Positions 1 to 44,157 of a stretch of DNA of 44,157 nucleotides are shown here, piece after piece. Within the stretch, counting starts at the first letter, position 1. Each line of letters starts with the position of its first letter. This stretch comes from a virus. A program made the translations under genes and the position numbers. The stretch is taken from positions 1 through 44,157 of IMG/VR virus record IMGVR_UViG_3300042889_000984, one strand, 5' to 3'. Below the pieces are notes generated by a model. The model ran no database searches. It was not told the origin of the DNA and saw only the letters and a program-made list of their open reading frames with translations.

Positions 1-2
1 GT

Positions 3-308
3 ATACCATTTAATATAAGTTTAGGTGGTGGTTCTCAAGGTCTAATGGAAAGTATGACATTTGATGGTCAAGATACTGAAGATTTAGGGTTACTAATTGA
101 AAAGAATTTTGCTGGAACATTTATAGGTCAAATATCACAATTTAAATTTAATATTTGTGATATGAATTGGTGTGATATTAGTGCTGGTTGTTTAGCGCAA
201 TGTGATAGATATGACTTGAATTGTTGTGGTGACCCAGACAATGGGTTAATCATTGATGAGAACGGTGATTATATTATTCAAGAAAACGGATATGGTATTC
301 AATATTAA
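3..308 (+). CDS. C-terminal part of a virion structural protein (5' end outside window)
   Basis: The reading frame is open from the first bases of the window to the TAA at 306-308, and the ATG at 45 has no special context, so I read this as the last 101 residues of a gene that begins upstream. Visible features are a Gly/Ser stretch (LGGGSQGLMESMTFDGQD), an aromatic strand-rich segment (GTFIGQISQFKFNI) and a Cys-containing tail with several Cys between residues about 50 and 75 of the visible part. The strand pattern around IGQISQFKF resembles the end of a concanavalin A/LamG-like jelly roll, common in phage fibres, but the piece is too short to be sure. It lies directly before a run of fibre genes, so a virion role is likely. 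Confidence 0.6.
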   Translation: MPFNISLGGGSQGLMESMTFDGQDTEDLGLLIEKNFAGTFIGQISQFKFNICDMNWCDISAGCLAQCDRYDLNCCGDPDNGLIIDENGDYIIQENGYGIQY

Positions 309-342
309 TTTTTATTTTTTTGGGTTTATTATGACTCAACTA

Positions 343-357
343 ATATTTATTAATAAA
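343..357 (+). promoter_or_regulatory. Putative late promoter motif (ATATTTAT + A-rich tract)
   Basis: ATATTTAT at 343-350 is followed by TAATAAA. It ends 15 nt before the ATG at 366. Same motif and spacing as upstream of other virion genes in this window. Confidence 0.55.
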
Positions 358-365
358 AATACATA

Positions 366-2471
366 ATGGCAAATAAGAAAATATATCAATTCCCTATTGA
401 CGCTAATTTATCTGGTGATAATTTGTTCTTAATGTGGGCTGATAATATAACTGCCGTTAGTACTTTATCAGGTGTTACAAATTATATTGCAAATAGCCTA
501 TCAGACATATACGTTACTGGTGGTACATATGATGGTACTGATATAATTCTAACTAGAAATGATAATAATACAGTATCATTCCCTCTACCTATACCTGAAA
601 ATAAATGGGTTATTGAATCTGGAACAACTGTAACAGTTAACACAAATTCACAAAGTTTCATTTATGGTAATTTGTATGTTGAAGGGTTACTTAATTTAGA
701 AACTAATTCACAATTAGTTGTATTAAATGGTGATATTATATTAGATGGTGGTTCAATAAGTGGTGATGGTACTACTTTATTAGTCGATTTACCTATTTTT
801 AATACAGTAACAACTGGTGGAACGTACTCTGATGGTACTGCAACATTTACTAACAATACGGGTGGTACATTCAATGTAGATGGATTTTATACAGGTAGTA
901 CTGAAGTATTTATAACTGGTGGAACTTATTCTAATGGTATAGCTGAATTTACTAACAATACTGGTGGTACGTTCAATGTAGATGGATTTTATACAGGTAG
1001 TACTGAAATATTTATTACTGGTGGAACTTATAACCAAAGTAATGGTATAGCTGAATTTACTAATAATACTGGTGGTACATTTAATGTAGATGGGTTTTTA
1101 ACTGGTTATACCAATTATTATACAACTGGTGCAACATTAGTTGGTACTACACTTAACTTTAATCGAACTGATACTTTATCAGCGTATAGTGTTAATTTAA
1201 GTTCTTTAGGTGGTTCAATTAATTATGCTAATGTTATATTTGTTGATGCCACTAATGGTAATGATAGTACTGCTGTTACAGGTAGGTTTGATAAACCATG
1301 TCAAAGTATATACCAAGCCTCATATTTAGCTTCACTAATCTCAAAAAGTTCAACAAGTAAAGCATTAATTTATATTAGAAAAGGTGGGTATTACTGGAAT
1401 GGTGCTCTACAAAATTATTTGGATTACTACTCTGAACCTGGTGTTGTATTTACTGGTGGTAGGGTTACTGACCAATCTTATGGTGCAGTTGTAAGTAATT
1501 TTTATGGATATTCAATATTTTCAAATACGGATATATACATATCAGCAGCATCTTCTGTTAATTTTGAATTTGATTATATGTCTAATTCTGGTTCTGCAAT
1601 CTTAATAATACCAGCATCAGGTACTGCAACTGTTACAGTAAAAGCTAATTATATTTATGCGTCAACTTCTGGTACTGGGTATGGTATTACTATGCGAAAT
1701 AATGTTAATGCGACTATGAATATCTCTAGAGGTATTGAAGCAGTACATAGTACATTTGACATTAGGAGTCATAGTGGTGATATTGTTATTAATTGCCCAA
1801 AAATATATTTAGGGACTGGTAATATATATGGTGGTAACTATAAACAAGCTTTAATACTTTATTCAACAAATACTGATTCTAAAGTTATGATAAATGGTGA
1901 TTTAGTTAATAAAGATACAATTTATTATGGTGGAATATCAAGTATGCTTACTTTTTGGGGTGGTGTACAAGGCACTGTAATTATTAATGGTGATATTATT
2001 GGTAATGGTACAGTTGGTACTTATTTAAATGGAAGTAGTTCAACTGGTAAATTAGTTGTTAATGGTAGTGTTTCTAGTAATTTAACACCAATTAACTTAA
2101 ATGGTTCAAGTAGTTATTATTTTAAAAATGGTACAATATATAATAGTAATACATATTCTGGTTATGCTGGGTCACCAGCTATAGCAATATTAGGTAGCTG
2201 TTATGCTTATTTTAATAATATTAATTTTTATAATGGTGCTGACGTAACAAGTGCTATTGATATAAACTCAGCAACATGTTTTGTATATGTTTATAATTCA
2301 CTAGCATCAGGTAATGGGTTGGTAGGTTATTTTATGTATACTGGTACTCCTGGTGTGACTGTACAAATACATAATGTTAGGTCAACAAAGGCATTACATG
2401 TGAATGTTATTGATGGTTTAACACCAACAGGGTTAATTATTGATACAGCATTAAAACTTCCAATTTTTTAA
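366..2471 (+). CDS. Tail fibre / adhesin with right-handed beta-helix domain
   Basis: 701 aa, no signal peptide or membrane segment. Residues 1-75 form a variable head. Residues about 77-147 (ENKWVIESGTTV, then LYVEGLLNL and LVVLNGDIILDGGSISG) recur closely in the fibre encoded at 6930-10403. Residues about 148-252 hold three tandem copies of a TGGTY...FTNNTGGTFNVDGF unit. From about residue 285 the motif VFVDATNGNDST..GRFDKPCQSI marks the entry to a pectate-lyase-like beta-helix, rich in Asn, Ser, Gly and beta-branched residues to the end. Such helices form trimeric shafts or receptor-binding bodies of phage fibres, and some cut polysaccharide. I see no recognisable catalytic set, so binding rather than cleavage is the safer reading. 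A late promoter motif precedes it and a small gene follows after 3 nt. Confidence 0.75.
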   Translation: MANKKIYQFPIDANLSGDNLFLMWADNITAVSTLSGVTNYIANSLSDIYVTGGTYDGTDIILTRNDNNTVSFPLPIPENKWVIESGTTVTVNTNSQSFIYGNLYVEGLLNLETNSQLVVLNGDIILDGGSISGDGTTLLVDLPIFNTVTTGGTYSDGTATFTNNTGGTFNVDGFYTGSTEVFITGGTYSNGIAEFTNNTGGTFNVDGFYTGSTEIFITGGTYNQSNGIAEFTNNTGGTFNVDGFLTGYTNYYTTGATLVGTTLNFNRTDTLSAYSVNLSSLGGSINYANVIFVDATNGNDSTAVTGRFDKPCQSIYQASYLASLISKSSTSKALIYIRKGGYYWNGALQNYLDYYSEPGVVFTGGRVTDQSYGAVVSNFYGYSIFSNTDIYISAASSVNFEFDYMSNSGSAILIIPASGTATVTVKANYIYASTSGTGYGITMRNNVNATMNISRGIEAVHSTFDIRSHSGDIVINCPKIYLGTGNIYGGNYKQALILYSTNTDSKVMINGDLVNKDTIYYGGISSMLTFWGGVQGTVIINGDIIGNGTVGTYLNGSSSTGKLVVNGSVSSNLTPINLNGSSSYYFKNGTIYNSNTYSGYAGSPAIAILGSCYAYFNNINFYNGADVTSAIDINSATCFVYVYNSLASGNGLVGYFMYTGTPGVTVQIHNVRSTKALHVNVIDGLTPTGLIIDTALKLPIF
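814..1120 (+). repeat. Three tandem TGGTY...NNTGGTFN coding repeats
   Basis: Three copies of a unit of about 33 codons beginning TGGTY and containing FTNNTGGTFN, nearly identical in protein and similar in DNA. Two similar copies occur in the gene at 6930-10403. They probably form short repeated beta modules between the fibre head and the beta-helix. Confidence 0.75.
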
Positions 2472-2474
2472 ATT

Positions 2475-2813
2475 ATGAATAGTACAATTTTATATGGTAG
2501 TAATTTACCCGAATTAACAAACATACTAATGGGTATGGTAACAATGTCAGATAATACATTATCTCAATTTAATAGTAATATTAATGATTTATCTGATTCA
2601 GATAAATTTATTATAAATGAATTTACAAATTTAACAAGTTTTAATACTATGGTTAATATTAACAATTCTTCAATATATTTTGATTGTACTATGGTTACAC
2701 CAAATAATGTTTTAACTGAAATGAGCGATATTGATTATCTAACTTTAAATACAAATGATACAACAATTATTAATAATTTTATCACTTTAATTAGAAAATT
2801 AAGTAATATATAA
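2475..2813 (+). CDS. Small Asn/Thr-rich protein of unknown function
   Basis: 112 aa, not recognised. It starts 3 nt after the stop of the beta-helix fibre and so is probably cotranscribed and possibly translationally coupled with it. The sequence is rich in Asn, Thr, Ser and Leu with few charged residues, and reads like alternating helices (LPELTNILMGMVTMSDN, DSDKFIINEFTNLTSFN). There is no Cys-pair motif, signal peptide or membrane segment. Small genes just after large phage fibre genes sometimes encode assembly chaperones, and the 86-aa gene at 10414 stands in the same relation to another fibre. That is only a positional argument. Confidence 0.6.
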   Translation: MNSTILYGSNLPELTNILMGMVTMSDNTLSQFNSNINDLSDSDKFIINEFTNLTSFNTMVNINNSSIYFDCTMVTPNNVLTEMSDIDYLTLNTNDTTIINNFITLIRKLSNI

Positions 2814-2822
2814 AATAATAAG

Positions 2823-2837
2823 ATATTTATATAAAAA
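2823..2837 (+). promoter_or_regulatory. Putative late promoter motif
   Basis: ATATTTAT at 2823-2830, then an A-rich tract. It ends 16 nt before the ATG at 2847. The AAAAGGAAAAAAATG context includes AAGG, one of the few purine-rich start contexts in the window. Confidence 0.55.
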
Positions 2838-2846
2838 AGGAAAAAA

Positions 2847-5800
2847 ATGGGAAGAATAATTCAACAAAACAATGGTAAAACAACTGTATATATTACAGGT
2901 GAGAATATTAATAATATACCAGTATCAACTAACACTTATTATCTGGGTGTTGATTTAGCTAGTGGTTTTTACGAAAAGTTAAACCCTAGTGGTGATATAA
3001 TTAATCTTGAATCTTCAGGTGGTGGTTCATTTACAGGTGGAACAGTTAGTGGTGCTACAAACTTTACAAATAGTTTAAGTGCAAATACTTTTTCAGCAAC
3101 AACTTATCTTAATTTACCTGGTGATAGTGTGGAGGTTACTTATTCAGAACTTGTTGATAAGATTACAGGTGGTACTTTATCTACGGGTAGTTACTATATT
3201 ATAACAGATTTTCAAACTTGCTATGACCAACCTGACTTTGAATACAATAACACTCCGATAATATCAGGAAATTATAAACAAGGTCCAGTAGAACCTATTG
3301 TTATTCTAGCTACAAGTGCTGACACTATTAGTTCTATCGCATATCAACCAGCTTACCCTAACGATACAATTAAATATGATTGGTCTTGGAATATGACAGA
3401 AGTGACGAATGGGGCTGCTTATGGTCGAATTACAGAGCGTGTTGATGAATTTAACAATAGAACTGATTATGACCATAGAAATATACTATTTAAAAGATAT
3501 AGATTATACACATATAGACAAGACCAACCTTTAAATGGTACAATAGAAATAACAAGTACTAACCTTAATAATGTAACTGGTACTACAACACAGTTTACAA
3601 ATTTATCCGTTGGTGATGTTATATATGTACCAGGTATAAATCCAAGTTATTTTGAAGTGGTGCATATATCAGGTGATACTTTAATGTCGATTACTGGTGA
3701 TACACTTTCTACCTTTGGTGGTGGGTTTGAGTTTTACAAAACAATAGAAGAAACGAATGATTCTAGTGGTTATTTTAGCTTTAAAAGAACAAATGTAAAA
3801 ACTGATGATTATTTAGAGTACACAACATTTGGAGATGCTCTTAATCAATCTTACGCAAAAAATAATTATGTAGGAAACTACGCAAATAACCATACAAATA
3901 TAGGTGAAACATTTATATTATCAAACAACGTATTTTTAGAAGGGGAATACGAAAGTAATAAATTTGGTGATTATTGTTACAATAATACTTGGGGTACTGA
4001 TAATGAAAATAATACTTGGGGTGATTACTGCTATAATAACGTTTCAACAAACGATATTGATGATAACATAATAGGTCACTATTTTAATAATAATTTAATA
4101 AATGTTAATTTAACTGATAATCATATTGGAAGTGATTTTAATAACAATAAATTATTAGGTGAAAATGAAGAAGATTTTATCGATAACCTTATTGGCAATG
4201 GATTTAATAGTAACGTTATCTATTCTAGATTTTATAAAAATGAAATATTAGATAATTTTAATAATAATGAAATTGGTGACTTTATTAACTTAGATAATTT
4301 TGAATTCTATAGAAATTATATTCGTAATAATTTTAATAACAATATTATAAGACAAGATTTTCAAAATAACCAAATCGGTACAAACTTCCAAGAGAATGAA
4401 ATTAATGGTGAATTTCAGGGTAATACCATTTTAAATGGTTTTAACAATAATACAACTAGTGGTTATTTTGGGTTAAATAATATTGGTAATGGGTTTAATA
4501 ACAATACTATATATGATGGTTTTTATCAAAACACAACTGATTATTATTTTTATAACAATATAATTAGTAACAATTTTAACACAAACAAGGTAGGTACTTA
4601 TTTTGAAAATAATAGACCTTCAAATTATGGTTTATTTGAGTGGAATGATTTATCAACGGTATCGACAAGAACATATAATACATTAAGAATTTCACTCGAT
4701 AATAATGTTGGTAATTACATTTTAGGTAAAGAACTTGTGATGAGAGTTATATCAACACAACAATATTTTAGAATTAAATTCAGACAATGGACACAAGGTG
4801 GAAATGGTGGTGGATTCCAATATGAAAGACAAGAAATAGATTCAAATGGTAATAATATAGGTTCATTCGTTGTATTTACTAAAACTAATTATGGTTCAGA
4901 AGTGGATATTATTGTTCCTGGTGTTGTAGAATTAACAAGAGATAGTCAAGGTGGATTATATAATACAATAACTGACACACCACCATTTAATAATCAATGG
5001 CCTGGTCCTGGTGACACTGAATGGAACTCAATCTACACACAACAAAATAATGGTGAAAGATTCGCATATAATACCATTGGTAATAATTTTAGAAATAACA
5101 TAATTGGTAGTGATTTTGGTTATGGTGGTGGAGACCCATATGGTAATATCATAAATGATAATTTTGAAAATAACACTATTGGTCAATTTGCGTATAATAA
5201 TGTTATTGGTAATGAGTTTAGAAATAACACCATTGGTGATAATTTTGAAGATAATACAATTAAAAATTACTTTATTGGAAATACAATATCAGATGGTTTT
5301 GAAAGTAATGAAATAGGTAATTACTTTGGTAATGATGGTTCAGGCATTGGAACACCTGTTCAAAATATTATTTTTAGTGATTTTAAATACAACAAGATTG
5401 GTAATTTCTTTGGTAATGACACTAATTTCCCTTCAGTTGGTGGTGGTACAAACGGTGACGGTGGAAACGTTGTAAACGATGGATTCCAGTTTAATGTTAT
5501 TGGTGATAATGTGTTATTTAACGCATTAAACCTAAACTTCACTAATAATAAAATTGGTAACGACTTTTGGTTTAACGTATTTGGTCAAAACACATCAGAT
5601 AATACAATAGGTAATTTATTTGTCGGTAACTCAGGTATCGGTGGATTCCCAACTGAAATTGGTGATAACTTTATATCTAATAACTTGGGTAACTACTCAG
5701 CGTTTAACGAAATTGATACTGATTTCCAATACAACAAGATTGGTCATTTCTTTGGTAACGCTGGTAGTGGTACACAAAACATTATTTCTACTGGATTTAA

Positions 5801-6317
5801 CAATAACAATATCGGTAATTACTTTGGTGATGACGGTTCTCAAACTAGTGGGGGTAATAATATTGGGATTAACTTTACATTGAATGAAATTGGTTCTCTT
5901 TTCTATTCCAACACAGTTGGTAATGACTACCAAAACAACACAGTGGGTAATGAATTTGATAATAACACTGTGGGTACTAACTTTAGTAAAAACAATATAA
6001 GTAATGGATTTAACAATAACAACATCGGTAATTACTTTTTTATCAACACAGTGGGGGATAACTTCAACGGTAACACGGTGGGTGATTCCACTTTTTCCAA
6101 CACAGTGGGTAATGAATTCATCACCAACACGGTGGGTAGTAATTTCATAAGAAACCAAATTGAGTGCTCACCAAGTAGTATAGATTTCACAACGGGACCA
6201 GCAACTCACGTATACGGTGATTATAACTGTATAATATTCAAAAGACCTGATAGTACATTAAGATTATCTTACTACGATAACTCAGATGTGTTAAACATAA
6301 CAAACATTGACGCATAA
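2847..6317 (+). CDS. Large fibre/adhesin built of NNxIGxxF repeats, with an inserted beta domain
   Basis: 1156 aa. After an N-terminal attachment-like part (YYLGVDLASGFYEKLNPSG) and a conserved phage segment (YYIITDFQTCYDQPDFEY near residue 125), residues about 330-1100 repeat the pattern FxxNxIGxxFxxN with a period near ten residues. This is strongly predictive of a regular beta-helical shaft with internal Asn ladders. Residues about 590-735 interrupt the array with a non-repetitive domain containing FRIKFRQWTQGGNGGGFQY. A short cap follows the repeats (THVYGDYNCIIFKR, near the end). No enzyme motif is visible. The role is probably a structural fibre or adhesin. Codon use shifts toward C-ending Asn and Phe codons in roughly the last quarter. 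Confidence 0.75.
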   Translation: MGRIIQQNNGKTTVYITGENINNIPVSTNTYYLGVDLASGFYEKLNPSGDIINLESSGGGSFTGGTVSGATNFTNSLSANTFSATTYLNLPGDSVEVTYSELVDKITGGTLSTGSYYIITDFQTCYDQPDFEYNNTPIISGNYKQGPVEPIVILATSADTISSIAYQPAYPNDTIKYDWSWNMTEVTNGAAYGRITERVDEFNNRTDYDHRNILFKRYRLYTYRQDQPLNGTIEITSTNLNNVTGTTTQFTNLSVGDVIYVPGINPSYFEVVHISGDTLMSITGDTLSTFGGGFEFYKTIEETNDSSGYFSFKRTNVKTDDYLEYTTFGDALNQSYAKNNYVGNYANNHTNIGETFILSNNVFLEGEYESNKFGDYCYNNTWGTDNENNTWGDYCYNNVSTNDIDDNIIGHYFNNNLINVNLTDNHIGSDFNNNKLLGENEEDFIDNLIGNGFNSNVIYSRFYKNEILDNFNNNEIGDFINLDNFEFYRNYIRNNFNNNIIRQDFQNNQIGTNFQENEINGEFQGNTILNGFNNNTTSGYFGLNNIGNGFNNNTIYDGFYQNTTDYYFYNNIISNNFNTNKVGTYFENNRPSNYGLFEWNDLSTVSTRTYNTLRISLDNNVGNYILGKELVMRVISTQQYFRIKFRQWTQGGNGGGFQYERQEIDSNGNNIGSFVVFTKTNYGSEVDIIVPGVVELTRDSQGGLYNTITDTPPFNNQWPGPGDTEWNSIYTQQNNGERFAYNTIGNNFRNNIIGSDFGYGGGDPYGNIINDNFENNTIGQFAYNNVIGNEFRNNTIGDNFEDNTIKNYFIGNTISDGFESNEIGNYFGNDGSGIGTPVQNIIFSDFKYNKIGNFFGNDTNFPSVGGGTNGDGGNVVNDGFQFNVIGDNVLFNALNLNFTNNKIGNDFWFNVFGQNTSDNTIGNLFVGNSGIGGFPTEIGDNFISNNLGNYSAFNEIDTDFQYNKIGHFFGNAGSGTQNIISTGFNNNNIGNYFGDDGSQTSGGNNIGINFTLNEIGSLFYSNTVGNDYQNNTVGNEFDNNTVGTNFSKNNISNGFNNNNIGNYFFINTVGDNFNGNTVGDSTFSNTVGNEFITNTVGSNFIRNQIECSPSSIDFTTGPATHVYGDYNCIIFKRPDSTLRLSYYDNSDVLNITNIDA
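3860..6170 (+). repeat. NNxIGxxF decapeptide-like coding repeat array
   Basis: Dozens of degenerate units coding for FxxNNxIGxxF, broken by an inserted domain at about 4612-5060. DNA identity between units is low in the first part and higher near 5900-6140, where GGTAAT and AACACNGTGGG words recur, suggesting more recent duplication there. Confidence 0.75.
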
Positions 6318-6346
6318 TAATAAGAAAATTAAAAAATAAAAATAAA

Positions 6347-6790
6347 ATGGCAAGTGCAAATTTTAATACACAAATACTTTCATCAAATTATGAAAAACAA
6401 AATACTGAATATTTTTTAGATGATGTAATAACAAAAGGTTTTAACGGTCCTTATTCATATAACTTTACTGATGAATCCCAAGTTCCTAACGGTGTAACAT
6501 TAGACGGAGATATGTTAACAATAGCAGAAAGATTAACTTTTGTTTTGTCAATAACAGTACAAGGTGGAGATAAAAATAATCCTATATCTGCTATAGCAAC
6601 AACAAACGTAACTATTGACACCACAAAAGATTATGCTAAAGAGGTAGAAATTCTATTGGACAATCCAAACATGGTTAAAAAAGTAACTGACACTAAAAAA
6701 GATTGGACTAAAATCATAAATCGTGGTACTAATGAAAGGGTTGATGGTGGTATAAAATATACAGGTGGGGATGTAGTGAGTCCAAATTAA
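6347..6790 (+). CDS. Small protein with an Ig-like beta-sandwich segment, unknown function
   Basis: 147 aa, not recognised with certainty. It begins 29 nt after the repeat fibre behind an A-rich leader and has no promoter motif of its own, so it is probably cotranscribed. Residues about 35-92 (GPYSYNFTDES, VPNGVTLDGDMLTI, LTFVLSITVQGG, ATTNVTI) follow the alternating pattern of the putative Ig/cadherin-like modules seen in phage and bacterial surface proteins. Residues 93-147 are charged and probably helical (KDYAKEVEILLDNPNMVKKVTDTKKDWTKI). It may be a fibre accessory or connector protein. That role is inferred from position only. Confidence 0.6.
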   Translation: MASANFNTQILSSNYEKQNTEYFLDDVITKGFNGPYSYNFTDESQVPNGVTLDGDMLTIAERLTFVLSITVQGGDKNNPISAIATTNVTIDTTKDYAKEVEILLDNPNMVKKVTDTKKDWTKIINRGTNERVDGGIKYTGGDVVSPN

Positions 6791-6795
6791 TCAAT

Positions 6796-6918
6796 ATGGT
6801 ATTTACATCAACACATATCTGTAAAGGCTCTGAAATTAATGTTCATAACAATGTATTTGGTGATAAATTTAAAAAAATTAAAGATAACTAATTTGGTGAC
6901 TTGTTTACCTACTTATAA
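6796..6918 (+). pseudogene. Remnant of an NNxIGxxF repeat protein, or a 31-aa ORF
   Basis: From the ATG at 6796 the frame reads MVFTSTHICKGSEINVHNN then VFGDKFKKIKDN, then a TAA at 6889-6891, then FGDLFTYL and a second TAA at 6916-6918. Reading through the first stop restores the same FGDxF spacing found in the repeat fibre at 2847-6317. I interpret it as a decayed fragment of a related gene. A genuine 31-aa peptide cannot be excluded. Confidence 0.4.
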
Positions 6919-6929
6919 AAAAAAAGATA

Positions 6930-9900
6930 ATGCCAAATAATAAACTAATATTAAGGAGTATAAATAGTCCGTGGATAACACCATTTAATGATATCACTAC
7001 AGGTAGTGTGTTGTCTTGGGCTGATGTTGATAATAACTTTATATATTTAAAAGGTGAACTTATATATTCAGGACAAACATCTGGTACTAATTTAATTTTA
7101 AATAAAATTAATGGTAATGATATATCTATTGATTTAACTAAATTTGAAGCTGAAGGTAATAGGTGGCATATACCATCTGGTACAACGGTGGAAATTGCTA
7201 CTGATTATCAAAGTTTTATTTTTGGTGACTTATATATTGAAGGGTTACTTAAATTAAATGATGGTGCACAGTTAGTTGTATTAAATGGTGATATTATACT
7301 TAGTGGTGGTAGTATTAGTGGTAATGGTACAACACTATTAGTTGATTTACCATTTTTTGATACTGTGGTTACTGGTGGAACTTATTCTAACGGTACCGCA
7401 ACATTTGGAAACAATACAGGTGGTACATTTAATATAAATGGATTTTATACTGGTAGCACTGAAATATTTATCACTGGGGGTACTTATAATCAAAGTAATG
7501 GTATTGCTACGTTTACAAATAACACTGGTGGTACATTTAATGTAAATGGGTTCTTAACTGGTTATACCAATTATTATACAACTGGTGCAACATTGGTTGG
7601 TTCCGTTGCTTATTTTGATAGGACGGATGCATTATCAGCATATACATTAGATTTATCATCAATAGATTTTACTGGTAATACATCTGGAAATTGTATTGGT
7701 GATTTATGGGTTTCAAATCTCCATGGTTGTTCACCAATTACAATTCACGATTCAATTCAATCATCAGTATCAACAGCCAGTGGTGATTATTCATTTGCAT
7801 TTGGTTCTGGTACAATAGCTAGTGGTGATGCATCACATGCCGAAGGTGGTTATACAACTGCTAGTGGTACTTTATCACATGCTGAAGGTGGTAGTACAAC
7901 TGCTATTGGTTATGTGTCGCATGCTGAGGGTAGTTATACTAGTGCTACTGGTTATGCATCACATTCTGAAGGTTACTATACAATAGCTAATGGTTATGTA
8001 TCGCATGCTGAAGGTGGTTATACAATAGCTAGTGGTCAAATATCACATGCCGAAGGTATTCAAACTACAGCAAGTGGTGATTATACACATGCTGAAGGTC
8101 AATTAACAATAGCTAGTGGTAACACATCACATGCTGAAGGTAGTGGTACAATTGCTAGTGGTGCAGTATCACATGCTGAAGGTGCAAGTACAACAGCAAG
8201 CGGTATTTATTCACATTCAGAGGGTGGTAGTACAATTGCCAGTGGTGCTGTGTCACATGCTGAAGGTTTTGTTACAATAGCTAGCGGTGATTATTCACAT
8301 GCTGAAGGTATTAGTACTTTGGCTAGTGGTTATAATTCACATGCTGAAGGTAATAACACAACATCTCTTGGTACTTATTCACATGCTGAAGGTGCAAGCA
8401 CAACAGCTAGTGGTTTATATTCACATAGTGAAGGTCAAAATACAATTGCTATTGGTAATACGGCCCATGCTGAAGGTTCAGGTACAACTGCATCAAATAT
8501 AGCATCACATGCTGAGGGGTTATCTACAACTGCTAGTGGTGCTTATTCACACGCTGAGGGTAATACTACAATTGCTAGTGGCGTTAATGCACATGCTGAA
8601 GGTAGTAGAACGATAGCTAGTGGTAGTAATTCACATACTGAAGGTAGTGGTACAATGGCCAGTGGTGATACAGCACATGCTGAAGGTATAAATGTAAGGG
8701 CTTATGGTCAAGGTTCACATGCTGAAGGTAGAGCTACAACCGCTAGTGGTAGTTTTTCACATGCCGAAGGTGTTAATACAATAGCTAGTGGTAATTTTAG
8801 TTCACACGCTGAGGGTGATGCAACAATAGCTAATGGTATTGCTTCACACGCTGAGGGTAATTTAACAACAGCTAGTGGTCAAAATTCACACGCTGAAGGT
8901 TACACTACGACTGCTAGTGGTTATGCATCACATGCTGAGAATGTAAGTACAAGAGCAACTGGTAGTGGTTCACATGCTGAAGGTAATGGTACAACATCAT
9001 TTGGTCAAAATTCGCATGCTGAAGGTCTTATTACAACATCTGTTGGTAGTTGGTCACATTCTGAAGGTAGATTAACAACAGCTAATGGTCTTGCATCACA
9101 TACTGAAGGTAATATTACAATTGCTGGTGGTAATGCAGCACATGCTGAAGGTTCTGGTACAACTACATCAAATATGGCAGCTCATGCTGAGGGTTTTTTA
9201 TCAATAGCTAGTGGTTATGTGTCACACGCTGAAGGTAGACAAACAACCGCTAGTGGTAATTATTCACATAGTGAGGGTTCTGGTTCAACTGCATCAAATA
9301 CAGCATCACATGCTGAGGGTGCTATTACAATAGCTAGTGGCACTTATTCACATGCCGAAGGATATAAAACAACAGCTAGTGGTGCTAATTCACATACCGA
9401 AGGTATTTTTACAACGGCTAGTGGTATTTATTCACATGCTGAAGGTAGTTATACAACAGCTACTGGTTATAATTCACATGCTGAGGGTTCTGAAACAATA
9501 GCTAGTGGTTATTATTCACATGTTGAAGGTGGACAAACATTAGCTAGTGGTGATGCATCACATGCTGAAGGTTCTAATACAACTGCTAGTGGTACGTCAT
9601 CACATAGTGAAGGTCAGTACACGACTGCTAAAAATAATTATACACACGCTGGAGGTCTTAATTCAATAGCATCTGGACTTGCATCATTTATTCATTCATC
9701 TTCTTCAACGGTAAGTGGTGATAGAAGTGTTGTTATTGGTGGACAAAATATAACTGGTTCGACAGCTGATACGGTTTATGTACCTAATTTAAATATTAAT
9801 ACAAAACCAATAAATGATAATACATTAACCGATGTACTAGTTAGAGCAACAGATGGTACTGTTGAATATAGAACAATATTACCATACTCATTAAATTATG

Positions 9901-10403
9901 GTTTATTCACACAAACTGGTGATAGTGTAAATATTACGAATACCATTGTTGAAACTACACTTATTGATAACGGTACTGGTTCATTATCAATACCAGCAAA
10001 TGGGTTTAGCGTTGGTGATAGCTTTACTGCTAAACTAATTGGTCACATATCTTCAGTAAATGGTCACAAATTACAAATTAGAATTAAATCAGGCGCAATT
10101 TCTTTGGCTGATACTGGTGTTATCACTATGCCAGTTACTAATGATGAACATTGGACTCTAGAAGTTAATTTTACAATTAGAGCTATTGGTGCTGCTGGTG
10201 TAGCGTCTATCGCATCAGGTGGTATGTTTAATTATACTAAAACAGCGAGTAATTCGATTGAGGGAATTAGATTCAGTAAAATAGAAAGTTCGTTATTTGA
10301 TACAACAATTTCTAATACATTAGCGGTTACTGCACAATGGGATACTGCAAGTACATCAGATTCAATTTATTCAGAAATATTTACACTAAATAAAATATAT
10401 TAA
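6930..10403 (+). CDS. Tail fibre with 44 YadA-head-like SHAEG repeats
   Basis: 1157 aa. Residues about 76-145 match the N-terminal module of the fibre at 366-2471 (SGTTVEI, FGDLYIEGLLKL, VVLNGDIILSGGSISG), followed by two TGGTY repeats. Residues about 286-925 contain 44 units of 14 residues, consensus SHAEGxxTTASGxY, one unit being 15. This is the YadA/Hep_Hag-type left-handed beta-roll of trimeric adhesins. A cap follows (STVSGDRSVVIGG). Residues about 990-1157 form a C-terminal domain (LFTQTGDSVNITN, IPANGFSVGDSFTAKL, GAAGVASIASGG) of a type I recognise from many phage fibre tips. It is probably a trimeric receptor-binding fibre. A heptosyltransferase-like gene lies two genes downstream. 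Confidence 0.8.
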   Translation: MPNNKLILRSINSPWITPFNDITTGSVLSWADVDNNFIYLKGELIYSGQTSGTNLILNKINGNDISIDLTKFEAEGNRWHIPSGTTVEIATDYQSFIFGDLYIEGLLKLNDGAQLVVLNGDIILSGGSISGNGTTLLVDLPFFDTVVTGGTYSNGTATFGNNTGGTFNINGFYTGSTEIFITGGTYNQSNGIATFTNNTGGTFNVNGFLTGYTNYYTTGATLVGSVAYFDRTDALSAYTLDLSSIDFTGNTSGNCIGDLWVSNLHGCSPITIHDSIQSSVSTASGDYSFAFGSGTIASGDASHAEGGYTTASGTLSHAEGGSTTAIGYVSHAEGSYTSATGYASHSEGYYTIANGYVSHAEGGYTIASGQISHAEGIQTTASGDYTHAEGQLTIASGNTSHAEGSGTIASGAVSHAEGASTTASGIYSHSEGGSTIASGAVSHAEGFVTIASGDYSHAEGISTLASGYNSHAEGNNTTSLGTYSHAEGASTTASGLYSHSEGQNTIAIGNTAHAEGSGTTASNIASHAEGLSTTASGAYSHAEGNTTIASGVNAHAEGSRTIASGSNSHTEGSGTMASGDTAHAEGINVRAYGQGSHAEGRATTASGSFSHAEGVNTIASGNFSSHAEGDATIANGIASHAEGNLTTASGQNSHAEGYTTTASGYASHAENVSTRATGSGSHAEGNGTTSFGQNSHAEGLITTSVGSWSHSEGRLTTANGLASHTEGNITIAGGNAAHAEGSGTTTSNMAAHAEGFLSIASGYVSHAEGRQTTASGNYSHSEGSGSTASNTASHAEGAITIASGTYSHAEGYKTTASGANSHTEGIFTTASGIYSHAEGSYTTATGYNSHAEGSETIASGYYSHVEGGQTLASGDASHAEGSNTTASGTSSHSEGQYTTAKNNYTHAGGLNSIASGLASFIHSSSSTVSGDRSVVIGGQNITGSTADTVYVPNLNINTKPINDNTLTDVLVRATDGTVEYRTILPYSLNYGLFTQTGDSVNITNTIVETTLIDNGTGSLSIPANGFSVGDSFTAKLIGHISSVNGHKLQIRIKSGAISLADTGVITMPVTNDEHWTLEVNFTIRAIGAAGVASIASGGMFNYTKTASNSIEGIRFSKIESSLFDTTISNTLAVTAQWDTASTSDSIYSEIFTLNKIY
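7777..9729 (+). repeat. 42-bp coding repeat array (SHAEG units)
   Basis: 44 consecutive units of 42 nt (one of 45 nt) around the core TCACATGCTGAAGGT. Third positions vary from unit to unit (CATGCC, CACGCT, GAGGGT), so the repeat is much tighter in protein than in DNA. It lies wholly inside the fibre gene. Confidence 0.85.
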
Positions 10404-10413
10404 AATAAAAATT

Positions 10414-10674
10414 ATGAAAAAATTAACAGATAGTGATATCGCTTTAACTAAAATTGTTCGTGCAACATTTTTAAATGACAAATGGGTAATATTAGTAACA
10501 GATACTAATAATTACCTATACAATGTATCATTCACAGGTTTAGAATCTGATGATAACAATACAATATTATCTAATACACACACAGCTTTATTAGATGTTG
10601 ATAAATATGAAGAACCAGTTTTACCAGTTGATGTTACTAGGGAAGATATAGTAGGTTCAACACCTAAACTGTAA
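10414..10674 (+). CDS. Small protein of unknown function downstream of SHAEG fibre
   Basis: 86 aa, not recognised. It starts 10 nt after the fibre stop codon with an A-rich leader and no separate promoter motif, so it is probably cotranscribed with the fibre. The first half looks like a small beta-rich fold (VRATFLNDKWVILVTDTNN, LYNVSFTGLESDD). The last 30 residues are acidic and proline-containing (YEEPVLPVDVTREDIVG), possibly an extended tail. There is no membrane segment or signal peptide. By position it could be a fibre-assembly or attachment factor. Nothing in the sequence proves this. Confidence 0.6.
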   Translation: MKKLTDSDIALTKIVRATFLNDKWVILVTDTNNYLYNVSFTGLESDDNNTILSNTHTALLDVDKYEEPVLPVDVTREDIVGSTPKL

Positions 10675-10678
10675 TTTA

Positions 10679-10711
10679 ATATTTATTTTTATTATATTTT
10701 TAATATAATAA
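10679..10711 (+). promoter_or_regulatory. Late-type motif followed by perfect AT hairpin before heptosyltransferase gene
   Basis: ATATTTAT occurs at 10679-10686. Immediately after it, TTATTATATT (10689-10698) and AATATAATAA (10702-10711) form a perfect 10-bp stem with a TTT loop, ending 4 nt before the ATG at 10716. The stem would cover the ribosome-binding region. It consists only of A-T pairs and would be weak. Confidence 0.4.
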
Positions 10712-10715
10712 ACTT

Positions 10716-11765
10716 ATGAATTATATTAAGTTTAATTATAAAACAACATTACCTAAAGAGGCAAATGCCCCATCAGTAACTATTGGTGGGGATTTACTTG
10801 TTGAATATGATGTAACATTTTATGTTGTAAAATCTGATGGTATGGAAAAAGTAAAATCAGTTAAATGTAAAACTGGTGAAACGGTATATTCAAATACCGC
10901 ACAATGGTATATGAATTGGTATACAACTGTTCACCATGATGGGTTATTAGTTGCTGAAAATAGTTTTAACCCAGATAATTCAGTTATTTTTATAAAATTA
11001 GATGCGTATGCTTTAGGTGATAATATTGCCTGGATACCATACATTGAGGAATTCAGAAAAAAATATAACTGTGTTTTAATTTGCTCAACTTTCTATAATG
11101 ATTTATTTAAAGATATTTACCCAAATATTTTATTTGTAGCACCGAATACAAATGTTGATAATGTTTATGCTCAGTATTACATAGGTGCATCTAATGATGG
11201 TAATCAAAAATATTCACCTGTGGTGGTTGATGAAATGCCATTACAATATGTTGCATCATCAATATTGTATTTACCAATGGTTGAGATAAGACCAGGATTG
11301 GAAAAACAATTAAGAGATATGAAATTCAATAGAAAATACGTTTGTATTTCTGAATTTGCAAGTCATGAAAAAAAACATTGGAAATGTGAAAATGGGTGGC
11401 AAGATGTTGTTGATTATCTAAATTCAATTGATTATGATGTGTTTGTTATATCTAAAGAACCGACTAATCTTACAAATGTAACTGATTTAACTGGTGATAG
11501 GTCAATACTTAATCGAGCTCAAACATTACGAAATGCTGAATTTTTCATGGGTGTTAGTTCTGGGTTGTCCTGGTTGTCTTGGGGTGTTGGTACTCATACA
11601 TTTTTAATTAGTGATGTTACCCAAATGAATCATGAATTTCAATCTAATGTCACTAGAATATCAGCTAATCCAACTTTAACAAATGTTAATTATTATGCAC
11701 CATTTGTTACTAAATCAGAAACTGTTATTAATTCCATAAAAAAATACTTAGAAAGTAAAAGTTAA
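10716..11765 (+). CDS. Glycosyltransferase of the autotransporter heptosyltransferase (TibC/AAH) type, lacking the Cys cluster
   Basis: 349 aa. The core ALGDNIAWIPYIEEFRKKYN, then YPNILFVAPNTNVDNVYAQYYIG, and the late segment FFMGVSSGLSWLSWGVGTHTF align by eye with the heptosyltransferase at 34182-35330 and with the bacterial autotransporter strand-loop-strand O-heptosyltransferase family. Those enzymes transfer heptose from a nucleotide-heptose to Ser residues of repetitive adhesins. The GT-B C-terminal half contains a long KYVCISEFASHEKKHWK segment. Unlike the paralogue, the C-terminus (after residue about 315) has no CxxC...C...C cluster, so metal binding and perhaps oligomerisation differ. 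The gene lies two genes after a SHAEG fibre, its most plausible substrate. Donor sugar and activity are inferred. Confidence 0.75.
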   Translation: MNYIKFNYKTTLPKEANAPSVTIGGDLLVEYDVTFYVVKSDGMEKVKSVKCKTGETVYSNTAQWYMNWYTTVHHDGLLVAENSFNPDNSVIFIKLDAYALGDNIAWIPYIEEFRKKYNCVLICSTFYNDLFKDIYPNILFVAPNTNVDNVYAQYYIGASNDGNQKYSPVVVDEMPLQYVASSILYLPMVEIRPGLEKQLRDMKFNRKYVCISEFASHEKKHWKCENGWQDVVDYLNSIDYDVFVISKEPTNLTNVTDLTGDRSILNRAQTLRNAEFFMGVSSGLSWLSWGVGTHTFLISDVTQMNHEFQSNVTRISANPTLTNVNYYAPFVTKSETVINSIKKYLESKS

Positions 11766-11767
11766 TG

Positions 11768-11782
11768 ATATTTATAATAAAA
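11768..11782 (+). promoter_or_regulatory. Putative late promoter motif
   Basis: ATATTTATAATAAAA, the fullest form of the motif, ends with its core 14 nt before the ATG at 11790. The core ATATTTAT is at 11768-11775. Confidence 0.6.
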
Positions 11783-11789
11783 AAACTTT

Positions 11790-12158
11790 ATGGATTTCTA
11801 TATAAATAAAAATTCAACTTTACCTATAATGAAGCTTGATGTTGTTCAAGATGGTAGATATGATGTGAAAAAAATATATGAACTGATACAAAATTCAAAT
11901 ATGTATTTTTCTATGTCTGAATTGGAGACTGGCGTTAAAGTAATTGGTAAAAAACCAGCACTTTGTATTACCAAACCATCTGACTGTGGTTATGATGAAT
12001 ATTATATAGCATATAAATTTTCAGAAAGAGAAACTAAAAAACCAGGTACTTATGTTGGTCAATTTACTATTGAGTTTTTGGATGGTTATGGTACTTTAAT
12101 TATGCCTATTAGAGAAGAATTATATATTCATATTTTAGACGGTAGTATTAAAAAATAA
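11790..12158 (+). CDS. Small conserved-looking phage protein, probably virion associated
   Basis: 122 aa. The sequence begins MDFYINKNSTLPIMKLDVVQDG and shows a beta-rich pattern: an early segment with a DGRYD turn, a middle segment (MYFSMSELETGVKVIG) and a strand pair near the end (TYVGQFTIEFLDGYGTLIMPI). The layout resembles small baseplate/tail-associated beta proteins, where an N-terminal segment describes limits on an input variable and ends in a beta-sandwich, but I cannot name a family. It has its own late-type promoter motif, which supports late, structural expression. It is the last plus-strand gene before the polymerase. There is no signal peptide or membrane segment. Confidence 0.6.
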   Translation: MDFYINKNSTLPIMKLDVVQDGRYDVKKIYELIQNSNMYFSMSELETGVKVIGKKPALCITKPSDCGYDEYYIAYKFSERETKKPGTYVGQFTIEFLDGYGTLIMPIREELYIHILDGSIKK

Positions 12159-12197
12159 CTTTTTTGTTGCATTTTTAATCTTAAATTAGTAACTTTG

Positions 12198-12220
12198 TTA
12201 ACCGTTTGGAAAACGGTTAA
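12198..12220. repeat. Perfect 10-bp inverted repeat in polymerase upstream region
   Basis: TTAACCGTTT (12198-12207) and AAACGGTTAA (12211-12220) with a GGA loop. The following bases are A-rich, not a T tract, so it is a poor intrinsic terminator on the plus strand. It lies about 25 nt before the promoter elements of the polymerase gene, so an operator or transcript-end stabiliser is possible. Confidence 0.5.
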
Positions 12221-12242
12221 AAAATAAAATACCCTCAATCTG

Positions 12243-12273
12243 TTGTTTTAATTTATTTTACCCCATATATTTG
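12243..12273 (+). promoter_or_regulatory. Bacteroidota-type promoter for the DNA polymerase gene
   Basis: TTG at 12243-12245, a 20-nt spacer and TATATTTG at 12266-12273 match the known Bacteroidota primary sigma factor consensus (TTG, about 19-21 nt, TAnnTTTG). Transcription would begin near 12280, leaving a very short leader before the ATG at 12289. This fits early expression by host RNA polymerase. Confidence 0.6.
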
Positions 12274-12288
12274 TATAAATAATATCAT

Positions 12289-15200
12289 ATGAGTAAAATA
12301 AATTTTGAAGAAATTGAATCCTTTCTGGAGGGTAGAGACCCACAAAAATACATTGTTGCTATTGAATCTAATTATAGTGAGAACTATGTTGATTTAATAG
12401 TAAATGACCCAGAAACTGGTAAACGGATTGAACGACATGATTATAAACCATTCATTTGGTTAAAACATGATGTATCAAATATTCTATATGGTGGTAATAA
12501 AACTAAGATAAGAGAAGCTAGAGCTAAATTCAGCATTAGGTTAAAACCGTTAAGAATTAGTGATGAAAGTGGATTTACACCAGACCGAATGGAGAGTGGC
12601 TATAAATTTATGGTTGAAACAACAAATGGTTATAGCAGTTTAATTACATTCTTTAAAGAGGGTGGTATTGATATTTGGGGTGATAAATATAAATCATTAT
12701 TTTTAGCCTTACCACCATCTGAACAATTTCTAATACAAACTGGAAAGCGTTTATTTAAAGGTATGGATGATTATAATGATTTACATAGATTGCAGTTTGA
12801 CTTGGAGACTGCTGGTTTAGATGCTAGCAGACATGAGATTTTCCAAGTTGGTGTAAAAGATAACCGTGGTTTTGAAATTATACTAGAAACCAAAGGTGAT
12901 ACACCAAAAGAACGAAGAGAATCTGAAAAAGAAAATATTATCGAAATGTTTAAGATAATAGATAGGTTAAAACCAGATTTGATTACAGCTTATAATTCTG
13001 AAAACTTTGACTGGCCATATATTGAAAGACGATGTGAACGATTATCAATTGATTTCACAAAAATTGCTACGACATTAAGCCCTAACTCTAAAATAAAGAG
13101 AAAAGATTCCCAATTAAAATTAGGTCAAGAAACTATTAACTACCTACAAACTTATATGTGGGGTTATAATATCTTGGATATCTCACATGCTGTTCGTAGA
13201 GCACAAGCAATTAATTCTGATATTAAACAATGGTCATTAAAATATATTACTAAATTCTCTAAAGTAGCAAAAACAAATCGTGTTTATGTTCCAGGTGATA
13301 AAATCAATTATACATGGGCTGACAAAAGAGATTATTGGTTTAATAATGAAGATGGTTCTTGGGGGTTATTGGATACGTTGCTAGATAAAGAAAGTAATTT
13401 ATCAGATGAAACTGTGAATAAATTACTCAATGACGGTGGGTTAACTAGAGTTAAAGGTGATTACATAGTTCAACGTTATTTATTAGATGACCTTTGGGAA
13501 ACAGAACAAGTAGATTATATCTACAATCAAGCATCATTCTTATTGGCTAAGATTTTACCAACTTCGTATATGCGAAGTTCAACAATGGGTACTGCTGGTC
13601 AGTGGAAATTAATTATGGCTGCATGGTCATATGAGAATGGTTTAGGGATTCCTAGTCTTCAACCAAAAAGAGAATTTACAGGTGGTTTATCTAGATTATT
13701 AAAAGTTGGTTATGCTGGTAATCGTGGAGTTGTTAAGTTTGACTTTGCAGCCCTATATCCTAAAACACAATTAACTTGGGGTATATTCCCTAATCTTGAT
13801 ATTACTGGTGTAATGGAAGGGTTATTAACATATGTTGTTGATAAACGTGATGAGTTTAAATTCTTAACTGGGGAGCATAAGGATGAATCTAAGCGACTAA
13901 AAGAGTTGTTGGATACCAACATGGGTAAATTAACACCAGAGCGCATTGATAAGGCTAAATCAATGATTACTATTGAATCTAAGAAAAGTTCAGATTACGA
14001 TAAAAAACAATTACCACTTAAAATTCTAGCTAACTCATGGTTTGGTTCATATGGTGCGCCTTATTTGTTCCCATGGGGTGATACAGATTGTGCTGAAGAA
14101 ACAACATGTAGAGGTAGACAATCATTAAGACTTATGGTTCGATTCTTTAAGGGTAAATATGATTTTGAACCTTTAGTATTAGATACCGATGGTTGTAACT
14201 TTATTATTCCAGAAAATATTAATGATATTAAATATATTGTTAAAGCGAGTCATTGGAAAACTGAAAAGTATGAACCAGGAACTGAATTAGTAGGTTTGGA
14301 TGCTACATTGGCTGAATTTAATGAGACATATATGGAAGGTCGTATGGGTCTTGATATAGATGATATTTACGATGCATCAATTAATTTCAAAAGAAAGAAT
14401 TACGCAAACAAAATTGATGGTAAAATCAAACTTGTTGGTAATAGTATTAAATCAAAATCAATGCCTGTATATATAGAAGAATTTATAAATGGGGGTATTA
14501 CTTTATTACTTGATGGTAAAGGGTATGAATTTATAGAATTGTATTATGATACTGTGAATAAGATTTATAATTATCAAATACCAGCATTGAAAATAGCATC
14601 AAAATCTAGAATTAAAATGACATTAAACAATTATAAAAATGTTTATTGTGGTGAAAAGAATAAAGCTGGAAATTCAAAATCAAGACAAGCTCATATGGAA
14701 CTTGCAATTACAAATGATTTGAAAGTTGATATAGGTGATGTTATTTACTATATCAATACTGGTACTGCTAAATCACATAGTGATATCAAAGCTACAAAAA
14801 ATAAAGAAACTGGATTAGTTGAAGTTGGTTTTAATTGTCAATTAATACCACAAGAACAAATTGATAAAAACCCAGAGTTATTAGTTGATGATTATAATGT
14901 TGCTAAGTATTTGGAAGCTTTAAATAAGCGAATAGAATCATTATTAGTTTGTTTTGATACTGATATCAGAGATAGAATATTGATTAGTGTTGAGAAAGAT
15001 AAGAAAACTAAATTAATGCGACTTCAACAACGAAGTGTTTTCACTGAATCTGAATGTCAACTTGTATCTGGTAAACCATTAGAAGATGGTGACCAAGATG
15101 ATTACGAAGATGATTTAATGCGATTAGAAGATAGAGAAATTAAATTCTGGATTTCAGTAAATAAAATACCTAATTTTATTGATGAGGGTGATTGGTTATT

Positions 15201-15696
15201 ACTTACTGAAGATTACATTGAGAGAATGCGAATAGCAAAGGAAGAAGGTATTAAAGAAGAAAAGAAAGAGGTTTTAAATCTATTAAAAAGAATGGAGACT
15301 TCTGATTACCATAAAATGATTAATTATAATAAATTACCTTTAAGATTAGAATCTATTATCGAGGTTACCAAAGAACATTTAGTATCTATAAAATGGGATG
15401 AACCGTTATTTAAATCAACTGTATTGTTTGATTATGAAGATGATGCAAAAGAAAGGGCTTTGTGGTATAGTTCAGTAGAACATGGTGCTGATAATATGTA
15501 TGAGATGTGGTTAGATTATAAAGCTGAAATGGAGGCTATGTCTGGTGAAACAATGGAAAAAGAACTTAGGGATTTGGGGTCAACCATATATAATGAAGAA
15601 GTGTATAAAGAATATGAGGAATATATGAATGAAGAATTTCCACCTAGTGAAGATAAAATTTCGATTGATGACGATGGTAATGATTGGAACTTCTAA
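12289..15696 (+). CDS. DNA polymerase, family B, with 3'-5' proofreading exonuclease
   Basis: 1135 aa, the replicative polymerase of the phage. The exonuclease domain shows Exo I (FDLETAG, D171 and E173), Exo II (AYNSENFDW, D241) and a likely Exo III (YLLDD near residue 400). The polymerase domain shows motif A (FDFAALYP, catalytic D485), motif B (LKILANSWFGSYG, N582) and motif C as LDTDGCNF (D632, D634). In motif C the usual Ser/Thr after the second Asp is Gly, and motif A has Ala where many relatives have Ser. Both catalytic Asp residues are kept, so activity is expected. The last 250 residues are highly charged, end in an acidic tail (EDKISIDDDGNDW), and may contact a clamp or other replisome parts. 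It has a host-type promoter upstream and a two-way terminator downstream, and stands alone among late genes. Confidence 0.92.
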   Translation: MSKINFEEIESFLEGRDPQKYIVAIESNYSENYVDLIVNDPETGKRIERHDYKPFIWLKHDVSNILYGGNKTKIREARAKFSIRLKPLRISDESGFTPDRMESGYKFMVETTNGYSSLITFFKEGGIDIWGDKYKSLFLALPPSEQFLIQTGKRLFKGMDDYNDLHRLQFDLETAGLDASRHEIFQVGVKDNRGFEIILETKGDTPKERRESEKENIIEMFKIIDRLKPDLITAYNSENFDWPYIERRCERLSIDFTKIATTLSPNSKIKRKDSQLKLGQETINYLQTYMWGYNILDISHAVRRAQAINSDIKQWSLKYITKFSKVAKTNRVYVPGDKINYTWADKRDYWFNNEDGSWGLLDTLLDKESNLSDETVNKLLNDGGLTRVKGDYIVQRYLLDDLWETEQVDYIYNQASFLLAKILPTSYMRSSTMGTAGQWKLIMAAWSYENGLGIPSLQPKREFTGGLSRLLKVGYAGNRGVVKFDFAALYPKTQLTWGIFPNLDITGVMEGLLTYVVDKRDEFKFLTGEHKDESKRLKELLDTNMGKLTPERIDKAKSMITIESKKSSDYDKKQLPLKILANSWFGSYGAPYLFPWGDTDCAEETTCRGRQSLRLMVRFFKGKYDFEPLVLDTDGCNFIIPENINDIKYIVKASHWKTEKYEPGTELVGLDATLAEFNETYMEGRMGLDIDDIYDASINFKRKNYANKIDGKIKLVGNSIKSKSMPVYIEEFINGGITLLLDGKGYEFIELYYDTVNKIYNYQIPALKIASKSRIKMTLNNYKNVYCGEKNKAGNSKSRQAHMELAITNDLKVDIGDVIYYINTGTAKSHSDIKATKNKETGLVEVGFNCQLIPQEQIDKNPELLVDDYNVAKYLEALNKRIESLLVCFDTDIRDRILISVEKDKKTKLMRLQQRSVFTESECQLVSGKPLEDGDQDDYEDDLMRLEDREIKFWISVNKIPNFIDEGDWLLLTEDYIERMRIAKEEGIKEEKKEVLNLLKRMETSDYHKMINYNKLPLRLESIIEVTKEHLVSIKWDEPLFKSTVLFDYEDDAKERALWYSSVEHGADNMYEMWLDYKAEMEAMSGETMEKELRDLGSTIYNEEVYKEYEEYMNEEFPPSEDKISIDDDGNDWNF

Positions 15697-15702
15697 AAAT
15701 AG

Positions 15703-15729
15703 AAAAGGGACTCTGAAGTCCCTTTTTTT
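15703..15729. terminator. Bidirectional intrinsic terminator
   Basis: AAAAGGGACT (15703-15712), loop CTGA, AGTCCCTTTT (15717-15726), then more T on the plus strand; the minus strand also ends in a T run. It sits exactly between the convergent polymerase and neck-protein genes and overlaps the 3' end of the latter. Confidence 0.85.
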
Positions 15730-16879
15730 ATTTCATCCAAAATCCCATTGGTCTAAATTTTAATGCTCGGTTTAAGTATTCAGCTTCATTTGCAGCTCTT
15801 TCTAATTGTGTTGTACTAGATAATCTTGCTAATCTCTCATCTAACCTTTCTAGTATTGTTCTTCTTTCTTCATTACCTTCAGATAATAATGAATCATAAT
15901 CCATTGTCTTTTCAGCTTCTGGTGGTCCAACAACCCCTCCGAATTTACCTCTAGTTCTACCTAATGCTCTTTTTGCTTCAGATACAAATAATTGTCGTAT
16001 TAATGTTCTAGTTGGTTCATTAAACTTAGCAAAATCTAATTTAGAAAGTGGAACATCATTTGGTGACATGATAATATCAGGGTTTTGTAATCTACATTCC
16101 TCTGGATTATCAGTATCATAATAGTAATACCAAACTTGGCAACCAGTTAAATTAATTCCACCACCAACACCTTGATTTCCTATAGCACCACCAAAACTAA
16201 ATTTAGAACCTGGTGTACTTAATAAATGTAGTAATCTAGTTCCATCTGGACCTTTAGTTATTTTATAAACTAACTCACTTCTTAAAATTCTATTCTTTAT
16301 GTTCATGTCAGATGCGGTCAATAAAATGTCATATGCTGGTGCGATAAAATAACCACCCATACCAGCACCACCCATACCAGCACCCATGGCACCACCACCA
16401 GAACCCATTTGAGCGAATCCACCACCTAAACCATAGTTAAGACCACCATAGTTGGCAAATAAAGCTCTGTCTGTTGTTGGTGGTGTTACCCATAATACTT
16501 CATTAACTTCTCTACCAGCTGGAATCTGATAAACTTGTCTACCAGCTTCTACATTTATATAATCTTTTTTAAGTTCCCATGGACCTCTGGTTTGTAGCCC
16601 AACTTGTTTTGAATATGCATAAGTATATTGTGTTGAGAAATCTAAACTTCTAACACTTAGGGCAAATGCCATATCAATTGTATCAACATCTTTACCCAAT
16701 AATGACATCCATTGATGTTCAATTAACCATTCTTGAGTGTATTGTGCATAATCTTCTATTGCAATTTCAAGTAGTACACAAAGTTGGTCATCGTCAAGTT
16801 CAATCTTACGATTAGGCCAACCCATAGACACCCTGAATTGCTCAAATATTTTTAATTTTTCGTCTTCATTTACTGCCAT
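15728..16879 (-). CDS. Neck protein, T4 gp13-like (head completion)
   Basis: 383 aa. The C-terminal half contains TRTLIRQLFVSEAKRALGR, then TRGKFGG and TMDYDSLLSEGNEER, the pattern I know from gp13 neck proteins of T4-type phages (a helix, LGxxRxKF, and a YxxLLxxGxEE helix). These proteins sit between portal and tail and help close the filled head. The N-terminal half has helices and an aromatic segment (YTQEWLIEHQWMSLLG). Residues about 145-175 form a striking Gly/Met/Ala-rich loop (GAMGAGMGGAGMGGYF), and a second Gly-rich loop lies near residue 230; T4 gp13 is shorter. The gene has its own late-type motif but also follows glutaredoxin and helicase genes on the same strand. Confidence 0.75.
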   Translation of the reverse strand: MAVNEDEKLKIFEQFRVSMGWPNRKIELDDDQLCVLLEIAIEDYAQYTQEWLIEHQWMSLLGKDVDTIDMAFALSVRSLDFSTQYTYAYSKQVGLQTRGPWELKKDYINVEAGRQVYQIPAGREVNEVLWVTPPTTDRALFANYGGLNYGLGGGFAQMGSGGGAMGAGMGGAGMGGYFIAPAYDILLTASDMNIKNRILRSELVYKITKGPDGTRLLHLLSTPGSKFSFGGAIGNQGVGGGINLTGCQVWYYYYDTDNPEECRLQNPDIIMSPNDVPLSKLDFAKFNEPTRTLIRQLFVSEAKRALGRTRGKFGGVVGPPEAEKTMDYDSLLSEGNEERRTILERLDERLARLSSTTQLERAANEAEYLNRALKFRPMGFWMK

Positions 16880-16888
16880 GATATCTGA

Positions 16889-16903
16889 TTTATATATAAA
16901 TAT
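16889..16903 (-). promoter_or_regulatory. Putative late promoter motif (minus strand)
   Basis: On the minus strand ATATTTAT lies at 16896-16903 and is followed by an AT-rich tract. The core ends 16 nt before the start codon of the neck-protein gene (16879). It shows that the motif keeps its orientation relative to the gene. Confidence 0.6.
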
Positions 16904-16925
16904 CTAGCAATACTATAATCATCAA

Positions 16926-17183
16926 TTAAGCATTTAAAAATTTTAAAGTTAATTTGTAAGCTTCAGCTATTGTTTTGAATGAAGATTCTGGTGCTAAGAT
17001 TGTTTTATTAACTAAAACAACTGGAACTGACTCTTCTTTAGTCAATTCAAATATTTTTTCAATTTCTTTTTCATTCTCATCAGCCATAACATCAACATAA
17101 GTATATTCAATACCATTTGTATCAAATAACCCTTTTAATTCTTGACAATAAGGGCACCCTTCAAATCCATATAATTTTACCAT
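16926..17183 (-). CDS. Glutaredoxin
   Basis: 85 aa, the usual size for a small glutaredoxin. The active site CPYC is at residues 10-13 after a first beta strand (MVKLYGFEG), and the cis-proline loop SVPVV (Pro54) is in place. The family reduces disulfides using glutathione or a cellular reductase. In T4-type phages such proteins mainly feed electrons to phage ribonucleotide reductase, which would lie outside this window. The glycine pair expected near the C-terminal glutathione-binding region is replaced by PESSF, so glutathione binding may be weak or the partner different. The start lies 2 nt beyond the helicase stop codon, indicating cotranscription with it. Confidence 0.85.
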   Translation of the reverse strand: MVKLYGFEGCPYCQELKGLFDTNGIEYTYVDVMADENEKEIEKIFELTKEESVPVVLVNKTILAPESSFKTIAEAYKLTLKFLNA

Positions 17184-17185
17184 TT

Positions 17186-19036
17186 TTATTCTATTTTATC
17201 TTCTATTATATAATCCACAATTTCATCAACTGCGGTTGTATTATTATCATTTCTTGACATAATTTGATTAATTATACTTTTTTTTCTATTCAAGGTATGC
17301 CACATTGTACTAACTATTGTGTTCTCAAATAAGTTATAATAAACTGTAACATTATTTTTTTGACCTAATCTATAGCTTCTATCTTCAGCTTGTTCTGAAT
17401 TACCAGGAACCCAGTCAAATGAGTTAAAAACAACATATGTTGACCTTGTTAATGTAATTGCAACACCAGCTGATATAATATTACCTATAAATACCATTGG
17501 TCCACCTTCCATTTGGAATTTATCTACTGATTTTTGCTTTTCCTTTTCATTTAATTCACCATAATGAATTACACAATTACTACCATAGTGTTCAGCTAGT
17601 GCGTTTAATTCATCAGTGAAACATGTAAAGATAATTACTTTATGACCTTGTTCTATTACTTCATCAACTAAAGCCATAGTTTCTGGTATAGTTTCCATTG
17701 CGATATATTTTCTTAGTAAACCTAATTCAACTAAATCTCTTTGTATGGTACCTTTTTTCTTTTGTTTTTTCCTTTCAAGTAGATAATCTTCCCATAGTGA
17801 GTCATATTCTAGTTGTTGTTTATTTGACATTTTAAAATAATTTGGAATTCGTATTTTATCTGGCATATCTAAAACTTCATCTTTCATTCTTCTTAATAAA
17901 AGATTTCTGGTTTTGATAGATAATTCATCTAAATTTGATGCACCATTGGTAATCCAAATTTTTCTTTTTGTTCTATTCTTTAATGTTGTTGTAATTTGTT
18001 TACCTTCACAATATCTTTGAGCATAGAATTTCCAATTATCAACTAATGGTGATTTAATTAATCGTAATAAGTTATAAAAGTCCATAGGTCTGTTTGCTAC
18101 AGGTGTTCCTGATAATAGCCAAACTCGTTCAATTCCATAATCTACACAAAGTTCAGTCATAATAGCACCACGAATACTTTTATGGTTTCTAAGGTTATGA
18201 GCTTCATCTATAATACACAAATCAAAATTAGAGTTAACTAAATCTCTAATCGGTGGCATACCATCATTTTTATCATCTTTTAATGTGTGGAAATTTTTCA
18301 ATATATCAAAGTTAATTATTGTAAACTTTGCGTGTGACCATCTAGAACCACTGATTACCGTAATATCTTCTTCTTGTAAATAATTAATTTCTCTTTGCCA
18401 GTTTATTTTTGCTGATGATGGGCAAACAATTAATATTTTTTTAGCACCACTTTCAATAGCAGCCACTATTGATTGCATTGATTTACCTAAACCCATATCA
18501 TCAGCTAGTATTGCACCATTTCTAGTCAATAAGAATTTTATACCTGATTTTTGATGGTCTAATATTTTTCTACCAACTTTACCTTCTGAATCAATAAAGC
18601 TATCTAGTTTTTCATATTTTTCAAAATCAACATCAATATCACATTCTTGAAAATATGGGTCATCAACTACTTGTGTTTTTGGTAAAAAATACATTCCAGA
18701 CTTTGCTTGTTTTTTAGTTAATTTACCATATACGTGATAAGTCTTTTCAGAATCAGCTAACATAAATTCAATTAAAATCCTTTCTGGTTTGAAAGTTAAT
18801 TTCTCATTTTGTTGTAATGATTCACCTAAGAATTCAGTTATATTAACAATTTTATTAATTAACATAGGTTCTTTATCAAAGTTATCCATTACATATTTAC
18901 TTTGGGTTGGTGTAAGAATTATTTTACCATCAGCCAATAATTTTTTTTTCATTTTTTTTATATATGGATTTTTACCTTCATAACCCTTAAGTTTTGAGAT
19001 TGCTGAATACCCACCTATTTCATCTAAATTTATCAA
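17186..19036 (-). CDS. SNF2-type superfamily 2 DNA helicase/translocase
   Basis: 616 aa. Helicase motif I is ADDMGLGKS (K185), motif II is DEAH (277-280), motif III is WLLSGTP, and the C-terminal lobe ends in ISAGVAITLT, then the SNF2-type SEQAEDRSYRLGQ (motif VI). The order and the DDMGLGKS form place it in the SNF2/Rad54-like group, as in annealing or fork-remodelling helicases (SMARCAL1 type); T4 UvsW does a comparable job but is a different subgroup. It probably acts in replication or recombination. The start is uncertain: the longest frame begins with TTG at 19036, directly after an in-frame TGA, and the only nearby ATG (19043) is out of frame. The next in-frame ATG is near residue 29. 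Glutaredoxin follows after 2 nt. Confidence 0.88.
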   Translation of the reverse strand: MINLDEIGGYSAISKLKGYEGKNPYIKKMKKKLLADGKIILTPTQSKYVMDNFDKEPMLINKIVNITEFLGESLQQNEKLTFKPERILIEFMLADSEKTYHVYGKLTKKQAKSGMYFLPKTQVVDDPYFQECDIDVDFEKYEKLDSFIDSEGKVGRKILDHQKSGIKFLLTRNGAILADDMGLGKSMQSIVAAIESGAKKILIVCPSSAKINWQREINYLQEEDITVISGSRWSHAKFTIINFDILKNFHTLKDDKNDGMPPIRDLVNSNFDLCIIDEAHNLRNHKSIRGAIMTELCVDYGIERVWLLSGTPVANRPMDFYNLLRLIKSPLVDNWKFYAQRYCEGKQITTTLKNRTKRKIWITNGASNLDELSIKTRNLLLRRMKDEVLDMPDKIRIPNYFKMSNKQQLEYDSLWEDYLLERKKQKKKGTIQRDLVELGLLRKYIAMETIPETMALVDEVIEQGHKVIIFTCFTDELNALAEHYGSNCVIHYGELNEKEKQKSVDKFQMEGGPMVFIGNIISAGVAITLTRSTYVVFNSFDWVPGNSEQAEDRSYRLGQKNNVTVYYNLFENTIVSTMWHTLNRKKSIINQIMSRNDNNTTAVDEIVDYIIEDKIE

Positions 19037-19142
19037 ATCTCATATAGTTAAAATTTAATTGTTATTTGTATCTAAAAATACTATTAAATATAAGGATTTT
19101 TAAATAAAAATCAAGATTAAATTGACATTTATATTATTTCAA

Positions 19143-19157
19143 ATATTTATCTAAAAA
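19143..19157 (+). promoter_or_regulatory. Putative late promoter motif
   Basis: ATATTTAT at 19143-19150, then CTAAAAAAAA, ending 12 nt before the ATG at 19163. It lies in the 126-bp divergent region between the helicase gene and this one. No Bacteroidota-type element was found there for the helicase. Confidence 0.55.
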
Positions 19158-19162
19158 AAACT

Positions 19163-19687
19163 ATGTCGAGACCTAGAATAATACCGATAAATAGAAATGC
19201 TAAATTTTTTAGTAGGGATGATTTTGATTTAGAAATTAATATGGGTAGAGAGGCTATTGAGGATGATGGTAATTTTACAATCATACTTTATCGTGTTGAT
19301 AGAACTCTAACTTCATCAGATGATGTTTATGGTGAATCAACTATGGATGGTATTAGATTTTTACCACCTATTGAACTTAGAATAGTACCAATATTAAATG
19401 AAGCTGAAAATAAAGCTTATAATAGTGGTTCTGGTTCATTAAGATATTTACAGGATGGTCAATTAACTTTTGGTATTTATGATGCGCAACTTGCTGAAAT
19501 GGATGTTGAATTAAGTTTTGGTGACTATGTTGGTTATGCTGTTAATGAAAGTGAAATGAGATATTTTAGTATCGTTAATGACGGTAGAAAAAATTATGAT
19601 AATAAACATACGATATTAGGTTACAAAGGTGCATTTAGAACTGTACTTTGCGCACCAATAGATTATAATGAATTCCGAGGAGTTTAA
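19163..19687 (+). CDS. Probable neck/connector protein, gp14-like
   Basis: 174 aa. Residues about 35-60 (NFTIILYRVDRTLTSSDDVYGE) resemble the stretch in T4-type gp14 neck proteins where an R.VDR..T..D.l.GE pattern precedes an edge of beta structure. The rest is beta-rich (IELRIVPILNE, LTFGIYDAQLAEMDVELSFGDYVGYAV, HTILGYKGAFRTVLCAPIDYNE), also consistent. T4 gp14 is longer (256 aa). It is the first gene of a run leading straight into the gp15-like gene, the order expected for neck and tail-completion genes. The family call rests on these short similarities and on the neighbours. It could be another head-tail joining protein. Confidence 0.55.
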   Translation: MSRPRIIPINRNAKFFSRDDFDLEINMGREAIEDDGNFTIILYRVDRTLTSSDDVYGESTMDGIRFLPPIELRIVPILNEAENKAYNSGSGSLRYLQDGQLTFGIYDAQLAEMDVELSFGDYVGYAVNESEMRYFSIVNDGRKNYDNKHTILGYKGAFRTVLCAPIDYNEFRGV

Positions 19688-19703
19688 AATTTAAAAATAA
19701 ATT

Positions 19704-20780
19704 ATGGCAGTACCTAAAGGATTTAGAAAAGACATAAAGATTACACATCAACCAATTGGTTTTGAACAAAGACAAGATATGTTGGATGATATTGCTAGAA
19801 AGGGAACTTTTCTACCTAGAGGGGTAATGTATGAAGATATGGATTCAACTGTTATTGAATTTATTGAAAAGGATTTATCAATTACAATTGAAGGTGAAAA
19901 GGTGCCTGTTTTGTTTTTAACTTTACAAAGATGGTCTGAATTTAGTCAATCTTGGCAATTTGCTGACAAGTATAAAGACATTAAAATGCCATTTATAACG
20001 ATTGTAAGACTACCAAACCCACAAGTAGGTAGAAATCAAGCTGGGTTATTTAATATACCTGGTAGAAGGTCTTATACGTATATGAAGATACCAACATTTG
20101 AAGGTGGTAGAGTTGGTGTTGATACATATAAGATTCCACAACCAACTTCAGTTGATTTAACTTATGAAGTTAGGTTATTCTGTAATAGAATGAAAGATTT
20201 AAATCAATTAAATCAATTGGTTCAAAAAATATTTCAATCTAGACAGCATTATGTTCGTGTAAATGGGCATCCAATGCCATTACATTTAGAGAGTATTGGT
20301 GATGAAAGTAATATTGATGATTTTGAAAACAGAAGATTTTATGTTCAACCATTTGAAATGGTACTTTATGGTTATATATTAGATGAAAATGATTTTGAAG
20401 TAATACCATCTATTAATAGAATATTTGTTGCAACTGAAATTGATGGTCAAATAAGTAAAGTTAGATTTAAAATATTACCAAGTAGTGTTGATGATGGTGT
20501 TATTTATAATTTTATTTTCCAAAAAGGTTCAAACCCATCTCAAAATGTCAATTCATTTTCATTTGTATCTGATTTTGATGGTAGGTTTACTTCAATTGAA
20601 AATTTAATCAATATATCCAATATTGAGATTAAATCAAATAATGTGGTAATATTTAATGGTACTACTATTATTGACCCATTAATATTTAATAAATGGGATA
20701 ATATTACAATAACAATAACTAGGACTGATAATAATGGGAATAGTACATTCAGCTTAATCGGAAACTCATTAAATGGATAA
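19704..20780 (+). CDS. Tail completion / sheath stabiliser protein, T4 gp15-like, with extra C-terminal domain
   Basis: 358 aa against 272 in T4 gp15. Residues about 60-235 follow the gp15 pattern: PVLFLTLQRWSEFSQSW, MPFITIVRLPNP, PTSVDLTYEVRLFCNRM, then DLNQLNQLVQKIFQSRQHYV and FYVQPFEMVLYGYI. In T4 this protein forms the hexameric ring at the top of the tail that binds the neck. Residues about 240-358 are an additional beta-rich domain (ISKVRFKILPSS, FSFVSDFDGRFTS, WDNITITITRTDN), like Ig or lectin modules, perhaps displayed around the neck. The stop codon overlaps the start of the collagen-like gene (20773) by 8 nt, so the two are probably translated in a coupled way. Confidence 0.7.
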   Translation: MAVPKGFRKDIKITHQPIGFEQRQDMLDDIARKGTFLPRGVMYEDMDSTVIEFIEKDLSITIEGEKVPVLFLTLQRWSEFSQSWQFADKYKDIKMPFITIVRLPNPQVGRNQAGLFNIPGRRSYTYMKIPTFEGGRVGVDTYKIPQPTSVDLTYEVRLFCNRMKDLNQLNQLVQKIFQSRQHYVRVNGHPMPLHLESIGDESNIDDFENRRFYVQPFEMVLYGYILDENDFEVIPSINRIFVATEIDGQISKVRFKILPSSVDDGVIYNFIFQKGSNPSQNVNSFSFVSDFDGRFTSIENLINISNIEIKSNNVVIFNGTTIIDPLIFNKWDNITITITRTDNNGNSTFSLIGNSLNG

Positions 20781-22197
20781 TTTTTCACAAGGTAATATAA
20801 ACGTAAATAAGACGTTCATAATTAGTAGCACACCAGTTACTCCGTTTAAACCGTGTACTGGTATTACAACTGCTGATATAGTTAGTTGTGATGGAACTAT
20901 GTCTATTAGATTATCAGCAACAACTGCAACCATAGATGGTAATTTTAATGTTACAGGTGAAACAAGTTTAAATATATTAAAATTACCAAATGTTAGTAAC
21001 ATAATAGGTTCATCTAAATTTTTAGTTTTAGATGCAAATGGTAATGTTCATTATCAATCTGGTGGTTCGGATGGTACATCAGGAACTAGTGGAACCTCTG
21101 GAACTGCGGGTACAAGTGGTACAACAGGTACCTCTGGAACAAGTGGTACGTCAGGTACGAGTGGTACGTCAGGAAGTTCAGCAACAAGTGGTACATCTGG
21201 AACTGCGGGTACAAGTGGAACTTCGGGTAGTTCGGCTACAAGCGGAACAAGTGGTAGTTCTGGCTCAAGTGGAACTAGTGGTGGTACTGGTAGTAGTGGT
21301 GATTCTGGTAGTTCTGGTACAAGTGGTACGAGTGGTGGCACTGGTAGTAGTGGTGATTCTGGTAGTTCTGGTACATCAGGTAGTTCAGCTACTAGTGGTA
21401 CGTCAGGTACAACTGGAACTTCGGGAACTAGGGGTACTTCTGGAACATCTGGTAGTTCAGCCACTTCGGGTACATCAGGTAGTTCAGCTACTAGTGGAAC
21501 AAGTGGTACGAGAGGGACTTCTGGTACTAGTGGTAGTTCTGCCACAAGTGGAACTTCTGGGACAACTGGAACATCAGGTACAACGGGTACTAGTGGTTCA
21601 TCAGCAACAAGTGGAACTTCTGGTACGAGGGGTACAAGTGGAACAACGGGTACTAGTGGGTCTAGTGGAACAACAGGTAGTTCAGGAACAACTGGAACTT
21701 CGGGTACAAGTGGAACATCTGGAACTACAGGAACAAGTGGAACTAGTGGTTCATCTGGAACTGGATTTAATACAGTCCAATTTCCACAATTAACTAGATT
21801 ATTAACATCTGATGGTACAACAAATGGTGCAATTGCACAATCTGGATTAACGTATGATAATTCAAGGTTAATACTTGATGGTACATTAGTTATGGACACT
21901 AATGTTATAAGTGGTTTAACTACTGGTATTCATATTTGTTCTTCAATACCAGAAACATTTGGTTATGGTGCTTATTTTGATTATTATGTTATGAGTGGTA
22001 CAACTATGAGACTTGGTACTGTAATGGGTGTTTGGAATGGTATTGGTGCTGAATATACTGATACATCTACATTAGATTTAGGTGGTGATACTAGTCAGGT
22101 TGACTTATCTGTTAACTTATCTGGTGGTAATGTTAATCTTATTGCAACCATATCAAGTGGTACTTGGACCATAAAAAGTGGTGTTAGAGTAATATAA
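20773..22197 (+). CDS. Collagen-like fibre protein (474 aa) with proline-free Gly-X-Y tract
   Basis: Residues 1-96 form an N-terminal head. Residues about 97-330 are Gly-X-Y triplets, nearly all GTS, GSS or GTT, with regular ATS triplets in which Ala replaces Gly. Proline is absent. Residues 331-474 form a C-terminal beta-rich tip (LTYDNSRLILDGTLVMDTN, then IHICSSIPETFGYGAYFDYYVM). The entry to the tract (LDANGNVHYQSGGSDGTSG) matches that of the 2871-aa protein (TDTNGTVYYRSGGSDGTSG), so both share a joint module. Trimeric coiling like other phage collagen-like fibres is likely. The many Thr/Ser positions are potential O-glycosylation sites. The gene overlaps the gp15-like gene by 8 nt. Confidence 0.75.
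   Translation: MDNFSQGNINVNKTFIISSTPVTPFKPCTGITTADIVSCDGTMSIRLSATTATIDGNFNVTGETSLNILKLPNVSNIIGSSKFLVLDANGNVHYQSGGSDGTSGTSGTSGTAGTSGTTGTSGTSGTSGTSGTSGSSATSGTSGTAGTSGTSGSSATSGTSGSSGSSGTSGGTGSSGDSGSSGTSGTSGGTGSSGDSGSSGTSGSSATSGTSGTTGTSGTRGTSGTSGSSATSGTSGSSATSGTSGTRGTSGTSGSSATSGTSGTTGTSGTTGTSGSSATSGTSGTRGTSGTTGTSGSSGTTGSSGTTGTSGTSGTSGTTGTSGTSGSSGTGFNTVQFPQLTRLLTSDGTTNGAIAQSGLTYDNSRLILDGTLVMDTNVISGLTTGIHICSSIPETFGYGAYFDYYVMSGTTMRLGTVMGVWNGIGAEYTDTSTLDLGGDTSQVDLSVNLSGGNVNLIATISSGTWTIKSGVRVI
21061..21762 (+). repeat. Gly-Thr-Ser collagen-like coding repeat
   Basis: About 700 nt of 9-nt units (GGN ACN AGT/TCN), with frequent synonymous differences between neighbours. No proline codons occur. Long open frames on the opposite strand (VPLVPLVAELP-type) are by-products. 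Confidence 0.85.
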
Positions 22198-22241
22198 TAT
22201 ATTTTTATCCTTTAATTTAAAAAATTTTTCAATATAATGTA

Positions 22242-22256
22242 ATATTTATTAGTAAG
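22242..22256 (+). promoter_or_regulatory. Putative late promoter motif with long leader
   Basis: ATATTTAT at 22242-22249, 102 nt before the ATG at 22352, far longer than the usual 12-16 nt. The leader between them is structured (see 22262-22326). Confidence 0.45.
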
Positions 22257-22261
22257 ATTAC

Positions 22262-22326
22262 TTTGGACAGTGAAGGAGTAATTTAGTATCTTGATGAATA
22301 ATCGAATATATACTTTATTGTCCAAA
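22262..22326 (+). other. Structured 5' leader of the giant collagen-like gene
   Basis: TTTGGACA (22262-22269) pairs with TGTCCAAA (22319-22326), and inside it AAGGAGTA can pair imperfectly with TACTTTAT. Together they make a long hairpin 25 nt before the start codon. A 22-aa frame (ATG 22294, stop 22360-22362) runs through it and overlaps the main start by 11 nt. The rest of 22198-22351 shows only AT-rich sequence. Confidence 0.4.
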
Positions 22327-22351
22327 AAAAATAATATTAAAAGTATATATT

Positions 22352-25300
22352 ATGTCAAATGAATTTATAGCCAGAAAAGGTGTAATTATTAAGTCGATTA
22401 ATAGTGGTACAACTGAAAATGAGGTATTAGCTATTGATGGAGATGGTCTTGTAAAAAGTAGAAACATTAATAATTTAATTAATGTTAAAAATTTAGTTAC
22501 AGTTGGCCTTTCTGGTAGTACTGTAGATTTTAATTCAATTAAATCTGCGGTAGATAGTATTACAGGTGCATCGTCAACTAACACTTATGTTGTTGTAGTT
22601 GGTCCTGGTGTTTTCTATGAAAATACTATCACCATGAAATCATATGTTGATGTTATTGGTGAGAGCGCAACAAATACAATTATACAAGCAATAAATCCAA
22701 ATGTATCATTAATTATTGGTGCTGACCAGTCTATGATTAATAATGTACAAGTTCAAGGTTGTACTGGTACTGGTGTTGCTGCAATATACTATTCATCACC
22801 AACAACACCACAATTAAATGCTATTTTTTATGTAGAAAATGTAAGATTTGGTGCTAACTATACACATGCTAAAGTTGTTGGTACTTCTGGTGGTAACTGT
22901 ATTATGCAGTGTTCAAATGTTAAATACGGTGGTTATCCATTTACCTTAGGATTTTATTGTACTAATAATGGTTCTGGTATTGGTAGAATGCAATTACGAA
23001 ATGTAACATCAACAAATGGTGGTGTTGCAACAACTTCTGGTTTAGTATTTGCAAAAGCTGACCAACCTAGTTGTGCTTTTATTGTCAATGGTTGTTTATT
23101 GACTAAATCTACAGGTGCTGCTGCTGGTGTTGGATTTTGGATTGAGAATGGTGCTTCTTTAAGATTAACTGGTGTTAATTTTCAAAGATGGGCTACGGGT
23201 ATTTATGCACCGCAAGTTGGTTCTGCACCAAGTATTGATGCAATTTCCCTTAATTTTGAAAACTGTACAAAGGATGTTGATATAATACATTCTGGTGCAA
23301 TTGGTAAGGTTCAAGGTACTGATAATTTCTTAAAAACAAGAATAAATATAAATTCACCACTTTATGAAGTTGGTCAAGATGCTAGAAAAATTACCGTTGC
23401 AAAAAAAGGTGGTGATTTTACATCTATAAAATCAGCAGTTGATTATTTAATTGCTAGTGGTTCAACATCATCTAGTAGTAGGTATGTTATTGAAGTTGGT
23501 CCTGGTCAGTTTTTTGAAAATCAAATTGACTTAACTAATACACCATATGTTAGTATTGTTGGTAGTAATATTCAAACAACACAGATATTACCAGTAACAT
23601 CATCACAACATATAATCAAGTTGGGTATTAATAATGAAATATCTTTTTTAAGTCTTAGTGGTTCTGGAGCTGGATATGCTGGTATTTATGTTTATGATAT
23701 TGGTGATTATGGTCAGGCGCATAAAATATCATTTTATGATTGTGATATAAATGTTTTAGTTGAGTCAAATTCACAAGATACTAATTTCTATGGTGAATAT
23801 TTAGATTTCAATGGTGATTATAGTTATGGTGTTAAAGTTATTGCAAATAATGGTTTCCTAGCGTTAGCTAATATGGAAAACTATTATAATTTTCCATCTG
23901 GACCAAATCAAACAATTGCTAATTATGTTGAGGGTAGTGGTGCAACATTAAGTGTATTTGTTGGTGATGCTGTTAGTAATGGTGTTTCTGGGTCGACTAA
24001 TTATTTATTACAGGATTATGCTTCGTTAAATACAACAACAACCACATCTGATGGTTGGGATTATGGGGTTAGAGTTTTAAATATTGGTGGACCTTCTAGT
24101 TTTGATATTGATGGTATTAGTATTTTAAATTCAATGACTTATGATTTATCAGTTGAACATTTAGATACTTTTGGTACATATGGTGGTAGTTCTTCACACG
24201 AAAAAATAAATAATTTAAGTGATTCAGTTTATTGGGCATTTTTAGATATTGAGGATGGTGAATTTGATATTACTAGAAAGATATCTATAACATTCCAAGA
24301 TGGTACACATACTGACTTATCAACTTTAATGTTTCAAGGTGGAACAATGGGTTTAATGGAAGGTGGTGATATAACTGTTATTAGTGGTTTTACTTTAAAT
24401 ACTGATACTGGTTTTGGTTATTTAGCTAAAACATTATCACCTAGTATTATTGTTAGAATAGATTGGTTAGATTCACAAATTACTTTATTACCTAATGTAA
24501 ATGAATACATTTATATAAATGAAAATGGTATTTTATCAAGTTCTGGTAGTAGACCAAGTTCTATTAATAATATAATTTTAGGTAGGGTTGTAACTGATTC
24601 TACTGGTGTTGTTTTTATAGATTTAAGTCCATTAAATGCTGACCACACTTCAAATAGATATGGTAATTTATTTAGAGAAGCTTTGGGTCCAATTTATGCT
24701 TTTGGTTCTATTGTCTCTGAAGGGACTAGTGGATTTACTTTAGATGTTACAGCTGGTGAATATTATTATTCAACGAATGCTTATATGACTAGTGGTGATT
24801 TACCTATATCATTTTTACAATATCGTAGAGATGGTCTTGGTGGTTGGATTGCATCAGGTACAACTATTGTTAATAATACAGATTTTGATAATAATGGTGT
24901 TTTATCTGGATTAACAAATGGTTATTTTACAAAACATACACTTTATGTTGTTGGTAGTGGTTTATATGAGAAATATTTTTTAGTATTAGGTCAAAACCAA
25001 TATGCAACATTGGTTCAAGCTGAAAATGCTTTATTACCAACACCACCAACTTTTTTTAGTGATTCAGTTGTCCAAATTTCAAACATATATATTCAACAAG
25101 GTTTAACAGGTATTACCCAATTTGAGGATATTAGACCTGTTATCGGGTTTAAAGCTGGTGGTGTAAATGCATCATCATTACATGCTAACTTATTAGGTCT
25201 TTCATCAGATGACCACTTACAATATCTATTAGTTGATGGTGCTAGACCTATGTCTGGAAATTTAAATATGGGTAATAATGATATCGTTAATATCGATTTA

Positions 25301-28300
25301 TTAGAAACTTCAAATATTAATGTCACAGGTTTAACTAATAACCCAACCCTAACTAGATTTATGGTTACAGATACTAATGGTACTGTATATTATAGAAGTG
25401 GTGGTTCTGATGGTACGTCTGGTACAAGTGGTAGCTCTGGAACTAGTGGAACATCAGGTTCATCAGCTACTAGTGGAACTGCTGGGACAACTGGTACTAG
25501 TGGTACATCAGGCTCATCCGCAACAAGTGGTACATCAGGCTCATCCGCAACAAGTGGTACATCAGGTTCATCAGCTACTAGTGGAACTAGTGGTAGTTCT
25601 GCCACATCTGGTACATCTGGAACTACGGGTACTACAGGAACGTCTGGTACCTCAGGTAGTTCAGCTACTAGTGGTACTAGCGGAACATCAGCAACATCAG
25701 GTACTAGTGGTACAACGGGAACAACTGGTACTTCTGGAACTACAGGTACTAGTGGTACTTCTGGTAGTAGTGCAACAAGTGGTACGTCAGGTAGTTCAGC
25801 TACAAGTGGTACATCAGGTAGTAGTGCAACTAGTGGTACATCGGGTAGTTCAGCTACTAGTGGAACTTCTGGAACTACAGGAACTAGTGGTAGTAGTGCA
25901 ACAAGTGGTACAAGTGGTAGTAGTGCAACAAGTGGTACGTCAGCAACAAGTGGTACTAGTGGTAGTTCAGCAACAAGTGGTACGTCAGGTACAACTGGAA
26001 CTTCTGGAACTAGAGGTACAAGTGGTACATCTGGTTCATCTGGTGCGAATGGTTCTAGTGGAACAACTGGTACTTCAGGTACAACTGGTACTTCAGGTAG
26101 TTCAGCAACTAGTGGAACCTCTGGTACATCAGGCTCTTCTGGTGCAAATGGTAGTAGTGGTACAACAGGAACTAGTGGGACTAGTGGTAGTTCGGCAACA
26201 AGTGGAACATCAGGTAGTTCAGCCACAAGTGGTACAACTGGAACTAGTGGTAGTAGTGGTATAAATGGAACATCAGGTACTACAGGTACCTCTGGAACAA
26301 GTGGTAGTTCAGCAACAAGCGGTACTAGTGGTAGTTCGGCAACTAGTGGTACAACGGGAACTAGTGGAACATCAGGTAGTTCAGCAACAAGTGGAACCTC
26401 TGGTTCATCTGGTGCAAATGGAAGTAGTGGAACTACAGGTACAAGTGGTACTACTGGAACTTCTGGGACTACAGGTACAAGTGGTAGTAGTGCAACAAGT
26501 GGTACAAGTGGTACAAGTGGTAGTAGTGCAACAAGTGGAACAAGTGGTAGTAGTGGTATAAATGGAAGTAGTGGTACAACGGGAACTTCTGGTACATCGG
26601 GTAGTTCAGCAACAAGTGGAACTACAGGTACAAGTGGTAGTAGTGCAACAAGTGGAACAAGTGGTAGTTCAGCTACAAGTGGTACAAGTGGTAGTAGTGG
26701 TGCTAACGGTTCTAGTGGTACAACAGGAACTAGTGGTACCTCAGGTAGTAGTGCAACAAGTGGTACAACGGGAACTAGTGGTACTTCAGGTAGTTCAGCA
26801 ACTAGTGGAACCTCTGGCTCTTCGGGTGTAAATGGTTCTAGTGGAACAACTGGTACAAGTGGAACAAGTGGTAGTTCGGCAACAAGTGGAACAACTGGTA
26901 CATCAGGTAGTTCTGGTACAACTGGTACAAGTGGTAGTTCAGCAACAAGTGGTACTAGTGGTAGTTCTGGGGTAAATGGTTCGTCTGGTACAACAGGTAC
27001 TAGTGGAACTAGTGGTAGTAGTGCAACAAGTGGAACATCGGGTAGTTCTGGTGCAAATGGTTCATCTGGTACAACTGGAACTTCTGGAACTAGAGGTACT
27101 AGTGGCTCATCTGGTGCAAATGGCAGCAGTGGAACAACTGGAACATCAGGTAGTTCAGCCACAAGTGGTACAACTGGAACTTCTGGAACTAGTGGTAGTA
27201 GTGCTACAAGTGGAACTACGGGTACTTCTGGAACTACAGGAACTAGTGGTACATCAGGTAGCTCAGCTACTAGTGGTACATCGGGTTCAAGTGGGGTAAA
27301 TGGAAGTAGTGGTACAACTGGTACTTCAGGTAGTAGCGCAACAAGTGGTACAAGTGGTAGTAGTGCAACAAGTGGAACTAGTGGTACAACTGGAACTAGT
27401 GGAACATCAGGTAGTTCGGCAACAAGTGGTTCATCGGGTACAACTGGAACATCAGGTTCATCTGGTGGAAATGGTAGTTCGGGTACTACTGGTACTTCTG
27501 GTACATCTGGTAGTTCGGCAACAAGTGGAACTAGTGGTAGTAGTGCGACTAGTGGAACATCAGGTACCACGGGTACTTCGGGAACCTCTGGTAGTTCAGC
27601 AACAAGTGGAACTAGTGGTAGTAGTGCTACAAGTGGAACATCAGGTACTACGGGTACTTCTGGTACATCGGGTACTACAGGTACAACTGGAACTAGTGGA
27701 ACAAGTGGAACGTCTGGTGTTGATGGGTTCTCAACTGGTTTAGTATATTATTTTAATGCTTCAATACCAGCTAGTGGTGTTGCTGGTTATTATGATATGA
27801 GTAAAAATATTGTAATAGGTGCTGGTACTAATAGAACTGCAACTGGTACTGGAATTCAACTAATTGAAGAATTTGTAACTGATATTAATCAACCAGGTTT
27901 AACAACAATACCAGGTGGTACTTGGAATTTTGAGCAATATGTTAAAATGAGTGCTAATGGTGGTACTCCTGAACTATATGTTGAGATATACGCTAGAACT
28001 ACAGGTGGTACTGAAACTTTAATTGCAACAAATAGTGCTGTTCCACTTGTTATTACCAATGGTGTTGTAACCACCCTTTATTTATTTTCTGTTGGGGTTA
28101 TAGCAACACTATTAAATATTAGTGATAGGATTGTTGTTAAATTTTATGCAACTAACTTAGTTGGTAAAACTATGACGTGTTATTTTGAGGATACTACAAT
28201 TGCTCAAGTAACAACATCTTTAACAGCAGCTGTTGCTGGTACATCAGGTACTTCTGGTACTAGTGGTAGTAGTGGTGTTAATGGTTCTTCTGGAACAAGT

Positions 28301-30967
28301 GGTTCATCAGGTACAAGTGGAACATCAGGTTCATCTGGAACTAGTTTTACTGGTTTAGGTCCTAGTAATTATGTTGCTCAAGGTAAATTAAATGCTAACC
28401 AATCAATACCAAGTGCTAGTGATACGGTTATTCAATTTATTGATGACTTTGACCCTCAAAACTGGTGGGATTCTGGAACATATAGATTTATACCAAACGT
28501 TCCTGGTTATTATAGTGTAACTATTGAGGTTTTATTTGAAGTTGGTACTGTAACGACTAATCAATATAATACTCAAATAAGAAAAAATAATAATCAAGTT
28601 GCTATTTTTCAAAATCAAATTACAACATCAACAGGTGTTAGTCAAGGAAATACTAGAATTATCTATTTAAATGGTTCAACTGACTATGTTGATTTTACAG
28701 TATATAATGGTGATACTGGTTCAGTAAATATATCAAAAGGTTCAGTTGATAGTTCCGCCACTTATTTTTCAGTGGCATTGTTAGCTTATGGTGGTACTTC
28801 AGGGACTAGTGGTTCAAGTGGGTCAGCTGGTACTACGGGAACGTCTGGTACTAGTGGTACATCGGGTAGTTCAGCTACAAGTGGTACATCAGGTAGTAGT
28901 GGTGCAAATGGGTCGTCAGGTACAACTGGTACAAGTGGTACAAGGGGAACTAGTGGTAGTTCTGGTGTAAATGGTTCATCAGGTACTACAGGAACATCAG
29001 GTACTACAGGAACATCTGGTACTTCGGGTAGTAGTGGGGCTAATGGTTCAAATGGAACATCTGGAACTAGTGGTAGTAGTGGTGCTAATGGTTCATCAGG
29101 TACAACAGGAACTAGTGGTTCATCTGGTAGTAGTGGTACAACGGGTACTAGTGGTAGTTCGGCAACAAGTGGAACATCTGGTACAACAGGTACGTCAGGT
29201 ACGTCTGGTAGTAGTGGTGCAAATGGTAGTAGTGGTACAACGGGTACTAGTGGAAGTTCTGGTGCAAATGGTTCATCAGGTACAACAGGAACATCAGGTT
29301 CATCTGGGGTTAATGGTAGCAGTGGTACAACTGGAACAAGTGGTAGTTCGGCTACTAGTGGTACTAGTGGAAGTAGTGGTGCTAATGGTAGTAGTGGTAC
29401 AACGGGTACTAGTGGTAGTTCGGCAACAAGTGGAACATCTGGTTCATCTGGTGCAAATGGTAGTAGTGGTACATCAGGGTCTTCTGGTGCAAATGGTAGT
29501 AGTGGTACTACGGGAACATCAGGTTCAAGTGGGGCTAATGGTTCAAGTGGAACATCTGGTTCATCTGGTGCAAATGGTTCATCAGGTACTTCTGGTTCAA
29601 GCGGAGCAAATGGTAGTAGTGGTACATCAGGGTCTTCTGGTGCAAATGGTTCATCTGGTACAAGTGGTTCTTCTGGTGCAAATGGTAGTAGTGGAACAAC
29701 TGGAACAAGTGGTAGTAGCGGAGTAAATGGCTCGTCTGGAACAAGTGGCTCTTCTGGTGCAAATGGTAGTTCTGGAACAACTGGGACATCAGGTTCGTCT
29801 GGTGCTAATGGTAGTAGTGGGACTACTGGTACTTCTGGTACAACTGGAACAAGTGGTAGTAGCGGTAGTAGCGGTGCTAATGGTTCAAGTGGAACTACGG
29901 GAACTAGTGGTACATCTGGCTCAATATTTGGTTTTGCAGCTTCTGGTGATATGGTTGCTGTGCAAACAAGGAGAACAACACCATATGCATTGACTAACAC
30001 ATTTTTTAATATTAAGTTAGATATTACAGATATTGAAAATAATTCAGCAATTATTAGTCATGATACTGTTACAAATGCTGACAGAATCTATGTTTATGAC
30101 ACTGGTTTATATAGTATCCATTATCATGGTGATGTTGGTCCTGGTACAGTAACTGACTTTGATTTTAGAATTTTAATAAATGATATCACTTTGGTTAATG
30201 GTGGTTCAATTAGTGGTAAAAACTCTAGTACGGATAGAGTAACAGCATCTGTGGATGCAGTAGTATCATTAACAAGTGGTGATTATGTAACACTTCAAGG
30301 TAAATTCCCTGTAAATACAGGTGGTTTAGTTGATAATTTAGTTTTTAGTGTTAGAAAATTAAAATCATTAATTGGGACATCTGGAACTAGTGGTACTTCT
30401 GGTACTAGTGGTGTTAATGGTACTTTCTTTGGTACTAGTGGTACATCAGGTTCAAGTGGAGCAAATGGTTCGTCTGGGACAAGTGGTGGTGTAACAATAA
30501 GTAATAATACTAATAATTATGTATTAACCGCAACGGGTGTTGCTGGTTCAATTAATGGTGAGGTAGGGTTACAATATAATGGGTCACTTTTAACTTTACT
30601 TGGTGATTTAGAACAATCTTCAGTTACCAATATTGTAACAACTACCAATGCGACAATAACTACAGTACAAACATTTACCCCTAATGCATCACAGTTATAT
30701 CAATTAGAAGCAAATGTTTTAGGACTTAAAAATACCGTTGATAAAGGTATAGTGATGAAAATAATAGGAATCTTTATTGTAAATGGTCTTGGTGTTATTA
30801 GTCAAATTAGTTCTCAAGTTATAACAAAAAATACATCATTTACAACTGCTAATGTAACTATGGATATATCTGGAGCATCTATATTAATAAGAGTAACGGG
30901 TGAAGCTGCAACTACTATTTATTGGGAATCCTCTATAATAAATAGGCTTGTTGGTGTGGCTGGATAA
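22352..30967 (+). CDS. Giant collagen-like fibre (2871 aa) with beta-helix head and C1q-like domains
   Basis: Residues about 50-330 and 345-650 are two related pectin-lyase-like units (FNSIKSAVDS with VVVGPGVFYENTI; FTSIKSAVDY with IEVGPGQFFENQI), the fold of pectinesterases, without visible catalytic residues. Residues about 945-1015 hold a phage fibre joint (SSDDHLQYLLVDGARPMSG). Four proline-free Gly-X-Y tracts (about 1018-1790, 1963-1998, 2147-2524, 2675-2711) alternate with globular domains. Domains near 1999-2146 (GTYRFIPNVPGYYSVTIEVL) and 2525-2674 (VYDTGLYSIHYHG) look C1q/TNF-like; that at 1791-1960 is another beta-sandwich. The last 160 residues are a tip. Collagen plus C1q recalls the spore protein BclA. 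It is probably a very long trimeric fibre and a candidate substrate of the phage glycosyltransferases. A structured leader precedes it. Confidence 0.8.
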   Translation: MSNEFIARKGVIIKSINSGTTENEVLAIDGDGLVKSRNINNLINVKNLVTVGLSGSTVDFNSIKSAVDSITGASSTNTYVVVVGPGVFYENTITMKSYVDVIGESATNTIIQAINPNVSLIIGADQSMINNVQVQGCTGTGVAAIYYSSPTTPQLNAIFYVENVRFGANYTHAKVVGTSGGNCIMQCSNVKYGGYPFTLGFYCTNNGSGIGRMQLRNVTSTNGGVATTSGLVFAKADQPSCAFIVNGCLLTKSTGAAAGVGFWIENGASLRLTGVNFQRWATGIYAPQVGSAPSIDAISLNFENCTKDVDIIHSGAIGKVQGTDNFLKTRININSPLYEVGQDARKITVAKKGGDFTSIKSAVDYLIASGSTSSSSRYVIEVGPGQFFENQIDLTNTPYVSIVGSNIQTTQILPVTSSQHIIKLGINNEISFLSLSGSGAGYAGIYVYDIGDYGQAHKISFYDCDINVLVESNSQDTNFYGEYLDFNGDYSYGVKVIANNGFLALANMENYYNFPSGPNQTIANYVEGSGATLSVFVGDAVSNGVSGSTNYLLQDYASLNTTTTTSDGWDYGVRVLNIGGPSSFDIDGISILNSMTYDLSVEHLDTFGTYGGSSSHEKINNLSDSVYWAFLDIEDGEFDITRKISITFQDGTHTDLSTLMFQGGTMGLMEGGDITVISGFTLNTDTGFGYLAKTLSPSIIVRIDWLDSQITLLPNVNEYIYINENGILSSSGSRPSSINNIILGRVVTDSTGVVFIDLSPLNADHTSNRYGNLFREALGPIYAFGSIVSEGTSGFTLDVTAGEYYYSTNAYMTSGDLPISFLQYRRDGLGGWIASGTTIVNNTDFDNNGVLSGLTNGYFTKHTLYVVGSGLYEKYFLVLGQNQYATLVQAENALLPTPPTFFSDSVVQISNIYIQQGLTGITQFEDIRPVIGFKAGGVNASSLHANLLGLSSDDHLQYLLVDGARPMSGNLNMGNNDIVNIDLLETSNINVTGLTNNPTLTRFMVTDTNGTVYYRSGGSDGTSGTSGSSGTSGTSGSSATSGTAGTTGTSGTSGSSATSGTSGSSATSGTSGSSATSGTSGSSATSGTSGTTGTTGTSGTSGSSATSGTSGTSATSGTSGTTGTTGTSGTTGTSGTSGSSATSGTSGSSATSGTSGSSATSGTSGSSATSGTSGTTGTSGSSATSGTSGSSATSGTSATSGTSGSSATSGTSGTTGTSGTRGTSGTSGSSGANGSSGTTGTSGTTGTSGSSATSGTSGTSGSSGANGSSGTTGTSGTSGSSATSGTSGSSATSGTTGTSGSSGINGTSGTTGTSGTSGSSATSGTSGSSATSGTTGTSGTSGSSATSGTSGSSGANGSSGTTGTSGTTGTSGTTGTSGSSATSGTSGTSGSSATSGTSGSSGINGSSGTTGTSGTSGSSATSGTTGTSGSSATSGTSGSSATSGTSGSSGANGSSGTTGTSGTSGSSATSGTTGTSGTSGSSATSGTSGSSGVNGSSGTTGTSGTSGSSATSGTTGTSGSSGTTGTSGSSATSGTSGSSGVNGSSGTTGTSGTSGSSATSGTSGSSGANGSSGTTGTSGTRGTSGSSGANGSSGTTGTSGSSATSGTTGTSGTSGSSATSGTTGTSGTTGTSGTSGSSATSGTSGSSGVNGSSGTTGTSGSSATSGTSGSSATSGTSGTTGTSGTSGSSATSGSSGTTGTSGSSGGNGSSGTTGTSGTSGSSATSGTSGSSATSGTSGTTGTSGTSGSSATSGTSGSSATSGTSGTTGTSGTSGTTGTTGTSGTSGTSGVDGFSTGLVYYFNASIPASGVAGYYDMSKNIVIGAGTNRTATGTGIQLIEEFVTDINQPGLTTIPGGTWNFEQYVKMSANGGTPELYVEIYARTTGGTETLIATNSAVPLVITNGVVTTLYLFSVGVIATLLNISDRIVVKFYATNLVGKTMTCYFEDTTIAQVTTSLTAAVAGTSGTSGTSGSSGVNGSSGTSGSSGTSGTSGSSGTSFTGLGPSNYVAQGKLNANQSIPSASDTVIQFIDDFDPQNWWDSGTYRFIPNVPGYYSVTIEVLFEVGTVTTNQYNTQIRKNNNQVAIFQNQITTSTGVSQGNTRIIYLNGSTDYVDFTVYNGDTGSVNISKGSVDSSATYFSVALLAYGGTSGTSGSSGSAGTTGTSGTSGTSGSSATSGTSGSSGANGSSGTTGTSGTRGTSGSSGVNGSSGTTGTSGTTGTSGTSGSSGANGSNGTSGTSGSSGANGSSGTTGTSGSSGSSGTTGTSGSSATSGTSGTTGTSGTSGSSGANGSSGTTGTSGSSGANGSSGTTGTSGSSGVNGSSGTTGTSGSSATSGTSGSSGANGSSGTTGTSGSSATSGTSGSSGANGSSGTSGSSGANGSSGTTGTSGSSGANGSSGTSGSSGANGSSGTSGSSGANGSSGTSGSSGANGSSGTSGSSGANGSSGTTGTSGSSGVNGSSGTSGSSGANGSSGTTGTSGSSGANGSSGTTGTSGTTGTSGSSGSSGANGSSGTTGTSGTSGSIFGFAASGDMVAVQTRRTTPYALTNTFFNIKLDITDIENNSAIISHDTVTNADRIYVYDTGLYSIHYHGDVGPGTVTDFDFRILINDITLVNGGSISGKNSSTDRVTASVDAVVSLTSGDYVTLQGKFPVNTGGLVDNLVFSVRKLKSLIGTSGTSGTSGTSGVNGTFFGTSGTSGSSGANGSSGTSGGVTISNNTNNYVLTATGVAGSINGEVGLQYNGSLLTLLGDLEQSSVTNIVTTTNATITTVQTFTPNASQLYQLEANVLGLKNTVDKGIVMKIIGIFIVNGLGVISQISSQVITKNTSFTTANVTMDISGASILIRVTGEAATTIYWESSIINRLVGVAG
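25405..27726 (+). repeat. Main collagen-like coding tract (about 2.3 kb)
   Basis: About 770 codons of Gly-X-Y with X/Y almost only Thr, Ser, Ala or Asn. Higher-order modules recur, such as GTSGSSATSGTSG and SSGANGSSGTTGTSG. Some modules are also nearly identical in DNA (for example AGTGGTAGTAGTGCAACA), while others differ at most third positions. Confidence 0.85.
28795..29922 (+). repeat. Second collagen-like coding tract (about 1.1 kb)
   Basis: Gly-X-Y codons as in the main tract, but enriched in GAN and GVN triplets (SSGANGSSGTSG module) with fewer ATS interruptions. Shorter tracts of the same kind lie at about 28240-28345 and 30376-30486. Confidence 0.85.
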
Positions 30968-30988
30968 TGATAAATTAATTTAAATAAT

Positions 30989-31879
30989 ATGGCAGAATTT
31001 TATATAGAAAATGGTACGGTATTTATGCCGACAACTGTAACAATACCTACACCAGACCCTGGTGGTAACTTTTTATTTGTAAAAAATAGAGGTGGTAGAC
31101 TTATGTTTGGGCAAATGGGTCAAAGTGGTGTTGATTACACTTTTCAACCAGCATTATATGCAAATAAAATTGGTTATTGGAATCCTCCAGGGGGTGTTAC
31201 AACCGTTCCAGGTATATTTGGTATGGGTCCACTTACCGCAACTGGCACAGCAACTGCTAAGAGTGTTGCCACAACTAACCTTTTTACTAGAACAAGAAGG
31301 GTTCAGACTTTATCAGCGGGTACTGCTGGTTCACTAACTGGATATAGGGGTAATTCATTAGTATTATCAATGGGTTCTGGTACAATTTTAGGTGGGGGTG
31401 GATTTTATTATGTAATTAGGTTTGGTATATCTGATGCGGCTGCGGTAGCTGGTGCTAGGATGTTTGTTGGGTTAAGAGCTAGTGGTGGTGCCCCAACTAA
31501 TGTTGAACCATCAACGTTAATTCAATCTATTGGTGTTGGTCACGGTGCCGCTAATACTAATTTATTTATGTACTATGGTGGTACCGCCGCTCAAACACCA
31601 ATAGATTTGGGGATATCTTTTCCAACAAATACTAGAAGTGTTGATTTATATGAATTAACTTTATTTTGTAGTCCAACTTCAACTAATAGTGTTAGTTATA
31701 GAGTTGAGAGATTAAATACTGGTGATATTGCTAGTGGTGTATTAACAACGGTTACTGCTGGTGTTGGATTACCATTAAATACTTCATTATTAATGAATAA
31801 CGATTATAGAACTAATAATGCAACCGCTAGTGCAGTTGGTATTGATTATGTATCTGTATATTTTGAAACTGATTTTTAA
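30989..31879 (+). CDS. Fibre-tip / receptor-binding protein
   Basis: 296 aa. After a short N-terminal joint (MAEFYIENGTVFMPTTVT, PGGNFLFVKNRGGRLMFG), residues about 100-296 form a beta-rich domain (TRTRRVQTLSAGTAGSLTG, GGGGFYYVIRFGISDA, GARMFVGLRASGG, IQSIGVGHGAANTNLFMYYGG). I recognise this kind of domain at the end of many unrelated phage tail fibres, where it probably contacts the host surface. The gene starts 21 nt after the giant fibre and the pair may form one fibre assembly, but there is no direct proof. There is no enzyme motif, signal peptide or membrane segment. Confidence 0.65.
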   Translation: MAEFYIENGTVFMPTTVTIPTPDPGGNFLFVKNRGGRLMFGQMGQSGVDYTFQPALYANKIGYWNPPGGVTTVPGIFGMGPLTATGTATAKSVATTNLFTRTRRVQTLSAGTAGSLTGYRGNSLVLSMGSGTILGGGGFYYVIRFGISDAAAVAGARMFVGLRASGGAPTNVEPSTLIQSIGVGHGAANTNLFMYYGGTAAQTPIDLGISFPTNTRSVDLYELTLFCSPTSTNSVSYRVERLNTGDIASGVLTTVTAGVGLPLNTSLLMNNDYRTNNATASAVGIDYVSVYFETDF

Positions 31880-31882
31880 GTT

Positions 31883-32632
31883 ATGAAATTATTTGACATA
31901 AAATTAAATAGATATGACATATTTGAGGATGGGTTATACATTGAGTATGTACCATTAAATGATGAGATTAGACATTATTTAATGAATGGTAATACATATC
32001 AATTAATAAACAATTCAATTGATGAAACAATCGCATATTATAAACCTATTGTTAGACTTGAGCTTTATAATTTATTACCTGAAGATATAAAACCACAATA
32101 TATTAACGTTCAATATAAGTTAACCGATTCAATAGAAAGTCCATCTGATATTAATTACGATATATTAGGGTTTCATAAAAAAAGAACTATTTTATTTGGT
32201 GAATTAAAAAAGGTTGAATATTTTAAAAACTACGATGGTACTAATTATTCAGATTTAATATTAGAAGAATTTAGAGAATATACTAGAGATATAGATGGGT
32301 TAGTTCAAGTTAGGAATTTGACTATAAAGTGGTTATTGAATGATGATTCTATTGGTGCGATAAAGAACACTACAAAATACTATTCAGCTCAAGAGGCAAT
32401 TCAAGAAGGTATTGATAGGAGGGGTAATATAATATCCGATACGAAGTCTTATACATTATTTCAAATTGGTCAGACACAGTCCTTCGATTTATTAAGTGGT
32501 GTAAAAACAGAAATTGATTTGTTCATAGATGGTTATACTGACCCATTAAGAACCGCTATAACTAATTCTACAAAACCATATTTAACACAAACCATTAAGG
32601 ATGGTATTATTGATAGATTAAGATTAGAATAA
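31883..32632 (+). CDS. Unknown protein following fibre genes
   Basis: 249 aa, not recognised. It starts 3 nt after the fibre-tip gene, so coupled expression is likely. The sequence is mixed alpha/beta and hydrophilic (LYIEYVPLNDEIRHYLMN, YNLLPEDIKPQYINVQYK, FGELKKVEYFKNYDG, SAQEAIQEGIDRRGN). It lacks repeats, Cys motifs, a signal peptide and membrane segments. Gene order suggests a virion or fibre-assembly role. Confidence 0.6.
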   Translation: MKLFDIKLNRYDIFEDGLYIEYVPLNDEIRHYLMNGNTYQLINNSIDETIAYYKPIVRLELYNLLPEDIKPQYINVQYKLTDSIESPSDINYDILGFHKKRTILFGELKKVEYFKNYDGTNYSDLILEEFREYTRDIDGLVQVRNLTIKWLLNDDSIGAIKNTTKYYSAQEAIQEGIDRRGNIISDTKSYTLFQIGQTQSFDLLSGVKTEIDLFIDGYTDPLRTAITNSTKPYLTQTIKDGIIDRLRLE

Positions 32633-32643
32633 AAAAATTAATT

Positions 32644-33132
32644 ATGAAAGAATTTTTTCAAGGAATTTGGGCTCTTATATGGGCTACAATAGTGAGTTGT
32701 TTAATGATAACAATAGGGACGGTTTATTCATTAGGCTATTCTATTTGGTTGACAATAACATTAAAAAAATGGTATGCATTTTTTATATTCTGGTGGAGAC
32801 TAATAGATGGTATATTCTTTGCTTTAGGTCATATACTGTATGAATTAGCATATTCTTTAGATTTAATATGGAATGTGAATGGTGAAATACTTGAAGATTT
32901 TATGACAGCTGAAGAAAATACAACATTTACTGATAGAGATATTTCTGTATCAGCAAGTGTTGGTAAATTACAAAAAGAAGGTAAGTTGAATAAATTTGGA
33001 CTTTGGTTTAGTAGATTATTAAACTTTGCATTTGGTCAAAAACAACATGCTTTAGATGCGTGGGAATACACCCAAGCTAAAAAAGCACTTAGAGAAAAAT
33101 ATTTTAAAAAGAAAACTGATAAAAAGTTTTAA
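32644..33132 (+). CDS. Two-helix membrane protein of unknown function
   Basis: 162 aa. Two strongly hydrophobic, Trp-rich segments at about residues 8-33 (IWALIWATIVSCLMITIG) and 44-68 (AFFIFWWRLIDGIFFALG) predict a hairpin in the host inner membrane. The remaining 90 residues are hydrophilic and end very basic (KKALREKYFKKKTDKKF). No holin or known lysis family is recognisable, though a role in the cell envelope is possible. It is the last gene of the plus-strand run and meets the minus-strand DUF6165-like gene tail to tail with no base between them. Confidence 0.65.
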   Translation: MKEFFQGIWALIWATIVSCLMITIGTVYSLGYSIWLTITLKKWYAFFIFWWRLIDGIFFALGHILYELAYSLDLIWNVNGEILEDFMTAEENTTFTDRDISVSASVGKLQKEGKLNKFGLWFSRLLNFAFGQKQHALDAWEYTQAKKALREKYFKKKTDKKF

Positions 33133-33507
33133 TTAACTATATGGTTCATATGATTTTTCTTCGGAGAAGTTTGAACCATACTTTATATTAATAACTTTTT
33201 TAAGTTCAAACCTAATATCATTGGTTATGTAAACTAATCTAGCCAATTCAATAAACGGTTCATCAAATTCTTTATTTTTTTCCTTGATTCTAATGTCATC
33301 TTCAATATCCCATAATTGTTCATTTATCATTAACAATCGTTCATAATCATACATGTCAATATTTAAATCAGTAAATACAATTTTATGTAGGTAATTATAC
33401 TCATTTTCAATTTTAAATAATTTATCACTATTTATTATTCTTCTTTTTTTAATATCTAAGATTGATAATTTATCAACTATCTCTCCTATTGAAGCTTCTA
33501 TTTCCAT
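33133..33507 (-). CDS. DUF6165-like protein in glycan-modification operon
   Basis: 124 aa. The start MEIEASIGEIVDKLSILDIK, then KRRIINSDKL followed by a helical middle, matches the pattern I remember for DUF6165 (VSxGExxDKxxILxIKxxRI). That is a family of unknown function whose genes often stand beside bacterial glycosyltransferases for surface sugars. It is mostly alpha-helical and soluble. It is the last gene of the minus-strand operon, 3 nt after the FkbM methyltransferase. Its place in the operon suggests a helper in glycan transfer. The biochemical role is unknown. Confidence 0.65.
   Translation of the reverse strand: MEIEASIGEIVDKLSILDIKKRRIINSDKLFKIENEYNYLHKIVFTDLNIDMYDYERLLMINEQLWDIEDDIRIKEKNKEFDEPFIELARLVYITNDIRFELKKVINIKYGSNFSEEKSYEPYS
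33140..33180. repeat. Nested inverted repeat at a convergent gene junction
   Basis: TATGGTTCA (33140-33148) and TGAACCATA (33172-33180) enclose a smaller CTTC-GGA-GAAG hairpin (33159-33169). It lies in the last codons of the DUF6165-like gene, just beyond the membrane-protein gene. There is no adjoining T tract, so terminator function is unproven. Confidence 0.35.
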
Positions 33508-33510
33508 ATT

Positions 33511-34185
33511 TTATCTATTATCTATATATATTATCACTTCAGTGTAATATTCCATGAAGTGTTCGTTAAACAAATCCCATTTAATATTAACACCATCTAT
33601 TGAGTACACCTCGTAATTTGTGAACTTAACTAAATAATTATCTCTAAAGTTTATAAATTTAGTTTTTAGTTCTGCTGTTAACAAATGCCATTCACCAACA
33701 ATCTTTTTAATATTGTTTTGTATATATTCAAGATTTTCATCATTAAATATTGAATATTCACCACCTTCACAATCAGTCTTTAAAAAATCAATTTTATCCA
33801 AATTATATAATTTAATTAATTTTTTAAATGTAATACCTTCCATATGCGTTTCATCACCATATACTTGGTGGTTCTCAACGTATGTATTATAATCAGACAC
33901 ACCTTTAAGTATTGGTGTTACTGGATACCCAACAGTATTTTTAACTAAAGTTTTAAACTCTAATTCACTTGGTTCAATAACATAAACATGTTTTGGTTTC
34001 TTATCTAGTATAGAATATGTAAATGACCCAATACTACCACCAACATCTAAAACTATATCATTTTCCTCAACTTCAAAAAACCTTTCGTACATTTTAGTTT
34101 CAAAAGTTTCATATATTATTAAATCTTTGTGATGTTCACCTTCTGGTGTATTCATCCATCCCCAATCAAAGTTATCTAAATTCAT
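33511..34185 (-). CDS. FkbM-type SAM-dependent methyltransferase
   Basis: 224 aa. The SAM-binding motif I is VLDVGGSIGSF (residues 45-55), the acidic ribose-binding end of strand 2 is VIEPSE (69-74), and the FkbM signature IDFLKTDCEGGEYSIF follows near residue 132. The family O-methylates sugars or polyketides and is common in surface-glycan clusters. The start overlaps the stop of the upstream heptosyltransferase by 4 nt (ATGA), so the two are translationally coupled. Its likely substrate is therefore a sugar added by the enzymes of the same operon, perhaps on phage fibres. Substrate and target are inferred. A second, fused FkbM-like domain lies in the 1042-aa protein. Confidence 0.82.
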   Translation of the reverse strand: MNLDNFDWGWMNTPEGEHHKDLIIYETFETKMYERFFEVEENDIVLDVGGSIGSFTYSILDKKPKHVYVIEPSELEFKTLVKNTVGYPVTPILKGVSDYNTYVENHQVYGDETHMEGITFKKLIKLYNLDKIDFLKTDCEGGEYSIFNDENLEYIQNNIKKIVGEWHLLTAELKTKFINFRDNYLVKFTNYEVYSIDGVNIKWDLFNEHFMEYYTEVIIYIDNR

Positions 34186-35330
34186 TTTAATAATTTTTTA
34201 ATTTCAGTAATAACCATGTCACCAGTTATTCTTTTATGACATTCAAATTGTTTATATGTATTTTTATGTTCAGGACACCAATTCCAGTCACCCTTATCAA
34301 ATTTATAATTTGGATTATTCCAACAACCATTACATACGGATTTATTAACAATTCTAGTGCAGTTACTTGTGAACTCATGGTCTTCTACTGTAAAATTAGA
34401 AATCATAACAACATGTTTTCCAATCGCCCAAGATAACCATGATAATCCAGAGCTAAGTCCAATTAAGAACTCACTATGGTGAATAACATTCATTGTGTTT
34501 TCGATTGAACAATCTTTTAATTTTTCAACACCTTTATATTTTGACCCTTCTTTGGATACATCGATAACTTTGTAACCATTTTCAATTAAGAAATCAATTA
34601 CTTCTTGCCAACCAGTTTTATTATTCCAATACTTAAGACCTGATGTTGAATTTGGTGCAATTGTCACATATTTTGTATCATATGGATTTTCCTTTGGTTT
34701 AAAATCAATTTCTGGTTTTATTTCAGTAAATTCTAAACCTAAAATATTTGTTGCAGTTTGTTGCAGTGGAATTATGTTTGGTAATACTGGTTCGGCATCC
34801 TCGTCATAAAACCAACCTAATGAATACATAGCGAATAAATTATGAACAGTTACTCCAGGTTCAACAAATTCAATATTAGGGTATGATTCTTTTAATAGTT
34901 TATTCCAGAAAGTTGATAGTATAACTTTACAATTATGTTTTTTTCTAAATTCTTCAACATAAGGTATCCAAGCAATAGTATCACCTAATGATGATGACTC
35001 CATTGTTATAAACACACGTTTATCTGATAAATCTAAAGTATAATCACAAACTAATTCACCTTTACGATAAGCTTTAATATTCCATTCTGTAAAATATTTC
35101 CTATTTAACTTGGTCCACATATTACTATTTATGGTTGCTGAATGAACTAATACCATATTGTTATCATAAAACTCAACTAAAAACTCATCATCAACATTCC
35201 CAATAACTTCAAAAAAAGGATTATTTACAAAATGATAATTAAATGACATCTGTTCTTTAGGTTTCATCATATTAATTTTAGTGTTTTTTATTTCTTTCAA
35301 ATATTTTAATCTAGTTTCTTCTGAATTCAT
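34182..35330 (-). CDS. Autotransporter-type O-heptosyltransferase homologue (TibC/AAH family) with Cys cluster
   Basis: 382 aa. The N-terminal part carries a beta-sandwich (FYDNNMVLVHSATINSNMW), the central core SLGDTIAWIPYVEEFRKKHN, then YPNIEFVEPGVTVHNLFA, and the GT-B half FLIGLSSGLSWLSWAIGKHV. The C-terminus holds four cysteines (C333, C336, C352, C364; CNGCWNNP...WNWCPEH...FECHK), the arrangement by which TibC-type enzymes bind a ferric ion. TibC forms a dodecamer that heptosylates Ser in repetitive autotransporter adhesins. Here the natural acceptors would be the phage's Ser/Thr-rich repeat fibres, one of which starts just beyond this operon. It overlaps the genes before and after by 4 nt each, the mark of a tightly coupled operon. 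The donor sugar is not shown by the sequence. Confidence 0.82.
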   Translation of the reverse strand: MNSEETRLKYLKEIKNTKINMMKPKEQMSFNYHFVNNPFFEVIGNVDDEFLVEFYDNNMVLVHSATINSNMWTKLNRKYFTEWNIKAYRKGELVCDYTLDLSDKRVFITMESSSLGDTIAWIPYVEEFRKKHNCKVILSTFWNKLLKESYPNIEFVEPGVTVHNLFAMYSLGWFYDEDAEPVLPNIIPLQQTATNILGLEFTEIKPEIDFKPKENPYDTKYVTIAPNSTSGLKYWNNKTGWQEVIDFLIENGYKVIDVSKEGSKYKGVEKLKDCSIENTMNVIHHSEFLIGLSSGLSWLSWAIGKHVVMISNFTVEDHEFTSNCTRIVNKSVCNGCWNNPNYKFDKGDWNWCPEHKNTYKQFECHKRITGDMVITEIKKLLK

Positions 35331-38300
35331 ATCTCTTTTAATTTTTCAATCATTTTTTCCATTATATCAACATCTTTTTCACCATGAAAAAATAATAAAT
35401 TTTCTTTATTAGCTGGAACTCTAACCCATTTTGATAACTCTTCTTCATTATCATCAAGACCGACTTTATCATAAATTAAATCAATACTATCTAAACTAGC
35501 ATTAACATAAATGTATGGTAACCCATTTAATATGTTGTATTTCCATAACAAAACATTTAATATTGTTTCTTCATTATATGGTGCGTAATGTTCATTATTT
35601 TTTAATATCTTTGGATTTATACACATCCAATACCACTCATCCATGAAATCAATACAATCTTTACTAGCAATAAAATAACCAGTTTGTCTATATCTTTCAC
35701 GTACCTTTTGATTAACATTATATAGTTCACAAGCTGGATGTTCCAATGTGGTTGTTAAATCTTCTTTAGTTTCAGCTCCACCTCTACCATTTGCAAATAA
35801 ATAATCATAAACACCTTGAACAAAGAATGGGTAACTAAAATCAGTATATAAGTTAAAGATATTATCAACATTTGGTGTTGCAACTGAATCACTATCAACA
35901 TATACCGCAATATCTAAATAATTAGTTAATACATCTTTCATGATTAGTGGTCTTTGTATTAGTAATTTATAGATGTTTGAATTATTTCGATTTATATAAA
36001 AATTAGATTCTGAACTTTCATACATATTAGCATCGTTTTCTAAATTACAAACCCACTTAATTGTTGTTACATTTTCAACATTAACCTTTAAATCAGAATC
36101 TAACATATATACGTATATTGGTAGATTACTAAATGCTCTAATTGATTTTGCTGCTGCACTAACGATATTAAAGTATTTTACATTACTGTATAATACATAA
36201 CCATGCTTTACTAAACTATCATTAATTAATTTTTCATTATCTGGATATCCTTTATATAAACTATGGTGATGTACGTTAGTATTCATATACGTTAAACCAA
36301 TTTCTTCTGACACTTGGTATTCTCTTACTGGTGAATCAGTCATAAGTGGTCTGTAATCGTTTAATAATGATAATATCGCTTTACTGTATACAATTGGCCC
36401 TGTAGTTCTTAATACAGCCTCTTTACCCGCTCCATCGGTATAGTTTCTAATGTTATATTCAACTAGTTCTATTGTTTTCTTTAGAAATGGGTGTTCGGGT
36501 TTACATATGATATACCAATTTTGAAATTCACCAAGTGAATAATCTAATTCATCAGACCAATCTCTACCTGGCCAATGTGATAAAAGATATTCATCAGTAT
36601 ATAATAATGTATCTTCTAATGGTACTGTTGTTGTACTTTTAATGTCTAAATAAACCCCACCAACTTTATACATTAATAGATATCTAAAATAATCAGCTTT
36701 AGCTGGGCCATAACTATCATTAATGGTTAAATACAGTTTTAATGTTTCTTTTGAGTAGTTTTCCTTTATAAAATTTACACAGTCTTCATCATTGTAGAAT
36801 CTATATTCAAAGGTTGGGTTCATTTTTTTAAGTTGGTCAACATTGTTTACTAATTCAACTGGTAAATCATTTGTTTTATATGTTTGATGTATAACTCTAG
36901 GAATCTTTTGTTTCCTTAAAATTATATCACTCATTAAATATTCAACATCATATCCTACAAATCGTTTCAATAATTTATTAATTTCTTCTTTATTTGATAC
37001 TTCACTATGACATTCAAATTTAATTTTATTTGCCAATAATTTTGGGTTTTTTTCACATTCATTTAAATAGTCATTTAAAATAACATGGTCATAACCTTCT
37101 GTATCAACTTTTAAATAATCAATACTTTTTACATTATGTTTTTCAATTAAGTTGGACCAAGTTATAGTTGGTACTTTTTGTATTGTGACTAATTTATCAT
37201 ATAATTCTTTACCTATTTCTTTAATAGTAAATGGGTGTGGATTATTTACGCTATTACTACCTCTAACCCACCATGGTAGGTTATGTGTGTCAATATGTTT
37301 ATCTTTTATGTAATAAATATCAATAGAACCTTCTTCATCTGACATAGCAGCTTGAATCTTTTTAACGTTTCGTTTGTTCGGTAATTTATCAAGATAATAC
37401 TTAATTGGTTCAATACTTATACCTTTTGTTAAATTATTCGATTCTTCTATTAGTGTATCAAAATCTGATGTACCAATTTCAATAAAATCATAATGACCAT
37501 CATCAACCACATTTAATTGCAATAAATCAATCATTTTATTTGTATCGGTATCAATATCACCAGTTAAAAAAGAAATGCATTCTTCGTTATTGTATGAATC
37601 ACAATATGTTTCTAAATTAAACATTAAAATTTTAGAATCATACATTAGTGCTTCTTTAACAACTAATGGGTTTAATTCTAGTTTTGATGTAAATAAAAAT
37701 AAATCACTAGCTATTATGAAGTCATCAGTATTATCTTTTTCACCCCATACTATACAGTTGCTTGGTATATTTTCCATTAGTGGTTTCCAATAATCCATAA
37801 AATTACCAGCTTGATTACCTACAAAATGAAAAGTCACACCTCTACCTTCAAATTGTCTAGCTAATTCAAAAGCATAACCTTGATTTTTCCCTGGTGTAAA
37901 TAAACCAATATTTACAACATGTTTTGAGCTTGGGTCAAGTTTTAATTTTTCAATTGCAAGTTGTTGTTGTTTGATTTTTTTATCAACTGGATATTCAATA
38001 ACAACTGATTCAATACCTAAACTTTCATACATTTTTTTTGAGTATTCAGATACGAATATAAATTTATCTGGTAAAAACCTTTTTAATGGTTTAGAATCGT
38101 ATGAACTATGAGTTGTTTCAAATATTTTATATTGTCTATCTGAATTATATATTTTAATCAAGATATCTTTATCGATAAATGTTTCAGATAATTCTTCTAT
38201 AAAAATTATTTCAGGGTCAAAATCTTCAATAACTTTAATCAATTTATGTTTATCATCACCTACTGAAATAAATTTATCACCTAATAAGTTAATTATCTTA

Positions 38301-38455
38301 TTTCTTTGAATTACAAAATCTGGTGATAAAAAATTATATTCAACACATACAACGTTATAATGTGACATCAATAACTCAATTTTATTTAATGTGAATTGAG
38401 GTGCACCACCTGTAGATAGATGTGATGCTATTATTAATAAATTATTTTTAACCAT
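35327..38455 (-). CDS. Four-domain glycosyltransferase/methyltransferase
   Basis: 1042 aa. Domain 1 (1-315) is a GT-B glycosyltransferase like family GT4 (STGGAPQF near the N-terminus, GLFTPGKNQGYAFELAR, and ELNPLVVKEAL for the E-x7-E loop). Domain 2 (about 320-510) is an FkbM-like methyltransferase (YDFIEIGTSDFD, IDYLKVDTEGYDHVI, D451). Domain 3 (about 517-745) is a GT32/Och1-like enzyme (IPRVIHQTYK, AKADYFRYLLMYKVGGVYLDI, D604). Domain 4 (751-1042) is a GT8-like GT-A enzyme with the DxD motif VYVDSDSV (D854, D856). The glycine-rich loop of domain 2 is degenerate (IGTSD), so methylation there needs testing. The protein could build a short, methylated oligosaccharide in one assembly line. It is the first gene of the operon, overlapping the next by 4 nt. 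Confidence 0.85.
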   Translation of the reverse strand: MVKNNLLIIASHLSTGGAPQFTLNKIELLMSHYNVVCVEYNFLSPDFVIQRNKIINLLGDKFISVGDDKHKLIKVIEDFDPEIIFIEELSETFIDKDILIKIYNSDRQYKIFETTHSSYDSKPLKRFLPDKFIFVSEYSKKMYESLGIESVVIEYPVDKKIKQQQLAIEKLKLDPSSKHVVNIGLFTPGKNQGYAFELARQFEGRGVTFHFVGNQAGNFMDYWKPLMENIPSNCIVWGEKDNTDDFIIASDLFLFTSKLELNPLVVKEALMYDSKILMFNLETYCDSYNNEECISFLTGDIDTDTNKMIDLLQLNVVDDGHYDFIEIGTSDFDTLIEESNNLTKGISIEPIKYYLDKLPNKRNVKKIQAAMSDEEGSIDIYYIKDKHIDTHNLPWWVRGSNSVNNPHPFTIKEIGKELYDKLVTIQKVPTITWSNLIEKHNVKSIDYLKVDTEGYDHVILNDYLNECEKNPKLLANKIKFECHSEVSNKEEINKLLKRFVGYDVEYLMSDIILRKQKIPRVIHQTYKTNDLPVELVNNVDQLKKMNPTFEYRFYNDEDCVNFIKENYSKETLKLYLTINDSYGPAKADYFRYLLMYKVGGVYLDIKSTTTVPLEDTLLYTDEYLLSHWPGRDWSDELDYSLGEFQNWYIICKPEHPFLKKTIELVEYNIRNYTDGAGKEAVLRTTGPIVYSKAILSLLNDYRPLMTDSPVREYQVSEEIGLTYMNTNVHHHSLYKGYPDNEKLINDSLVKHGYVLYSNVKYFNIVSAAAKSIRAFSNLPIYVYMLDSDLKVNVENVTTIKWVCNLENDANMYESSESNFYINRNNSNIYKLLIQRPLIMKDVLTNYLDIAVYVDSDSVATPNVDNIFNLYTDFSYPFFVQGVYDYLFANGRGGAETKEDLTTTLEHPACELYNVNQKVRERYRQTGYFIASKDCIDFMDEWYWMCINPKILKNNEHYAPYNEETILNVLLWKYNILNGLPYIYVNASLDSIDLIYDKVGLDDNEEELSKWVRVPANKENLLFFHGEKDVDIMEKMIEKLKEI

Positions 38456-38478
38456 AAATTAAATATAGTATTTTTTTT

Positions 38479-38493
38479 ATTAAAAATAAATGT
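38479..38493 (-). promoter_or_regulatory. Degenerate late-type motif for the glycan-modification operon
   Basis: On the minus strand ACATTTAT (38486-38493), one mismatch from ATATTTAT, is followed by TTTTAATAAAA-type sequence. It ends 30 nt before the start at 38455, a gap like that of the other heptosyltransferase gene at 10716 (29 nt). It may be a weaker late promoter. Confidence 0.3.
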
Positions 38494-38523
38494 AAAATAA
38501 CTTATTATTTGTAAGTATCAGTG

Positions 38524-38538
38524 ATATTTATATATAAA
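38524..38538 (+). promoter_or_regulatory. Putative late promoter motif
   Basis: ATATTTAT at 38524-38531, followed by ATATAAATT, ending 16 nt before the ATG at 38548. Because the motif lies inside the longest open frame (GTG at 38521), it also argues for the later start. Confidence 0.55.
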
Positions 38539-38547
38539 TTTAAATAT

Positions 38548-40119
38548 ATGTCTATTTCTTACATTATCGATAATAATGATGAATCATTATCTAATCAAAT
38601 TATTAAGGGTTCTTTATCACAAGGTGATAATACATCTGCTAGTGGTGCTTATTCACATGCTGAAGGTGAATCAACAAAGGCTATTGGTACTAATTCACAT
38701 GCTGAAGGTTATTTTTCAACAGCTAGTGGTGATGATTCACATGCTGAGGGTTCTGAAACAATAGCTAGTGGTGCTACATCACACGTTGAAGGTTATGGTA
38801 GTCTAGCTGGTGGTGATAGTTCACATGCTGAAGGTAATTTTACAATAGCTAGTGGTATTTATTCACATAGTGAAGGTGGTCAAACATCTGCAATTAGCGA
38901 TGCGTCACACGCAGAAGGTTATTTAACAACTGCTAGTGGTTTATATTCACACGCTGAAGGTACTCTAACAATAGCTAGTGGTCAAGCTTCACATGCTGAG
39001 GGTAGTTATGCAACTGCTAGTGGTAATTATTCACATGCTGAAGGTCAACAAACAATAGCAAGTGGTGATTATTCACATGTTGAGGGTTCATTTACAATAG
39101 CTAGTGGTATTTTTTCACACGCTGAAGGTGGTTTAACAACCGCTAGTGGTTATCTATCACATTCTGAGGGTTCTGGTACAACAGCTAGTGGTACAGCGTC
39201 ACACGCTGAAGGTGATAGAACGATAGCTAGTGGTGATACGTCACATGCTGAGGGTAGTAAAACAAGAGCTAGTGGTACTTTTTCACATGCTGAAGGTCAA
39301 AATACAACAGCTAGTGGTAATTATGGTTCACATGCTGAAGGTCAAAATACAATAGCTAGTGGTGATAATTCACACGCTGAGGGTAGTTATACAAAAGCAT
39401 TTGGTCAAGCTTCACACGCTGAAGGATATAGTACAACTGCTAGTGGCATTCAGGCGCATTCTGAAGGTTATTTAACAACAGCTAGTGGTTATTATTCACA
39501 TGCTGAAGGGATTTCAGCAAAGTCTTTTGGTGCTTATTCACATGCTGAAGGTAATGCTACAATAGCTAGTGGTGATACGTCACACGCTGAAGGGTATCAA
39601 ACAACTGCTAGTGGTTATTATTCGCATTCTCAAGGTTATATTACATTAGCTAGTGGTCAAAATTCACACGCTGAAGGTCAGCAAACCTCAGCAACAACAT
39701 ATAATACACACGCTGAAGGTATTGGTACACTTGCTAGTGGTACGGGTTCGCACGCTGAAGGTTATGGTACCAAAGCAACTGGAATTAATTCACATTCACA
39801 AAATTTATATACAACAGCATTTGGGTTTCATTCACATGCGGGTGGTTCAGGTTCAACCGCAACTGGTATCGCATCATTCGTTCATTCATCTAATTCAACG
39901 GTAAGTGGTGATAGAAGTGCTATTATTGGTGGTCAAGGTATAACTGGTTCAGCTGCTGATACTGTTTATGTTCCAGATTTTGTAATTAAAAAAACAGCAA
40001 CAGTTCCAACAAGTTCAGCAGATACTGTTGGTGAAAATGGTTCTATAACATGGGATAATACACATTTTTATTGGAAAGCAAATGGTCAATGGTTAAGAGT
40101 TTTAGGTTCAACGTTCTAA
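38548..40119 (+). CDS. Second SHAEG-repeat fibre (YadA-head-like)
   Basis: 523 aa from the ATG at 38548. The longer frame from GTG 38521 runs over the promoter motif and is rejected. After a short head (MSISYIIDNNDESLSN) come 29 units of 14 residues, SHAEGxxTTASGxY, then the same cap as the first SHAEG fibre (SFVHSSNSTVSGDRSAIIGG against SFIHSSSSTVSGDRSVVIGG). A short tail follows (ITWDNTHFYWKANGQWLRVLG), of the kind that closes many phage fibre or capsid-decoration proteins. It lacks the long N-terminal module and C-terminal tip of the first fibre, so it could be a shorter fibre, a tip or a decoration. It is divergent from the glycan operon. A terminator follows. Confidence 0.78.
   Translation: MSISYIIDNNDESLSNQIIKGSLSQGDNTSASGAYSHAEGESTKAIGTNSHAEGYFSTASGDDSHAEGSETIASGATSHVEGYGSLAGGDSSHAEGNFTIASGIYSHSEGGQTSAISDASHAEGYLTTASGLYSHAEGTLTIASGQASHAEGSYATASGNYSHAEGQQTIASGDYSHVEGSFTIASGIFSHAEGGLTTASGYLSHSEGSGTTASGTASHAEGDRTIASGDTSHAEGSKTRASGTFSHAEGQNTTASGNYGSHAEGQNTIASGDNSHAEGSYTKAFGQASHAEGYSTTASGIQAHSEGYLTTASGYYSHAEGISAKSFGAYSHAEGNATIASGDTSHAEGYQTTASGYYSHSQGYITLASGQNSHAEGQQTSATTYNTHAEGIGTLASGTGSHAEGYGTKATGINSHSQNLYTTAFGFHSHAGGSGSTATGIASFVHSSNSTVSGDRSAIIGGQGITGSAADTVYVPDFVIKKTATVPTSSADTVGENGSITWDNTHFYWKANGQWLRVLGSTF
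38629..39910 (+). repeat. 42-bp coding repeat array (SHAEG units), second copy
   Basis: 29 units of 42 nt (one of 45 nt) around TCACATGCTGAAGGT, mirrored in protein by SHAEG. It is shorter than the array at 7777-9729 and has a different order of variable residues, so it is not a simple recent copy. Confidence 0.85.
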
Positions 40120-40145
40120 TAAGCTAAACATTTCATAAAAATAAT

Positions 40146-40170
40146 AAAGGGGTCTTAGGGCTCCTTTTTT
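40146..40170 (+). terminator. Intrinsic terminator after second SHAEG fibre
   Basis: AAAGGGGTC (40146-40154), loop TTAG, GGCTCCTTT (40159-40167) with two G-T pairs, then T to 40170. It also precedes the stop codon of the minus-strand 49-aa gene, so it may serve both strands. Confidence 0.75.
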
Positions 40171-40173
40171 ATT

Positions 40174-40323
40174 TTACTCACCATATAAGTCTTTTGGTTT
40201 GATACATTTTTCTTTAATTAATTTCTCAACATACGCAAACATTTTTAAACCATTTTCTTCACAGTAATCTTTAAGGATTTTGTGGGTATTAGGTGTTATT
40301 TTAAGGTTTTTGGTTCGTTTCAT
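40174..40323 (-). CDS. Small basic protein (49 aa), possible DNA-binding regulator
   Basis: ATG at 40321-40323, stop at 40174-40176. The sequence MKRTKNLKITPNTHKILKDY, then CEENGLKMFAYVEKLIKEKC, is a short strand (NLKITPNT) followed by two helices. That is the layout of ribbon-helix-helix repressors, and also of a small phage family I have seen with the THKxLKxYCxxxGxKM pattern, whose function is unknown. It is very basic at the start. Upstream are a TAnnTTTG element and an 8-bp inverted repeat overlapping it, which would suit self-repression. The gene is too short for usual ORF cut-offs, but its codon use and conserved-looking pattern support it. Confidence 0.6.
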   Translation of the reverse strand: MKRTKNLKITPNTHKILKDYCEENGLKMFAYVEKLIKEKCIKPKDLYGE

Positions 40324-40342
40324 AATTGTTTTAATAGTAAAT

Positions 40343-40395
40343 ATGACAAAAGTAAGTTATTTGTCATACTATTTTTTGTTGTAAAACAACAAAAA
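40343..40395 (-). promoter_or_regulatory. Operator/promoter-like region with two inverted repeats
   Basis: Inverted repeat 1 is ATGACAAA (40343-40350) and TTTGTCAT (40360-40367) with a 9-nt gap. On the minus strand TACTTTTG (40347-40354) fits TAnnTTTG, but no TTG stands at the right distance. Inverted repeat 2 is TTTTTGTTGT (40373-40382) and ACAACAAAAA (40386-40395), a perfect 10-bp stem with an AAA loop. Confidence 0.4.
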
Positions 40396-40417
40396 GAAAT
40401 TTTTCGATTTTTACTAT

Positions 40418-40432
40418 ATATTTATTATAAAA
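40418..40432 (+). promoter_or_regulatory. Putative late promoter motif upstream of sheath gene
   Basis: ATATTTAT at 40418-40425 followed by TATAAAA. It ends 44 nt before the ATG at 40470. A six-codon frame (ATG 40433) lies in the leader. Confidence 0.5.
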
Positions 40433-40469
40433 ATGACTCAAGATAATAATTAATTAAAAAAAGTAAATA

Positions 40470-43304
40470 ATGGCAGAGAAAGTATTCGTCAGTCCAGGTG
40501 TCTATACATCAGAAAAAGACTTAACATTCGTTACACGACAAGTGGGTGTAACAACATTGGGATTGGTTGGTGAAACAACGCAAGGTCCAGCATTCCAACC
40601 TATCTTCGTATCAAACTACGATGAATTTAGGTCTTTCTTTGGTGGCTTAGATGCTACTAGAGTAAAAGATACGGGTGCACCAAAATATGAATTACCATAC
40701 ATTGCAAAATCATATTTATCACAATCTAATCAATTGTTTGTAACTAGAGTATTAGGTTTCTCTGGTTATGATGCTGGTTTAGCTTGGGGTATAACATTAA
40801 GTGCAGCTTTAGACCCAAATACAATTGATGTTGTGTCTGCAACTGCATATTCACCATTAATTTCATTTACTGCTGATTCAACTGGTACTATAACTAGTTT
40901 AGTTTCTAGTGATTCAGTTATTCAAAGTTTATGGGATAATGGTTTAATCGGTTTAGATTATTTAGCTGCATCATCACTTGGTCCAGTTGCTCCAGTTCCT
41001 TTAACATTTGAAAAAATAGGTGTTACTTTCCAAGGTGCTGAAATTCCTAATTTTGTTGTAACTTCGATAGTAACAAATACTAATGGTACAACTGGTGTAA
41101 CATCTGGTGATACTATTGTTTATTCTGGTGCTGGTTATTCTAATGTTGAAAACAAGGTAGTTGCATTATTAAGGTCTAGAGGTAGATACAATGGTTCTGA
41201 ACAATTAGTATTCGAAGTTTCTGCAAATACACAAGTTGATTTTGCAACAACACCTTTGAATGCTGAAACAGACCCTTATGGTGATTTCGCAATTGAAGGT
41301 ACTTCAAATATTTCAGGTATATTTAGATATGACTTATCATTTGATAAAACTAAGAAAAATTACATCACTAGAGTATTGGGTAGAAATGCACAAGACGGTA
41401 AAACTGCATTATTTGTTGAAGAAATATATGAAAACATGTTTTCTGATTATGTTACTAATGACGAAGTGTTAGGTATTAACATTACAGATTTAGTTAAATA
41501 CAATAGAGCATTTGATGATTATAAAAAAGAATTCCAACCAGCGGTAACTCCTTGGGTTGTATCTGAACTTCGTGGTTCAAACTTATTAAGATTATTTAGA
41601 CTTTGGACTATTTCTGATGGTGATGCTGCAAACAAACAATTTAAGATTTCAATTAGAAACATCCAACCAGATGTTAAAGAATTTGATTTAATTGTTAGAA
41701 GTTATTATGATACTGATGCAAGACCAAATATATTGGAAGCTTATTCAAGATGTTCAATGAACCCAGCTTCAAATAACTATATTGCTAAAAGAATTGGTAC
41801 ATTGGATGGTGAATTTCCATCAATGTCTAGTTATATCTTAGTTGATATGGAAACTGGTTCTGATACTTCAGATGCTTTCCCAGCTGGATTTATTGGTTAC
41901 CCATTAAGAGATTATACTGAAAATAGTAATACAACTGTTCAAGCACCAACAATTGAATATAAGAAAACATATGGTTCATTTGAAAACAAACGTAAATATT
42001 ATTTAGGTTTAACAGATACTAAGGGTATTGACCAAGACTTCTTTGACTATAAAGGTGTTCCAGATAGTACAACTATCGATATGTGGACTGGTATGACAAA
42101 TGGTTTCCACATGGATGTTAATGCTAGTGCTGCTACAATTGATAATGTATTTATCACTGTAAATACAACTGGTGGTACTTATAGCCCAATATACACATTC
42201 GATACAGGTTGTTGTGTATTCCAAAATGATTTCCAATTACAAGGTACTTCATATGAAAAATTATACTCACGTAAATTTACATTTGTTCCTTACGGTGGAT
42301 TTGATGGTTGGGACCCATATAGAACAAGAAGAACTAATACAGACCCTTATTTAATTAACGGTACTAAAGGTTCAATTGGTTTAACTAACGGTACATTCGC
42401 TAATAGAACATTAAGTAATGGTGACCCAGGTATCACATCTGATTACTATGCATACTTAGAGGCTATTTGGACATTTAAAAATCCAGAAGCAACAAATATT
42501 AACGTATTCTCAACTCCAGGTGTTGATACATTTAACAATACTAACTTAGTTGAAGAAGCAATTGAAATGGTTGAACAAGATAGAGCTGACTCTTTATACA
42601 TTGTTACGACTCCTGATACTGATGCTGGTGGTGATGTTTTATTACCAGAAGATGTTGCTGACCAATTATATGGTCAATATGATAGTAACTATACATGTAC
42701 ATACTGGCCTTGGATTCAAATTAATGATGCTGAGAACAATGTTTACATATATGTTCCACCAACAAGAGATGTAGTTAGAAATATTGCATTGACAGATAAT
42801 ATCGCATTCCCATGGTTCGCCGTTGCTGGTGTTCAAAGAGGTGATGTTGATGCTATCAAGGCAAGAGTTAAATTAACTTTGGGTGAGAGAGATACATTAT
42901 ATGAAAATAGAATAAACCCAATTGCAACGTTTGCATCTGAAGGTATTAAGATATGGGGTAACAAAACATTACAAGTTAAAGAAAGTGCTCTTGACAGAAT
43001 CAATGTTAGAAGATTGTTACTACAAGCTAGAAAACTTATTTCTGCTGTTGCGATTAGATTATTGTTTGAACAAAACGATGATATCGTTAGAAATCAATTC
43101 TTAAGCTTGGTTAACCCAATTTTGGATAACATTAGAAGTGAAAGAGGTTTAACTGACTTTAGAGTAGTATTGGATTCAAGTCCAGAATCAATAGATAGAA
43201 ATGAATTACTTGGTAGAATTTTCTTGAAGCCAACTAGAGCATTAGAATTTATATGTGTAGAATTTAATATCGTACCAACTGGTGCATCATTTGATGATAT
43301 CTAA
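40470..43304 (+). CDS. Tail sheath protein, T4 gp18-like
   Basis: 944 aa, clearly longer than T4 gp18 (659 aa). The N-terminus KVFVSPGVYTSEKDLT, then VGVTTLGLVGETTQGPAFQPIFV and EFRSFFGGL, is typical of contractile sheath proteins. The C-terminal sheath core follows (GIKIWGNKTLQVKESALDRINVRRLL, LFEQNDDIVRNQFLSLVNPIL, FRVVLDSSPES, GRIFLKPTRALEFICVEFNIVP). The sheath surrounds the tube and contracts to drive it through the cell envelope. The extra length lies in the middle (roughly residues 120-700), where outward-facing domains are inserted in this family. Codons end in C more often than in the fibres, in keeping with high expression. A strong terminator follows and the tube gene has its own promoter motif. 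Confidence 0.92.
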   Translation: MAEKVFVSPGVYTSEKDLTFVTRQVGVTTLGLVGETTQGPAFQPIFVSNYDEFRSFFGGLDATRVKDTGAPKYELPYIAKSYLSQSNQLFVTRVLGFSGYDAGLAWGITLSAALDPNTIDVVSATAYSPLISFTADSTGTITSLVSSDSVIQSLWDNGLIGLDYLAASSLGPVAPVPLTFEKIGVTFQGAEIPNFVVTSIVTNTNGTTGVTSGDTIVYSGAGYSNVENKVVALLRSRGRYNGSEQLVFEVSANTQVDFATTPLNAETDPYGDFAIEGTSNISGIFRYDLSFDKTKKNYITRVLGRNAQDGKTALFVEEIYENMFSDYVTNDEVLGINITDLVKYNRAFDDYKKEFQPAVTPWVVSELRGSNLLRLFRLWTISDGDAANKQFKISIRNIQPDVKEFDLIVRSYYDTDARPNILEAYSRCSMNPASNNYIAKRIGTLDGEFPSMSSYILVDMETGSDTSDAFPAGFIGYPLRDYTENSNTTVQAPTIEYKKTYGSFENKRKYYLGLTDTKGIDQDFFDYKGVPDSTTIDMWTGMTNGFHMDVNASAATIDNVFITVNTTGGTYSPIYTFDTGCCVFQNDFQLQGTSYEKLYSRKFTFVPYGGFDGWDPYRTRRTNTDPYLINGTKGSIGLTNGTFANRTLSNGDPGITSDYYAYLEAIWTFKNPEATNINVFSTPGVDTFNNTNLVEEAIEMVEQDRADSLYIVTTPDTDAGGDVLLPEDVADQLYGQYDSNYTCTYWPWIQINDAENNVYIYVPPTRDVVRNIALTDNIAFPWFAVAGVQRGDVDAIKARVKLTLGERDTLYENRINPIATFASEGIKIWGNKTLQVKESALDRINVRRLLLQARKLISAVAIRLLFEQNDDIVRNQFLSLVNPILDNIRSERGLTDFRVVLDSSPESIDRNELLGRIFLKPTRALEFICVEFNIVPTGASFDDI

Positions 43305-43315
43305 AAATAATTAAT

Positions 43316-43346
43316 AAAAAGGGTTATTTATTTAACCCTTTTTTTT
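43316..43346 (+). terminator. Intrinsic terminator after sheath gene
   Basis: AAAAAGGGTTA (43316-43326), loop TTTATT, TAACCCTTTTT (43333-43343), then further T to 43346. Perfect 11-bp stem and a long T tract. Confidence 0.88.
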
Positions 43347-43364
43347 AAAAAAATAGAATCATTA

Positions 43365-43379
43365 ATATTTATAATAAAA
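43365..43379 (+). promoter_or_regulatory. Putative late promoter motif upstream of tube gene
   Basis: ATATTTATAATAAAA in full, with the core at 43365-43372. It ends 39 nt before the ATG at 43412. Together with the terminator before it, this makes the tube gene a separate transcription unit. Confidence 0.6.
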
Positions 43380-43411
43380 GATAACAAAAAGAATTAAAAA
43401 AATAAAAGAAC

Positions 43412-43900
43412 ATGGCTGATTTATTGATGAAAATGCCCGTACCTTATGAGCCTAAAAAGAAGAATAGATGGCTTTTAAGATTTCCAGCTGATTTAGGTAT
43501 ACAAGAATGGTGGTTAGCGTCTGCCTCAAGACCTTCTATAACACAAAATGAGGTTGAAATACCTTTCCTAAACACATCTACTTGGGTAATCGGTAGATTT
43601 ACATGGGAATCTATTAGTGTGACGTTTAGAGACCCTATTGGGCCTTCTGCTGCTCAAGCTATTATGGAATGGGTTCGTTTACAATCTGAATCTATTACAG
43701 GTAGACAGGGTTATGCTGCTGGTTACAAAAAAGATATTGAATTAGAGATGTTGGACCCAACTGGAGTTGTTATTGAGAAATGGCAATTGCAAGGTACAAT
43801 GTTGACGAATGTTAACTTTGGTGACTTATCGATGGATGATGATGGTATCGCAGATATCACAGCTGACATGAGATTTGACAGAGCTATACTTTTGTTCTAA
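43412..43900 (+). CDS. Tail tube protein, T4 gp19-like
   Basis: 162 aa, one residue from T4 gp19 (163 aa). Features of the family include the start MADLLMKMPVPYEPKKKNRWLL (a leading helix and KxNRW), SRPSITQNEVEIPFLNT, then WESISVTFRDPIGPSAAQAI and MEWVRLQSESITGR, YKKDIELEMLDPTGVVIEKW, and the closing MLTNVNFGDLSMDDDGIADI. Hexameric rings of this protein stack into the inner tail tube, through which DNA passes. It follows the sheath gene, as in T4, but with a terminator and a new promoter motif between them, allowing a different level of expression. Confidence 0.93.
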   Translation: MADLLMKMPVPYEPKKKNRWLLRFPADLGIQEWWLASASRPSITQNEVEIPFLNTSTWVIGRFTWESISVTFRDPIGPSAAQAIMEWVRLQSESITGRQGYAAGYKKDIELEMLDPTGVVIEKWQLQGTMLTNVNFGDLSMDDDGIADITADMRFDRAILLF

Positions 43901-43906
43901 TTTATC

Positions 43907-44023
43907 ATGGCAAAGGCAAAAAAAGAAGGTAAACCTAAAAGAAATAGGGAGAACCTAAGTAAAAAAATTAAAATGGTTAATAAAAACCATGAGTTAATTA
44001 AACAATTAAAAGAAAACCTATAG
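43907..44023 (+). CDS. Small highly basic protein (38 aa)
   Basis: ATG at 43907, 6 nt after the tube gene stop, ending with TAG at 44021-44023. The sequence MAKAKKEGKPKRNRENLSKK, then IKMVNKNHELIKQLKENL, is Lys/Arg-rich and would form one long helix. No family is recognised. It could bind DNA or be a small virion or scaffold peptide. The stop codon sits inside the terminator hairpin that follows, a compact end of the transcription unit. Coding status is likely because of its position, its start context and the terminator directly behind it, but it is below usual gene-calling length. Confidence 0.55.
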   Translation: MAKAKKEGKPKRNRENLSKKIKMVNKNHELIKQLKENL

Positions 44024-44040
44024 AAATATAGGTTTTTTTT
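44013..44040 (+). terminator. Intrinsic terminator overlapping the end of the 38-aa gene
   Basis: AAAACCTATA (44013-44022), GAAA tetraloop, TATAGGTTTT (44027-44036), with T to 44040. Perfect 10-bp stem. Confidence 0.88.
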
Positions 44041-44051
44041 GTTTTAATCAA

Positions 44052-44066
44052 ATATTTATAATAAAA
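44052..44066 (+). promoter_or_regulatory. Putative late promoter motif
   Basis: ATATTTATAATAAAA in full, with the core at 44052-44059. It ends 12 nt before the ATG at 44072. Confidence 0.55.
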
Positions 44067-44071
44067 TTCAA

Positions 44072-44157
44072 ATGAGAAAAAGTGATAAAAAACATAATAT
44101 GTCTAAAGTTAATTTATTAGCCGAACAAAGATATTTGGAATCAAAAGGTATAATAAC
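44072..44157 (+). CDS. Start of a gene running out of the window
   Basis: ATG at 44072 behind a late promoter motif, open to the window end: MRKSDKKHNMSKVNLLAEQR then YLESKGII. Only 28 residues are visible, so no function can be assigned. An internal ATG at residue 10 is an alternative start. By T4 gene order a portal protein might be expected soon after the tube gene, but this N-terminus does not identify one. Confidence 0.5.
   Translation, partial: MRKSDKKHNMSKVNLLAEQRYLESKGII

Follow-up and report, generated by a model that had tools for sequence, protein, structure and literature searches.

Within the genome of a tailed phage, a minus-strand operon of four genes appears to encode a fibre-glycosylation cassette that acts on the phage's own collagen-like fibres. 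Judged from sequence, we place the probability of this reading at roughly three in four. The window, by which we mean the whole stretch analysed, is IMG/VR record IMGVR_UViG_3300042889_000984, positions 1-44,157 (44,157 nt). All four operon ORFs lie at 33133-38455; from gene 1 to gene 4 they are spaced by two 4-nt overlaps (both ATGA) and a 3-nt gap, and these coordinates bear out the closely spaced minus-strand operon described in the initial annotation. They also agree with its placement of the operon, with collagen-like fibres on one side and a SHAEG fibre on the other. The relevant features are the following.

10716..11765, plus strand: second TibC-like gene (GT9b), 349 aa, outside the operon; TIGR04414 score 181 bits, short of the 200-bit cut-off
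20773..22197, plus strand: collagen-like fibre 1, 474 aa, Gly-Ser/Thr-Ser/Thr repeats, candidate acceptor; Pfam Collagen 92.2 bits
22352..30967, plus strand: collagen-like fibre 2, 2871 aa, candidate acceptor; Pfam Collagen 404.9 bits
30989-33132, plus strand: three small genes separating fibre 2 from the operon
33133..33507, minus strand: operon gene 4, 124 aa, DUF6165, predicted four-helix bundle (Pfam, AlphaFold2)
33511..34185, minus strand: operon gene 3, 224 aa, FkbM-family methyltransferase (Pfam PF05050, TIGR01444)
34182..35330, minus strand: operon gene 2, 382 aa, predicted TibC-type protein O-heptosyltransferase (GT9), named GT9a (TIGR04414, 4rap, residues)
35327..38455, minus strand: operon gene 1, 1042 aa, GT4-like, FkbM methyltransferase, GT32 (DXD) and C-terminal GT-A-like (residues 746-1042) domains (Pfam, AlphaFold2, Foldseek)
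38521..40119, plus strand: SHAEG (YadA-head repeat) fibre adjoining the operon; Pfam YadA_head 63.9 bits
20909..38464, no strand: segment missing from L101, L102 and G001 (L234) by blastn; it covers fibre 2, the three small genes, the operon and most of fibre 1

The enzyme family of gene 2 and its conserved active-site and iron-finger residues can be seen directly. The gene scores 292.9 bits against NCBIfam TIGR04414 (cut-off 200) versus 23.4 for the LPS heptosyltransferase I profile, and it matches Pfam GT9 (29.4 bits, cut-off 22) and PDB 4rap (E = 3e-56). Residues D117, C333, C336, C352 and C364 are invariant across 23 aligned sequences. The four cysteines align with TibC cysteines 339, 342, 358 and 370, which are described as binding iron (PMC4358343), and D117 lies opposite the TibC active-site Asp110 in the 4rap alignment, numbered by hand. 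By profile, gene 2 is thus a TibC-type protein O-heptosyltransferase, as first annotated, with this activity being predicted. TibC/AAH enzymes are further characterised by the use of ADP-heptose as heptose donor and by a dodecameric assembly.

The accompanying genes encode further glycan-modifying domains. Gene 1 had been described as a four-domain glycosyltransferase; four domains are indeed present, but three are glycosyltransferase domains and one is an FkbM methyltransferase, because of the Pfam matches and the GT-A fold predicted at the C-terminus. The FkbM (45.6 bits, cut-off 22.7) and Gly_transf_sug (GT32; 37.7, cut-off 23) matches exceed their Pfam cut-offs, and the GT4 match falls under its own (22.6 vs 26.4). 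The C-terminal 297 residues have no Pfam match; AlphaFold2 predicts their GT-A fold with a pLDDT of 91.1, and Foldseek gives 1k4v as top match (E 7.4e-8), with LARGE1 and UGGT also matched. The assignments of genes 3 and 4 stood, with gene 3 above cut-off for both PF05050 (34.2, cut-off 22.7) and TIGR01444 (44.5, cut-off 37.7), and gene 4 for DUF6165 (34.9, cut-off 27; AlphaFold2 pLDDT 91.3). Comparison of the gene 4 model with PDB folds returned no significant match. A match of the DUF6165 profile to a C-type lectin chain in the PDB (E = 0.0011 over 54 positions) was rejected as spurious, since no single stretch passes alone.

Both collagen-like fibres exceed the Pfam Collagen (PF01391) cut-off of 27.2 and are rich in hydroxyl side chains: fibre 1 has a Ser+Thr content of 42.8%, and fibre 2 contains 582 Ser and 480 Thr. 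Their Gly-X-Y run, known here from sequence alone, is interrupted by ATS steps. The late-promoter motif TATAAATA has 12 matches versus 14.0 expected, and we draw no conclusion from it.

From gene neighbourhood and homology we infer the repeats as acceptor, the acceptor residue, the sugar, the order of steps and a protective or tuning role. During infection, the TibC-type product of gene 2 (34182-35330) would add the first sugar to Ser, and perhaps also Thr, hydroxyls in the Gly-Ser/Thr-Ser/Thr repeats of fibres 1 and 2 (20773-22197 and 22352-30967, respectively). By homology, this sugar would be a heptose, taken from host ADP-heptose. The glycan may then be extended by the gene 1 product (1042 aa), through its glycosyltransferase domains, and methylated by the two FkbM domains, with DUF6165 presumably assisting in some manner. 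No heptose-synthesis genes were named among ten proteins scanned from relatives.

The pairing of TibC-like genes with Ser/Thr-rich repeat proteins, like the order of the genes, is directly observed. One other contig, IMGVR_UViG_3300006484_001465 (L006), has the same four operon genes in identical order. Viral contigs often carry TibC-like genes, with at least 593 stretches matched; we examined the best 80 of these and, in another scan, the best 80 of 209 stretches. Repeats were called with a home-made detector using 60-aa windows with Ser+Thr of at least 40% plus either Gly of at least 20% or Pro of at least 10%. They occurred near GT9a in 63 of the best 80 loci and then in 28 of 43 further loci, these loci being contig fragments that are not fully independent. 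When TibC sequences were clustered at 80% identity, repeats were found for 36/45 clusters overall and for 31/33 where the locus was at least 15 kb. The initial annotation had proposed a search for the operon beside repeat fibres in other phages, and had held that its regular presence without any repeat fibre would speak against fibre glycosylation; the TibC-type gene proved to be recurrently near Ser/Thr-rich repeats. The neighbouring repeats have one of two backbones, Gly-Ser/Thr-Ser/Thr or Thr-Pro, and the TibC and repeat genes lie on opposite strands in 163 of 166 stretches. The cultured Microcystis phage Mel-JY01 has a TibC-like domain (320.9 bits) with a Gly-Ser/Thr fibre frame nearby.

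Repeats were rare in control loci without a GT9a hit, from which GT9b-bearing loci were also excluded (1/79 sheath, 6/48 polB and 0/13 DUF6165). Two further queries, the 249-aa neighbour and the GT32 domain, gave no usable control, since each matched only the contig of an almost identical phage. Enrichment was also seen in the reverse direction: among 39 viral records found by GTS repeats only (those of at least 40 kb among the 80 loci listed), 18 have TIGR04414 above cut-off. In 30 related control records of at least 30 kb, hand-picked among 132 sheath and polB loci, TIGR04414 was above cut-off in one, and a Gly-type repeat occurred in that same record only; L181, L182, L186, L200, L210 and L213 had been dropped as same-record repeats or near-copies.

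Several observations count against self-glycosylation. Two of the 33 TibC clusters with enough flank have no Ser/Thr repeats, and 21 of the 39 GTS-selected records, which are fragments, show no TibC above cut-off. The control record G010 has Thr-Pro repeats and no TibC, and the 636-kb phage LR756504 has a TibC match (218.5 bits) with neither repeat pattern anywhere in the record. Furthermore, published work describes TibC as glycosylating Ser rather than Thr, in a passenger with a beta-helix fold (PMC4358343), in contrast to the phage repeats, which are collagen-like or Thr-Pro and Thr-rich.

In bacteria, a lower-scoring, divergent TibC-like group has GXX/GTS repeats alongside in 7/8 loci; the eighth, without repeats, is a further point against self-glycosylation. 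The classical group has them in 0/5 loci, and its Methylococcales members score 654-663 bits against TIGR04414. The two groups fall on separate sides of a long branch in the tree, the classical five forming a separate clade. In Methylobacter luteus (L285), a two-gene unit consists of a GTS-repeat protein and a TibC-like enzyme. Because the pairing recurs in many phage contigs and several bacteria, we suggest that these phages cover their fibres in sugars of their own making. We also lean, by a little over even odds, towards a broader reading in which this distinct TibC-like group serves to O-glycosylate collagen-like and mucin-like Ser/Thr repeats in general. Its bacterial minimum would be the enzyme and one small GTS-repeat protein; in phages it is found in hundreds of contigs, many of them with larger operons whose products would make methylated oligosaccharides, perhaps also sulfated in some relatives, giving a phage-made mucin-like coat on fibres of up to >3,000 residues.

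Among the points in favour of a link, close relatives lost the fibres and the operon together in one event. The missing segment is 17,556 bases, the blastn junction is at 20908/38465, and what is left of fibre 1 there is a 62-aa ORF; the three deletion contigs share this junction and are counted once. Such a single joint deletion removes neighbours regardless of any functional link, and it is also expected if the operon and repeat fibres merely share a gene-exchange hot spot within variable fibre regions without acting on each other. This we regard as very unlikely, given the near-constant opposite-strand layout, the reverse-direction enrichment of TibC in GTS-selected records, and the bacterial enzyme-repeat pairs that lie outside phage fibre regions.

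An equally small chance is given to the adjacent SHAEG fibre as acceptor, even though its YadA-head beta-roll is nearer to the strand-loop-strand substrates of TibC and it adjoins the operon. GT9b lies directly downstream of the other SHAEG fibre (6930-10403), and is near such a fibre in the window, L181, L182 and L186 (the L183 flank is too short to judge). With a TibC-like gene by each SHAEG fibre, these fibres were first considered the general acceptor. For the operon this idea was dropped because SHAEG repeats occur in 1/80 GT9a loci (best 80), that one on the contig of an almost identical phage, yet are frequent where sheath or polB loci lack GT9a; for GT9b, a SHAEG fibre may still be the acceptor. 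Self-glycosylation, as proposed in the initial annotation, is the best-supported explanation through its comparative pairing with Ser/Thr-rich repeats, but SHAEG fibres as general substrates are not upheld. GT9b, which that annotation does not mention, has a C-terminal end without the iron-finger cysteines.

The operon may instead remodel host LPS or capsule against superinfection, and its position next to the fibres would then reflect a gathering of such genes where host recognition is encoded; we consider this improbable, although less so than the two preceding alternatives. The GT4, GT32 and FkbM families are also active on surface glycans. Furthermore, the pelagimyophage host-recognition cluster likewise has glycan genes amid fibre genes, and its authors interpret the glycosyltransferases, most commonly GT8, as modifying the host O-chain (PMC7029224). 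However, the GT9 here is of the protein-modifying TibC type and not an LPS heptosyltransferase, in bacteria the enzyme forms a unit with a GTS-repeat protein, and the repeat pairing is specific to TibC-bearing loci, with none in the DUF6165 loci lacking TibC. Similarly, no Gly-type repeat occurs in four related records with FkbM, or in eight with GT4 matches (one above cut-off), all without TibC. Modification of phage DNA as anti-restriction, a common role of phage glycosyltransferases (PMC12619734), is scarcely credible here: the TibC family modifies proteins (PMC4358343), and no pyrimidine hydroxymethylase or similar was found among 17 proteins scanned in the window, itself a fragment.

Phage fibre-region glycosyltransferases are often explained as anti-LPS tools or DNA modifiers. 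Self-glycosylation of giant Ser/Thr-rich fibres offers a specific, testable alternative with a pattern across many phage contigs, and points to the TibC family having a second class of acceptor; phage Mel-JY01 and the M. luteus unit are possible test systems. BclA proteins, a point of comparison, are collagen-like. In Clostridium difficile, SgtA is described as a glycosyltransferase acting on the BclA-type glycoprotein BclA3 (PMC7157674), on the spore surface and not a virion. Mycobacteriophages are reported to carry glycans on their own virion proteins, at capsid and tail tube C-termini (Freeman et al. 2023, cited in PMC12619734). In open-licence PMC literature, titles and abstract openings revealed no phage TibC-type heptosyltransferase, and titles on heptosyltransferases with collagen-like proteins nothing related. 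The TibC/AAH autotransporter heptosyltransferases (TIGR04414; PMC4358343) share with the phage enzyme the family score, catalytic Asp, four iron-finger cysteines and a repetitive acceptor candidate encoded close by. Their neighbours are strand-loop-strand autotransporters, whereas those of the phage enzyme are collagen-like (GXX) or Thr-Pro repeat fibres; because of this, and of its place outside the classical clade, we do not file it with them. The operon around it also differs, adding more glycosyltransferases and methyltransferases. As separate observations, the ten proteins scanned from relatives include a sulfotransferase, an APS-kinase-like protein and a DegT aminotransferase, and 216 plasmid records have TibC-type matches, the annotated ones among the matches listed being autotransporter heptosyltransferases.

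The window (44,157 bases) corresponds to an IMG/VR virus record, with genes for a tail sheath and a B-family DNA polymerase. Its collagen-like fibres, fibre 1 (474 aa, 20773-22197) and fibre 2 (2871 aa, 22352-30967), match Pfam Collagen at 92.2 and 404.9 bits, respectively, and contain 685 Ser and 580 Thr in total. Along the operon at 33133-38455, the four called ORFs overlap at two ATGA junctions and are 3 nt apart at the third, and a second TibC-like gene, GT9b, lies elsewhere in the window:

35327-38455, minus strand: operon ORF 1, 1042 aa
34182-35330, minus strand: operon ORF 2, 382 aa, the TibC-type gene (GT9a)
33511-34185, minus strand: operon ORF 3, 224 aa
33133-33507, minus strand: operon ORF 4, 124 aa
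10716-11765, plus strand: GT9b, TIGR04414 181 bits, under the cut-off

The motif TATAAATA, of the T4 late-promoter type, is located at 38525-38532 (minus strand), 70 bases upstream of the operon and on the same strand; across the window, the total of such motifs is not above chance.

By its sequence, the 382-aa protein is TibC-type. It scores 292.9 bits against the TibC/AAH heptosyltransferase profile TIGR04414 (cut-off 200) and only 23.4 bits against that for LPS heptosyltransferase I, and its PDB matches are two sequences, both TibC. Residues C333, C336, C352, and C364 align with the iron-finger cysteines 339, 342, 358, and 370 described for TibC (PMC4358343), and D117 lies opposite Asp110 in the PDB-match alignment, as numbered by hand; all five residues are invariant in 23/23 aligned sequences, the window's included. 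In that study, heptosylation of TibA failed with each of the four TibC cysteine mutants. The 1042-aa protein has a GT4-like domain (below the Pfam cut-off), FkbM, and GT32 domains, and the predicted structure of its C-terminal domain (pLDDT 91.1) resembles GT-A enzymes, with the best likeness to alpha-1,3-galactosyltransferase (1k4v, E = 7.4e-8) and further resemblance to LARGE1 and UGGT, at TM-scores of ∼0.5. The DUF6165 protein is predicted to be a four-helix bundle with no significant fold match in the structure search; its gene was counted by hand in 49/123 TibC loci. In the mechanism that we propose, the TibC-type enzyme would start O-glycans on the Ser/Thr repeats, other glycosyltransferase domains would extend them, and FkbM domains would methylate them.

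Ser/Thr-rich repeats are frequent close to viral TibC genes. Close relatives occurred in 209 stretches of viral contigs, and 63 of the best 80 loci had such a repeat within the fetched flanks (48 Gly-type and 31 Thr-Pro-type, some with both), at a median distance of 1.8 kb from the enzyme gene (range 0.4 to 8.7 kb). A profile search gave at least 593 stretches, and 28 of the 43 further loci taken from these were also positive. Clustering of the enzymes at 80% identity left 36/45 clusters repeat-positive, or 31/33 of those having a locus of at least 15 kb. Repeats and enzyme are encoded on opposite strands in 163/166 stretches (108/110 and 55/56 in the two locus sets). For the 17 negative loci of the first 80, the Gly-type pattern was present elsewhere in the record for five, and the Thr-Pro pattern for none. 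The two backbones, GTSGTSGSS-like and TPTNTPTET-like, share Ser/Thr richness and little else.

Loci without GT9a served as controls. Repeats were near 1/79 sheath relatives, 6/48 polB relatives, and 0/13 DUF6165 genes, compared with 91/123 TibC loci; when at least 150 repeat residues were required, the counts were 0/79, 2/48, and 0/13 vs 78/123. Because the window's fibres are ∼10 kb from its sheath, sheath loci make a weak control on their own, and therefore 30 related records, each of at least 30 kb, were searched whole. Only G002 had a TIGR04414 match over the cut-off, and the Gly-type pattern was confined to this same record; the under-threshold GT9b was carried by G001 and G003, and the Thr-Pro pattern by G010, which is without TibC. 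FkbM and GT4 matches without TibC occurred in four and eight of these records, respectively, with one GT4 match over the cut-off. In the reverse direction, 39 viral records of at least 40 kb were chosen by the GTS pattern alone among the matches listed, and 18 had TIGR04414 over the cut-off (18/39 vs 0/29, Fisher p = 9e-6, treating loci as independent). The other 21 had no such match, which argues against a strict pairing rule, though the records are fragments.

Among 50,697 phage records, GT9a matches were found in four: two of 735 kb (identical in length and match coordinates), one of 636 kb, and Microcystis phage Mel-JY01. A collagen-like ORF is near the match in Mel-JY01 and in the 735-kb phage. 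The 636-kb record, LR756504.1, has a TibC-type gene (218.5 bits) and neither the Gly-type nor the Thr-Pro pattern anywhere in its length, and is a counterexample to the pairing. In Mel-JY01 (PP395634.1), a Gly-Ser/Thr repeat runs through a 1016-codon frame (2-3052 of locus L002) that is open at the record start, and a 771-codon frame (L440) is open at the record end; these are probably one fibre gene split by the record start. Only the last part of the repeat frame is annotated (hypothetical protein, 2519-3052), and two minus-strand CDS are annotated inside the repeat.

An empty site was identified by blastn, in which window base 20908 is joined to 38465 in three contigs (L101, L102, and G001, the contig of locus L234). 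The absent 17.6 kb takes in fibre 2, the operon, and almost the whole of fibre 1, of which roughly the first 40 codons persist in a 62-aa ORF at the junction. L234 is 98.1% identical to the window over 3,354 bases to the left and 91.8% over 5,438 bases to the right. The junction in the three contigs is one event; L107 (84% and 86% identity) has a different junction, 20832 to 40169.

Bacterial genomes were scanned as well and yielded ten relatives, of which eight have Ser/Thr-rich sequence in the flank that was fetched. Small GTS- or GSS-repeat proteins lie within ∼1 kb of the enzyme in Methylobacter luteus, Methylobacter sp. BlB1, Methylomicrobium sp. RS1, an Acidiferrobacterales MAG, and a Gammaproteobacteria MAG, and those of both Methylobacter start, by eye, like exported proteins. 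Loci L284 and L289 appear phage-derived by eye, and L292 and L293 have no repeat of this type. TIGR04414 matches at E ≤1e-30 occurred in 12/201 genomes of the order, five at 654-663 bits (four genomes), seven at 304-327 bits, and one partial; the class-level search (matches in 2/369 genomes) added one at 298 bits. A GXX repeat is near the enzyme in 7/8 lower-scoring loci, which take in the three Methylobacter/Methylomicrobium loci from the first scan, and in 0/5 high-scoring, classical loci, three of which adjoin AIDA-like repeats (by eye). In a 69-row tree (quick mode, SH-aLRT support only), a fully supported long branch separates the classical five from all other rows.

The nearest precedents are TibC/AAH (PMC4358343), SgtA-BclA3, and the glycosylated mycobacteriophage virions cited in PMC12619734. 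Listings of open-licence PMC literature gave no report of a phage TibC-type enzyme or of a heptosyltransferase that acts on collagen-like proteins. The pelagimyophage study PMC7029224 prefers modification of the host O-chain as the explanation. TibC is described in PMC4358343 as modifying Ser, not Thr, and Thr-rich repeats would therefore need another specificity. In locus L059, the TibC and FkbM genes are followed by genes for a sulfotransferase and an APS-kinase-like protein (11747-13036), as if its glycan were sulfated, and L063 has a DegT aminotransferase gene; these suggest that glycans differ between phages.

GT9b is without the iron-finger cysteines and groups with a Bacteroidia MAG gene in the tree. 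It lies downstream of a SHAEG (YadA-head repeat) fibre at 6930-10403; such a fibre is also near GT9b in L181, L182, and L186, and the flank of L183 is too short to tell. Another plus-strand gene, 2847-6317, encodes a 1156-aa protein with many Asn/Gly-rich NNTIGNxF-type repeats in ∼9-residue steps and no Pfam match, perhaps a beta-helix fibre. The plus-strand fibres at 366-2471 and 6930-10403 have in common a 30-odd-residue repeat, TGGTYSNGTATFxNNTGGTFNxxGFYTGSTEIF, upstream of differing C-terminal parts, as if a shaft module had been exchanged.
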